Shown here one piece after another: positions 1-44,022 of a stretch of 44,022 nucleotides of DNA. A model generated the notes under the pieces. It was not told where the DNA came from. It made no database searches and saw only the letters and a program-made list of their open reading frames with translations. Positions within the stretch are counted from its first letter, which is position 1. Every line of letters starts with the position of its first letter. A program made the position numbers and the translations under genes. The stretch is from a virus: positions 1-44,022 of IMG/VR virus record IMGVR_UViG_3300031812_000006; one strand, given 5' to 3'.

Positions 1-1
1 C

Positions 2-439
2 GGGTTGATCGAGGCGGGATTTGTCATCACGGCGAGCTGGCCCGTCCACACCGAAGCCGAAGGCAGCCTGCACATCCGCGACAAGTCGGCGGCCAAGTCG
101 ACGATCTTTCTTGCCTGCCGGCTGCGCGATGACGCGGCCGAGCGCCGCGAGGAGGTCTTCTGGGAGGATGTCGAGCCAGAAATCCGCAACGTCGTGCGCC
201 AGAAGGTGCGCGAGTTCCAGGAGGCCGGCATCGCCGGCATCGATCTGTACCTGGCCTGTTTCGGGCCGGCGCTCGAAGTCCTCTCGCGCCATTGGCCACT
301 TGTGCGCGGCACGGCGCGGCAGCAGCCCAAGGGGTACCAGGACGACCTCTTCGGCCCCTGGGACCCCTACCGGGTGACGCCAGAGGATGCGCTCGATGCA
401 GCCTGGCGCGAGTTGAAGCAGTGGCAACCGGATCAGTAG
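2..439 (+). pseudogene. 3'-truncated DUF1156 DNA methylase fragment (second copy)
   Basis: The gene enters the window already open and stops at a TAG at 437-439. The 145 visible residues match the region around residues 635-779 of the intact methylase at 37323-40238, at a constant offset of 39,223 bases. By hand count about 22 of 436 bases differ, and the first 128 are identical. Homology ends at the shared bases GATCAGT: the intact gene continues for nearly 200 more codons, while this copy meets unrelated DNA and a stop. The methylase motif IV would lie left of the window. The fragment marks a junction of a duplication or an insertion. It is unlikely to be a normal gene end, because the paralogue shows the missing C-terminal part. 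Confidence 0.85.
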
Positions 440-446
440 GGTCCCC

Positions 447-479
447 AAAAAGAAAAGGCCCGGCTGTGGACCGGGAGCC
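447..479 (-). terminator. Rho-independent terminator after the small minus-strand operon
   Basis: On the minus strand the stem CCCGG, loop TCCACAG and stem CCGGG is followed by CC and then TTTTCTTTTT. This stem and U-tract lie 14-46 bases past the stop of the 68-residue gene. It ends the leftmost minus-strand unit a few bases before the junction with the methylase fragment. Confidence 0.7.
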
Positions 480-492
480 AGGGGCGGTGGTT

Positions 493-699
493 TCAGGGTG
501 CTAGTCTTGCCCGGCGGCGCCGCTGCGCCTCCCGGGCGCGGCACTTTCGGCAGGTGCCGCACTCGCAGGAGGCCTTTCGGCCGCCGCTCTGGCGCCGGCG
601 CGCCAGCGACGCGCGCCTGGCTGCCTCCCGGCGCCAGACATGTTGGGGGATGGTCCCCAGATCCCAGTCTGGGGACCAGGGGAGGCGGGGCTCGGTCAC
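493..699 (-). CDS. Small Cys-rich phage protein, possible zinc-binding
   Basis: A 68-residue basic protein. Its second half has closely spaced cysteines, CECGTCRKC, followed by a run of arginines (REAQRRRRAR). Short proteins with this CGxCRKCR pattern are common in phages and in high-GC bacteria, and their function is unknown. A zinc-binding or nucleic-acid role is a guess from composition. The start is a GTG at 699-697 that overlaps the TGA of the upstream 81-residue gene (GTGA). A GGAGG ribosome site lies 8 bases upstream inside a strong hairpin (681-711), so translation is probably coupled to the upstream gene. A terminator follows the stop. Confidence 0.65.
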   Translation of the reverse strand: MTEPRLPWSPDWDLGTIPQHVWRREAARRASLARRRQSGGRKASCECGTCRKCRAREAQRRRRARLAP

Positions 700-711
700 A
701 GCCCCGCCTCC
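681..711 (-). promoter_or_regulatory. 12-bp RNA hairpin hiding a ribosome site at a GTGA gene overlap
   Basis: Positions 681-692 and 700-711 form a perfect 12-bp inverted repeat (GGAGGCGGGGCT / AGCCCCGCCTCC) around a 7-base loop. In the minus-strand RNA the first arm contains the GGAGG ribosome site of the 68-residue gene, and the loop holds both its GTG start and the TGA stop of the upstream gene. A ribosome finishing the upstream gene would open the stem. Confidence 0.65.
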
Positions 712-941
712 TCTACGGCCTCGGCGGGGAGGTTGATTGAGACCTCCACCGGCCGAGGGGCCTCGATCTCCGTCGTGATCCAGTAGATCCGGTAGAAACC
801 GCTCTGGCAGCCGTCTGTTGCTAGTTCCAGGGCGTCGCGCGGGGACATCCCGCTGCCGCCAGCGCAGCCCCAGTTTCCCTTTTCATCGATCGCCAATGCG
901 ATCCTAACTTTTATCATTCGCTTGTTGTTGGTGGTGGCCAT
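696..941 (-). CDS. Hypothetical 81-residue phage protein
   Basis: The product begins MATTNNKRMIKV and ends in AEAVEEAGL. I do not recognise a family. The middle has GNWGCAGGSGMSP and a tyrosine/tryptophan-rich stretch (FYRIYWITTE) that looks like a beta strand, so a small alpha/beta fold is likely. I chose the ATG at 941 because GGAAGG lies 6 bases upstream and a good promoter lies just beyond. An upstream extension in the same frame would cross that promoter. It is the first gene of a two-gene unit with the 68-residue Cys-rich protein, and stop and start overlap by 4 bases. Its position beside a divergent promoter region would suit an early or regulatory role, but nothing in the sequence proves that. 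Confidence 0.65.
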   Translation of the reverse strand: MATTNNKRMIKVRIALAIDEKGNWGCAGGSGMSPRDALELATDGCQSGFYRIYWITTEIEAPRPVEVSINLPAEAVEEAGL

Positions 942-959
942 CTCGATCCTTCCATCTCT

Positions 960-989
960 ATAGTACAACAGCCATGCTGTTGTTGTCAA
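960..989 (-). promoter_or_regulatory. Sigma-70 promoter with an inverted repeat filling the spacer
   Basis: On the minus strand there is a consensus TTGACA (989-984), an 18-base spacer, and TACTAT (965-960), followed by GGAAGG and the ATG of the 81-residue gene. The spacer holds a perfect 8-bp inverted repeat, ACAACAGC-CAT-GCTGTTGT (965-983). Repressor operators are often placed like this. No matching repressor gene is identified in the window. Confidence 0.65.
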
Positions 990-1006
990 TCGGAAAATGC
1001 ACCGGG

Positions 1007-1107
1007 CGCAAAAATGTTTGCGGGCTGGGCATCGGCCAGAAAGCGCCGCCAGCACTAGCTGCGAGTGGACCACAATATGTTGTGCGGCCCGTGTGGAGGC
1101 CACAACA
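1007..1107. promoter_or_regulatory. Cluster of inverted repeats between divergent promoters
   Basis: Three further inverted repeats lie in this gap: CGCAAA-AATG-TTTGCG (1007-1022), CACAA-TATG-TTGTG (1071-1084) and TGTGG-AGG-CCACA (1092-1104). The last two share CCACAA/TTGTGG half-sites, and another CACAAC follows at 1105-1110, just before the plus-strand -35 box. They are candidate protein-binding sites. Their function is inferred from symmetry and position only. Confidence 0.4.
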
Positions 1108-1112
1108 CAACG

Positions 1113-1141
1113 TTGACACGTCGACCGCCCAGAGGTATAAT
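1113..1141 (+). promoter_or_regulatory. Perfect consensus sigma-70 promoter for the ParB-methylase gene
   Basis: TTGACA (1113-1118), exactly 17 bases, then TATAAT (1136-1141). Both hexamers match the consensus fully. Transcription would start near 1148, leaving about 60 bases of leader before the ATG at 1208. The leader holds a 20-codon open frame from the ATG at 1168 that overlaps the ParB start. Confidence 0.8.
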
Positions 1142-1207
1142 CACATTGAGCGGGGTGTATATCCACGATGGCTGCCGTGACTCGGATACTGGCGCGGCGG
1201 GGGCGAG

Positions 1208-1642
1208 ATGTGGTTAGCCTCCGCGGTTGAGCACTGGCCGATTGAACGGCTAATCCCCTTCGCTCGCAATCCGCGCACACACACGGACGAGCAGGTGGCG
1301 CAGATTGCGGCTTCGATCGCCGAATTCGGGTGGACCAATCCAGTCCTCGTGGGCGCGGACGGCGTGATCATCGCCGGCCACGCGCGCCTCCAGGCGGCGC
1401 GCAAGCTGGGCCTCACGGAGGTGCCGGTGATCGTGCTGGATCACCTGAGCGAGGCCCAGCGGCGGGCACTGGTCATCGCCGACAACAGGCTGGCGCTCAA
1501 TGCCGGCTGGGATGAGGAGCTGCTGCGGGGCCTGCTAGAGGACCTCCGCGCGGAGGACTTCGACCTCGAGGTGGTCGGTTTCTCGGCCGAAGAACTGGAT
1601 GCGCTCCTTGCACCGGAGCCGACGGCTGGCCTCGTGGACTAG
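1208..1642 (+). CDS. ParB/Sulfiredoxin-like nuclease domain, N-terminal half of a split methylase fusion
   Basis: The 144 residues form a ParB-like domain: the early strand IERLIPFARNPRTHTDEQV, then FGWTNPVLVGADGVIIAGHARLQAARKLG with the GHxR signature, then ALVIADNRLAL. In many phages and integrative elements this domain is the N-terminus of a single ParB-methylase protein of about 400 residues. Here a TAG at 1640-1642 ends it. The frame then continues through 39 codons typical of the linker (including HRLLCGDS) into the methylase downstream. The break is thus one nonsense change, probably GAG to TAG. A GGGGGCGAG purine run precedes the ATG. The product alone may be stable but would be separated from its catalytic partner. 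It is transcribed from a consensus promoter. Confidence 0.75.
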   Translation: MWLASAVEHWPIERLIPFARNPRTHTDEQVAQIAASIAEFGWTNPVLVGADGVIIAGHARLQAARKLGLTEVPVIVLDHLSEAQRRALVIADNRLALNAGWDEELLRGLLEDLRAEDFDLEVVGFSAEELDALLAPEPTAGLVD

Positions 1643-1759
1643 GACGCAGTCCCCGAGCCGCTCGAGGAACCGGTCTCGCGGCGCGGTGATCTGTGGATTC
1701 TGGGTGAGCACCGACTGCTCTGTGGCGACTCCGCCAGTCGAGAGGACGTCGACCGGCTG

Positions 1760-2572
1760 ATGGCTGGCGAGATGGCGGATCTAGTGAACACTGACCCGCC
1801 CTATAACGTCAAGGTCGAACCGCGCTCGAACAACGCCATCGCCGCCGGGCTGAGCTCGTTCGGAGGTCTTCAGCATCACCAGAGCTTCGATGTGCACCGC
1901 GGCGCTTCCAAAGCCAGACGAACCACCAAGATGCTCAGGCCCAAGGACCGGCCGCTCGCGAACGACTTCCTGAAGGACACCGACTTCGGTGTCCTCCTGC
2001 GGCAATGGTTCGGCAACCTGGCTGCCGTGCTCAAGCCAGGCGGCGCCTTCTATCTATGGGGCGGGTATGCGAACTGCGCCAACTACCCGCCAGCGCTCGA
2101 GGAGTCCGGTCTCTATTTCTCTCAGGCCATCATCTGGGTGAAGGAGCACCCCGTGTTGACCCGTAAGGATTTCATGGGCAACCACGAGTGGTGCTTCTAC
2201 GGGTGGCGTGAGGGCGCGGCTCACTACTTCAATCCCGAGATCAAGAACGCCACTGATGTCTGGCACGTCAAGAAGGTCAACCCGCAATCGATGGTACATC
2301 TTACGGAGAAGCCGGTGGAGCTCGCGGAGCGCGCGATGACCTACTCCTCGCGCCCGGGCGAGGTAGTGTTGCACCTGTTCGGCGGCTCGGGAAGCACACT
2401 GATTGCGGCCGAGAAGCTGGGACGCCGGGCGCGGCTGATGGAGATAGATCCTCACTACACCGATGTGATCGTTCGCCGCTGGCAAGAGTTCACGGGCAAG
2501 AAGGCGGTGCTGGAGGGTAGCGGGAGGAACTTCGAGCAGGTCGCCGATGAGCGACGCCGAGTACCGACGTGA
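1760..2572 (+). CDS. Beta-class adenine-specific DNA methylase, C-terminal half of the split ParB-methylase
   Basis: The catalytic motif IV (TDPPYN) lies near residue 12, and the AdoMet-binding motif I region (HLFGGSGSTLIAAE) near residue 210 is followed by the acidic MEIDPHYTDV. This IV-then-I order is that of beta-class N6-adenine or N4-cytosine methylases. HLTEKPVEL, the motif X region, is present too. The frame is the same as that of the ParB half, and the whole run 1643-2572 is open after the TAG. If translation restarts at the ATG at 1760, the product lacks about 39 residues of the usual linker, including HRLLCGDS, and there is no clear ribosome site. Activity therefore depends on readthrough or reinitiation. 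The protein would be an orphan methylase, perhaps protecting phage DNA from restriction. Confidence 0.7.
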   Translation: MAGEMADLVNTDPPYNVKVEPRSNNAIAAGLSSFGGLQHHQSFDVHRGASKARRTTKMLRPKDRPLANDFLKDTDFGVLLRQWFGNLAAVLKPGGAFYLWGGYANCANYPPALEESGLYFSQAIIWVKEHPVLTRKDFMGNHEWCFYGWREGAAHYFNPEIKNATDVWHVKKVNPQSMVHLTEKPVELAERAMTYSSRPGEVVLHLFGGSGSTLIAAEKLGRRARLMEIDPHYTDVIVRRWQEFTGKKAVLEGSGRNFEQVADERRRVPT

Positions 2573-2597
2573 GATCGAGCGCTGCCAGCAGTATTAG
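2547..2597 (+). pseudogene. Sixteen-codon remnant of the next gene's start
   Basis: An ATG inside the methylase's 3' end opens a frame reading MSDAEYRREIERCQQY and then TAG. The sequence looks like a normal gene beginning, of the type seen at the N-terminus of terminase-like proteins. The 26-base overlap with the methylase is normal for operons. The frame dies where sequence of phage-module character begins. I infer that a downstream gene was cut off when the neighbouring DNA was joined here. Confidence 0.4.
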
Positions 2598-2636
2598 GGT
2601 ACCACCCTGTCGACGCTGCGGAGGTCGATCTATATG

Positions 2637-3437
2637 TCACCTCGCTCGCAAGGCAGCCTCGATCCGCTCGAGCGCTGCCAGCACTTTCCCCTCGAAGGTA
2701 GAGGCCGGATTGTACGGCGACTCGAGATCCGTACGGTACACCGTGACCCCGAACGGCGTGATATGTAGAGCCTCGTTAGCCAACAGCTCCCGGCATGGCA
2801 CAGGCACCTCGGGCCGGCCGTCAGTGCTGCCGTCAGGCTGCGGATCAGGCACCCAGACGGGTCCGAACGGCGTCATCTCCCACTTGCCGGGAGCTCCATG
2901 CCCTGCCGCATGCCGAGCCTTCATGAGAAGGCCGACGTTGTACTGCCGACCATCCCCCAGTCGGATCTCGTAGCACCTCCGGGTCTCGCCCATCCAGTCC
3001 ACCCAAAAGGGGCCCTCCTTTGGCGCGCTCTCCACGACCGTGCCGTTCCATAGCGACGCTAGGTACTCGGCGTCCGTTCGGTGCGACAGAAACTCTGGAT
3101 TCAGCGGTTGCGGCGCCAGCGGTGGCGGCCCAACGATGAGAGCTGGCGTGGGCTGAACCTTGTATTGGCCCCACTCGTATCGACCCGGTAGATTCAGGGT
3201 GCGCGCCTCTCCGATCGTGATCTCTGCGTCGCGAAATTCTTTGGCGGCGAAGTCAAAGTACTTATACCGGTACGGGTCCTGCAGCTCGCCAGTGGCCTTC
3301 GGGTCGCGCCAGCGTTTGATTCGGCGCCTGGGATCGTACGGCGGTGCCTGAGAACCGAATTTCGCCTTGTAGCTCTCGCGGTCGAAGATCTCGAAGCGGT
3401 AGAGCTCGAAAAGTGGATAGAAAGCCTTTGCTGTCAT
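2637..3437 (-). CDS. Hypothetical phage protein, 266 residues
   Basis: I do not recognise this protein. It has no signal peptide or membrane segment. It is rich in aromatic residues and proline (FYPLFELYRFEIF at the N-terminus, PPPLAPQPLNP in the middle), and it ends in a probable helix (FEGKVLAALERIEAALRAR) that may form a coiled coil. Such a build would suit a virion or adsorption protein. It is the last gene of the minus-strand phage series, after a beta-helix protein. Its ATG lies inside a 20-base sequence that recurs upstream of that beta-helix gene (3432-3451 and 5107-5125), so the two share a leader element and may be expressed together. Confidence 0.6.
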   Translation of the reverse strand: MTAKAFYPLFELYRFEIFDRESYKAKFGSQAPPYDPRRRIKRWRDPKATGELQDPYRYKYFDFAAKEFRDAEITIGEARTLNLPGRYEWGQYKVQPTPALIVGPPPLAPQPLNPEFLSHRTDAEYLASLWNGTVVESAPKEGPFWVDWMGETRRCYEIRLGDGRQYNVGLLMKARHAAGHGAPGKWEMTPFGPVWVPDPQPDGSTDGRPEVPVPCRELLANEALHITPFGVTVYRTDLESPYNPASTFEGKVLAALERIEAALRAR

Positions 3438-3451
3438 AGAGTTACGGTCTC
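3432..3451 (-). repeat. Leader repeat, copy at the 266-residue gene
   Basis: The plus strand reads TGTCATAGAGTTACGGTCTC. The same sequence with one base fewer occurs at 5107-5125. On the transcribed strand it reads GAGAC(C)GTAACTCTATGACA. Here the embedded ATG is the start codon of the gene. The following gap to 3574 contains no other gene that I can support. Confidence 0.55.
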
Positions 3452-3574
3452 CATCTGCATATCAGAATTAGGGGATGAATCGCCCCGAGCTTGACAGCCG
3501 AACAAGACCAGTAGTGTCGCTGTCATGGCCATCTCCCATCTCAATTCTGACACAGCTCTGGTCATCGAGTGCGG

Positions 3575-5092
3575 TCACGGTGCGAGGTTGGCTCCGTAGC
3601 CGGCGTAGGCGGGCTTGACGGTGTAATCTGGGGTGAGTACCTCGTCGAGTGTGACCTTGCGGCTGTTGGGGATGCCCCCGGTGAGGGCGAGGTTGTCATG
3701 GACCTTGGCGTTGGGCGCGAACTTATCGAGTGGCGACTGGCCGGGGGGCAGGCCGCGGCCGAACAGCTCGCCCATGAGGATGTTCTTTTCGACCACCAAC
3801 CCCTCGATTGGAAACTGGGCTTGCCAGTCGGGGCTGCCCGGGTGGGTCATTGGCGGGCTGTCGAGCGAGAGGGCGAGCATGTATCTGGCGGTTGGCGCAA
3901 AGATCACGGTGTTGTTACGGATGGTGATGTTCTTTGGGCCGCTGAGGAGCTGGAAGCCGAAGCTGCCGAAGCCTTTGCCGAGCCGCGGGTCGATGAGGAA
4001 GAGGTTGTGCTCGAAAGTGATGTTCTCGGTGATGCCAGCGTACTGCTGGAGGTCATCGCGGCCGAGGATGTTGGCGCCAGCGCCGACGCCGGAGATGCGG
4101 TTGCAGCGCACAACGACGTTGCGCACGGCCGCCCAGGGGTTGGCCGGGGTGTCCCCCCTGCCTTCGGCGCGGACGGTGAAGACGAAAGCCTCGCCGTTTT
4201 GCTGCCCGATCCAGGAGTTCTCCAGGACATTGTTCTCGATGAGGACGTTCTCTGCGCGCTTGAGTTGGATGAGGTTCTTGAAGGACCACCTGCCCGACCG
4301 CCATTCGATCGGCTTGCGGATCACGTTGCCAGAGATGGTGATGTTCGCAGGATTGAGGCCCTGGATGGCGGCCGGCGAGCCGCCGAACATGATGTTCTCG
4401 CAGGCCGCTTCGAGGAGGTTGCCGGTGATGAAGTACGGGCCGGGACCGTTGACGCCGGCGATGGCCTGGTTGTCGTTGGCCTCCATCATGTACGTGATCC
4501 AGCACTCGGAGATGGTGGTGCGGCCGGAGTTTAGGAAGATGCCGCGGCGGCTGCCAGCGGTAGGATGGCCTGAGATTATACAGCGGGAGACGAGCAGGTT
4601 GTCGGGTTGGGCAAGCACGTCGGTGGCGTTGTGGCTGCCGAGTTCGACGAGGTTGTACACGAAGCCGGCTTTGGCGGCCAGGCGCAAGCCGATGAGCATG
4701 TAGCCGTGGGCGCGCGGGTCGGTGGAGAGGATCGATCCCTGCATCGGGGCGCTGTTCACCAGCGTGGGGAGCTGGCTGTCTAGCACTGGTCTCGCACTGG
4801 GAACCTGCGCGGCCCGAATGATGACCGGATCGGCGCCGCGCGGCTGCTCGCGAAGGAAGAAGCGGCCAGCGAGTTCGACGTCGTTGTCGATCAGTAAGGT
4901 GTCGCCGGGGCGCAGCGCATCGAGCAAGCTTTGGAAGCGGGCTGGCGTGTCGCCCTTACGGAGGGTGTACGTTTTGCCCATTATCGGTGGCAGCGCGCTC
5001 ACGGGCTCCAGTTCCACGGCGAGGCTAAACTGCACTGGATTCTGGCCGAGATCGAGCTCAGCCGGGGCGGAGAGTTTGAGTTTGTATTTCAT
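3575..5092 (-). CDS. Right-handed parallel beta-helix protein (paralogue 2), possible tail spike or cell-surface-type protein
   Basis: 505 residues. A short N-terminal region leads to TYTLRKGDTPARFQSLLDAL, then a series of beta-helix coils with stacked Asn and Ile/Val: ITISGNVIRKP, NVLIENNVLENSW, NITIRNNTVIF, LVVEKNILMGELFGRGL. It is clearly related to the 14264-15805 protein (shared blocks such as GQQNGEAFVFT, FGGSP and GFGFQLL-like). Related proteins are frequent in Bryobacterales genomes, often as secreted proteins; this copy shows no signal peptide. Codon use looks more GC-rich at third positions than in its phage neighbours, which suggests more recent uptake from a host-like source. In a phage, such folds serve in tail spikes that bind or cut surface glycans. 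No catalytic site is evident. Confidence 0.75.
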   Translation of the reverse strand: MKYKLKLSAPAELDLGQNPVQFSLAVELEPVSALPPIMGKTYTLRKGDTPARFQSLLDALRPGDTLLIDNDVELAGRFFLREQPRGADPVIIRAAQVPSARPVLDSQLPTLVNSAPMQGSILSTDPRAHGYMLIGLRLAAKAGFVYNLVELGSHNATDVLAQPDNLLVSRCIISGHPTAGSRRGIFLNSGRTTISECWITYMMEANDNQAIAGVNGPGPYFITGNLLEAACENIMFGGSPAAIQGLNPANITISGNVIRKPIEWRSGRWSFKNLIQLKRAENVLIENNVLENSWIGQQNGEAFVFTVRAEGRGDTPANPWAAVRNVVVRCNRISGVGAGANILGRDDLQQYAGITENITFEHNLFLIDPRLGKGFGSFGFQLLSGPKNITIRNNTVIFAPTARYMLALSLDSPPMTHPGSPDWQAQFPIEGLVVEKNILMGELFGRGLPPGQSPLDKFAPNAKVHDNLALTGGIPNSRKVTLDEVLTPDYTVKPAYAGYGANLAP

Positions 5093-5106
5093 GAAACCTC
5101 TTGTGA

Positions 5107-5125
5107 TGTCATAGAGTTACGTCTC
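5107..5125 (-). repeat. Leader repeat, copy upstream of beta-helix protein 2
   Basis: This copy of the 3432-3451 element lies 14 bases upstream of the ATG at 5092. Its embedded ATG opens a 7-codon frame (MTSQEVS) whose TGA overlaps the beta-helix start codon as ATGA, so this copy could act as a tiny coupled leader peptide. Confidence 0.45.
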
Positions 5126-5135
5126 AATCGACCCA

Positions 5136-5480
5136 TCAAATCTGTTTGATTTGCGGATTTTCGCGCGCGGGTGCGCGCGTGGTCCTGGCCACAGCCTGTA
5201 GAGATTCGAGGTACCTACCCCATGTCTCCGAGATCTTGTCGTTCGGATCGAATCCATGATGGCTGATCCACCAGTGGCGTCCCCTACTATGGTACTCCAT
5301 GTGATGAAATCTGCATAGCGGCACGCAGGTGTCGTCCGGTGGTTTGCGCCCCATGTATCTTCTGCCGGCATGGTGTGCATCGGACGGAGCCAGCCCGCAT
5401 ACCAGACAGGGCTGCTGCCTCACCCATTTCAGGTATCTAGGATTGCGGCGCCTATTTTCGGATCGCTTCGAGCCGAGCAT
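5136..5480 (-). CDS. HNH nuclease of the DUF968/Ref-like type
   Basis: The core reads QQPCLVCG, then SDAHHAGRRYMGRKPPDD, then VPLCRFHHMEYHSRG. Cys-x2-Cys, His-His and Cys-x2-His-His are the metal and catalytic residues expected of phage HNH proteins of the DUF968/Ref group, which cut DNA with help from RecA in some phages. I chose the ATG at 5480, which gives MLGSKRSENRRRNPRYLKW and overlaps the upstream stop by 29 bases. A longer start at 5525 adds 15 residues that do not look like protein. The gene follows two membrane-protein genes of a probable lysis group. A role in late recombination or packaging is likely but not shown. Confidence 0.7.
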   Translation of the reverse strand: MLGSKRSENRRRNPRYLKWVRQQPCLVCGLAPSDAHHAGRRYMGRKPPDDTCVPLCRFHHMEYHSRGRHWWISHHGFDPNDKISETWGRYLESLQAVARTTRAPARENPQIKQI

Positions 5481-5664
5481 CCAGCACCTCGCGGCGGACG
5501 TACGTACCGTTGATGCGGTCAACAATCCGCTGCTCGAGCTGCGCCATCTCGAGGCGCAACTCCGCCACGAGCGCCCTGGTGCTCAGTGTCACGTATGCCG
5601 AAGTTCCGGCGGCCAGTAAGCCCAAGGCGGCAGTCACCAGCGATACGATTTCAGCGGACCCCAT
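5452..5664 (-). CDS. Small membrane protein with C-terminal coiled coil, lysis-related
   Basis: 70 residues. One hydrophobic segment near the start (IVSLVTAALGLLAAGTSAYVTL) is followed by a charged helix with heptad character (LVAELRLEMAQLEQRIVDRI). This single-helix plus coiled-coil plan is shared by several small phage lysis proteins and by cell-envelope anchors of unknown role. It overlaps the start of the gene before it by 14 bases (5651-5664), and that product also has membrane segments. Both probably act at the inner membrane. It could be a holin, an antiholin or an accessory protein, and I cannot tell which. Confidence 0.6.
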   Translation of the reverse strand: MGSAEIVSLVTAALGLLAAGTSAYVTLSTRALVAELRLEMAQLEQRIVDRINGTYVRREVLDARLEAIRK

Positions 5665-6286
5665 CAGTTTTTTGCTGGGCTATCGACAGATACGCATCAA
5701 ACAGACCAGACAGTTCTCCCTGGCCGTAGACCTGCCTGATCAGATCGACCTTGGCAGCAGTCGTTTGAGTTGACCACCAGACAGGCGAGACACTGATGCC
5801 CCACCTGGCGTGACCATTTGAGTCCTGCCAGCCGATCCGATCCACGACACGTAGTGTCGTCTGGATCGGATCGCCGAGGAAGAGAGCAGTGTACCTGAGG
5901 ACAGTACATCCCTGCTCGTAGACCTCGAACGGGTCGCCATACAGGTAGTCCACGCCATACTTAAGCCCGGCCGCCATTGCCTCATCGGTGGTGATGAGCA
6001 GCGGGTTGCGGTGTCGGTCTCGCCGAGAGCGCAACACCGTCTGACCCGTCTCCTTGTGATAGGGCGCCGCCACTGGGCCGCCGTCAGGGTTGTGGTTTAC
6101 CCCTAGCCGATGCAGGAAAATGCCGAGTCCGGTGAGGACGATCGAGATCGTCGCCACCCATTGCGGCGGCACCGAGTCAAGTATGGCCTGCCGTGTCGAC
6201 GGATCTGCGAGCAGGGTCGCCAACGTCGCGAGCATGGCGTATGAAATCACTTGGAGCGCAGTGGTGTGCCTGTGGTGCATGCCCAC
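5651..6286 (-). CDS. Holin-like membrane protein with a long soluble C-terminal domain
   Basis: 211 residues. The first 60 hold two hydrophobic stretches (QVISYAMLATLATLLA and WVATISIVLTGLGIFLHRL) separated by a short loop, as in class II holins. It continues for about 140 residues with no membrane segment, including ITTDEAMAAGLKYGVDYLYG and a Trp-rich part (ISVSPVWWSTQTTA). I do not recognise this second part. Ordinary holins are 70-150 residues long. It might be a fusion of a holin with another lysis or virion function. The start could be 6286 or the ATG two codons later. The gene lies alone before the 70-residue membrane protein with an 80-base gap upstream. Confidence 0.55.
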   Translation of the reverse strand: MGMHHRHTTALQVISYAMLATLATLLADPSTRQAILDSVPPQWVATISIVLTGLGIFLHRLGVNHNPDGGPVAAPYHKETGQTVLRSRRDRHRNPLLITTDEAMAAGLKYGVDYLYGDPFEVYEQGCTVLRYTALFLGDPIQTTLRVVDRIGWQDSNGHARWGISVSPVWWSTQTTAAKVDLIRQVYGQGELSGLFDAYLSIAQQKTDGVR

Positions 6287-6368
6287 CTCGATAGGGGATG
6301 TGATTGTTTCCGTCCGTCACCTTGCCTGCTGGCGCGCCGAAGCATTTTGGCCTCCTCGTCAAATCGTA

Positions 6369-6758
6369 TCACGGCTGCGGGCGGATCTCCCAGACCCATT
6401 TCAAATGGCGCCAGAGGCGGTAGGCCTCAGAGACGACCGGCATCAGAAGACACTCGAGGTGTTGCCTGAGTTTTTCGTCGTACTCGCTCGCCTCTGGGCG
6501 TCTCGGGAGCAATCCGTAATCGGTATACCCGATCAGGAGATCGATGTAGCTTCCGACAGGATCTCTCTCGGCGAGAAAATTGGACTTGATGGAACGCAGC
6601 AGGCAATAGGTCCAACCTACTACGTCAATTAATTCCTCTTCGATCTCCCTGATGATCTCTTCAGCGGGCCTCGTAAACGATGCACTGCCATAGACTTTGT
6701 CGCCGACAAGTAGCCGCTGTACCAGCTTCTCGATGAATTCTTCAAAGCTCACAGACAT
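6369..6758 (-). CDS. MazG-like NTP pyrophosphohydrolase (putative)
   Basis: About 129 residues from the chosen start. A GDKVYGSASF segment is followed by the acidic helix EEIIREIEEELIDVVGW. The spacing of Glu and Asp in this helix, after a KYG-like segment, resembles the ExxE...ExxD metal site of the all-alpha MazG/dUTPase-like phosphohydrolases that phages carry to clean or reshape nucleotide pools. The assignment rests on this short pattern only. I chose the ATG at 6758 because GGGAG lies 9 bases upstream. The ATG at 6764 is also possible, and a start at 6791 would overlap the RusA gene by 50 bases. It follows the resolvase gene and forms part of the DNA-metabolism block. Confidence 0.5.
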   Translation of the reverse strand: MSVSFEEFIEKLVQRLLVGDKVYGSASFTRPAEEIIREIEEELIDVVGWTYCLLRSIKSNFLAERDPVGSYIDLLIGYTDYGLLPRRPEASEYDEKLRQHLECLLMPVVSEAYRLWRHLKWVWEIRPQP

Positions 6759-7146
6759 GTACATCCGCTCCCGTTTCTCTTTCCCCGCCAAAAAACTTGT
6801 GCGCGATCAGTTCAACAACTGCTGAGTCGTCCACGATGATTCTCGCCTGAGTCAAGGCGTCCAGCACAGCGCGGGCCAGCTTGTCGACGTCTGGCCTCGA
6901 GGTCGGCATCGCGTCCTTCTTCGCGCTGGCAGGACGTCTCAGAAAAAAGTAGATGACAACCCTTACAGCGCCGGTATACGGGTGGTGGCGCTCCCGGCGA
7001 CTAACGAACGTTGACACCATCGCCTTCGTCCACCCTGAAAGCAGCTTCGACGACTCAAACATACGGCCTCGCGCGAGCCGCTTCGACCCCTTAGGGGCTG
7101 GTCTTCCCGAGACGTAAGCGGAAAAATCAGGCTTCTTTCTTGGCAT
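6742..7146 (-). CDS. rusA: RusA-family Holliday junction resolvase
   Basis: 134 residues, the usual length for RusA. The signature PTSRPDVDKLARAVLDAL, with Asp residues in PDxDK, then ARIIVDDSAVVEL carries the metal-binding aspartates of this endonuclease family. Phages use RusA to resolve branched DNA made by recombination or replication before packaging. The gene overlaps the 93-residue gene before it by 20 bases and the MazG-like gene after it by 17. It belongs with the exonuclease and annealing protein further upstream as a recombination set. Confidence 0.85.
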   Translation of the reverse strand: MPRKKPDFSAYVSGRPAPKGSKRLARGRMFESSKLLSGWTKAMVSTFVSRRERHHPYTGAVRVVIYFFLRRPASAKKDAMPTSRPDVDKLARAVLDALTQARIIVDDSAVVELIAHKFFGGERETGADVHVCEL

Positions 7147-7408
7147 CGTCTGGCGCCCTTAGGACGGAAAGCCTGGCATGGTTGTCGATGATCAGATCCC
7201 GCAGTCGGCCGAAGCGGATAGAGTAGAGGTTCATCGCCGCCTCGTATGCTGAAAGGAGGCTACGCAGGTCTACGTGAAAGCCTGATTCAGCAAGGCTGTA
7301 AGCGACACAACAGAAGTGACTGAGAGCGTTAGTCATCTTCTCACAGTCCGACGCCAGCGCCACCATCTCAGTGGAGTTATGCCTTATTCGTTTGAGTTCT
7401 TCATGCAT
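7127..7408 (-). CDS. Hypothetical helical protein, 93 residues
   Basis: The product starts MHEELKRIRHNSTEMVALA and continues as helices rich in Ala, Leu and Cys (SHFCCVAYSLAESGF), ending ARLSVLRAPDDAKKEA. I do not recognise it. The ATG at 7408 is chosen because all sequence upstream in the same frame is the GGTNN repeat array, which translates into Val/Arg/Gly low-complexity text. There is no clear ribosome site, only GGTGC and GGT from the last array units. It overlaps the RusA start by 20 bases, so the two are probably translated together. Confidence 0.55.
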   Translation of the reverse strand: MHEELKRIRHNSTEMVALASDCEKMTNALSHFCCVAYSLAESGFHVDLRSLLSAYEAAMNLYSIRFGRLRDLIIDNHARLSVLRAPDDAKKEA

Positions 7409-7415
7409 ACCGTTC

Positions 7416-7572
7416 GCACCAGCCGTACCGCACAACACCAGACCCCACCACACCTCACCAGACCTTACCAGCCGTACCACACCAGACCGCACCCGACCAC
7501 ACCGCACCGCACCAGCCGTACCGTACCTGACCTCACCACACCCTACCACACCAGACCTGACCGCACCAGCCA
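7416..7572 (-). repeat. Array of about thirty GGTNN pentamers (NNACC on the plus strand)
   Basis: The plus strand reads as an almost unbroken run of 5-base units ending in ACC (ACACC, AGACC, GCACC, TCACC and so on), broken at intervals by the 4-base unit AGCC followed by GTACC (starts near 7421, 7470 and 7514, with a variant near 7568). In the minus-strand transcript this is GGTNN repeated, with a GG every five bases. It fills the gap between the 216-residue gene and the 93-residue gene. It does not match a CRISPR array or a known terminator. Confidence 0.85.
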
Positions 7573-7656
7573 TACAGCATCGCGCCAGTGGATCGCTGGT
7601 CCTGCCATGCGAACGCCAGGACCAGCTTACCCATGCATGGTGCGTGTGGTATTGGA

Positions 7657-8307
7657 TCACTCGAATCCGACAACCTCGAAGGTGCCCCAACCCATGCCGG
7701 CGGACTTCTTGGAGTCGGGGCGCCCTTCGCAGATACCGCACTGCATCCCGGCCCTCATGAGGAGGTTGACAACGTCGTCCTGCTTGAACTGATCAGCATC
7801 ATACCTGATGCGCAGTTTGGCGCTCCAGTCGTCGTACCGCGCTCGGACAGCAAGCATCGGATCGCCAGTCACCGTGCGGCAGATGTCCTCCTGCCGTTTC
7901 GGATCGCCATACAACCTGATGAGGGGGATCTGAGGCTCCTTCTCATCGTACCCGTCAGGGACCACGAAAAGCGCCAGTTTCGCCCGCGTCATCTGGAATC
8001 CGACCAGCCGGCAGGCGCTGATCAGCGCCGCGCGGAACGCTCCGGCGTGGACGCCGTCCCATCCTTCGGGCGAGCGATACCGCGCCTCGTTGAACAGGTC
8101 GTCCAGATCACGGGCTTCGAACGCGCGTCTGCGGCGCCCGCCGACCCCGCCGTGTACCACCTTCTCAGTGGTCTCCTGCTTGAACTTCTCCGAGAACCGC
8201 CTGATCACCAACGGCGCGTTGCCCTTGATGTGGACGGTGATCTCACGAAAGAGGGGCCGCGCGATCTCGATGGCGTCGGCCGCTTTTACTTTTGTTGCTC
8301 TTGCCAT
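7657..8307 (-). CDS. Conserved-looking phage protein of the replication block, unknown function
   Basis: 216 residues. The start is supported by AGGAG at good spacing (AGGAGAAACAATC before the ATG). Features include a basic segment (VGGRRRRAFEARDLDD), a glycine-rich C-terminus with CGICEGRPDSKKSAGMGWG, and IRLYGDPKRQ in the middle. The GEGRP...GxGxG ending is reminiscent of phage proteins found next to recombination genes, and the basic, glycine-rich makeup would suit binding to DNA or RNA. I do not assign a family. It overlaps the 75-residue gene by 22 bases. The GGTNN array begins 84 bases after its stop. Confidence 0.6.
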   Translation of the reverse strand: MARATKVKAADAIEIARPLFREITVHIKGNAPLVIRRFSEKFKQETTEKVVHGGVGGRRRRAFEARDLDDLFNEARYRSPEGWDGVHAGAFRAALISACRLVGFQMTRAKLALFVVPDGYDEKEPQIPLIRLYGDPKRQEDICRTVTGDPMLAVRARYDDWSAKLRIRYDADQFKQDDVVNLLMRAGMQCGICEGRPDSKKSAGMGWGTFEVVGFE

Positions 8308-8513
8308 GATTGTTTCTCCTGTGTTCCTAGGTAAGGGATTCTCACCACATCGCGGCCTCGAACGTCAACCAGGCGGGTGACTGCCCGAAGTGGCGCTGGC
8401 CGCTGATTCGGGATGTTGTTAGTGCCGAGGTCTTCCGGAGTCCACCGGAACCTGGGACGAGGACGACGGACACGGAACGGTGATGGCTCGAAAATGCCTC
8501 GGCTGCTGAACAT
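8286..8513 (-). CDS. Small basic protein, 75 residues, unknown
   Basis: The product is rich in Arg and Pro (FRVRRPRPRFRWTPEDLGTNN) and ends in a Gln/Lys run. I do not recognise it. Its ATG overlaps the stop of the metallophosphoesterase as TGATG, with GGAG about 9 bases upstream, and its end overlaps the next gene by 22 bases. This tight packing is the main reason to accept it. It may be disordered and act by binding nucleic acid. Confidence 0.5.
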   Translation of the reverse strand: MFSSRGIFEPSPFRVRRPRPRFRWTPEDLGTNNIPNQRPAPLRAVTRLVDVRGRDVVRIPYLGTQEKQSWQEQQK

Positions 8514-9340
8514 CAGAACTTCTCCGCAGGTGCCACGGGCAGAGGGTAGAGGATCTTAAAGAACCTTACAGGGTCTTCCCCGCGCCGCTTCGCCTTACCG
8601 TCGATCTCAAGAACGACGGCGCCTATGTCCGGAAGGGAACGATACACTGACGACCGCCGCATGAACCTTGTCTGCACCTGCCAGCACGGAGTGATGATGG
8701 CGTGCTTTGAGGGGTGCTCGACGTGCACGCAGTAGTGCACATGAGACCTCACGACGACATCGGCCTTGAGCGCCTTACCGTCCTTGCCGGCGATCGCGCT
8801 CCAGAGTGCCTCACGATCAATCGCCACGGCCCGGTACAAGCCGGTGGTGCTCGAGATGTGATGGGCGGCGTTGATCAACACACCCTCGATGTCTAAGTTC
8901 AAGACCTCATGGGAGTACACCCCGATGCCATCGCCGGCGTATTTCTGACCGCCAAGATTTTGGGCCAGAATCTCGACCTCCCTGCCGGCCTTCTGGTCGT
9001 GGTACTCGGTGCCCTGGGTGAAGTACCATTTCGCCTTCGGGCTCGCTGTCTTTAGCTCTAGGAGCACCGACTCAGCCGCTCTGGTTTGATCGGCGAGTAT
9101 CGGCAGGGCGAGCTCCGTGCCGCGTTGTGCTCGTTGGGTCCCGTCGATGACGTCGCCGTTGACGATGACGCAGTCGAAATTGCCCTTGAGCACCTGACAC
9201 ATGCGTTTCCAGCAATACCACAGGTGCTCCTGCGCCTTCGTCTGCCCGCGCACGGCGCCATCTGATGTGACCACCGATGGCGGCATTAATCCGAAGATGC
9301 TGCCGCAGTGGAGGTCCGATATGATCACTACCCTCGTCAT
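8513..9340 (-). CDS. Calcineurin-like metallophosphoesterase
   Basis: 275 residues. All main motifs of the fold are present: DLH at residues 9-11 (SDLHCG), GDxxDG at 61-67 (NGDVIDG), GTEYH near 110, NAAHH near 157, and RSHVHY at 198-203 as the C-terminal HxH. The Asp and His residues would hold two metal ions. This fold occurs in Mre11/SbcD-type nucleases and in many small phosphodiesterases. Here the domain stands alone without the extra nuclease capping region, so the substrate is unknown. It sits between DnaB and the recombination proteins, which suggests DNA or nucleotide processing. AAGGAA lies 6 bases upstream of the ATG. Confidence 0.8.
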   Translation of the reverse strand: MTRVVIISDLHCGSIFGLMPPSVVTSDGAVRGQTKAQEHLWYCWKRMCQVLKGNFDCVIVNGDVIDGTQRAQRGTELALPILADQTRAAESVLLELKTASPKAKWYFTQGTEYHDQKAGREVEILAQNLGGQKYAGDGIGVYSHEVLNLDIEGVLINAAHHISSTTGLYRAVAIDREALWSAIAGKDGKALKADVVVRSHVHYCVHVEHPSKHAIITPCWQVQTRFMRRSSVYRSLPDIGAVVLEIDGKAKRRGEDPVRFFKILYPLPVAPAEKF

Positions 9341-9424
9341 CCTCGATTCCTTTCAGGTGTACACACCAGAGCCTCGACACGGATGGCCGCGATCAGCGTG
9401 CTCTGCGACCATCCAGGATCGCTT

Positions 9425-9474
9425 ACTTATGAGGCTTCTACCATAAGTCTGGCATGAGTCGATTGGATTGTCAA
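9425..9474 (-). promoter_or_regulatory. Possible promoter and inverted repeat upstream of the metallophosphoesterase
   Basis: On the minus strand a consensus TTGACA lies at 9474-9469. The -10 position 17 bases on is only CAGACT, which is weak. Overlapping it is an inverted repeat, ACTTATG / CATAAGT, at 9425-9431 and 9442-9448. The 160-base gap 9341-9502 holds no gene that I can support. The repeat may be an operator, in which case the weak -10 would need help from a regulator. Confidence 0.35.
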
Positions 9475-9502
9475 GACCCAGATGCGGGTTGTTTGAGAAA
9501 AA

Positions 9503-9766
9503 TCAGTTGACCATGCCGGAGACCAGCGAGGTTGGAGCGAGGTTGGATCCGCCCTCGATGGCCGTGATCGTATCTGAGACGACGGCGGCGATAAACATCA
9601 GCGTCTGGCCCATTCTCAGTTTGTACTTTGCGCAGATTGAGTTGATCGCTGCGCCAAGTTCAGCCGCCGCCTCCGGAGGGACCTCAAACTCAAGACCCAA
9701 CAGGTTTTCGCAGACTGAGGCAGTTCTGGCGAACGCGATCAGTGCTGTCGCGGTCACATGATCCAT
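9503..9766 (-). CDS. Small hypothetical protein after DnaB, 87 residues
   Basis: The product starts MDHVTATALIAFARTASVCENLLG and is mostly helical. A hydrophobic part (LRMGQTLMFIAAVVSDTITAI) might be a membrane helix or a packed core helix. I do not recognise it. The ATG at 9766 is chosen because it lies 4 bases after the DnaB stop, with AGGAG about 9 bases upstream. A longer frame to 9814 would overlap DnaB by 44 bases. It is the last gene before a 160-base gap. Confidence 0.55.
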   Translation of the reverse strand: MDHVTATALIAFARTASVCENLLGLEFEVPPEAAAELGAAINSICAKYKLRMGQTLMFIAAVVSDTITAIEGGSNLAPTSLVSGMVN

Positions 9767-9770
9767 GCCG

Positions 9771-11108
9771 TCATTCTCCTGCGTCGGGAGCATCGATGAA
9801 TGATCCGGTCTCACGACAGAACTTTACCATAGCCCGGCCAATTCTGCCATGCCGATTTTTCGCCACGATGAGTTCTGCGTCGACAAGGCCGGTCGGCGGC
9901 TCCTCACCCTTATAGAATGCCGGCCGATTGATGAACGTGACCAAGTCCGCATCCTGCTCAATACTACCAGAGTCACGCAGGTCTGACAACATTGGGGTGC
10001 GATCTCCAACGCGCGACTCGACAGCGCGGCTCAATTGTGATAAGGCGAGCACCGTAACGCCCAGCTCCATCGCCAGGACCTTGAGTGTCCTGGAGATTAC
10101 GGACACCTCCTGCACCCGATTGTCGGCACCTGGTGATGTAGCCAGCTGCAGGTAGTCGAGCACTACAACCCGGATGTTGTGGCGCACCTTAGCTGCGCGG
10201 CACTTCGCCACCATGCTGCCTATGTCACAGTGGGGTGTGTCGTCGATGAATAATGGCGCCTCCACCAGCTTCGTAAGGGCGATCATGAGACGGTGCCGTT
10301 CTTCGGCCGTCGGTTTTATCAGTGGCGCACGCGCCAGAGATGACACGCAGCGCCGAATGATGGCATCCCTCGGCATCTCGAGCGAGAACACCGCGACCGG
10401 GCAACGCTCGGTTACTGCGGCTGCTACGGCGATAGACATCGCAAGCGATGTTTTTCCGAATCCAGGGCGTGCCGCAAGCACGAACAGCTCGCCGGCCCTC
10501 ATCCCTCCAGTGATGTGGTCCAGCGGCCGGATCCTGGTCGGGACACCGAGTAGCCCTCGAGGGTGTAGAATCGCCTCGGCCCCCCCGGCGCCCGTAACGC
10601 AGTCGGAAACTGACGCCAGCGAAGTTGATCCGTGCCCGTTTCGACTGAGTAGCTCCTGGCAAGCCCACTTGCTTATCTCGTTCGGGTCGGACGACTCCTG
10701 CATTACCTTGCGCTCGATTCCGGCAGCTACCTTCATCAGCCTCCGGGCGTGTGCCTTGTCTTTCAGGATCCGGATGTAGTCGCCGAGCGCGACGATTCTC
10801 GGCATGTCTTTGTCGAGGTCAACCAGATAGCCGACGCCCCCTACACGCTCCAGATCACCTGAGTCCCGCAGGTGGCGAGCAACAGTCACTCGGTCGACGG
10901 CTGAACCCGACGAAGCCAGCGACCGCACCACTGCGAATAGTAGGCGATTCCGCTCGATTCCGAAATCATCGAGTTCTAGGTCGCCTAGAACCGAGAGCGC
11001 ATCAGGGTCGGTCATCAGGGCACCGAGGACGATCGCCTCCTCATCTGCCGCGATCAAACGATCGACCTCAGAGGCCCTTGATGCTTCTCGCCGCTGCCGC
11101 GAAGACAC
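9771..11108 (-). CDS. dnaB: Replicative DNA helicase, DnaB family
   Basis: 445 residues, the usual length. The N-terminal helical domain (residues 20-125) is followed by the RecA-like motor with Walker A ARPGFGKTS at 213-221, Walker B VVVLDYLQL at 314-322, FSLEMP near 241, and the LSQLSRAVE and DLRDSGSIEQDAD motifs near the end. These are the standard DnaB signatures for a ring helicase that unwinds DNA at the phage fork. It overlaps the stop of the upstream initiator-like gene by 41 bases, so the two are likely produced together, with the upstream protein as possible initiator or loader. There is no intein or frameshift. Confidence 0.95.
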   Translation of the reverse strand: MSSRQRREASRASEVDRLIAADEEAIVLGALMTDPDALSVLGDLELDDFGIERNRLLFAVVRSLASSGSAVDRVTVARHLRDSGDLERVGGVGYLVDLDKDMPRIVALGDYIRILKDKAHARRLMKVAAGIERKVMQESSDPNEISKWACQELLSRNGHGSTSLASVSDCVTGAGGAEAILHPRGLLGVPTRIRPLDHITGGMRAGELFVLAARPGFGKTSLAMSIAVAAAVTERCPVAVFSLEMPRDAIIRRCVSSLARAPLIKPTAEERHRLMIALTKLVEAPLFIDDTPHCDIGSMVAKCRAAKVRHNIRVVVLDYLQLATSPGADNRVQEVSVISRTLKVLAMELGVTVLALSQLSRAVESRVGDRTPMLSDLRDSGSIEQDADLVTFINRPAFYKGEEPPTGLVDAELIVAKNRHGRIGRAMVKFCRETGSFIDAPDAGE

Positions 11109-12159
11109 GGTTCAGCTCCTCCGTGAAATCCTCATCAGGTGCGCTGGAGCTCACTGGATCAGGCGGGGATTTTCCGGTTGGAGCGGTCTGTGTATAGAGC
11201 TCATCGACTGCCTCCGCGAATATCCCGCCGATAGGGATACTCGCCACTCCAGTCGTAGCTCCCGGGGGCTCGGCTTCGTCCAACCATCCCTTGTCCATGA
11301 GCCAACGGTCTAGGCGAGGAGCGAACTTCCCGCCATCTGAGGTCCACGCCTCAGATCGACACCACGATCTGTGGGCCTTGTCGATCCGCACAGCCAAAGC
11401 AGACCTGTCTACCGCCTCCATGATCGCAGACGCCCACGCTCTCTCAGCTGGATATCTGCCGATCTTTTTAGGGTGCCTCCGCCAAATCCGCTCAAAGAGA
11501 GAATCGAAAGCGCCGGCACCACCCTCGGGCTCTGGCTCAAAGAAAGAATCGGGATCGCTAGCACCACGCTCTGGCTCTGGCACTGGCTCTGGCACTGGCT
11601 CTGGCACTGGCTCTGGCACTGGCTCTGGCTCTGGCTCTGGCATTCCCCGGCCGGCCCCGGCTGGCCCCGGCTTGCCCGGGCCGGCCACGGCATGCCCCGG
11701 CGTGCCCCGGCTTGCCCGGGCCGGCCATGGCTGGCCACGGGTGTTACACGACCCTGGCGGCAGGCCATAGTACTCACCCGCCTCAGCGCGCTCTCGTGAG
11801 TTGAGCCCGCGCAAGTTGGGGGCACGCCCGTCGGCGAAACGGAGGCGGGATTTTGCCAACCGGAAGTGCACCGCCTCATCAGCGTGCTCGCTCCAGTCGT
11901 GCACGATGAGCCGGTGCCGCTCGTCTTCGTCGACCCAACCGCAGGCGACCAGCGCACCAATGAGAGTGGACGGGTCGCCCTCCCAGTAAAGCTGCTCGGC
12001 AATCGCCTGGTCATCCCATTTTCCGACGTCACCCTGAGGCGAATACTTCGCCGTGAAATGCCAGAGCAGCTCGAGGAGTCCAACGGCGTGCGGTATTGGC
12101 ACACCGAGCCTCCTTGCGAGCATCACTGTCTTCGGGTGTTCTGGCGTTCCTCGTTTCAT
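11068..12159 (-). CDS. Replication initiator-like protein with proline-rich repeat linker
   Basis: About 363 residues. The first 110 look like a winged-helix region (KTVMLARRLGVPIPHAVGLLELLWHF, then CGWVDEDERHRLIVHDWSEHA), as in phage replication proteins that bind the origin. The middle is low complexity: a Gly/Pro/Ala part and then repeated PEPV units (near residues 180-210). The C-terminus resembles a helicase-loader type helical domain (FERIWRRHPKKIGRYPAERAW). The gene lies immediately before dnaB and overlaps it, which fits an initiator or loader. The start at 12159 has AGGTG 4-5 bases upstream, and an earlier ATG at 12255 would lie deep inside the preceding gene. The family assignment is by layout, not by a strong motif. 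Confidence 0.65.
   Translation of the reverse strand: MKRGTPEHPKTVMLARRLGVPIPHAVGLLELLWHFTAKYSPQGDVGKWDDQAIAEQLYWEGDPSTLIGALVACGWVDEDERHRLIVHDWSEHADEAVHFRLAKSRLRFADGRAPNLRGLNSRERAEAGEYYGLPPGSCNTRGQPWPARASRGTPGHAVAGPGKPGPAGAGRGMPEPEPEPVPEPVPEPVPEPVPEPERGASDPDSFFEPEPEGGAGAFDSLFERIWRRHPKKIGRYPAERAWASAIMEAVDRSALAVRIDKAHRSWCRSEAWTSDGGKFAPRLDRWLMDKGWLDEAEPPGATTGVASIPIGGIFAEAVDELYTQTAPTGKSPPDPVSSSAPDEDFTEELNRVFAAAARSIKGL
11568..11727 (-). repeat. Intragenic tandem repeats in the initiator-like gene
   Basis: Between 11568 and 11642 the 6-base words GGCTCT and GGCACT alternate, with four copies of the 12-base unit, coding for the PEPV repeats. Next to them an exact 24-base GC-rich sequence occurs twice (11664-11687 and 11704-11727) in the Gly/Pro/Ala part. 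Both lie in a linker where length changes would be tolerated. Confidence 0.85.
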
Positions 12160-12179
12160 GTGCACCTGGCAGTACAGAG

Positions 12180-12911
12180 CTAGGACTTCGGCGCTGAGAT
12201 CTTCTCCATCAGCGCCTGGTATTGCTCCGGCGACAGATCGCTGGTGTGCTCGCATCCAAACTCTTGAAGGTGCGATCGCACGTCATCATCTGTCCATCCG
12301 CTACGGCGCGCGGCGGCCCATAGCAGCTTCGCTTGCTCTTGTGAGATGCCTTCGGATTTCCGCCTTACCTTTGGGGCGGGCTCCGGCCTGACGTCTTCCT
12401 CATCGAGGTCGGCAACGTCGAAGCCAGCGAGCGCGATCACCCATCCGATAGCGATGATGAGCGCCTTGCGGCATGCTCGAGTGGTCGCCATACTGAGGCG
12501 TTGCTGGTCGGGCACTGGCTCCTCGCCAACCTGGACGCGCTTACCGGCCCTCCACTCGTACTTCGGGCGAAGGGTCCATGTCGGCTCGTCTGTCGTGCAG
12601 ATCGCAACGGCCGAGGCCACCGGCTCGCTACTACCAGCGTAGTAGGCGCCGGCTATCACCTTATAACCGCGCCCGCCAGATGCTGTCACGACCTCTTCTG
12701 TCGAGATCACTCGGGCCGTGAGCCGAAACATCATGCCGACGATCTGATACAGCGGGAATGTCGCGAGCTTACGGCCTCGAATTTCCTGGACGAGGTCAGG
12801 CCTTGAGGCGACGAGGTTCCGAATTTCCTTCGCCACCTCGGTGGCGCCACGCATCCATTCCGCAGGCGCTGAGATCGGAGCGACGTTACTGACAGGTACT
12901 AGATCATCCAT
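12180..12911 (-). CDS. Probable single-strand annealing protein (Rad52/Erf-like)
   Basis: 243 residues. The central segment RLSMATTRACRKALIIAIGWVIALAGFD resembles the Q(S)MAxTRAxxxALR...AGYE block of phage annealing proteins, and a preceding beta-rich part includes YKVIAGAYYAG and EPTWTLRPKYEWR. The C-terminal 60 residues (ISQEQAKLLWAAARRSGWTDDDV) look like a separate small helical domain that often trails such proteins. The gene lies two genes after a RecB-like exonuclease, the usual pairing for a two-component recombinase. AGGAG lies 9 bases before the ATG. The family call is from sequence pattern and context. No profile search was possible. Confidence 0.6.
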   Translation of the reverse strand: MDDLVPVSNVAPISAPAEWMRGATEVAKEIRNLVASRPDLVQEIRGRKLATFPLYQIVGMMFRLTARVISTEEVVTASGGRGYKVIAGAYYAGSSEPVASAVAICTTDEPTWTLRPKYEWRAGKRVQVGEEPVPDQQRLSMATTRACRKALIIAIGWVIALAGFDVADLDEEDVRPEPAPKVRRKSEGISQEQAKLLWAAARRSGWTDDDVRSHLQEFGCEHTSDLSPEQYQALMEKISAPKS

Positions 12912-13440
12912 CGTTCTTCTCCTGGGACGCGTGTAGTAATCGATGGTCGTCTCTGACTTGGAGGCTATAGGCGACCTCCACCGAGACGCCGGGGATGTCG
13001 ACGATTCCCCTTGTACGTTGCACCAGGGCGTTCAGCTGACGCTCAGAGACTTCGAGGACATCCAGATGCTCTGGGTGTGAGGCAACCCACTCAATGAGGC
13101 GCGCCTTCGACGTAACGACAGCGCGATACGTCTCCCGGACCGCAATCCCTGGATGCCTCGCAGGGACGCGTGAGATGACGAGCGCTCCAAGGCTGTCATC
13201 CACAGGCTCAGGTTTCTGGGACGTGAGGTAGCTGAGGATTTTGCTGCGCAGGTGTGTTTCGGCCGCCTCGAGTGGTGCATCGACCAGCCGCATCTGGGCA
13301 AGCGCCTGTTTGTGAGCAGCATGGGCGGACCTGATGAGAGGATCATGGTGGTCCCGCACCGCGCGCCTCAGATCAATGATCCCCCGGAGGAGTTCCACGG
13401 CCATCGGCAGCGTGCTGGCGCTGACAGAATCGACGCGCAT
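12904..13440 (-). CDS. Coiled-coil phage protein between exonuclease and annealing protein
   Basis: About 178 residues from the chosen ATG. A long helical N-terminal half (LPMAVELLRGIIDLRRAVRD, then AHKQALAQMRLVDAPLEAAETHLRSKI) is followed by a compact part with ALVQRTRGIVDIPGVSVEV near the end. Phage proteins with this plan (A-HK-A ... PLEAAE ... PGV) are common next to recombination genes, and their function is not known to me. A role like Gam, guarding DNA ends, is possible but unproved. AGAGG lies about 6 bases before the ATG at 13440. A start at 13551 would overlap the exonuclease gene by 43 bases and has no ribosome site. The stop overlaps the next gene by 8 bases. Confidence 0.6.
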   Translation of the reverse strand: MRVDSVSASTLPMAVELLRGIIDLRRAVRDHHDPLIRSAHAAHKQALAQMRLVDAPLEAAETHLRSKILSYLTSQKPEPVDDSLGALVISRVPARHPGIAVRETYRAVVTSKARLIEWVASHPEHLDVLEVSERQLNALVQRTRGIVDIPGVSVEVAYSLQVRDDHRLLHASQEKNDG

Positions 13441-13508
13441 AGCGACCTCTGTGACCGAGCCGTACTGGTCAGAGTGTGCGCCGGCCGCGGAATCGTTCGC
13501 AGAGTTTT

Positions 13509-14096
13509 TTACCTCAGCAGGGCCTTGGCTCGATGGACTGCCAGAGCGCATGAGAAAATACCCCAGTTTGTGGCGTAATCCTTTACCGGAACGACTCGGT
13601 AGGTCGCATCTTCGTGGAGCTCGATGGCGATGAGTGCGAAATCGGATCCGGGACGGCGCCTATCCCGTCCGAGCGCTTGAGCGTAGGCAGCAAGCTGGAC
13701 GCCGACCCATTTAGGACAGCGGCCGGTTTTCCAATCGACAATCACCGAATCTCCGCATGCATCGATGGTTCCAGCGTACCAGAAGACCGGATCAAAGACG
13801 ACGTGCTCAACCAGGGTGAGGTCTAGATTGAGCTCTCGCCGCGCGCGCCTGGCGGCCTCAACGTAAGGCATCACGCCTGCCTCGATTGCCGAGGCCTCGT
13901 CCAGATCACCCTCAATGTCCCAGGAAATCGCCTGGTGGACGGTGGTGCCGCGCTCGAGTGAGTGCTCTCGAGACTCCCGCCTGAGCCAGCGGTAGTCTAT
14001 GATGCCGACAGCGGCGAGTACTTCGGTGACCGATGGTACCGTGCGCTCGCCGAATTGGTAGGAATGGTCATCATTCTTCCTGATCTCTGTCGCCAT
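13509..14096 (-). CDS. PD-(D/E)XK exonuclease, RecB/Cas4-like
   Basis: About 195 residues. The catalytic core is visible: FWYAGTIDACGDSVIVDWKTGR gives the Asp and the D-x-K pair, and KWVGVQLAAYAQALG gives the conserved Gln-Tyr helix. An upstream ERGTTVHQAI motif is also typical. These are the signatures of RecB-type nucleases, which in phages degrade one DNA strand to make substrate for the annealing protein encoded two genes downstream. AGGAG lies 6 bases before the ATG at 14096. The upstream small Cys/His protein gene overlaps it by 26 bases. Confidence 0.85.
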   Translation of the reverse strand: MATEIRKNDDHSYQFGERTVPSVTEVLAAVGIIDYRWLRRESREHSLERGTTVHQAISWDIEGDLDEASAIEAGVMPYVEAARRARRELNLDLTLVEHVVFDPVFWYAGTIDACGDSVIVDWKTGRCPKWVGVQLAAYAQALGRDRRRPGSDFALIAIELHEDATYRVVPVKDYATNWGIFSCALAVHRAKALLR

Positions 14097-14271
14097 GTCG
14101 TCTCCTGCGCAGATCTGCGACGCTCGGCAGATCTTCACTGGTATAAGGCCTGGCAGCCTGTTGGACTGTCAGGAAAGGCGTGGGCTCTGCCCACATCAGA
14201 AAGTGATGTCGGCAAAGCCCAAGGCGGTAGGCCGGCATGGGGCAAGCTTTTTCGCGGCATGTCTCAGTCAT
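14071..14271 (-). CDS. Small Cys/His protein, possible zinc finger
   Basis: 66 residues. The N-terminal part CREKACPMPAYRLGLCRHH holds three Cys and two His residues at zinc-finger-like spacing, and the C-terminus is charged (RRRRHGDRDQEE). Small proteins with this C-x4-C-x8-C-x2-H pattern are frequent in phage early operons. They may bind DNA or act as adaptors. Its end overlaps the exonuclease start by 26 bases, and its ATG overlaps the stop of beta-helix protein 1 by 8 bases. Confidence 0.55.
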   Translation of the reverse strand: MTETCREKACPMPAYRLGLCRHHFLMWAEPTPFLTVQQAARPYTSEDLPSVADLRRRRHGDRDQEE

Positions 14272-15805
14272 CGTTCCAGTGCGCCTCGCCGTCCGGATCT
14301 GCGCCGTAACATTTCCACGGCGGCTTTACACTTAGATCCGGGTTAAGGACGTCGGCCAGATTGACTTGCTTTGACCCAGGGACACCACCGGACGCGGAGA
14401 GGTTGCTGTCGAAGGCAGCTTTCGCACAGAACTTGTCGATCGGCGCCTGGCCAGCCGGCAATCCCCGACCAAACACCACTCCCTCGACGATGTTCTTCAT
14501 GAATCTGAGGTTCTCGATTCGGTACCGAGCTGTGAAACCATGGTCTCCCGGAGTCGTCTCGGGAGGGCCGTCGAGCACGATCACGTGTTTGCATCCAACG
14601 ACGGTATTGTTCAAAATGAAGATGTCTTTCGCGCCCGTAAGGATCTGGAATCCAAATCCCTTACCCATCGCCTGGTTGACGCGGAAGATGTTGTTGCTGA
14701 AGTGGATGTTCTTCACCGCACCGCTGAATCCACCGAGAATACTGCACCCGGCGCCGACGTTGTCGACCACGTTGTCACTAACCATGATCTCTTTAACGGC
14801 GCCCGGCCATTCTGTGCGGAGCGTAAACACGAAGGCCTCGCCGTTCTGTTGGCCGGCCCACGAGTTCGAAAGGCGGTTCCCAGAAATGAGAATGTTCTCT
14901 CCAGAATTGATCTCGATCAGGTTCTTGACTGAGATGCCGGCCTTGCGCCACGCGAGGTCTTTGGTGATGACGTTGTTCACGATCAGGATGTTCCGCGGGT
15001 TATTCGGTACAAGCGACGGAGATCCTCCGAAAATGATGACCTCGCCAGCCGCCTCGAGGTAGTTTTCGCGGATAACAAAGGGCCCCGTGGCGTTCCATGC
15101 GGCGATAGCCTGAGCCTCGACGTCAGAGAAGAATCCGATGATTCGGCAGCGCTGAACGATTGCGGAACCACAGTTGAGCGCTATACCGCGCCTAGCGCGG
15201 AACGTCCCGACGATCAGCAGGCGGTCGAAATGCAGGCGCGAAGGCAGCTTCACTGCGTCGGCGATTTGCCCGAATCCGCACATGATGGCATTCGCAGTAG
15301 CCGACGACGGCATGATCCGCAGTCCGATCAGCGAGTATCCCGATGCAAGCTCAGGGAACGCAAAAACGAACGGACCCTGAGAAGAGAATCGAGGAAGCTG
15401 TGCATTCACGTCCGGCATGCCGACCGGCGGCGCCTCGGCCCGCAGAACAATGGGTTCCGCTTGGCTAGGCTGCGGAGGGAAGGTGAACTGCCCGGTGACG
15501 GAGACGTCGTTGTCAAAGACGACCTCATCGCCGGGTTTTAAACCGTCGATGATCTTCTGAATCGCCTGGGCGTCGAACGACTTAGACACCCGATAGAGCT
15601 TCCCCCCGAACGGAGGCACAGGCGGCGGAGGAGTGCCGGGAGGATGCAGTGGCGCGGGCGGCGGCTCAGGAGGCGGAGGTCCGGGCGGCGGAGGTTGCGG
15701 CGGCGGCTCGGGGGGCGGCTGTGCAACCACCGAAATCCTCAGTGGAATCTCGACCGTGCCCGATGGGAGCAGGTCGACATCAAGGGCATCAATGTGAATG
15801 CGCAT
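14264..15805 (-). CDS. Right-handed parallel beta-helix protein (paralogue 1), probable tail spike or fibre
   Basis: 513 residues from the chosen start. Residues 1-28 form a small beta part. A proline-rich hinge follows (PPPEPPPQPPPPGPPPPEPP), then about 420 residues of beta-helix coils with stacked Asn (ENYLEAAGEVIIFGG, NILIVNNVITKD, NILISGNRLSNSW, IFILNNTVVG). It shares many blocks with the 3575-5092 protein, which lacks the proline hinge. It comes straight after the tail-tip genes and has its own promoter at 15815-15843 with almost no leader. The ATG at 15805 is therefore preferred over one at 15838 that lies inside the -35 box. A receptor-binding role is inferred from fold and position. 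No catalytic residues are recognised. Confidence 0.75.
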   Translation of the reverse strand: MRIHIDALDVDLLPSGTVEIPLRISVVAQPPPEPPPQPPPPGPPPPEPPPAPLHPPGTPPPPVPPFGGKLYRVSKSFDAQAIQKIIDGLKPGDEVVFDNDVSVTGQFTFPPQPSQAEPIVLRAEAPPVGMPDVNAQLPRFSSQGPFVFAFPELASGYSLIGLRIMPSSATANAIMCGFGQIADAVKLPSRLHFDRLLIVGTFRARRGIALNCGSAIVQRCRIIGFFSDVEAQAIAAWNATGPFVIRENYLEAAGEVIIFGGSPSLVPNNPRNILIVNNVITKDLAWRKAGISVKNLIEINSGENILISGNRLSNSWAGQQNGEAFVFTLRTEWPGAVKEIMVSDNVVDNVGAGCSILGGFSGAVKNIHFSNNIFRVNQAMGKGFGFQILTGAKDIFILNNTVVGCKHVIVLDGPPETTPGDHGFTARYRIENLRFMKNIVEGVVFGRGLPAGQAPIDKFCAKAAFDSNLSASGGVPGSKQVNLADVLNPDLSVKPPWKCYGADPDGEAHWNDD

Positions 15806-15814
15806 ATATTCTAG

Positions 15815-15843
15815 AGCATACAGGTAATCGCCTGGCATGTCAA
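15815..15843 (-). promoter_or_regulatory. Sigma-70 promoter giving a leaderless message for beta-helix protein 1
   Basis: On the minus strand there is consensus TTGACA (15843-15838), a 17-base spacer and TATGCT (15820-15815). A start point about 7 bases on would fall 2-4 bases before the ATG at 15805, leaving no room for a ribosome site. The gap between 15844 and 15947 holds no gene. It includes a short GAAGGC/GCCTTC hairpin beside the stop of the 89-residue gene. Confidence 0.6.
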
Positions 15844-15947
15844 GTGCGTTGTCACCTTAGCGTCTTGACGAATTGCACCGGGCGAGGCAGCAAGCGTGTG
15901 CTACGATGGAATCAATCCGCGAGTGCGGAGGTGGAAGGCCAACGCCT

Positions 15948-16217
15948 TCAGACGCCAGCGCCCATCAGCTTTAGGGCCGGCACCGCTGGCGAGGGTGGAG
16001 GTGCTGTTTGCTCGAACAGCACCTCCACGGCAAGCTGTGTGATCCTCGCTGCTAGCGAGGTGGGCTGCGCGAGGACCTCGACACCAACCTGCGTAACACG
16101 TGCCTCTACGGTCGTAGGCTGCGCGAGGACCTCGACACCAACCTGCGTAACACGTGCCTCTACGGTCGTAGGCTGCGCGAGGACCTCGACAGGCTCCTGT
16201 GTGTTCCGAACGGCCAT
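15948..16217 (-). CDS. Repeat protein of the tail-tip region (VEVLAQPT repeats)
   Basis: 89 residues. It is built from an 18-residue repeat with the core VEVLAQPTTVEARVTQVG, present twice exactly and then in decayed form (VEVLAQPTSLAARITQLA). Short phage proteins with the RVTQxxVEVL motif occur at the end of tail operons. They look like small beta-strand repeat proteins and may decorate the virion, but I know of no shown function. The DNA repeat is exact (16063-16170 plus part of a third unit), so it is young. The gene is the last of the long tail operon. The lectin-like gene precedes it by one base. Confidence 0.65.
   Translation of the reverse strand: MAVRNTQEPVEVLAQPTTVEARVTQVGVEVLAQPTTVEARVTQVGVEVLAQPTSLAARITQLAVEVLFEQTAPPPSPAVPALKLMGAGV
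16063..16191 (-). repeat. 54-base tandem repeat, two exact copies plus 21 bases
   Basis: Units at 16063-16116 and 16117-16170 are identical, and 16171-16191 repeats the first 21 bases. The unit length is a multiple of three and codes for the 18-residue repeat of the tail-tip protein, so copy number can change without a frameshift. Confidence 0.9.
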
Positions 16218-16218
16218 A

Positions 16219-17208
16219 TCAGCTCACGAGCTCGACGCCGGCCTCGAGCGCGTTCACCTGCGCTACAGTCCAGGCGGCGGACGTGTTTGGGTTGTTCTGC
16301 CACACGTTCCTTAGGTATACGTAGTTGTCAGAATGTCCAACCGTCGGGCCGGAGTAGTCTGTTGAGGCTGTGCGAATCAGAAGCCTCGACGACCGAGAGC
16401 CGGCGTCGTCCTTCCTCATCATCGCAAGGACCTGAATCCCCTTCACGTTACCAGTGAGCGTAATATCGCTCAGCGCATAGGTATCTTTGTTGGTAGCCGT
16501 AGATGTCGAGTTGTAGTCTGTATCGCCGTTCGGCGGGTTGTCGTCCACGTTCTGCCAGTTCGAGCCCGTCGATGGAGTCCACTGGGTGTAATTGCCGGCA
16601 CCGTTCGGGAACAGCGTCAGGATCTTGCAATCGCCCAGGAAGTCATTGTGCGTCGAGCCGTCGCCGTCGCAAATGTAAATGTCGTCGAAGTGCTTAACCG
16701 TGCCCCCTCCGGAGAACCCAACCCTGTCGGTGGCGTCCTGCGATCCACCGCGAGTGTTTACGGAGCTCGCGGAGGTTTCAGTGGTTCCGTTCACCCGCAA
16801 CTCGAAGCTACCTGCCGTGCTGTGGATCGTTACCTTAAACTCGATGTAGTACCAGGCATTAAGTACAAACGAGTTGGTGCTGGCTCCGATAATTGTCCCG
16901 CCGTCACCGCCTCGGCGAACGCGGAAGCGGTAATCTGTATCGAACGTTACAGTAATCTGAGGGCCGCCAGGCATTTGCTCGTAAAGCCTGATGATGGCGT
17001 TGTTTATTACCAGAGGTGATGGTATTCGGAACGCACATCCGACAATCCACTGTGTATTCGCCGCGAGTGTTTTGCGGAACTCCGAGGCACCGAAGTAACC
17101 GTTGCCGGTCCGCCCGCCGGTCGAGCCGATCTCTCCAGTCCCGGCAATCTCATACTTCTGCGCGAGCGATGTGTAGTGGTCGAACCCATCAAGAAAACGG
17201 AGCGCCAT
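16219..17208 (-). CDS. Tail-tip protein with a concanavalin A-like lectin fold
   Basis: 329 residues. It opens with MALRFLDGFDHYTSL, a beginning typical of phage lectin-fold virion proteins, and continues as beta strands rich in Thr, Asn and Gly (WYYIEFKVTIHSTAGSFELRVNGT, VKHFDDIYICDGDG). The FDDIYI block is typical of the laminin-G/concanavalin A-like domain in tail and fibre proteins. It probably binds sugar or packs at the tail tip. It follows a 166-residue tail protein and precedes the repeat protein with gaps of only 1-3 bases, so all are co-translated late genes. Confidence 0.7.
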   Translation of the reverse strand: MALRFLDGFDHYTSLAQKYEIAGTGEIGSTGGRTGNGYFGASEFRKTLAANTQWIVGCAFRIPSPLVINNAIIRLYEQMPGGPQITVTFDTDYRFRVRRGGDGGTIIGASTNSFVLNAWYYIEFKVTIHSTAGSFELRVNGTTETSASSVNTRGGSQDATDRVGFSGGGTVKHFDDIYICDGDGSTHNDFLGDCKILTLFPNGAGNYTQWTPSTGSNWQNVDDNPPNGDTDYNSTSTATNKDTYALSDITLTGNVKGIQVLAMMRKDDAGSRSSRLLIRTASTDYSGPTVGHSDNYVYLRNVWQNNPNTSAAWTVAQVNALEAGVELVS

Positions 17209-17211
17209 AGC

Positions 17212-17712
17212 TTATGCCTCGTAATAGGTGACCGCCCATCGCACAGTGTGCGCCTGGTCGGTGGTGAGTAGCAGGGCTTCTCCCGTGCCGGTCCCGAACA
17301 GATAGTAGGGCGAGGTCGTCGAGAGATTGGCGCCAACGCTGACCGATGATGGTGATTGCAAGACGAGGCTCCACAGATCAGCAACAGGGTTGCTGCCGGT
17401 CTGGAAGATGACGTTCGTCAAAGCCGTACCGATCATGGTCACAGAATAGGAGACCACCCTGATCTTCTTCGATGGAACGGCCGAGACAATTGTATGCTGC
17501 CCGGAGGTCGAGAATGTCCCCGTTTTGGACTTCAGCGTCACGCCTGAGCCTCCTCCGAGCACCGCCGACGCAGGCACGACATTTCCGGATGCGTCGAAGA
17601 CAGCCGGCTCGCCTTCCTCTGGCGAGCCGCCTCCGAACATCTGGAACTTCGCGCCAGTGCCCTGGCGGTGCGCGTCTCTGACTTGATCATAAGCGATGTT
17701 ACCTCGTGCCAT
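17212..17712 (-). CDS. Putative minor tail protein, 166 residues
   Basis: The N-terminus (MARGNIAYDQVRDAHRQG) is followed by a Gly/Ser-rich linker and a beta-rich C-terminal half (SGQHTIVSAVPSKKIRVVSYSVTMIG and VRWAVTYYEA). Small beta-rich proteins of this kind often lie between the tail hub and fibre genes. I do not recognise a specific family. It stands 1 base from the tail hub gene and 3 bases from the lectin-like gene. A structural role is inferred from position. Confidence 0.6.
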   Translation of the reverse strand: MARGNIAYDQVRDAHRQGTGAKFQMFGGGSPEEGEPAVFDASGNVVPASAVLGGGSGVTLKSKTGTFSTSGQHTIVSAVPSKKIRVVSYSVTMIGTALTNVIFQTGSNPVADLWSLVLQSPSSVSVGANLSTTSPYYLFGTGTGEALLLTTDQAHTVRWAVTYYEA

Positions 17713-17713
17713 G

Positions 17714-20080
17714 TCATCGCCCTGCCACGACCGTCGTTCCCGTAACCGTACCCGTCACCCCGTAGATCGAATCGACCTCAGGTGAGTTCCCTGGATTCAG
17801 AAGCGCAAACTGGAGCCCGTCAACCGGTGGCTGGTTCAGCATCGCCGACACAATGTCGGTCTCTGTGATCTGTCGACTCCAGATGTACACCTGAGCAAGA
17901 GTCCCCTGTAGTGGCCGCCAATGCGCCCTCGCCTTCTTGTTCCCCATGTACAGCTCGGTCTCCGATCCGGTCCCGACGGTCGCACCTGGATTTTCACTGT
18001 AGCTCACGGTTCCGATGAACTGTAGCGTGGTGCCATTCGTCCCCTCGCTGCCAACCCAGCACTTGTACTCCTTCGCGATCGAATCGCGGGAAAACGCCAC
18101 GAATCTCCAGGAGTCGTCCGGCAGTCCGGTGTTGAACACAGCCCCGTGGTTCGTGATCGGCGGCCCGGAGTCGTGCCCTACCAGCAAATTCACCCCGCCG
18201 GTACGGTTTTCGACGCGAACGCAGTAAGGCACCGCGTCGTTGATGTTGTACGTACCATCCTTACCGTAGGCCAGGATGGCGTGGCCAGCGTCCGTGAGTG
18301 AGCTGCACTTGATCCAAAAGCCGATCCCCAAATCTCCAATGATTCGGAGATGATCGTGCTTGCCATACTGAACAATGTCTGACCCTCCATTGAATCGCCG
18401 GGCCTTCGTGGTGCTCCCTGAGGGCACGCCGCTCGACCAGTACACAGCGATGTGAGTGCTTCCACTGTCAGGCGCCACTGTGTAGGTGATGTCCGCGCCA
18501 GAAATCGAGTAGTCGATGGCCGGCCTCTGATAGACGCCGTTAAGGAAAAGGAAGAGCGAAGTCGGCGGATTCGGGAGGTATGAGAGCTTGAACGATGTGT
18601 TGGTACCGTTCACAGCGCCGGCAGGGATTTCCCTGATAATCGTGCCGGATATGCCGGAATTGTGATTGATCGCGCTCGATCCGTCAGCGATCCCGATCCG
18701 CGCCATCTCGACGAGCTTCTCCACGTACGAGATTGGCATGCCATACGGCTCGTTAGTTGTAAGCGTGATCCGCGTCCTCAGGATGTCGTTCGGAGTGGCC
18801 GCGATCCAGTTGTACTCGCACCGCTCAATGAGGTAGTTGCCATTGATACCGAACGCGCTGACGTTCACGGTCGCCTTCTGGCCAGGCTGGAGCCCCAGAA
18901 CGTCGGTCTCGAGTGAAATGCGAACCGCAGAACTACCGAATTGCCTTAGCCTGCCCTGAGCAATTGCCTTGAGGGCCCCGACTGACGCGATGTTCCGTTG
19001 TTCTTCGATGGCTTCCCAAATACCGCTACCGCCCTCCGCGGCTTTGCGGGCCGCCTGCTCCGTAGTGTCGTCCTCCGTGATAACCCTGATGCCAGGGTTT
19101 TGGGCAGATGGATCTTGGGGTGAGCCTGGTGGCGTGGATGGAGTCCATGCGGCCGTATATCGCACCCGGATCACCTCACCTCCAACTGCCGGGCCCCAAT
19201 CGAGCGCGAAGACGCCGATGCCACCGATCTTGTAGTAGAAGTCATACCCGGATGGCGGGATCTGCTGGGCGCTGAACGAGTCGATCCCGATGAAGGTCTT
19301 CGGGATGTCGTCAACGGTGATCTCGAGGACCTTCTGTATGACGTACTTCGTGGGAAAGATCACCTGGCCGGCGAAGGCTGTGATCGGAGGTTCAAGTTGT
19401 TGGCCGCTGGCCGATGATCCAGCGGTTGAGGCAACCGAGATTGAGGTCCGCTCGTGCTGCCTGTTGCGGTAGTTCTCATCCGAGCGCTCGACCACCATAT
19501 CTCGCCAGTTGTTTGAGGTGTCCGTGAAGGACGCCGGCGCAGGATTCGAGGTGAACGCCGAGAAGTGGAGGACCTTATCGAAGTCGATGAACCATTGATA
19601 ACCCGTCACGGTAGCGAGCCTATTGAAGACGGAGGCCGCCGACTCGTAGAAGAACGTCAACCGCTCGTCAATAATCGGAGAGGGGCTTGCTACGCCTCCC
19701 AAGGAGATGCCCTCATCCTTGAGGAAGGTGTCCACGACATGCATAACGATCGTGTAAAGATCGAGGCCAGAGTAGTCTGCCGTCACGAGGCGACGCTGTG
19801 GAATGTGGTTGTAATCCCACGCATCGACCTCGAAGCGTTGGAGACCGCCGGCGGCTAATGTCTTGCTCTCCACGATTCTGGAGATGTTGCCGGCAAAGTA
19901 CTTGGTCGCAGGCGATGCCCCGTCATCGATGATGATCTCGTTCCCGAGCGAAGGCCTGTATCCCCCAGTTCCGAGCAGCACGCAGGTGAGGGTGGCCTTA
20001 CCGTTGATGTCGCGTGTGATCTTACAACTGTCGAGTGCCAGATAGCTCGACCGATCAGTGCCTGCGATCAGCGCTCTCAT
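17714..20080 (-). CDS. Tail hub/baseplate protein with a C-terminal LamG-like domain
   Basis: 788 residues. The first 420 resemble the hub proteins that follow the tape measure gene in siphophages: a beta domain, a segment DLYTIVMHVVDTFLKDEGI, and the block FFYESAASVFNRLATVTGYQW, which is typical of hub proteins that probe the cell. A short beta domain follows near residue 500 (SLFLFLNGVYQRPAIDYSI). A laminin-G-like domain fills the C-terminus (SWRFVAFSRDSIAKEYKCWV, LQGTLAQVYIWSRQI). The protein would cap the tail tube, with the lectin-like part facing the host surface. It overlaps the tape measure stop by 4 bases. Confidence 0.75.
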   Translation of the reverse strand: MRALIAGTDRSSYLALDSCKITRDINGKATLTCVLLGTGGYRPSLGNEIIIDDGASPATKYFAGNISRIVESKTLAAGGLQRFEVDAWDYNHIPQRRLVTADYSGLDLYTIVMHVVDTFLKDEGISLGGVASPSPIIDERLTFFYESAASVFNRLATVTGYQWFIDFDKVLHFSAFTSNPAPASFTDTSNNWRDMVVERSDENYRNRQHERTSISVASTAGSSASGQQLEPPITAFAGQVIFPTKYVIQKVLEITVDDIPKTFIGIDSFSAQQIPPSGYDFYYKIGGIGVFALDWGPAVGGEVIRVRYTAAWTPSTPPGSPQDPSAQNPGIRVITEDDTTEQAARKAAEGGSGIWEAIEEQRNIASVGALKAIAQGRLRQFGSSAVRISLETDVLGLQPGQKATVNVSAFGINGNYLIERCEYNWIAATPNDILRTRITLTTNEPYGMPISYVEKLVEMARIGIADGSSAINHNSGISGTIIREIPAGAVNGTNTSFKLSYLPNPPTSLFLFLNGVYQRPAIDYSISGADITYTVAPDSGSTHIAVYWSSGVPSGSTTKARRFNGGSDIVQYGKHDHLRIIGDLGIGFWIKCSSLTDAGHAILAYGKDGTYNINDAVPYCVRVENRTGGVNLLVGHDSGPPITNHGAVFNTGLPDDSWRFVAFSRDSIAKEYKCWVGSEGTNGTTLQFIGTVSYSENPGATVGTGSETELYMGNKKARAHWRPLQGTLAQVYIWSRQITETDIVSAMLNQPPVDGLQFALLNPGNSPEVDSIYGVTGTVTGTTVVAGR

Positions 20081-23061
20081 ACAAGTTGACCCGTAGCCTT
20101 CGCCTGCCGTACGAACTGGTCGATCACGTACTGAGCGAACTCCCTATCTCGCGTGGTCCCGCCCTCAAATCGGATGGTGATGCCGCCGGGAGCGACAGGT
20201 CTCTCTGGTGTGCTGGCCGGGCCGACAGCGAAGATTGCCCTGGCTGCCCCGCTGGTCGCCATACTGACAGCAGAAGTGACCGTCGAGACCGCCTTTTCAG
20301 CGGCATCGGCGAGTCGACTGAATGCAACCCCGATTGCGCCGCTGGACGTCTTGGTAGTCTCTGCTAGTTCTTCCACTGATGAGGTAGCGTTTGTTGCGAC
20401 ATCCTCGAGCGCGGAGTGGGCAGACGAGAGGTTTTCGACAACCGGGACCGCTCTCGAAGCTGCTGTGGTGATCTCGCGGACGCTATCGGTCGCTTTTTGC
20501 GCCTGTTCCGCGAGCTTCTGCATCTCCTCCTCGGTGCGTTTTGACGCGCCGCTTCCAGTGATGCCGAGCTGTACCAGTACTGCGTGGATCTTCCAGAGTA
20601 CCCCGGTGGCCTCTGCCATCCAGGGCCACCACTTGTTCGCGGTCTCCTGCAAGGCGATCAACTGATTCAGGATTCCACGCGTGGTGACCTCGATGCGCCC
20701 GATGTCCTGCTCCATCCGGCGGCCCTGGAAGAACTTGAAGACGTCCGTGATCGCAGAGACGACGCCGGTAATCATGTTGAGCGTCGGGATCAGACCACCC
20801 TCAGGAGTTGGAACAGATCCAGGCGCGGCGCCGCCAGCGGCCCCTGCAGCAGCCCCTCCAGCAGTCCCGCCAGCAACCGCGCCAGAGGCGGCCTTGGCGA
20901 AACCTGTGATGGTCTGTGTCAGGTCCTTGAACGCCTTGATGAGATTCGGAATATGCCCGTTGATCAGATCTTTGATGACCTTAACCAGCATGCCGGCGAG
21001 CTGCTCGGTGACAAGCCTCATTACGGCATTTCCGATTTCTCTCAGTGCCCCCACGAATACCTTCTGCAGTTCTCCGCCCTTGAGGATCACGTCAGCCAGG
21101 CCCTTGCCCAGATCGTTCACGATCGTGGAGACCTGCCTGTGGAACGTTTTCCAGGCTTGATCCTGCTCCTTGAAGATTTTCTTGGACTGCGTGGAAATCG
21201 CCTCGAACGTCTGGTTCATGGAAGCTTCGAGGCCCGCCGGCAACTTGGGCAGCTCTGTCGAGAATCGCCGGAGCCCATCGAGCGATGCGTCGAATACCTG
21301 AGTGCTGCTCTCCTCGAGGATAGAAAGACCCTTGCCGATGTCTGTGATCGCGACGTTGACCCTGTTGAGATCTGGAAGTGCAGCCTCAGCAGCACCCTGC
21401 CAGCTCATGATGATGACGTCGAGGCCCTCCTCGCGCAATCGCTTTGAGTTCTCCAGGATCTGGAACCACTGCTGTTCCAATTGTTTGAGCGACTCGTCCT
21501 CCGCAATCGAGCGCATCACCCCTCGGATACCGCGAGCTGCCTCAGCCGCCTCCTCGAAGGAGCGCCTTACCATCTCAAGCCACCTGCGCATCGCCTCCTG
21601 TGCCTCGGATGACTGAGAGACGGCCTTCGTAAGGGCCTGGGTGGCGGTTGAGGTGCTCTGCGTAGCGGCAGCCGCCCGCCTCAGCTTGAGAGCGTACTCC
21701 TCGAGCGATGAATTGCCCCGCTCGATTACGATACCTTTCGCTTTGAGCTTCGCCTCAAGGAGCGCTACAGACTGAATGAATTCTTCGTTTGCGGCCTTCG
21801 CCTGATTGGTGGTGCCGTTGAGTTTCGCTATAAGCGCGCCTGGAACATCGGCGATTCGCTGGAAGAATCGATCAAGAGCGGGAATCTGCGAGACGATGTT
21901 TCTGTCGATCCACTCACCAAGTTTCCATCCCACGAATGCAGCAGCGGCAAGCGAGGCTGCTTTGGCAACAGCGAGCACCTTCAGCTCGAGCCCGACAAGT
22001 GCTCCAGTGGTTCCGGTAGCAATCGCCACGGCGACGTTACTGACAGCGGAAGCGAGGGACCCGAGTCCGGTGGTCGCGAGCGCCATCAGTGCAGGCCCAA
22101 GGCGCAGGATAAACGCTTCAAGCTGTGCGAATGTTTTGATGAGCTGTCCTACTCCAACCGTCAATGGACCTACGGCAGCGAGCGCGGCCGTGATACTGAC
22201 CACTGCGAGTTGCACGTTGTCCGGCAGCCGAGAAAATGCCTGGGCCAGACCAGTCAGACCGTCGAGGACGGGCTGGAGTGCGCGCAGCGCGGCACTGGCG
22301 AATGGAACCAGGGATTCGCCGGCCTGGGCGATCGCGCGGTTTAGCGAGTCGCGGAAGTTCTCGATGTCGTTTTTGATACCACCAGTGACGCGAGGTAGCT
22401 CGCTGAGGCCCTTGAGCATCACCTGGATGAACTTTTCGGCGCTTACGCCCATCTTCTGCAGGATCTCGGTATCGATTGTTCCGAACTCCCGCTTCATTAT
22501 GGTGGCAAGCTGAGGGATCCGCTCAAGCAAGGGCCTTAGGTTGTCGGCTGTCACCTTGCCGCGAGAGGCAAGCTGACCGAGTTGACGGATCGCCTCCTCC
22601 AGGTCGGCCCGTCCTCTTCCAACGGATGCAAGTGCGTTCCCGAGTTGCTGGAGAATCTCAATCGTCCTCTCGGCGGAGAAACCTACCGCTCGGAGGTTGA
22701 CCGCTCCCTGTACGGCCTCTTTGAACCCAAGTCCTGGCAGCTCTGCGACCTTTTTAAGGCGCTCGAACATCAACGCCGCTTCGCCAGCAGACGAGCTCAC
22801 AGCCAAGAGCGCCCGGCGCAGTGCGTCAATGTCTCCAGCGGCCTTCACTGACACGCTGGCGAACGCTGTAAGGGGCGCCGTGATACCTAGACTCAAGCGA
22901 GTGCCGATGTCGGTAAGTTTGTTACCCAGGCGCTCAAACCCCGAGCTCAGCTTGCCAGCGAAAGACACGGCCTTGCCGATCTCGGTCGAGAAGCGCTGCA
23001 TGCCGCGCTCGAACTCGCTGGTGTCTGCGCCGATCTTTACGAGGAGGCTACCCAGAGCCAT
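20077..23061 (-). CDS. Tail tape measure protein
   Basis: 994 residues, the longest gene of the phage part. The N-terminal tape measure domain is clear: RLSLGITAPLTAFASVSVKAAG, then LPGLGFKEAVQGAVNLRAVGFS and RGKVTADNLRPLLERIPQL. Hydrophobic segments follow at about 280-390, then long helical, coiled-coil-prone stretches and an Ala/Gly-rich part near residue 750. Using the usual 1.5 angstrom per residue, the tail would be near 150 nm, which is an estimate from family knowledge. It follows the tail chaperone genes, as expected, and defines the phage as a siphovirus. Confidence 0.92.
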   Translation of the reverse strand: MALGSLLVKIGADTSEFERGMQRFSTEIGKAVSFAGKLSSGFERLGNKLTDIGTRLSLGITAPLTAFASVSVKAAGDIDALRRALLAVSSSAGEAALMFERLKKVAELPGLGFKEAVQGAVNLRAVGFSAERTIEILQQLGNALASVGRGRADLEEAIRQLGQLASRGKVTADNLRPLLERIPQLATIMKREFGTIDTEILQKMGVSAEKFIQVMLKGLSELPRVTGGIKNDIENFRDSLNRAIAQAGESLVPFASAALRALQPVLDGLTGLAQAFSRLPDNVQLAVVSITAALAAVGPLTVGVGQLIKTFAQLEAFILRLGPALMALATTGLGSLASAVSNVAVAIATGTTGALVGLELKVLAVAKAASLAAAAFVGWKLGEWIDRNIVSQIPALDRFFQRIADVPGALIAKLNGTTNQAKAANEEFIQSVALLEAKLKAKGIVIERGNSSLEEYALKLRRAAAATQSTSTATQALTKAVSQSSEAQEAMRRWLEMVRRSFEEAAEAARGIRGVMRSIAEDESLKQLEQQWFQILENSKRLREEGLDVIIMSWQGAAEAALPDLNRVNVAITDIGKGLSILEESSTQVFDASLDGLRRFSTELPKLPAGLEASMNQTFEAISTQSKKIFKEQDQAWKTFHRQVSTIVNDLGKGLADVILKGGELQKVFVGALREIGNAVMRLVTEQLAGMLVKVIKDLINGHIPNLIKAFKDLTQTITGFAKAASGAVAGGTAGGAAAGAAGGAAPGSVPTPEGGLIPTLNMITGVVSAITDVFKFFQGRRMEQDIGRIEVTTRGILNQLIALQETANKWWPWMAEATGVLWKIHAVLVQLGITGSGASKRTEEEMQKLAEQAQKATDSVREITTAASRAVPVVENLSSAHSALEDVATNATSSVEELAETTKTSSGAIGVAFSRLADAAEKAVSTVTSAVSMATSGAARAIFAVGPASTPERPVAPGGITIRFEGGTTRDREFAQYVIDQFVRQAKATGQLV

Positions 23062-23257
23062 CGCGAGCCCTCCGTCTCAGTATCGCACGGTTCTTTCGGA
23101 ACAGCAGGTCGAGCTCTGCAGCCTGTTGCTCCGGGGTTCGCCTCTGTTGCCCAGGCCAGCGCCGCCTCATGAGGGCCTCGAACATCGATGGCGTCAGATC
23201 CCAGAACTCGTCGTCCGACAATCCGATGTCGACCTTGGCAGCCGCCCAGAGCGCCAC
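23048..23257 (-). CDS. Tail assembly chaperone, second part
   Basis: 69 residues: VALWAAAKVDIGLSDDEFWDLTPSMFEALMRR is typical of the product encoded just before tape measure genes. It probably guides the tape measure with the 99-residue partner. The frame begins at a GTG 5 bases after the partner's stop, and codons read naturally for at least four residues before the GTG (AIDW). This hints that it may be made as a -1 frameshift extension of the partner, as in many siphophages. I see no classical slippery heptamer. A separate GTG start is the default. Confidence 0.65.
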   Translation of the reverse strand: MALWAAAKVDIGLSDDEFWDLTPSMFEALMRRRWPGQQRRTPEQQAAELDLLFRKNRAILRRRARDGSG

Positions 23258-23262
23258 CCAGT

Positions 23263-23562
23263 CTATTGCACCTGGGCGGCCGGAGTAGGGACTTCAGATC
23301 CCGGAAAAAGCTGGCTTGTTATCTTGGCGAGTATCTCGAAATTGACTGGAAGCAACTCAGCGAAGTCGTCCTCAGAGACATCGCTCTTCTCGACGAGGCA
23401 CTCGTACAGGAGTGCGCAGACGTTCTTGATGTCTGCGAGCTGCGTCAGGGGAATGCCTCGAGCCTCAAGGCGCCGGAGCGCCCCAAATGTAGCGCGGAGG
23501 TGATACGTACGCCCTCCGATCTCCAGTTCGACGGTGTCCAACGGGGGAACAGAGATCTTCAT
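23263..23562 (-). CDS. Tail assembly chaperone, first part
   Basis: 99 residues: a beta-rich start (VPPLDTVELEIGGRTYHLRATFGALRRLEARGIPL) and a helical end. The IGGRTYxLRATFxALxxLE pattern is typical of phage tail chaperones such as gpG-like or DUF6096-like proteins. It would bind the tape measure during tail building and not be part of the virion. It lies between a muramidase-like gene and the second chaperone part. The stop at 23263 lies directly before the GTG of that part. Confidence 0.75.
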   Translation of the reverse strand: MKISVPPLDTVELEIGGRTYHLRATFGALRRLEARGIPLTQLADIKNVCALLYECLVEKSDVSEDDFAELLPVNFEILAKITSQLFPGSEVPTPAAQVQ

Positions 23563-23568
23563 ACGTAT

Positions 23569-24042
23569 CTAGTCTATCAGCTCGCGAAGTGGGCGATCGA
23601 GTGGTATGCCCGCTCTGCGGGCTACCACCTTGGCATAGGACTCAGGTCTGTTTCCGTCCTCGGCCGGCGCGAAAACTCTGAACATTTCCAAGAGCGTGGG
23701 CGAGACCCCGGCGTGGTAGCGACCGTCGATGTACTGGCCAATAAGTACCCTGAGAACACGCCATCCCTCTGCCTCGGCTGCCGCCGCTACCTCACTCGCA
23801 GGAGTTCCGTCGGGGAGCGAGCGGCGCGCCCATGCCACGAAATCAACGTATCCGTGAGATCTCGGATACGCCCGGCCGTGTTTTCTCCACTGCCGGATGT
23901 TTCCTGGATTTGCCAGCCTCTGCGCAACCGTAGGGTATTTGCCTTTCTTATAGAAGCCCTCCACGAATGCGATGGATGTCGCGATCTTGTCGATCAACTC
24001 GTCGCGTGTCACTGCCAGACGACCACGCTGTATGAGGCTCAA
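23569..24042 (-). CDS. Lysozyme-like muramidase/transglycosylase
   Basis: 157 residues. The pattern is that of small phage lysozyme-like proteins: a catalytic-type Glu in SIAFVEGFYK, then LANPGNIRQW (the NPGN-R motif), HGYVDFVAW, GVSPTLLEMFRVFAP with EDGNRPESYAKVV and a final IPLDRPLREL. This fold cuts the glycan strands of peptidoglycan. No signal peptide or anchor is present. Its place among tail genes, between the major tail protein and the chaperones, suggests either a virion-borne wall-cutting enzyme used at entry or the phage endolysin in an unusual place. No other endolysin is visible in the window. The ATG overlaps the small gene upstream as ATGA. Confidence 0.65.
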   Translation of the reverse strand: MSLIQRGRLAVTRDELIDKIATSIAFVEGFYKKGKYPTVAQRLANPGNIRQWRKHGRAYPRSHGYVDFVAWARRSLPDGTPASEVAAAAEAEGWRVLRVLIGQYIDGRYHAGVSPTLLEMFRVFAPAEDGNRPESYAKVVARRAGIPLDRPLRELID

Positions 24043-24233
24043 CTGCTTGTGAGCGCCCGGAAGTACTCAGGCGCGTCTCGAGTCAGATACATGTCAGAGG
24101 TTGTGGCGGTAGGGCGCAACCCTACCGCCACGTGGCAAGCGACATTGGCGACCACCCGGACGACGACAGAGGAAAGCGCTTTGGAACGCTGAGATGATGC
24201 GCTGACGGTGAGCTTTTGCGTGGTGACCGGCAC
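24039..24233 (-). CDS. Small virion-type protein with a non-ATG start
   Basis: About 64 residues. The text VPVTTQKLTVSASSQRSKAL, then CHVAVG and DMYLTRDAPEYFRA has the pattern of small phage proteins that carry SxQRSxxL ... AxG ... YLPxxxPEYFR, a beta-sandwich-like virion component. The stop overlaps the muramidase ATG as ATGA, which supports a real gene. There is no ATG in frame. GTG at 24233 or TTG at 24236 are the candidate starts, and neither has a good ribosome site. A GTG with a better GGAGG lies upstream in another frame, so a frameshift is possible. The 50 bases before it up to 24285 hold nothing else. Confidence 0.5.
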   Translation of the reverse strand: MPVTTQKLTVSASSQRSKALSSVVVRVVANVACHVAVGLRPTATTSDMYLTRDAPEYFRALTSS

Positions 24234-24285
24234 CAAGACCGGTAGGGGCCGCTTTGGGGTCGGGGATCGCCACGTCGCCTCCAGA

Positions 24286-24765
24286 TTACAGGACGCTGGG
24301 GCCGGGAGCGAGCCGGTACACGTCGTTGCCGTCGAACCCAACCGTGAACTGGATCTCCTGACGGTTAGATGGCTCGCCGAAATTGGGCTTGATCGCTTTG
24401 ACCCGGCCCTCAAACTCGTTTGCCTGATACTGCGACTGAGCGTTGTCCACAGGGATTTCAACCCTCCACCAGAGCTTCGTGCCGGCCGCCAGGAAGTCAT
24501 AGAGATCGTCGACCCAACCGGTAGAGTTCTGGTGCATGGTATCAGGGTCGAGCAGGCACGTCACGACCAGGTCATCGACTGAGATCATGCCGGGAATGCT
24601 CCGCTTAAGGCGCGACGTGCCGTGGACAGTGGTGTCCACAGAATCCGAGGTGAACGTAGCAACACCCTGCACGTCTGTCACCTGCGTGACAGTGGTCCAT
24701 GTGTGGGGACTCGTGGTGGAATACCCCACCTTGATTCCGTTAGCAAGAACGCCGCCAGATGCCAT
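24286..24765 (-). CDS. Major tail protein
   Basis: 159 residues. Typical parts are the start MASGGVLANGIKVGYST, the middle GWVDDLYDFLAAGTKLWWRVEI and the end IQFTVGFDGNDVYRLAPGP. Size, beta-rich makeup and place after the tail terminator fit the tail tube subunit. It has its own candidate promoter with a perfect TATAAT at 24801-24796, and a perfect 11-bp hairpin whose 3' arm overlaps its ribosome site. High or separately timed expression is therefore likely. The start is fixed by GGAGG 4 bases before the ATG. Confidence 0.75.
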   Translation of the reverse strand: MASGGVLANGIKVGYSTTSPHTWTTVTQVTDVQGVATFTSDSVDTTVHGTSRLKRSIPGMISVDDLVVTCLLDPDTMHQNSTGWVDDLYDFLAAGTKLWWRVEIPVDNAQSQYQANEFEGRVKAIKPNFGEPSNRQEIQFTVGFDGNDVYRLAPGPSVL

Positions 24766-24770
24766 CTTCC

Positions 24771-24823
24771 CTCCGTGCGATCATCGCACGGAGAGATTAT
24801 AGCGAAAGGCGATTATTTTCGCT
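24771..24823 (-). promoter_or_regulatory. Promoter-like -10 box and hairpins before the major tail protein
   Basis: On the minus strand an inverted repeat (AGCGAAA / TTTCGCT, 24801-24807 and 24817-24823) is followed by TATAAT (24801-24796) and then a perfect inverted repeat with 11-bp arms and a 1-base centre (24771-24781 and 24783-24793). The last arm overlaps GGAG of the ribosome site. No good -35 box is seen at 17 bases. The first repeat could end the message of the tail terminator gene. Confidence 0.5.
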
Positions 24824-25209
24824 TACGACCCGAAGACGCGGAAATCGAGTGCCATGTGGTGAGCGTGGACGTCTTCATCGTATCCGAGATAGGTGACTCC
24901 TCCGTCGTGCCATGCGGTCCATCCGGTGGGCATCTTCCCCGGCATTCCGCTGACGATGATGTCAGCCAGCTCCTGGCACTTCGAAACGTTCTCTGCGAAC
25001 ACGTCGATCTGGTAGGTAGCCCACTCACGGAGGGTCTCCCTGGTGCGGTGCATGCGCGTTTCGCCCGATACGACAATTGGACGATGCATGATTGCAGGCA
25101 GTGAAACATCGCGCCACGACCCGAATGGCCGAATCCTGCTCGCCGGCACCTGTGCCGTAAGGCCGGTTACCGATGTCAACGCTGTCTGGATCGCCTCGAT
25201 GACAGTCAT
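24823..25209 (-). CDS. Tail terminator/completion protein
   Basis: 128 residues: MTVIEAIQTALTSVTGLTAQ at the start is typical of proteins that cap the tail at the head end (DUF3168/gpU-like), and the middle REWATYQIDVFAENVSKCQELAD matches the usual alpha/beta ring subunit. It comes between the HK97 gp10-like gene and the major tail protein, exactly where this function is expected. Its start overlaps the previous stop by 4 bases. Confidence 0.7.
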   Translation of the reverse strand: MTVIEAIQTALTSVTGLTAQVPASRIRPFGSWRDVSLPAIMHRPIVVSGETRMHRTRETLREWATYQIDVFAENVSKCQELADIIVSGMPGKMPTGWTAWHDGGVTYLGYDEDVHAHHMALDFRVFGS

Positions 25210-25616
25210 CCGCTGATCTCCTCGATGGTCTTCAAGATGCCTGCTTTAATAATCGCCATGACCTCGCCCTTCGTTTGCGCTATTGCCGGCCGCCAGAACG
25301 GTTTCCCTGCCCACTTGGATGTGCCGAACTCGACCAAGTGGGAGTGCGGAGCCTTGCGGTGGTTGACGCCTGCCAGAATGTTGGGCTCTGACGGGCGTTG
25401 CGCTGGAGTGCCGACGAAAATCGCGTCTCTGAGGTGAGTGCCTCTCTTTCGCCGCGGGTTATACGGCGCGTTCCGGCGCGCCTGCTGAACAAGCACATTG
25501 CCGGCTTGCACGTATGATGCCTTCGCGGTCGGCGATACACCGACAGCCTGCAAGATGCGCGCCTTTTCTTGCAGATCAGCGATTCCCTCGATTTTGACGT
25601 CGAAGAGCTTGCTCAT
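25206..25616 (-). CDS. HK97 gp10-like neck protein
   Basis: 136 residues. The pattern MSKLFDVKIEGIADLQEKAR, then VQAGNVLVQQARRNAPYNP, HLRDAIFVG and HSHLVEFGTSKWAGKPFWRPA is characteristic: QARRNAP plus HLVEFGTS with xPFxRPA is the signature of HK97-gp10/tail-component proteins at the head-tail neck. It overlaps the genes on both sides by 4 bases (ATGA), so the neck genes form one translation unit. Confidence 0.85.
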   Translation of the reverse strand: MSKLFDVKIEGIADLQEKARILQAVGVSPTAKASYVQAGNVLVQQARRNAPYNPRRKRGTHLRDAIFVGTPAQRPSEPNILAGVNHRKAPHSHLVEFGTSKWAGKPFWRPAIAQTKGEVMAIIKAGILKTIEEISG

Positions 25617-25969
25617 TCCTTTACGGCGACCACCCTCACCTCACGAAATGGCGGCTCGTCCACAGTCACTAACCTCACGTGGTAGTGCCCTGTTTCGCCG
25701 TCGAACTCCAACCTGTCCCCCGCTCGCACGTCAGTGCCGGCCGGTGCGACAATGTCGACCACGGCCAAGCCGAGTTCCTGCCCGGCCGCGGCCCGGGGCA
25801 CGCCAAGGGCCGGCTTGCGCTGAACGTAAGCCCTTTGCACAACTGGCCACGTAACCGCTGGCTCCCCAGAGGCGTTCTGGGCACCCTCCGTGCGCCTCAG
25901 AATGGCGCATCTGAGAGGGGCTGGAAGGTACCGGTCTTTAACGAACGCCTTAGATCCTGGACTGCTCAT
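25613..25969 (-). CDS. Head-tail joining (head closure) protein
   Basis: 118 residues from the ATG at 25969, which overlaps the upstream stop as ATGA. It contains LPAPLRCAILRRTEGAQNASGEP and GDRLEFDGETGHYHVRLVTVDEPP, the latter a beta-barrel segment like that of head closure proteins (phage head-tail adaptor family). Gene order (connector, closure, gp10, terminator) supports this. A longer frame to 26053 would run deep into the connector gene. Confidence 0.7.
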   Translation of the reverse strand: MSSPGSKAFVKDRYLPAPLRCAILRRTEGAQNASGEPAVTWPVVQRAYVQRKPALGVPRAAAGQELGLAVVDIVAPAGTDVRAGDRLEFDGETGHYHVRLVTVDEPPFREVRVVAVKE

Positions 25970-26565
25970 CTGTGGAGTCTCCCTGGTGTGAGGAGCGCCT
26001 CTGCGGCCGCAGGAATCTCGGTATTCGATTGCCCACGGGTGTAGTACAGCCACGCAGCAATCATCGTGATCGCCACCTTGACCCGCGCACCGGCATCTCC
26101 CCAGAATGCATCATTGCCGGAATACCCAGAGGTAAACCTTACAAGAATCGCGCCGCGCGGATATAGACTCGACGACGGCCACGTTCCGTTGACTGGCGGG
26201 CGGACGACCGGCGGCTCCAGGTTCGAGAAGACGATGTAGTCGGTGCCCTCAGCGAGGACGGTCTCGCTACCCTGCTCGTTGAGGTATGATACCTTGTCCA
26301 CCGAGACGAGTGGCGCGCGAAGCTCAATTTCGCTTGGCCATGAATCGAGCCGCAAATCGTACTGCTTCTGAACGAGATCGCGGTTAAGGTAGACCTCAGC
26401 CAGTTCCCTAGCCGCAGAGATGTACCCTTTGAGCAGTGAGTCGCGCTCGGAATCGGACGGGCTGAGCGCCGGCAGACCCAGAGCATGCTCAACCTCCGCG
26501 AGCGTGACCGGCTCTGAGAAGCTCTGCACCGGTGATGTTGCCGTCAGTTTAAGAGTCGCTGCCAT
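25966..26565 (-). CDS. Head-tail connector (gp6/adaptor family)
   Basis: 199 residues. The sequence SFSEPVTLAEVEHALGLP, then LLKGYISAARELAEVYLNRDLVQKQYDL and a C-terminal helix region (VKVAITMIAAWLYYTRG) is typical of phage gp6-like connectors that form a ring below the portal. Unusually, it is separated from the capsid gene by three glycosyltransferase genes. Its start overlaps the end of the last glycosyltransferase by 17 bases, so its translation may be tied to them. Confidence 0.8.
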   Translation of the reverse strand: MAATLKLTATSPVQSFSEPVTLAEVEHALGLPALSPSDSERDSLLKGYISAARELAEVYLNRDLVQKQYDLRLDSWPSEIELRAPLVSVDKVSYLNEQGSETVLAEGTDYIVFSNLEPPVVRPPVNGTWPSSSLYPRGAILVRFTSGYSGNDAFWGDAGARVKVAITMIAAWLYYTRGQSNTEIPAAAEALLTPGRLHR

Positions 26566-27355
26566 GCGGTCGGCCCCTCAATTTGAGGATATCACCTGTT
26601 GCAGGAGCTGGACGGAAATCTCGCAAGGGCACCTTCTTGAGCGGACCGGCCCATCGAAAACGCGAGGTCGGCGGAAACAAATCGCCAATGACCATGTGGC
26701 GGTACCGATCCTCGAAGTCATTGAGCGGGTCTATCGTGTTGTACCAGTGGAATTTTCGGATTCTGTCGTCTCGATGCATATAACCGTAGTGCTTGACGCG
26801 GACAGGGATGCGCTGAAAGTGGCGCGTAAAAGCATCGGGAACCGATGAGCAGTGGAAGTTGGCGCCGTTCCCGTACTTAGTGCGGCGGAACGTTTCCACA
26901 CCGCCTGACGCGCCGATCGGCCACGCAGACTGGCGATAGAACGAGCCATATATGCCGTCGATTCTCACCATCTCAGGAGAATCCCAGAGGTAAAGGATTG
27001 ACGGCGCAAGGGCTACAGGTCTACCCTCCTCCGACACTCGAGACATGCACTCGAGCATCTCCCAGTGGTCCATCAGTACCTCGTCGCCATCCAACATGAT
27101 CGCCCAGTCGTTGCCCGCAAAAGGGCCGTATCGTTTCCACGCCTGTTCTACGAGGAAGTCCTTATCTCTGGCTTCGTCGATGCCATCGAAGGGCGACGTA
27201 ATCACGTGGGCGCCGGCCCGCAGGGCCAGATCGACGGTGTTGTCCTCGCTGTGATCATCAAGGACAAGAACCGCGTCCGCTAGCCGGCGCAATTCAGAGA
27301 CCGCCTCCGAGATCCATCGCGCCTCGTTCTTTACCCTCATTAAGCCAACAATCAT
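26549..27355 (-). CDS. Glycosyltransferase, GT-A fold (third of three in the head module)
   Basis: 268 residues. MIVGLMRVKNEARWISEAV is the classic start of family-2-like glycosyltransferases, followed by VLVLDDHSEDNTVDLAL and the metal-binding DxD in AIMLDGDEVLMDHWE. A His-rich part (VKHYGYMHRDDRIRKFHWY) near residue 205 resembles the acceptor-side region of these enzymes. It transfers a sugar from a nucleotide sugar. The acceptor may be a virion protein, because the gene lies between the capsid and connector genes, but a host surface target is also possible. Confidence 0.8.
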   Translation of the reverse strand: MIVGLMRVKNEARWISEAVSELRRLADAVLVLDDHSEDNTVDLALRAGAHVITSPFDGIDEARDKDFLVEQAWKRYGPFAGNDWAIMLDGDEVLMDHWEMLECMSRVSEEGRPVALAPSILYLWDSPEMVRIDGIYGSFYRQSAWPIGASGGVETFRRTKYGNGANFHCSSVPDAFTRHFQRIPVRVKHYGYMHRDDRIRKFHWYNTIDPLNDFEDRYRHMVIGDLFPPTSRFRWAGPLKKVPLRDFRPAPATGDILKLRGRPHGSDS

Positions 27356-27370
27356 TTGACGGCCTCCGGG

Positions 27371-28030
27371 TCAGTATCGTCCCCAATTGTCATGCCCCCA
27401 CTTGTCCTTAAATCGTAGGAGGTTTTCCCTGAAGTCGCCGGCACCTCGCCCTCTGAACTCGCTCCTCAGCATCGAATGGTTGACCTTCACGCGGTCGTAC
27501 ACCCAGAGCTCGACCCCGAGCTGCCTGGCCCTGAGGCAGTAGTCATCATCATCGCAACCGTATCCGACAAACCTCTCGTCCATCTCTCCGACTAGGTTCC
27601 AGACGCGGCGCGGGATGTAAACACATACGAAACAGAGCATCCGCGGCTCACTCCGAACACCGACGCCTCTGAATCGCTGGTTCGGGTTGCCGACGAAGTC
27701 AATCGCTGGCGAGATGATCGCGTTTCGACCCGTCTCGAATGACAATCGTGAGATCGATGAAAGACCGTAGGGTGTCTCGAGGATTGCGTCGTCGTTCATC
27801 AGAACGATGTCGTTACCCTCAGGGGCTGCCCGGACCCCTACGTTGATGTTCCGAGAAAAAACAAACGGCTTAATCCCATCAACGTAGCGACACCCAAGTT
27901 GTGGGCGATCTTCAATTCCGTCGTCCACGACGATGATGTCGATGCCACCCTCGTATTCTCTGAGGCGCCCAATAGACACCTCGATGTTTGGCCTCGACCT
28001 TGAGGGAATGATCACTGAGAATTCTGGCAT
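27371..28030 (-). CDS. Glycosyltransferase family 2-like protein (second of three)
   Basis: 219 residues. The start MPEFSVIIPSRSRPNIEVSI leads to DIIVVDDGI and VLMNDDAIL, where NDD serves as the DxD-type metal site. MDERFVGYGCDDDDYCLRARQLG near residue 165 is the conserved ED-type catalytic block of rhamnosyl- or galactosyl-type GT2 enzymes. The full domain is present and short, without a membrane segment. The start overlaps the previous gene by 19 bases. It is likely cytoplasmic and acts with the two flanking transferases. Confidence 0.8.
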   Translation of the reverse strand: MPEFSVIIPSRSRPNIEVSIGRLREYEGGIDIIVVDDGIEDRPQLGCRYVDGIKPFVFSRNINVGVRAAPEGNDIVLMNDDAILETPYGLSSISRLSFETGRNAIISPAIDFVGNPNQRFRGVGVRSEPRMLCFVCVYIPRRVWNLVGEMDERFVGYGCDDDDYCLRARQLGVELWVYDRVKVNHSMLRSEFRGRGAGDFRENLLRFKDKWGHDNWGRY

Positions 28031-28833
28031 AGCAGTGTATATGCCTCAGGCAGGTCCGAAAAGGATGCCTTAATCCATGCGCTTCCAGAGATCTTCCTCG
28101 GCGAGACGTTCCCCGGATGGATGGACGCTACCATGTGCTCCGTCCCATCCACCGCTCGGAACCGCCCCTTTGCCGCCGCCTCGTGGACGAAGTGGTTGTC
28201 CTCCCCGACATGATAAGGTCGAAACCTGTGCCGGCCCCACCATTCCTTGCGGTAGATGAGAGAAGCACCGACAACGTAGTTCTGCTGGCTATACCTGTAT
28301 ACCTCGCGGGACCCGATCCTGTGGAAAAGGACCGTGCCGTAACCTGCAACGTCTCTGTCTCCGAGCGCTTCGACACGGTGGGAGATGCTGTAAGGTCCAT
28401 ACCAGTCGTCGTCGTCCCAGTGCAGAATAACCTCTCCGAGCGCAGCTTCGCAGGCGATGTTGCGTTTTTCGCCTACCGTCCCGCCTCGCTTGATCGTCCT
28501 CACCCATGCGGGAATGTCTTGTGGGAGGTCTGATGGTTGATCGTATACGACGATCAACTCAGCCTCACCAGAAAACGCGTGTTTCGACACCTCGAAGAGA
28601 TAAATTGCCCTCCGAAGGAAGTCTGGCCTGGCCCGAGTCGGGCAAATCGCTGACACTGTGGGATAAGGGCGCTGCTCAGGTGCGATCTGGGGCACCTGTC
28701 GATCCTGATCCTCTACGTGGTCGGCGAGACCACGCCGAACGAGCAATGCAGCCCTCTGGCGCGGGATGTCCACGATGCTGCCCTCAGCGTACACGCGGTC
28801 CAGGTACATCTGCCGCCGCAATCTGACCCGCAT
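28012..28833 (-). CDS. Glycosyltransferase with an extra N-terminal domain (first of three)
   Basis: 273 residues. Residues 1-45 (MRVRLRRQMYLDRVYAEGSI, then ALLVRRGLADHVED) look like the small phage-type domain with G-x-V-x-(V/I)P and a LVxRGLA ending, known from short head-associated proteins. The rest is a GT-A domain: VSAICPTRARPDFLRRAIYL, TVGEKRNIACEAA, ILHWDDDDWYGPYSI with the metal-binding DDDD, and GEDNHFVHEAAAKGRFRAV as the catalytic block. The fusion to a phage-type domain suggests that the transferase acts on, or travels with, the virion. A possible weak promoter (TTGTGG, 16 bases, GATAAT) precedes its ATG after the capsid hairpin. Confidence 0.75.
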   Translation of the reverse strand: MRVRLRRQMYLDRVYAEGSIVDIPRQRAALLVRRGLADHVEDQDRQVPQIAPEQRPYPTVSAICPTRARPDFLRRAIYLFEVSKHAFSGEAELIVVYDQPSDLPQDIPAWVRTIKRGGTVGEKRNIACEAALGEVILHWDDDDWYGPYSISHRVEALGDRDVAGYGTVLFHRIGSREVYRYSQQNYVVGASLIYRKEWWGRHRFRPYHVGEDNHFVHEAAAKGRFRAVDGTEHMVASIHPGNVSPRKISGSAWIKASFSDLPEAYTLLCQNSQ

Positions 28834-28888
28834 AAGATCAGATTATCACGCCAGCGAGCCGCACCACAAGCTCGATGGAGACAAATGA

Positions 28889-28912
28889 GGGGCCAGCGCC
28901 CGAACTGGCCCC
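28889..28912 (-). terminator. Hairpin after the major capsid gene, possible attenuator
   Basis: An inverted repeat with 8-bp arms, GGGGCCAG / CTGGCCCC (28889-28896 and 28905-28912), lies 25 bases after the capsid stop on the minus strand. The U-run that should follow is weak (TCATTTG). It may reduce transcription into the glycosyltransferase genes or protect the capsid message end. Confidence 0.5.
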
Positions 28913-28936
28913 TATGCGCTCAGGTGACACGCCGCG

Positions 28937-30088
28937 TTAGGCCGGCGAGGTAGTCAGCGATCCAGTGATGTAAGCGCCCGGTCGGAACACCACGAGGGCG
29001 AGCCGCTCCTCGGCGCGAATCGCGACCATGTTTTTCGTGAAAAAGTCGCTGTGTTCGGTCGAGATCTCGACCGAGAGCCCCGTCCGTTGACGGATGACAG
29101 CGCTGGTAGGAGCTGACGACCCAACCAGGAATGTCCCTTGGGTGATTCCGGTCGTCACGAACGGTCGCAGCCCAAAGAACGTGACATCGAACGGGGTAAA
29201 CGGATTCCCGAACAGGTATACGCCCGTCGAATCCTTACTCAGGCGGATGTCCCAGAAATCCTTCGGGTGCAGCACCACAAAGTCCGGCTCCACCTCGTTC
29301 GCGCTCTGGATCTGCTGAACGGCCCGGCCCAGGATGTCGATCTTCTCCCATCCGTGCGACGCCGAGAGCAGACCGGTATTGAACGGGGTCGCCTGGGTGA
29401 TCAAGCCGTTCAAGTTCTCGCCCGTGCCGCTCCCAGACAGGATCTGATTTTCCTCCTCGAGCAGGACCGCATAGGTAAGCGACTCTCGGATAAACGACTC
29501 GAGGCCCTCGAAGTCTTCCAAGACCTGGCGCGTGGCGGGAATCCATGTCGCAATCGTTCGGACAGTCTCCGTGTCGGTGGTGAACGTCAGGGCATTCTCG
29601 TACTTGGCGCTCGCCTCGACTTGCGGCGAAGCCTTCTGGATGTCTGAGTTCACCTTTACGAAATCGATGGCGTTGAACTGCGTCGGGATGACAGTCAACA
29701 GGTCGCGGATGAAAAGCCTGCGCCGTGCAGCCGGCACAATACCAGGCGTCCGCTCGAACAGTAGGACGCCTGAGCTTGCGCTCCCGACCGCGCTCGAGGT
29801 GATCGTGGTGCGCTGCTCGATGAGGGTCTCGATCCCGGGCAATTGGATTACCGCAGATCCGCGGCGGTCACGGAAGAGCTTCTGCATACCCTCGTGCTCC
29901 TGCAGCATCTGCCGCAATCTATTCGCCTGAGGCTGACTGGGGCGAGCCTTTTCTACTTCGGCAGCATCCAGCCGAGCCTGGAGCGCTTGCACTTGGGCGG
30001 CGGTATCGGAAGTGACCTTACCGAGACGCTCCATTTCGTCCTTGGCCTTGTTGATGAAGGCCTCGAGCTGTTTCTTCAGTTCGTCCAT
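28937..30088 (-). CDS. HK97-type major capsid protein
   Basis: 383 residues. The N-terminal 80 residues form a coiled-coil delta domain (MDELKKQLEAFINKAKDEM), expected to act as scaffold and be cut by the protease encoded just upstream. The shell domain follows: IETLIEQRTTITSS, then FVKVNSDIQKASPQVE, TWIPATRQVLEDFEGLESFI, and near the end VRAEERLALVVFRPGAYI-like text (IRAEERLALVVFRPGA), which is the HK97 capsid hallmark. Its start overlaps the protease stop by 13 bases. Confidence 0.93.
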   Translation of the reverse strand: MDELKKQLEAFINKAKDEMERLGKVTSDTAAQVQALQARLDAAEVEKARPSQPQANRLRQMLQEHEGMQKLFRDRRGSAVIQLPGIETLIEQRTTITSSAVGSASSGVLLFERTPGIVPAARRRLFIRDLLTVIPTQFNAIDFVKVNSDIQKASPQVEASAKYENALTFTTDTETVRTIATWIPATRQVLEDFEGLESFIRESLTYAVLLEEENQILSGSGTGENLNGLITQATPFNTGLLSASHGWEKIDILGRAVQQIQSANEVEPDFVVLHPKDFWDIRLSKDSTGVYLFGNPFTPFDVTFFGLRPFVTTGITQGTFLVGSSAPTSAVIRQRTGLSVEISTEHSDFFTKNMVAIRAEERLALVVFRPGAYITGSLTTSPA

Positions 30089-31008
30089 CTCTTCAAAATC
30101 TCCATGATTTCGGCGAGAGTGCTGTCAAGCGGCTCTCGCTTGTCTGCCTTGCGATCAATGTCGGCTCCGGGCTGCTCCGGAGTGACTTCCTTGGCCTCTG
30201 TGATCTGCGCCTGTTCCAGCGCAGGGAAGGTTACGAGGCTCACCTCCCATAACTTGATCTCCGACAATCGCCTGATGACTGTGTCACCTGGACCAGTGTC
30301 ATAGGTGAACTTCATCGGCTGAAACCCGATGGAGAGACCCTTGAGAACGCCCAGTCTGGCCTTGCGGAGGGCCTTCTGCGCCGTTGGATCCTCTAGATCG
30401 AGTGTGATCCGCGCAATCAGTCGCTTGCCTGTGTCCTCGAGTTTCGCTACCCCGATAGGCTCGCGAGGGTCGTGTTGCCACAGGACGGGGATCTCCGGAT
30501 TTTCGGCGATCGTCTTCTTGAAGGCGCCCTTCTCGATCACGTCGCCGAAGGAGTCCATAGATCCATAGACGGATGCCACTCCCACCAGGTTCGCCCCACC
30601 CTCGATTTCCAGAGCTACGGGAAACGCCTTGGTCTCGAATAACTTGTCGCCTGACTTGAGCGGCGGCGGGTCCAGGTCGGCGTCCTCGTAGTGCACAGCC
30701 AAGTGTGCATAGACCGCCCTGCGGTCGTCTTCCGGGATGTCGACGCCGCCACGGGCACCGTTCAGAGCGGCGATGGCAGAGGCAACCGCCTTGATGTTGG
30801 CCGCGCCCACACTTCCGTCTTCCGAAACGTTGTGATGCGGCAGCTTGTAAGAAGACATCGCGTCAGGGTCTCCGTTCTCGTCGACCCAGGCATGCATTGC
30901 CCTTAGTTTCGAAGCCCCTGGCGAATCCCCTAGCCGGCGCAGGTTGGCGCGAGCGTCCCAGGACCCTTCCTTGTCGATCGGGGTGTGGTGAATCTTGATT
31001 GCCGCCAT
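30076..31008 (-). CDS. HK97-family prohead protease with an N-terminal extension
   Basis: 310 residues. The protease domain runs from about residue 125 to 265: LVGVASVYGSMDSFGDVIEKGAF, the His in PVLWQHDPREPIG, the Ser in GVLKGLSIGFQPM, and LWEVSLVTFPA. These are the conserved motifs of the family S78 protease. The first 110 residues (AAIKIHHTPIDKEGSWDA, then DMSSYKLPHHNV-type text, and RAVYAHLAVHYED) form an extra domain seen in front of protease domains in some phages, of unknown use. The enzyme trims the capsid delta domain. The gene lies between portal and capsid genes with gaps of a few bases. Confidence 0.88.
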   Translation of the reverse strand: MAAIKIHHTPIDKEGSWDARANLRRLGDSPGASKLRAMHAWVDENGDPDAMSSYKLPHHNVSEDGSVGAANIKAVASAIAALNGARGGVDIPEDDRRAVYAHLAVHYEDADLDPPPLKSGDKLFETKAFPVALEIEGGANLVGVASVYGSMDSFGDVIEKGAFKKTIAENPEIPVLWQHDPREPIGVAKLEDTGKRLIARITLDLEDPTAQKALRKARLGVLKGLSIGFQPMKFTYDTGPGDTVIRRLSEIKLWEVSLVTFPALEQAQITEAKEVTPEQPGADIDRKADKREPLDSTLAEIMEILKRWTN

Positions 31009-31012
31009 CGCC

Positions 31013-32230
31013 TTAGATAGGCATCAGGTTTGCCTGGACCCTGTGGCCATCCCCTCCAGGAATCGGGTTGAGATCCTCGAGGTCTCGGACCTCGTTAATC
31101 GAGTATACACCATTCTGCAAGCCAGACGAGTAACCCTTGAAGCGCGACTCGAAATCGCCGCGCAACAGACCGCCGACGTTGTGCTTTGCGAAGAATCGCC
31201 GCTTCTCGATGTCCGACAAGAGTTGTCGGTTGATTGCCTTCTCCCACCTTACGATCCACGCCATCAGCGTGTGTTGAACGAACTCGATCGCGAGATGCTC
31301 GATGTTAGAGAACGTCGCGCGCGAGAGGTCCCCTACGAGGTGAGGCGACACCCTGAACCAGCGGCAGATCTCCGGCACCGAGAACTGCCTGGAAGATAGA
31401 AACTGCGCATCCTCCAGAGACATACCGATCTCCTTGTATTCGATGTCGCCCTCGAGGACGATCGCCCTGTGCGGATTCGTGGAATCAGCGTAAGCCGCCT
31501 CCCACTTCTCCCGGAATTGCTGGTACTCCTGGTCGTTCTTGAACCTCGTGCCCTTCGTGAGCACGTAGGGCTTCCGCCCGCCCGAGGCGAAGAAGCGAGC
31601 TGCGTACTCCTCCTGGATCTGCGCGAGAGCAATTGTGTGTCTCGCCATCGAGACCACCGAGTATCCAATCACGCCGTCCATGCCGAGGCCGGCAAGGTGG
31701 AAGATCTCTCGCTGCGGATACACCGTCTCCTGCCCATTCTGGTCCCGGACGATGTACTGCAGGGCACCCGTGTCGTCTCTCTTGATCTGTACCTGAGTAG
31801 GCAACAGTGGCCAGATCGCAATCACTTCGCCCGTTCCACTTCGCCTTACGATCCGAGCAAAGGCATTGCCCCATAGCAGGCAGTGGGAAGTCAGGGTTTC
31901 TCGGAACTGGAAGTCACTCATCTCGGGATTCGGCTCATCGTGCAGAAGCCGCTGTAGCGGGTGCGATTGAGCGACGAACTTCCCTTTTGGCGTCTGCTCG
32001 ATGAGGTTGAGCGGCAGAGACGCGAGCGTCTCAGAGATTACCCTGACGCAAGCCCATACGGTGGAATTGTTCAGGGCGGTCGCCTCGGTTACGATGCGGC
32101 CTGTGTACGTCTGCTGCCCACCGAGCGCTGCGATGAGGCGCGGGTATTTCCGATAGAACAGGTATTCCGTTATGGTTGAGAATGCTGCCGTCAGCGGATC
32201 GACCAGCGCCTTACGCAGGAACCCAGGCAT
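31013..32230 (-). CDS. HK97-family portal protein
   Basis: 405 residues. It shows the family text: ATALNNSTVWACVRVISETLAS, then RLLHDEPNPEMSDFQFRETL, LLWGNAFARIVR, EEYAARFFASGG, and a C-terminal FSRATFSNIEHLAIEFVQ-like segment (LSRATFSNIEHLAIEF). The protein forms the dodecameric ring through which DNA enters the head. It lies between the large terminase and the protease, in standard order. Length and motifs are normal. Confidence 0.93.
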   Translation of the reverse strand: MPGFLRKALVDPLTAAFSTITEYLFYRKYPRLIAALGGQQTYTGRIVTEATALNNSTVWACVRVISETLASLPLNLIEQTPKGKFVAQSHPLQRLLHDEPNPEMSDFQFRETLTSHCLLWGNAFARIVRRSGTGEVIAIWPLLPTQVQIKRDDTGALQYIVRDQNGQETVYPQREIFHLAGLGMDGVIGYSVVSMARHTIALAQIQEEYAARFFASGGRKPYVLTKGTRFKNDQEYQQFREKWEAAYADSTNPHRAIVLEGDIEYKEIGMSLEDAQFLSSRQFSVPEICRWFRVSPHLVGDLSRATFSNIEHLAIEFVQHTLMAWIVRWEKAINRQLLSDIEKRRFFAKHNVGGLLRGDFESRFKGYSSGLQNGVYSINEVRDLEDLNPIPGGDGHRVQANLMPI

Positions 32231-32243
32231 AACCCCACAGCGA

Positions 32244-33830
32244 TTATATCACCTTGACGTCCACAGACTTATCCTCGTGCAGCATGGCGCGCGCAAGCGC
32301 ATCAATCAGTGCAGAGATTCCGTCGATTCTCGACGAGTCGCGCTCCCTGTCCGGCTTGCTCGGCCTGATCAGGTCATTTCCATCGCTCTTGATTGACAAG
32401 CATGAGGCGTTCCACCTAAGAACCGGGTGGTCGCGATGATCAAGCCGCCTTGTCGCAACGAGGTGCAGGAGCTTCTTGGTGGCCTCTGAAACGCCAGAAT
32501 ACGTCTGCCGGATCTCGACGCATTTGATGCCGGCGTCTTGGAGCATCAGGCTGATTTCGCGTGAGTTGTAGGGGTCAAAGCAGACCTCGCGAAGGTCGAA
32601 GTGCTCAGCCGCCCACTCGATTCTCTGCCTGATGAGGCGAGGATCAATGGCCGATCCTGGACATGTTTCAAGGAATCCCTCATGTGCCCAGGCGGAATAC
32701 GGCACCCCGTCTCGAAGCTCGCGCTTCCTGACAGCATCTTCGGGCAGCCAGAAGAACGGTACGACCTCATATTTGTCCTCGTGGAGAAATAGCAGGACAA
32801 CAGCGGTTAGGTCGGTGCTTAAAGAGATGTCCACCCCGATGTACAGAGGCACTGACCTGAGCCGCTCCATGTCGCGCTCACTCACTGGCCACCTGGGAGG
32901 CTTCAGTCCGCTGGCGCACTCGTCCCAAATCTTCATGTCGATCGCACGCTCGTCCCTCTGATCCCAGATGTTGAGGTAATACCTCCGGAATGCACGCTGG
33001 TCTTCTGGGTTGGACTGGGCTGCTAAGTATGCAGTGCGGATCTTATCGATTGGCAGAAACCCTCCGTTCTCGATGAGCGAGGGATTCGCCTTGATCCACG
33101 TCCGCTCATCTTCCCAGTCGTCGCCGGCCTCGGCACCATACCGTCGCCCGTAGAAGTGCGGGTCTGAGATGACCCCCTGGGCAACCTTCAGTGTCTTCTC
33201 GTGATAGCGCCACGCGAGCGGCGAATCGTCCATCGTGCCTGCTGTTGTGAGCGCAATGATGAGAGAATGCTGCCTCGCGATACCTCCGAGCGCAAGCACG
33301 TCCCAGTTCTCGAGGTGCTTGCGCGTGTGCCAGCGGTGTATCTCGTCCGCAATCACGCAAGCGGGGTTTACCCCATCAGTCAGGTCACCATCTGCTGCGA
33401 TCGCGGCGATGAACGAATCCGGATCGTCACGCCTCAAGATCCTGTGTGTACTACGCAAGATCCTGAGCATAGACCTTAACTCTGCGGACTGCTCGACCAT
33501 TTTGCATGCAGCCCGAAACACGTTCGCGGTCTGGCGAAGGCCAGACGCTGCCAAATATACCTGGCAGCCAGGATGTCGCGCCGTAACAAGGACATACAAC
33601 GCAACGCCAGCAGCCCACTCGGTTTTCCCGGTCTTTTTCGGGATCTCGATGTATGCCTGCCGAACCAGGGGGCGTCCTGCCGCGTCAACCCGGCCGAAGA
33701 TCTCGCGGAGCGCTTCACGTTGCCATGGAACAAGACCGAAAGGTTTGCCGTACCAGACGTCCGAGGTGTGCCTCAGAAGGCGCTTGAAAAACCGCTCAGC
33801 AAGGCGAGCCCGATGTTCATCGATGCGCAC
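32244..33830 (-). CDS. terL: Terminase large subunit
   Basis: 528 residues. The ATPase domain has the Walker A-like PKKTGKTEW at 64-72 and Walker B with acidic pair in CVIADEIHRW near 160. The C-terminal nuclease domain shows YIGVDISLSTDLTAVVLLF and CFDPYNSREISLMLQ with the metal-binding Asp residues. This is the Terminase_1 (HK97/P27-linked) type motor that cuts and packs DNA. It follows the small subunit by 2 bases. The full length fits the family. Confidence 0.93.
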   Translation of the reverse strand: MRIDEHRARLAERFFKRLLRHTSDVWYGKPFGLVPWQREALREIFGRVDAAGRPLVRQAYIEIPKKTGKTEWAAGVALYVLVTARHPGCQVYLAASGLRQTANVFRAACKMVEQSAELRSMLRILRSTHRILRRDDPDSFIAAIAADGDLTDGVNPACVIADEIHRWHTRKHLENWDVLALGGIARQHSLIIALTTAGTMDDSPLAWRYHEKTLKVAQGVISDPHFYGRRYGAEAGDDWEDERTWIKANPSLIENGGFLPIDKIRTAYLAAQSNPEDQRAFRRYYLNIWDQRDERAIDMKIWDECASGLKPPRWPVSERDMERLRSVPLYIGVDISLSTDLTAVVLLFLHEDKYEVVPFFWLPEDAVRKRELRDGVPYSAWAHEGFLETCPGSAIDPRLIRQRIEWAAEHFDLREVCFDPYNSREISLMLQDAGIKCVEIRQTYSGVSEATKKLLHLVATRRLDHRDHPVLRWNASCLSIKSDGNDLIRPSKPDRERDSSRIDGISALIDALARAMLHEDKSVDVKVI

Positions 33831-33832
33831 AT

Positions 33833-34324
33833 CTATTGCACCATCACCGCCTCGTCGTCGTCGTCAGCGGCCAGGATGCTCATGATGTGTTCTGCTGGCG
33901 TGGTCTGCTCCGCTACCACCTTGGTGCGATAAGCAGGCGTCATCCCGAAGTCACGGATCACCTTGATGTAGCGCTCGAATGCTTCTTTTGCTAGGCGAAT
34001 CAGAGGGTTAAGCCGCCATCGCTCGCCCTCCTTGATCAGCGCCTTGTTGCGGCACATGGTGGTATACCTTACCCATGCCGCATAGTCGACGCAGGCCATC
34101 TCGAGCGCTTGCAGGTCCGCTTCGGTTAGGACGCGCATCCTGGCCAGTACCGTTGCGTGCGACATCCACGCCTCGCGTTCGTCGGGCGCGAACCATGCCG
34201 GGCACCGGCCGCGCGCCTGCGCGGGCGATAGCGGCGCTGGTTTCGGCTCACCATGAGGTAAGCGCCGCTTCCCGGGATTGCCCTCGGCGATCTTGATCGC
34301 CGTAGGTTTAGGCGTCCGCGACAA
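33833..34324 (-). CDS. terS: Terminase small subunit, P27 family
   Basis: 163 residues. MSRTPKPTAIKIAEGNPGKR is the hallmark start of P27-family small terminases, followed by CPAWFAPDEREAWMSHATVL and a helix with LTEADLQALEMACVDYA. The protein recognises the packaging site and recruits the large subunit. It overlaps the HNH gene by 17 bases and precedes terL by 2. The combination HNH, P27 TerS and TerL is typical of cos-type phages, so a cos site may lie in the gap to the right. Confidence 0.92.
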   Translation of the reverse strand: MSRTPKPTAIKIAEGNPGKRRLPHGEPKPAPLSPAQARGRCPAWFAPDEREAWMSHATVLARMRVLTEADLQALEMACVDYAAWVRYTTMCRNKALIKEGERWRLNPLIRLAKEAFERYIKVIRDFGMTPAYRTKVVAEQTTPAEHIMSILAADDDDEAVMVQ

Positions 34325-34652
34325 TGCCAGCCTCCATCATTGTCTTGCGTGAGTGACACGACTTACACAGCGCCTGGAGATTCGCCTCATCCCAAAACAG
34401 GTCTGGGTCGCCTCGGTGCGGAATGATGTGGTCGACCTCCGACGCAGCGACCAGCCGCGAGCCGTGACGCCCGAACGGATCCGCACAGAGCGGGTGCCGC
34501 GCCAGAAAGTCCGCACGCGTGCGGCGCCACCGCGATCCGTATCCACGCCGGCTGGCACTCGGGCGCTCGTCGGCGCGGTGGATACTGCATCGACCATTAG
34601 CCGATAATCGCCAGCATCCGGGGATGGTGCACGGTCGCAACGGTCGGTGCAT
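34308..34652 (-). CDS. HNH endonuclease of the packaging module
   Basis: 114 residues. Zinc-type cysteines (CTIPGCW, and LCADPFGRHG) frame the core VDHIIPHRGDPDLFWDEANL followed by QALCKSCHSRKTMME. The HNH His and Asn plus CxxCH are intact. Such nucleases sit beside terminase genes and are needed for specific cutting at cos in several phages. The ATG at 34652 overlaps a perfect palindrome (34651-34665), which may control this first gene of the late operon. A second possible start at 34660 lies in another frame. Confidence 0.9.
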   Translation of the reverse strand: MHRPLRPCTIPGCWRLSANGRCSIHRADERPSASRRGYGSRWRRTRADFLARHPLCADPFGRHGSRLVAASEVDHIIPHRGDPDLFWDEANLQALCKSCHSRKTMMEAGIVADA

Positions 34653-34665
34653 ACGATCATCGTAT
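34651..34665. promoter_or_regulatory. Palindrome over the first late-gene start codon
   Basis: ATACGAT-C-ATCGTAT, a perfect 7-bp inverted repeat with a 1-base centre, covers the HNH start codon. Its core CGATCATCG is also the core of the long hairpin at 24771-24793. It may be an operator or a cos/terminase-related site. Confidence 0.4.
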
Positions 34666-34864
34666 CATGCCGCAGCCCTTGACGTTACGGCCGCCCCCCT
34701 CTAACATGGTGGCATGCGACCGGTCCTCGAGCAAATCGCGAAGCACGTCTCTCGACGGCGCCACCATCCGGTGTAGTGCAGGTGCAGGTGGTGTTGTGCC
34801 GACCGGGTGCGCTTCAAACGTTACCTCCGTTCTAGAGCGGCCCGCTGATCCAACGTAGGGCGAT
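34653..34864. other. Intergenic region between late phage operon and plus-strand cassette
   Basis: About 210 bases without a well-supported gene. On the plus strand TTGACG (34679-34684), 17 bases and TAACAT (34702-34707) form a fair promoter pointing into the cassette. A minus-strand frame 34657-34890 (77 residues, ending DRSHATMLEGGGRNVKGCGM with a 2-base tail to the HNH gene) reads plausibly but has no good start. A cos site would be expected here but cannot be identified by eye. Confidence 0.45.
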
Positions 34865-34930
34865 AAATCAGGCGATTTTCGGCTGGACATTTCGACGCGG
34901 CTGCTCGATGATGAAGGTGTAGCGCGAAAG
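34865..34930 (+). repeat. 66-base direct repeat, copy 1 (leader of the small-gene cassette)
   Basis: It differs from copy 2 (37006-37071) at a single base, CTGCTCG against CCGCTCG. It ends 20 bases before the ATG of the 263-residue gene. Only this copy runs into AGCGC-GAAA-GCGCT (34921-34934), a perfect 5-bp stem with a GNRA-type loop, just before the ribosome site AAGGAG. Confidence 0.9.
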
Positions 34931-34950
34931 CGCTAAAAGGAGCAAATGAG

Positions 34951-35742
34951 ATGAACCGATATCTGGATGAAATGATCAGAGCTGCATTCAGAGCTCAGGA
35001 CCAAGCCGCGGCTCCTGAGCTCGCGCGGCGGATGTTTCTCCGCCGCTTCCCGCTGCCGAGTGACTCAGATGTCACAGCCCTTTACCATGAGTCTCTGGCC
35101 GAGGCCTGCCAGGCGATCTCTAATGAGATCGCCGACGCCCAGACCGACGCGGATCTCGACATTGCCCTCCGCCGCAAGGCGGAGGCTCTGGAATTCTTGA
35201 TCGAGTACCGCCCCTACTCGCCCCGCCGTGCACACCGCCGCCCGGATCACTACTGGGCGGCCTTTGACGCTTGGACCGCGGCGGTCCAAGCTGCGCTCAC
35301 GGGGTTCCCAAAGAACCTCGTCCCCGAGAGCATCAGGCGCGACCTGGCGTTCTATCGAGGTTGGGCTTCAACCGCCCGGCTCGATGCCGGGTACGGGTGG
35401 GTGGCGGAGAAGCTCGCTTTCTCGGCCCTTTGGGCCCTGCGGTGCGAAGGGGCCCTCTTTAAAACCTTCACCTGGAAGCGGCTCAGCCCCGTCGGCGTGG
35501 CGGCGTACGCGGTCCCTGGCCGCATACTCCTCGTGCATTACCGCGATGCCGCCTTGTTGCGGGGCGAGGTCACCCGCGGCGCGTTGTACGTCCGCGGCGA
35601 ATCGGATGTCCGCCTGCTCGACGGGGCTGGGGCGGAGGAGGAGCTGGCGAGCCTGAACCGGGAGGCGCGGGCCCTCCCGGTGGACGCCCCGCCGCCTCCG
35701 CCCTGCCCCACTGTCGCCACTTTCGAGAAGGAGGCACAATAA
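34951..35742 (+). CDS. Hypothetical protein, 263 residues, first gene of the cassette
   Basis: I do not recognise it. The N-terminal half is helical and charged (MNRYLDEMIRAAFRAQDQAA, then CQAISNEIADAQTDADLDIA), and the middle is rich in Trp and Tyr (HYWAAFDAWTAAVQAAL, YGWVAEKLAFSALWALRCEG). The C-terminus is beta-like and then proline-rich. No signal peptide is present. It is preceded by the 66-base leader repeat, and its TAA overlaps the ATG of the next gene as TAATG. It might be a mobile-element accessory protein. GC content is higher than in the phage genes. Confidence 0.65.
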   Translation: MNRYLDEMIRAAFRAQDQAAAPELARRMFLRRFPLPSDSDVTALYHESLAEACQAISNEIADAQTDADLDIALRRKAEALEFLIEYRPYSPRRAHRRPDHYWAAFDAWTAAVQAALTGFPKNLVPESIRRDLAFYRGWASTARLDAGYGWVAEKLAFSALWALRCEGALFKTFTWKRLSPVGVAAYAVPGRILLVHYRDAALLRGEVTRGALYVRGESDVRLLDGAGAEEELASLNREARALPVDAPPPPPCPTVATFEKEAQ

Positions 35743-35981
35743 TGCAGCAAGATTCGTGGATTTCCGTTCGGGCCACGGCCCCGGACGGCAGCATCTTGTA
35801 CGACGCTGCCGTCTTTTGGGACGGCTCTCTATCTGACGCCATCGGCAAGCCGCTCGTGCCCGGGGACGAGCATTACCCCATTATGCCCAGCGGCGACGCG
35901 CTAAATCTTGCCGTATGGCGAGCACACTGGTGGGCCGCCCGCGTGCCGGGCGCCGTCGTCGACGTCCGGCACTTTGAGTAG
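35742..35981 (+). CDS. Hypothetical protein, 79 residues
   Basis: A small acidic protein rich in Trp and Asp (DSWISVRATAPDGSILYDAAV, then NLAVWRAHWWAARVPGAVV). I do not recognise it. It is coupled to the gene before it by a TAATG overlap, and AGGAGG follows its stop to serve the next gene. The compact beta-type sequence suggests a small folded domain. Confidence 0.55.
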   Translation: MQQDSWISVRATAPDGSILYDAAVFWDGSLSDAIGKPLVPGDEHYPIMPSGDALNLAVWRAHWWAARVPGAVVDVRHFE

Positions 35982-36005
35982 CACTCTTCCCCAATAGGAG
36001 GTCAC

Positions 36006-36185
36006 ATGGAAAACAAAGATCTGAAGAGTCTCCTGTGGGAGCTCGCGCGGCACTACTCGCAAGCGGGTGATCCGAAGCGAGTATCCGTTGATCTGGCTAT
36101 CTTGAAGCGAATCGAAGACCTGGAGCGCCAGCTGGCCATCCTGCAAGGAGGTCGCCAGTGGCAATTATCAATCGGAGGCAAGTAA
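36006..36185 (+). CDS. Short coiled-coil protein, 59 residues
   Basis: The product reads MENKDLKSLLWELARHYSQA and then KRIEDLERQLAILQGG, a helix with leucines at heptad spacing, so it probably forms a dimeric coiled coil. An AGGAGG site lies 6 bases before the ATG. Its TAA overlaps the next ATG (TAATG), and AAGGAGG inside its 3' end serves as ribosome site for that gene. Function unknown. Confidence 0.6.
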   Translation: MENKDLKSLLWELARHYSQAGDPKRVSVDLAILKRIEDLERQLAILQGGRQWQLSIGGK

Positions 36186-36421
36186 TGAAGAAGCGTGACA
36201 TCGTAATCGGCGGCGTCTATGTCGCCAAGGTGAGCGGCCAGCTCACTCGCGTCCGCATCAACCAGGAATCCCGCTACGGCGGCTGGGAGGGCACCAACCT
36301 CGCCACCGGCCGGCCGGTGCACATCCGCAGCGCCGCCCGGCTGCGCTGGGAGGTGCTGCCCGCGAAGAGGCAGACTGACCACGCCGTATCCGGTGAGAGC
36401 GAATACAAAGGAGCAGCATGA
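36185..36421 (+). CDS. Small beta-barrel-like protein, 78 residues
   Basis: [20 protein letters not shown] is followed by [20 protein letters not shown] and [13 protein letters not shown]. The alternating strands and GGVY-AKVSG look like a small SH3- or KOW-like barrel. Proteins with the text (T/V)RI-xES-YGGW-xTNLxTGRxVxIxSAxRLR accompany DUF3489 genes in mobile DNA of soil bacteria. The role is unknown, and nucleic-acid binding is a guess. The start is tied to the previous stop, and its stop overlaps the DUF3489 gene as ATGA. Confidence 0.65.
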
Positions 36422-36969
36422 CACACTACGCATTGGTCGACGACAACATCACGGCGTGCGACACACTGGACGAGGCGCGTCGCATCGTCGAATCTGAACC
36501 GCAGGCCACTTTCACGGCCGTCTTCAGCTCGCTGGAGGGGTTCGCGCGCTTGCCTCTCCAGATGTCCCAATTGGTCTCCATCTGGAACGCGATGGCCGGC
36601 GCTGTTCCCTTCGACGACCTGAAGCCGGTCAAGAAGTTCAAGACCCGGGAGGTTGCTTTCAAGCAGATCTGGGACGCCATCCAGCGGCTCGTCCCGGTCC
36701 CCATCGAGGAGCCGCAGGCTGTGGACACCGCACCGGTGCCGGGCGAGGCGCACGAGGCCCGCCAGGGCTCGAAGAAGGCGAAGATTCTCGAGCTCCTGCG
36801 GCAGCCTGGCGGCGCCACGATCAACGACTTGGTAGCCGCCACCGGCTGGCAGCCCCACAGCGTGCGCGGCTTCCTCAGCGGCACGCTCCATAAGAAGATG
36901 GGCCACCAGGTCGTGCGCATCAAGCGCGAGGACGGCAGCTCCGCCTACATGCTCGGGGGCGCGGCATGA
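36418..36969 (+). CDS. DUF3489-domain protein
   Basis: 183 residues. The C-terminal 70 residues carry the DUF3489 pattern: [21 protein letters not shown], then [19 protein letters not shown] and [21 protein letters not shown], which reads as a winged-helix DNA-binding fold. The N-terminal part has [21 protein letters not shown], commonly found with this domain. It may be the regulator of the cassette. It is the last of five overlapping genes and lies 36 bases before the second 66-base repeat. Confidence 0.8.
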
Positions 36970-37005
36970 TGGCCGCGCCTTCTACCTCAATGGGCGGTGA
37001 GGTAA

Positions 37006-37071
37006 AAATCAGGCGATTTTCGGCTGGACATTTCGACGCGGCCGCTCGATGATGAAGGTGTAGCGCGAAAG
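37006..37071 (+). repeat. 66-base direct repeat, copy 2 (leader of the methylase-helicase operon)
   Basis: Copy 1 is at 34865-34930, offset 2,141 bases, with 65 of 66 bases identical. It ends at the GGAGG ribosome site, 9 bases before the ATG at 37081. The gap 36970-37080 contains no other feature. The two copies give two neighbouring operons the same 5' leader. Confidence 0.9.
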
Positions 37072-37080
37072 GAGGTCAGA

Positions 37081-37341
37081 ATGAGAGAAAGCAAATACAT
37101 TGAAAGCTACCTAGACTATACGGCCAAGAGGCCGATAACGCCAGGTACCTATCTGGCGTACATGCTGCGTGGAACGGCCAAGGATTACAGTAGCCGCTAT
37201 TTGAGAGCGCTTGAAAGAGCGCTTGAGCGGCGGAAGGAGGCGGGGACGGTTGTAACCGTCCGGTCGGTCGGCGGACGCATCGCCTACATCCGCCGAACCG
37301 ACATGCGCAGGGAGGCGAACCTGTGCCCGACCGCCGATTGA
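37081..37341 (+). CDS. Small basic protein upstream of the DUF1156 methylase, 86 residues
   Basis: The product MRESKYIESYLDYTAKRPIT continues as a helix-rich basic segment (KDYSSRYLRALERALERRKEA) and a beta part (TVVTVRSVGGRIAYIRR). I do not recognise it. A strong GGAGG site at the end of the 66-base repeat precedes the ATG. It overlaps the methylase start by 19 bases, so it is co-translated with the defence-type pair and may be an accessory or regulatory subunit of it. Confidence 0.65.
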   Translation: MRESKYIESYLDYTAKRPITPGTYLAYMLRGTAKDYSSRYLRALERALERRKEAGTVVTVRSVGGRIAYIRRTDMRREANLCPTAD

Positions 37342-40238
37342 TTGAACAGTGGCTGCCGATTGCCGAGATCAGCGAGGAGTGCATCCGTGAGCGGCGCTCG
37401 ATGACGGCGCTCCCGCCTACGTACTACCTCCACGTCTGGTTTGCGCGCCGGCCGCTGGTGGCCAGCCGGGCGGCGATTCTGGCCAGCCTCCTGCCGGCCG
37501 ATGCCGACCGCGCCAAGTTCCTATGGACGCTCGGGATTCACGGGGATCCGGTCAAGGCCAAGCTCAGAATTGCAAAGGCCACGGCGCAAGGCGAGCGCTT
37601 GGGCGCGGACGCTTACGGCTACCCGCGAGGTTTCACCTACACGCCCGGGCCCGAGGATCTGCGTGCACCCGAAGGCGCCGCACTGCTTGACCCGACCGCA
37701 GGGGGCGGAAGCATCCCTTTTGAGGCAGTCCGGCTCGGGTGCAACGCGATCGCCAACGACCTCAATCCAGTCGCCGGCCTGATCCTGAAAGCCACCGTGG
37801 AACTCCCGGCGGTCGTTGGGCCGCGCTTGCTCGAGCGGTACGGCGAGATTGCCGCGTGTTTCCGCAAGCGCCTCTGCGACCAACTCGCCGACCTCTATCC
37901 CGATGAGCCGGAAGACTTCATTTGCGACGGCTACCTCTGGGCGCGGACGGTCACCTGCCCGTATTGCGGCGGGCTGGTGCCGCTGTCGCCCAACTGGCGG
38001 CTGGACGGCGAGGGCACGGGTGTGCGTCTCGTCCCCGAAGGCCGCCGCATCCGCTTCGAGATCGTGCACACGGCGAGCGAGCAGTCGCCCGGCACGGTGA
38101 ACAACGGCACCGGCAAGTGCCCGTTCCCCGATTGCGGCCGCGAAATTCCAGCCGAGGACATCAAGCGCCAGGCGCAGGCCGGCCGCATGGGCCACCAGCT
38201 CTACTGCGTGGTCTACAAGAAGGAGGTCGCCGTCGGCAAGCTCAAGAACGGCAAGCCGAAAACCAAGGTGGTCCGCGGCTTCCGCGCGCCCCGGCCCGAA
38301 GACGACGTCGAAGCGCTCATCGCGCGGCGCCTGGCCGAAAAGATGCCGCTCTGGCAGGCCCGCAACATCGTGCCGGACGAGGAATTCCCCGAAAACACCA
38401 ACGACGACCGCCCCCGCCAGTACGGCGCGCCGTTGTGGCGGGACCTGTTCAATCCCCGCCAGCTCTACGGCCACTGCACCTCGGTCGAAGTCTTTCAGGA
38501 CATGGTCGAAGAGCTGAAGGCGCAAAACGGCGGCCGCTTGAGCGAACTCGACCGCGCCGCCATGGTCTACATCGCCCTGGCGATTGACAAAGTTGCGTAC
38601 TATAACGCCATCGGCTGCCACTGGGACCCAAGCACTGGGCGAGTGCGCAGCTACTTCGATCGCCACGACTTCAGCTTGAAGTGGAGCTACGCCGAGATGG
38701 CGCCCACCATCACCGGCCTCGGCTACGACTGGGCGCTCGAACAGACCGGCAAAGCCCTCGGCGAGTTGATCCAGCTCCTCGGCCACGCCCCGGATACAGG
38801 CGCGAACGGCCGCCTCTTTCCCGCAGCCGCCCGCCGCCAACCGGAGGTGAAGATCCTCTGCGAGTCGGCCGACGCGTTGTCGCTTCCCGACGCCTCCATC
38901 GACTGCATCGTCATGGACCCGCCCTACTATGACAACGTCATGTACGCCGAGCTCGCGGACTTTTTCTACGTCTGGCTGAAGCGCACCGCCGGGCTGCTTT
39001 ATCCTGAACTGTTCACCTCGTACCTGACCGACAAGGACCGCGAGGCGGTCGCCAACCCGGCCAAGTTCGCCGGGCAGAAGGGCGCCAAGCGCCTGGCGCA
39101 CCTCGACTACCAGCGGCGCATGGCGCGCATCTTCGCCGAGATGCGCCGGGTATTGAAACCCGGGGGCATCATGACCGTCATGTTCACGCACAAGGCCAAG
39201 GACGCCTGGGATGCGCTCGCCACCGGGTTGATCGAGGCGGGATTTGTCATCACGGCGAGCTGGCCCGTCCACACCGAAGCCGAAGGCAGCCTGCACATCC
39301 GCGACAAGTCGGCGGCCAAGTCGACGATCTTTCTTGCCTGCCGGCTGCGCCATGGCGCGGCCGAGCGCCGCGAGGAGGTCTTCTGGGAGGAGGTCGAGCC
39401 GGAAGTCCGCAACGTCGTGCGGCGGAAAGTGAGCGAGTTCCAAGAGGCCGGGATCGCGGGCATCGATCTGTATTTGGCCTGTTTCGGGCCGGCGCTCGAA
39501 GTCCTCTCGCGCCATTGGCCGCTTGTGCGCGGCACGGCGCGGCAGCAGCCCAAGGGGTACCAGGACGACCTCTTCGGCCCCTGGGACCCCTACCGGGTGA
39601 CGCCCGAGGATGCGCTCGATGCCGCCCGGCGCGAGGTGAAGCAGTGGCGCCTGGATCAGTTGGCCACGGTGAAGCGCCAGGCGCATCTTGATCCGCTGAC
39701 CGAATGGTACGTGCTGGCCTGGGACGCCTTCCGCGCGCCGAGGTTTCCCGCCGATGAAGCGCTGAAGCTGGCGCGCGTGGTGGGCCTGGATTTTGAGGAG
39801 GAAGTGCGGAATGTGGCCTGCGCCGTTTCGGGCGAGGACGTGACGCTGTGGGACAGCCAGACGCGCGTGATGAAAGGCAAGCTGGCGACCGGACTGCAAG
39901 CGCCGATGCTCGACCGGCTGCACGAAGCCGCCTACACCGTTCGATTCCAGAACACCGAGGCGGCGCGCAATCGGCTCGAGTCGCTGCGGCTGCTCGACGA
40001 TCCGACGCTGATGGCGGCGCTCGAGGCGCTGCTGAACGTGCTGCCGCCCGGCCCAAAGGGCGCCCCGCCGCGCGGCAAAAAGAAGCCCAATCCGCCGCTC
40101 GAGGGCGCGGCGAGCGACTTCGAGGCGCTCGAGAGGCTCCGGCGGCTGGCCTTCGCCGAAAAGGTGCCCGAGCCGAAGCGGCCCGAGCAGCTCGAGCTCG
40201 AGCTGGACCTTGAGGAGTTCGATGCCGCTGTTGACTGA
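37323..40238 (+). CDS. DUF1156 adenine-specific DNA methylase of an anti-phage-type locus
   Basis: 971 residues. The N-terminal DUF1156 region (RLIEQWLPIAEISEECIRER, then TYYLHVWFARRPLVASRAAI) is followed by AdoMet motif I LLDPTAGGGSIPFEA near residue 120, zinc-ribbon cysteines (CPYCGG near 212 and CPFPDCG), and catalytic motif IV MDPPYYDNVMYAEL near 530. RRVLKPGGIMTVMFTHKAKD follows. The C-terminal third is specific to the family. Such methylases mark host DNA in systems that carry SNF2 or PLD helicases. The GTG at 37323 has GGAGG 7 bases upstream. The C-terminal part is duplicated, about 95% identical, at the left edge of the window. Confidence 0.9.
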   Translation: MPDRRLIEQWLPIAEISEECIRERRSMTALPPTYYLHVWFARRPLVASRAAILASLLPADADRAKFLWTLGIHGDPVKAKLRIAKATAQGERLGADAYGYPRGFTYTPGPEDLRAPEGAALLDPTAGGGSIPFEAVRLGCNAIANDLNPVAGLILKATVELPAVVGPRLLERYGEIAACFRKRLCDQLADLYPDEPEDFICDGYLWARTVTCPYCGGLVPLSPNWRLDGEGTGVRLVPEGRRIRFEIVHTASEQSPGTVNNGTGKCPFPDCGREIPAEDIKRQAQAGRMGHQLYCVVYKKEVAVGKLKNGKPKTKVVRGFRAPRPEDDVEALIARRLAEKMPLWQARNIVPDEEFPENTNDDRPRQYGAPLWRDLFNPRQLYGHCTSVEVFQDMVEELKAQNGGRLSELDRAAMVYIALAIDKVAYYNAIGCHWDPSTGRVRSYFDRHDFSLKWSYAEMAPTITGLGYDWALEQTGKALGELIQLLGHAPDTGANGRLFPAAARRQPEVKILCESADALSLPDASIDCIVMDPPYYDNVMYAELADFFYVWLKRTAGLLYPELFTSYLTDKDREAVANPAKFAGQKGAKRLAHLDYQRRMARIFAEMRRVLKPGGIMTVMFTHKAKDAWDALATGLIEAGFVITASWPVHTEAEGSLHIRDKSAAKSTIFLACRLRHGAAERREEVFWEEVEPEVRNVVRRKVSEFQEAGIAGIDLYLACFGPALEVLSRHWPLVRGTARQQPKGYQDDLFGPWDPYRVTPEDALDAARREVKQWRLDQLATVKRQAHLDPLTEWYVLAWDAFRAPRFPADEALKLARVVGLDFEEEVRNVACAVSGEDVTLWDSQTRVMKGKLATGLQAPMLDRLHEAAYTVRFQNTEAARNRLESLRLLDDPTLMAALEALLNVLPPGPKGAPPRGKKKPNPPLEGAASDFEALERLRRLAFAEKVPEPKRPEQLELELDLEEFDAAVD

Positions 40239-43200
40239 GAGGAAGTGGAAGTTCCGCTACTCGCACGAGGACGGCGACCTCATCGAGCTGTTCTACAACC
40301 CGGCGCTCGCCTGCGCGGTGGAGTACTGCCGGACGACGGGCTACTTCTCGGCCGATGCGCTGGCGCTGGCCGCGCGCGGGCTGCGCGGGTTGATCGACAA
40401 CGAGGGGCGGATGCGGCTGGTGGTCGGCTGCACGCTGGCGCCGCCCGAGCAGGAGGCGATTCAGGAGGGCTACGACCTGCGCGCCGCCCTGGAGCGGCAG
40501 CTTGCCGCGGCCGACCTGACGCCGCCGGACGAGCATGCCCGACAGGGGCTGGAGCTGCTGGCGTGGATGGTGGCCAACGGGTATCTCGATGTGAAGGTGG
40601 CCGTACCCGTGGACGCCGAGGGCCGCCCGGCGCGCGTGGCCGGCATCTACCACGCCAAGTTCGGCATTCTGGTCGATGCCCAAGGCAACACGCTCGCCTT
40701 CTCCGGCAGCATCAACGAAACCGCCGGCGGCTGGAAGCACAACTGCGAGAGCTTTCACGTCCACTGCGCCTGGCTGAGCGAAACCGAGAAGGCGCACGCC
40801 GACGAAGAGCTTCTGGCGTTTGCCAAGCTGTGGGAGGATCGCTCGCCCGGCGCGCGGGTCTTCGACTTTCCCGAGGCGGCTCGCCGGAAGCTGCTCGAGT
40901 ATCTGCCGAGAGACGATCGCCCGGTGACGCCGCCCGAGACGCGGCACGCTGCCGAAGAGGCGGCGCCTTGCTTCCGGCTGACCGATAACGAGTTTCGCCG
41001 GTGCATCTGGACCTTTGTGAAAACGGCGCCGGAGCTGCCCAACGGGGTCCGCGTGGGTGAACTGACGAGCGCGGTGACGCCGTGGCCGCACCAGATCCGC
41101 ACCTATGCGCGGGTACTCCACGAGTGGCCTTGCCGGTTGTTGATCGCCGACGAAGTGGGCCTGGGCAAAACGATCACGGCCGGGCTGATTTTGCGGCAAG
41201 CGCTGCTTTCCGGCAAGGCCAAACGCGTGCTGATCCTGACGCCCAAGAGCGTGCAGATCCAGTGGCAGAACGAGCTGTACGAGAAGTTCAACCTGAACGT
41301 GCCCATCTACGACGGCGCGGTGCTGCGCCGGCGGGCGGCCTACGGCTGGACGGAGCCGCTCGAGCGCCCCGTCAGCCGGAACGAGTGGCAGAAGGAGCCC
41401 GTGGTGCTCGCCTCGAGCTTCCTCGTGCGCCGCAAGGATCGGGTCCGGGAACTGCTCGAGGCCGAGCCTTGGGATTTGGTGTTGCTCGATGAAGCGCACC
41501 ATGCACGGCGCCGCGGCGCGGGCACCGAACAGGAGAAGGGGCCGAACGCGCTGTTGAGCCTGATGCGGGAGTTGGCGCGGCGCTGCCAGAGCTTGTTGTT
41601 GCTGACGGCGACGCCCATGCAGGTGCACCCGGTCGAGCTGTGGGACTTGATGGACCTGCTTGGGCTGCCGCCGATGTGGGCGGCTGAGCCGCACGCCTTT
41701 CTCAAGTATTTTTCCTGGGCGAGCGGCAACCCGTCGCCGGAGACGCTCGATCTCATGACGGCATGGTTCCGCGATTGCGAGGCGTATTTCGGAGCCCTGA
41801 CGGACGCCGAGCTCGCGGCGTTGACGCCGAATCTGTCGCCGATCAAGCGGACGAAGGTGATCCGGGCGCTGCGCGATGCGGCCCAGGCGCCGCGGCGGAT
41901 GCTGGATGGCGAGGCGCGCAGGGCGCTCGTTGAGGTGCTGAAGGCGTGCTCGCCGCTGCGCTGGCGGATGGTGCGGCACACCCGGGAGCTGCTGCGCTCC
42001 TACCGGCGCGCCGGTAAGCTCGATCTGCCTCTGGCCGAGCGCGAGGTGAAAGATATTCCGGTGGAGATGACTCCGGCCGAGAGCGAGCTGTACGCGCAGG
42101 TGGAGGACTACATCTCGGAGACCTACTCGAAAGCGGCCTCCGACAAGCGCACGGCCATCGGCTTTGTGATGACGGTCTACCGGCGGCGCCTGGCCTCCAG
42201 CTTCGAGGCTTTAAAACGAACTCTCAATGCGCGCCTGGAAAAGCTCGGCTTGAGCGAGGAAGACGTCTCGCTGGACGAAACCGCCGATGAGGCAATGGCG
42301 CCGGAAGAGGCGGCCGAGCTGGCCGCATCGGCGGCGGAGCTGGAGGAGCGCGAGCGGATCCTCGAGCTGCTTCGGGCGATCGCCAAGCTGAACACGGACA
42401 CCAAGGCGCGGCGGCTGCGCGCCGAGTTGGTGAGCGTGTTCACGCAGGATTCCGAATCGGCAATCGTCTTCACGCAGTTTACCGATACGATGGAGTATCT
42501 GCGCGAATTCCTGGCGCGCGAGCTGCCGGATGTGCCGGTGGCCAGTTACTCGGGCTCAGGCGGCGCCTGGCGCGACGCGAGCGGGCGATGGATTGCGTGC
42601 AGCAAAGAGGAGATCAAACGCCGGCTGAAGACCGGCCGGGTGCGTCTGCTGGTTTGCTCGGACGCCGCCGGGGAAGGCCTGAACTTGCAGGCGGCGGGCG
42701 TGCTGGCCAACTACGATCTGCCCTGGAACCCGATGAGGATTGAGCAGCGCATCGGACGCATTGATCGGCTGGGACAGGAGCGGCCGCGGGTCAAGATTCT
42801 GAACTTCGCTTACAAGGATACGGTCGAGGCGGATGTCTACTTCGCCGTCGGCGAACGGATTCAGCTTTTCCAGGGCATCGTCGGCCGCCTTCAGCCGATT
42901 CTCTCGAAGTTGCCCAAGCGGTTTGAGGAGGTCACGCTGGCCGGCCGCGAAGCGCGCGAGGCGGCCCGGCAGCGGTTCTTGGCCCAGATCGAACACGAGG
43001 TTTCTTCGGCTGCCGAGGCGCCGTTGGATCTGGACGCTGTGGCGCGGGAGGACTTGGCCGTCCCGGCGCTGCCGGAACCGCCCTACGACCTGGCGCGGCT
43101 CGACCACGCCATGGGCCGCAACGCAAGCCGACCCGTCGATTTGGAGTGGCGACCGCTGGATGTGAGGACCTATGCTGCACGCCTGCCCGGCATGCCGGAA

Positions 43201-43518
43201 CCGATCCGAGTGACAACCTCGGCGGAAGTGTTCGAAGAATCCGGCGACAGCCATCAGTTCTTCTCGCCCGGCGGGCAACTGTTCGAGACGATTCGGCGCG
43301 CCGCAGACGGACCACTTTCCAAAGAGCCGCAACCGGGCGTCTGCTGGCTGCTGCGCGACCGGACCGGCAAACCGGCGACGTTCGTCGTCAACACCACTGC
43401 CGGCTTCGTCCGCGCCGACACGCTCGATGTGTTGATGCTCTCTTTAGAGCGTGCCGGCGCGCCCACCCCGTTTCCGGCTGCGGACTGGCCGGGGTATGAG
43501 GCCGAGTTGGTGGCCTGA
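40222..43518 (+). CDS. PLD-domain SNF2 helicase of an anti-phage-type locus
   Basis: 1098 residues from the ATG at 40222, with GAGGAG just upstream and a 17-base overlap with the methylase. Residues 1-190 form a phospholipase D-like nuclease domain with HAKFGILVD near 143 (the HxKx4D motif) and SGSINETAGGW. An SNF2/RapA-type motor follows: Walker A IADEVGLGKTITAG near 310, VLLDEAHHARR near 420, LLLTATPMQ, then the second lobe with IVFTQFTDTMEYL, VCSDAAGEGLNLQAAGVL and MRIEQRIGRIDRLGQ. It probably translocates along foreign DNA and cuts it. The upstream methylase would mark self DNA. Proteins with this domain order occur in defence islands. Confidence 0.9.
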   Translation: MPLLTERKWKFRYSHEDGDLIELFYNPALACAVEYCRTTGYFSADALALAARGLRGLIDNEGRMRLVVGCTLAPPEQEAIQEGYDLRAALERQLAAADLTPPDEHARQGLELLAWMVANGYLDVKVAVPVDAEGRPARVAGIYHAKFGILVDAQGNTLAFSGSINETAGGWKHNCESFHVHCAWLSETEKAHADEELLAFAKLWEDRSPGARVFDFPEAARRKLLEYLPRDDRPVTPPETRHAAEEAAPCFRLTDNEFRRCIWTFVKTAPELPNGVRVGELTSAVTPWPHQIRTYARVLHEWPCRLLIADEVGLGKTITAGLILRQALLSGKAKRVLILTPKSVQIQWQNELYEKFNLNVPIYDGAVLRRRAAYGWTEPLERPVSRNEWQKEPVVLASSFLVRRKDRVRELLEAEPWDLVLLDEAHHARRRGAGTEQEKGPNALLSLMRELARRCQSLLLLTATPMQVHPVELWDLMDLLGLPPMWAAEPHAFLKYFSWASGNPSPETLDLMTAWFRDCEAYFGALTDAELAALTPNLSPIKRTKVIRALRDAAQAPRRMLDGEARRALVEVLKACSPLRWRMVRHTRELLRSYRRAGKLDLPLAEREVKDIPVEMTPAESELYAQVEDYISETYSKAASDKRTAIGFVMTVYRRRLASSFEALKRTLNARLEKLGLSEEDVSLDETADEAMAPEEAAELAASAAELEERERILELLRAIAKLNTDTKARRLRAELVSVFTQDSESAIVFTQFTDTMEYLREFLARELPDVPVASYSGSGGAWRDASGRWIACSKEEIKRRLKTGRVRLLVCSDAAGEGLNLQAAGVLANYDLPWNPMRIEQRIGRIDRLGQERPRVKILNFAYKDTVEADVYFAVGERIQLFQGIVGRLQPILSKLPKRFEEVTLAGREAREAARQRFLAQIEHEVSSAAEAPLDLDAVAREDLAVPALPEPPYDLARLDHAMGRNASRPVDLEWRPLDVRTYAARLPGMPEPIRVTTSAEVFEESGDSHQFFSPGGQLFETIRRAADGPLSKEPQPGVCWLLRDRTGKPATFVVNTTAGFVRADTLDVLMLSLERAGAPTPFPAADWPGYEAELVA

Positions 43519-43633
43519 TGATGATCCGGTCGCCCAAACGCCCGGCGAGGAAGCCTTCCCCAATCGGGCAGGGCACCTCAGCTCAGCCCGAGCAGTGCCC
43601 TAAAATGTGAGCTATTCGAATAATTTGAAACCC

Positions 43634-44022
43634 ATGTCGCGGCTTGTCGGCCTTCTGCTCGCGCTCGCGCTCGCCTGGAGCCCGCTCGGCGCGCGCGAAG
43701 AGAAGGTCTTGTGCGGCACGCACCGCGACGGCTGGCAGGAAGAGATCCAGCTTCACCGGCAGGCCGAGAGGCGCCGCGCCGAGCGCGGGCTGCCGAGGCG
43801 GTTTGGCGTGGGCGCCGCCGAGCGAAGCGCCGGCCGCGCCGTCGGCCAGATCGCCATCCTTGAGGACGCCGGCGACATCGTCTCGCGCCGCAATCCGTTC
43901 AATCTGGACCAGCGCACCGTCACGTTCCTGCCTTCGAGCCCCGCCGCCTCGCGCTACCGCTTCGAGACCGGGGCGGCGAGCTATGACGCGGAGGCGGCCT
44001 TTCGCGGCCGCCGGATCGAGGG
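43634..44022 (+). CDS. Secreted host protein, partial (3' end outside window)
   Basis: 129 codons are visible and the frame is still open at the edge. The start MSRLVGLLLALALAWSPLGA is a clear signal peptide. The mature part (VLCGTHRDGWQEEIQLHRQA, then GQIAILEDAGDIVSRRNPFN and LDQRTVTFLP) resembles secreted proteins abundant in Solibacter-type acidobacteria, where CGTHxxxWQEE and EDxxxxVxRRNPFNLDxxTLTF recur. This is my main hint to the host. It is separated from the helicase gene by 115 bases, in which I see no gene, and it is probably the flanking host chromosome. Confidence 0.65.
   Translation, partial: MSRLVGLLLALALAWSPLGAREEKVLCGTHRDGWQEEIQLHRQAERRRAERGLPRRFGVGAAERSAGRAVGQIAILEDAGDIVSRRNPFNLDQRTVTFLPSSPAASRYRFETGAASYDAEAAFRGRRIE

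Follow-up and report, generated by a model that had tools for sequence, protein, structure and literature searches.

The evidence tips slightly towards a group of undescribed, widespread environmental phages, at least one of them in Acidobacteriota, that would make a prohead-docking glycosyltransferase by a +1 ribosomal slip at TTT_CGT and so coat their capsid with sugar during assembly; in the lineage represented here the enzyme would instead be a hard-wired fusion. The sequence that gave rise to this proposal, referred to below as the window, is the whole 44,022-nucleotide stretch analysed (IMG/VR record IMGVR_UViG_3300031812_000006, positions 1 to 44,022), which derives from a virus of bacteria. 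Three of its glycosyltransferase (GT) genes are proposed to form a capsid-glycosylation cassette of the head module, a role that appears fairly likely. A domain resembling the C-terminal part of lambda gpFI would dock the first enzyme, GT1, on the lattice that the major capsid protein (MCP) forms in the assembling prohead, and a glycan would be put on the capsid through one transfer by GT1 and further transfers by soluble GT2 and GT3. In the window the predicted docking domain and the enzyme are encoded as one in-frame gene. In most relatives, the MCP gene is followed by a stand-alone FI-like gene with the putative slip site, at which some ribosomes would shift +1, with tRNA-Phe moving from UUU to UUC, and then continue into GT1; the slip would yield plain FI-like proteins together with fewer FI-GT1 enzymes. 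Taken as a whole, a docked GT1 assisted by GT2 and GT3, with frameshifting in the relatives, is probably the best explanation of the data. It offers a testable mechanism by which a phage may direct glycosylation to its own capsid, the enzyme being borne on a capsid-docking chaperone domain.

The glycosyltransferase cassette and its conservation

The head module of the window lies on the minus strand, in the order TerS, TerL, portal, prohead protease, HK97-type MCP, GT1, GT2, GT3, gp6-type connector and further head-tail genes. The 5' part of the operon includes the portal gene (31013-32230; PF04860, E 2.6e-109) and the prohead protease gene (30076-31008; PF04586, E 2e-26), followed by the gene for the 383 aa MCP (28937..30088; PF05065, E 1.8e-37; PHROG_10), and the cassette is bordered at its 3' end by the gp6-type head-tail connector gene (25966..26565; PF05135; PHROG_442, E 4.8e-18). 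The original prediction placed three different GT-A enzymes between the capsid and connector genes, and three distinct, intact open reading frames (ORFs) are indeed found there on the minus strand: GT1 (28012..28833, 273 aa), GT2 (27371..28030, 219 aa) and GT3 (26549..27355, 268 aa). Overlaps of 17–19 nt join GT1 to GT2 and GT3 to the connector gene, which indicates one tight operon. No sugar-nucleotide gene is recognised in the window's cassette; donors would thus come from the host.

All three proteins are distinct GT-A proteins with intact acidic motifs. GT1 and GT3 score above their Pfam cut-offs (PF00535, 29.4 bits against 23.3; PF13704, 31.9 bits against 27.5), whereas GT2 has weak Pfam matches that fall below (PF00535, 14.3), with a GT2 relative at locus L022 lying above the cut-off at 25.5. 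An AlphaFold2 model of GT1 (pLDDT 88.9) matches GT-A enzymes with Z scores up to 19.8 and 2.7 A over 179 residues. The DXD-type motif of GT1, HWDDDDW (residues 138–144; 28402..28422, minus strand), contains D140–D142, which are invariant in 21 relatives; the NDD motif of GT2 (residues 79–81; N79, D80 and D81) is invariant in 20 relatives with 36–48% identity, and the DGDE motif of GT3 (residues 89–92) is invariant among its relatives. The nearest solved relatives of GT3 by sequence profile include GmaR and SunS, at a distance reflected in E values of about 1e-6 to 1e-9. Both are protein or peptide glycosyltransferases, and GT3 could therefore as well be the enzyme that acts first, on protein. 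Their acceptors are flagellin and a bacteriocin, and unlike GT3 in its present setting they are not phage-head enzymes.

To place the cassette in a broader context, viral contigs were scanned with each GT and with the MCP, and the matches were gene-mapped. The order MCP-GT1-(GT2, GT3, others)-connector recurs in dozens of environmental viral contigs, and in contigs that hold both borders the 3' ends of the MCP and connector genes are mostly 3 to 7.7 kb apart. When genomes were scanned with GT3, four loci were obtained, only one of which, L065, lies in a head module; it belongs to a Candidatus Sulfopaludibacter MAG (Acidobacteriota) and reads TerL-portal-protease-MCP-GT1-GT2-GT3-connector. The matches in a sample of 396 genomes of the same phylum are mostly cellular tandem GTs. 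A search for the same gene order elsewhere had been proposed at the outset, and its recurrence in dozens of viral contigs and an Acidobacteriota genome argues that the order is not due to chance; judged from these comparisons, the head module includes the cassette as a conserved component. In a sample drawn by MCP alone, consisting of the 80 nearest MCPs, a cassette follows most of those close to the window's MCP and none of the more distant ones. Cassettes of relatives also contain genes for FkbM and other methyltransferases, DegT aminotransferases, TOD1/MUCI70-type GTs and proteins of unknown type. Among 50,697 cultured-phage records, tblastn at E 1e-5 finds no homologues of the window's GT1, GT2 or GT3, and queries with the relatives' GTs give merely two weak partial matches, MT836318 and GX15bay.

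Virion glycosylation has been described in mycobacteriophages. Corndog (cluster O) encodes an O-methyltransferase, two GTs and a putative GlcNAc transferase between its portal and protease genes, and modification of its capsid has been proposed (PMC4351075). O-glycosylation of mycobacteriophage capsids and tails is reported to weaken antibody binding (Freeman 2023, as cited in PMC11652166), and the glycans are located at the C-termini of capsid and tail-tube subunits (PMC12619734). These systems resemble the window in having GTs inside the head module, several of them accompanied by a methyltransferase in Corndog. They differ in that the Corndog genes lie between portal and protease whereas those of the window follow the MCP gene, and in that the mycobacteriophage GTs lack homology to those of the window, as indicated by the absence of any tblastn match in the cultured-phage collection at E 1e-5. 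The covered portions of PMC4351075, PMC11652166 and PMC12619734 describe no FI-like fusion or frameshift for the mycobacteriophage systems. The environmental cassettes suggest that virion glycosylation reaches well beyond actinobacteriophages.

The N-terminal domain of GT1 and lambda gpFI

Residues 1–44 of GT1 (28702..28833, minus strand) form a separate strand-strand-helix-strand domain, for which a role in prohead docking is proposed. Weak PHROG matches of this domain lead to stand-alone phrog_2616 proteins that relatives encode between MCP and connector. Searched with a profile of the domain, the soil relatives show it as a separate ORF of about 110 aa behind the MCP gene, and phages without the cassette show, as a weak match, a protein of 42–80 aa directly after the MCP. 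In-frame fusion of the domain to GT1 is seen in the window and in 13 relatives, and a fusion to GT2 at L022; at L055, where it is weakly detected, the domain, GT1 and GT2 appear to lie in one ORF.

A sequence-profile search of the PDB with the N-terminal domain gives a sole match, lambda gpFI (E 0.23). Direct comparison of the profile with lambda FI (hhalign) yields a P value of 1.2e-4, a probability of 56% and a score of 27 over gpFI residues 105–131 only; all 60 shuffled controls score lower, reaching at most 15.4, and neither lambda E nor FII gives a profile match to the domain. The modelled domain superimposes on the C-terminal domain of gpFI (PDB 2lsm) at 1.2 A over 40 residues, with a Z score of 4.5 that is tied with those of unrelated small folds. 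The fold-search ranking is filled by such folds, including GINS and ribosomal L9 (Z 4–6), and the gpFI match thus rests on profile and gene position as much as on structure. In lambda, FI lies between the MCP gene E, which it directly follows, and FII, and the N-terminal domain occupies the corresponding place between MCP and connector.

The likeness to the gpFI C-terminal domain comprises weak sequence similarity, position right after the MCP gene and a close superposition that does not stand out from those of other small folds, and a relationship between the two is likely. The original prediction had assigned the N-terminus of GT1 to a domain of phage-head type, and the homologues right after the MCP gene, together with the gpFI-C profile match, confirm that such a domain is real. 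The N-terminal part of gpFI is not present in the window's GT1, which starts with the C-terminal-like domain; since only the C-terminal domain is common to both proteins, the domain is classed as gpFI-C-like and not as gpFI. In the sources covered, gpFI is described as binding the MCP lattice of the prohead. Lambda gpFI is a DNA-packaging chaperone with an N-terminal part of its own, whereas in the window the domain is joined to a glycosyltransferase, where it is best regarded as a putative gpFI-C-like prohead-docking module that may bring the enzyme to the MCP. No report of a fusion between a capsid chaperone and a glycosyltransferase, or of a frameshift making one, was found in the part of the literature covered.

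A predicted +1 frameshift in the relatives

Most GT1 ORFs of the soil relatives lack an ATG. The GT1 ORF begins behind an in-frame stop codon, and the FI-like ORF continues past the point at which GT1 starts. In the enlarged set, the FI-like and GT1 ORFs overlap at 58 distinct loci, and the GT1 proteins of the set are diverse, with a median identity of 61% and a minimum of 39%. GT1 lies in the +1 frame in 58/58 loci and in the -1 frame in none. The sequence TTTCGT is present at the junction, in the FI-like frame, in 51 of the 58 loci; elsewhere in these phages, TTT followed by CGT accounts for 8 of 2632 Phe codons, and the shares of TTT among Phe codons and of CGT among Arg codons are 22% and 9%. 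The preceding codon is mostly CCN, giving CCN TTT CGT as the usual site. TTTC is missing from the exact position in four loci: L004, which has an ATG of its own; L029, in which TTTC lies one codon upstream; and L026 and L183, which deviate. Within two ungapped classes (25 and 17 sequences), variation is greatest at the third base of the FI-like codons upstream of the site and at the third base of the GT1 codons downstream of it, and none is seen in the TTT columns. RNAalifold, applied to 54 sequences, predicts no conserved stimulatory RNA structure near the slip site.

Reading across the predicted slip connects the FI-like domain, by way of a linker, with the strand that opens the GT fold (...PF|VTCLC...), and the corresponding junction of the window, which is in frame, reads ...RPYPTVSAIC.... 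The window encodes this product in a single in-frame ORF with neither a frameshift nor a slip site, and TTTC is found at the junction in 0 of the 14 in-frame fusions, window included. In a GT1 tree, one large group consists for the most part of frameshift forms, and the in-frame form is concentrated in another; support is poor for the deep forks and for the placement of the window, and for this reason neither form is named as ancestral. The domain fusion and the frameshift are both well supported at the level of sequence, and it is very likely that a programmed +1 frameshift makes the FI-GT1 fusion in the relatives, a route that the original prediction did not mention.

The relatives' GT1 might alternatively be a separate protein, initiated internally at GTG or at a non-standard codon, with TTTCGT conserved for another reason. 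A Shine-Dalgarno (SD)-like sequence, GAGGTG(A), is located about 15 nt upstream of the slip site in most loci, and the first codon of the catalytic core is GTG in 37/58, both of which would suit internal initiation. However, 42 of the 58 loci contain no ATG, GTG or TTG before the GT1 catalytic core, and 19 contain none even when the first core codon is counted, which rules out initiation at a standard codon for these 19 loci. A start at the first core codon would moreover be spaced about 18 nt from the SD-like sequence and would truncate the strand with which the GT fold begins, and internal initiation leaves the invariant TTT unexplained and does not fit with the in-frame fusions. Such a start is thus very improbable, and the programmed frameshift is preferred. 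Because the GT1 genes of most relatives have no ordinary start codon, they may be mis-annotated by gene callers.

A closely similar slip site is known from influenza A virus, in which PA-X is made by a +1 slip at UCC_UUU_CGU, as shown by mass spectrometry, with re-pairing of tRNA-Phe from UUU to UUC as the favoured mechanism (PMC3498833). The UUU_CGU site and the +1 direction are common to PA-X and 51/58 relatives. The relatives differ in having mostly CCN in place of UCC before the site, in belonging to bacterial viruses and in their predicted chaperone-enzyme product, and the site is absent from the window. Frameshifts in phage virion genes include those of Listeria phage PSA (+1), A2 and T3/T7; as in the relatives, they give a short and a long product, and in-frame and frameshifted versions coexist among phages, but the known examples extend structural proteins, and the searched text of PMC5009743, the source for these comparisons, contains no glycosyltransferase case. 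A chaperone-enzyme fusion made with the PA-X slip motif in bacterial viruses would be an apparently new use of programmed +1 frameshifting.

Candidate acceptors and alternative functions

The original prediction, which is partly supported, placed a glycan built in steps on capsid or neck, with immune or nuclease evasion or host binding as hypothetical benefits. The capsid is the favoured acceptor over both the neck and host surface glycans, because of the conserved place in the head module, the lack of a transmembrane-like stretch, the sugar-tailoring genes and the gpFI-like domain; the neck is the less favoured of the two virion sites. A target in another head or neck protein, or in the FI-like protein itself, with the FI-like domain merely bringing the enzyme to the site of assembly, is unlikely but would be consistent with several observations: GT3 adjoins the connector gene, the FI-like protein is about 110 aa in relatives against 42–80 aa in phages without GTs, and the islands of some relatives (L024 and L029) hold additional possible surface proteins. 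Against this, gpFI is a known binder of the MCP lattice, and the known mycobacteriophage targets are the capsid and the tail tube.

Modification of host surface glycans, of the kind seen in serotype conversion or superinfection exclusion, is less probable still. GT2-family enzymes commonly act on surface polysaccharides, GT1 resembles polymer-type GTs such as heparosan and chondroitin synthases, and the DegT and methyltransferase genes of the relatives are typical of O-antigen loci. However, no transmembrane-like stretch is found in GT1, GT2 or GT3 and no flippase in the window's cassette, which thus departs from the gtr-type arrangement of a membrane-bound GT with a flippase outside the head genes; the late head-operon position in all relatives and the fusion to a head-chaperone domain also argue against a target on the host surface. 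Glycosylation of phage DNA bases has a precedent in DNA-glycosylating phage GTs (named in PMC12619734), but is highly improbable here: no base-hydroxylating or hydroxymethylating enzyme is recognised among the window proteins scanned, and both the location in the head operon and the fusion to an FI-like domain suggest capsid proteins as the target.

Within the capsid, the MCP, proposed as both docking surface and acceptor, ends in a Ser/Thr-rich segment, TGSLTTSPA (28940..28966, minus strand), which is a weak possible acceptor. A tail ending in SP is found in 37 of 41 MCPs with GTs and 2 of 58 without, counts that are not phylogenetically independent; only two independent pairs are usable for a link between tail and cassette, and neither shows an association. 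HK97-type MCPs of phages without GTs have similar C-terminal ends, and the tail is thus treated as a hint only. Locus L082 was considered as a joint loss of the MCP tail and the GTs, an interpretation that was dropped as a large GT92-type ORF follows its connector gene. Similarly, L077, considered to be tailless, carries the tail motif with an extension.

Glycosyltransferase relatives and capsid genes lacking the cassette

Fusions of the FI-like domain, which resembles the C-terminal part of lambda gpFI, take more than one form in relatives carrying cassette genes. It is joined to GT2 in L022 (3254–4138), and a single ORF in L055 (2903–4360) apparently holds an FI-like domain (weak match) together with two glycosyltransferase domains. 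GT1-like sequences also occur in genomes of the Acidobacteriota sample (L228, L230–L235 and L237–L242), mostly within longer open frames of up to 917 aa, and several of these genomes contain two GT1-like matches in tandem. These sequences are possibly cellular relatives of GT1.

In two related loci no cassette was seen with the capsid gene. In L078, a prohead-protease-like gene (1062–1745) lies 3’ of the MCP gene in place of the glycosyltransferases, yet the MCP has the Ser/Thr-rich SP-type tail. The L060 MCP (6317–7480) is 50% identical to that of the window and has the tail SSPA; no glycosyltransferase was seen in this 13.4 kb contig. Phage GX15bay (L069, MK557849), from mangrove soil, has several annotated glycosyltransferases and a methyltransferase immediately upstream of its terminase gene (record positions 7–19 kb), and its annotation also includes an endoglucanase and a mannanase.

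Other genes of the window

Two minus-strand ORFs (3575–5092 and 14264–15838) have weak right-handed beta-helix matches and may encode tail-spike-like proteins. An HNH endonuclease gene (34308–34652, minus strand) adjoins the small terminase gene (33833–34324), an arrangement shared with some other tailed phages.

Ends of the window

At the left end, two successive plus-strand ORFs (1208–1642 and 1760–2572) match consecutive sections of a single model for type II methyltransferases (PDLC03229) and are possibly one interrupted gene. At the right end, GC content rises from ~59% to 64–68% across 34600–44022, a region read as host DNA or a defence island adjoining the phage. Its DUF1156 DNA methylase (37323–40238) and PLD/SNF2-type helicase (40210–43518) both match defence-system models.
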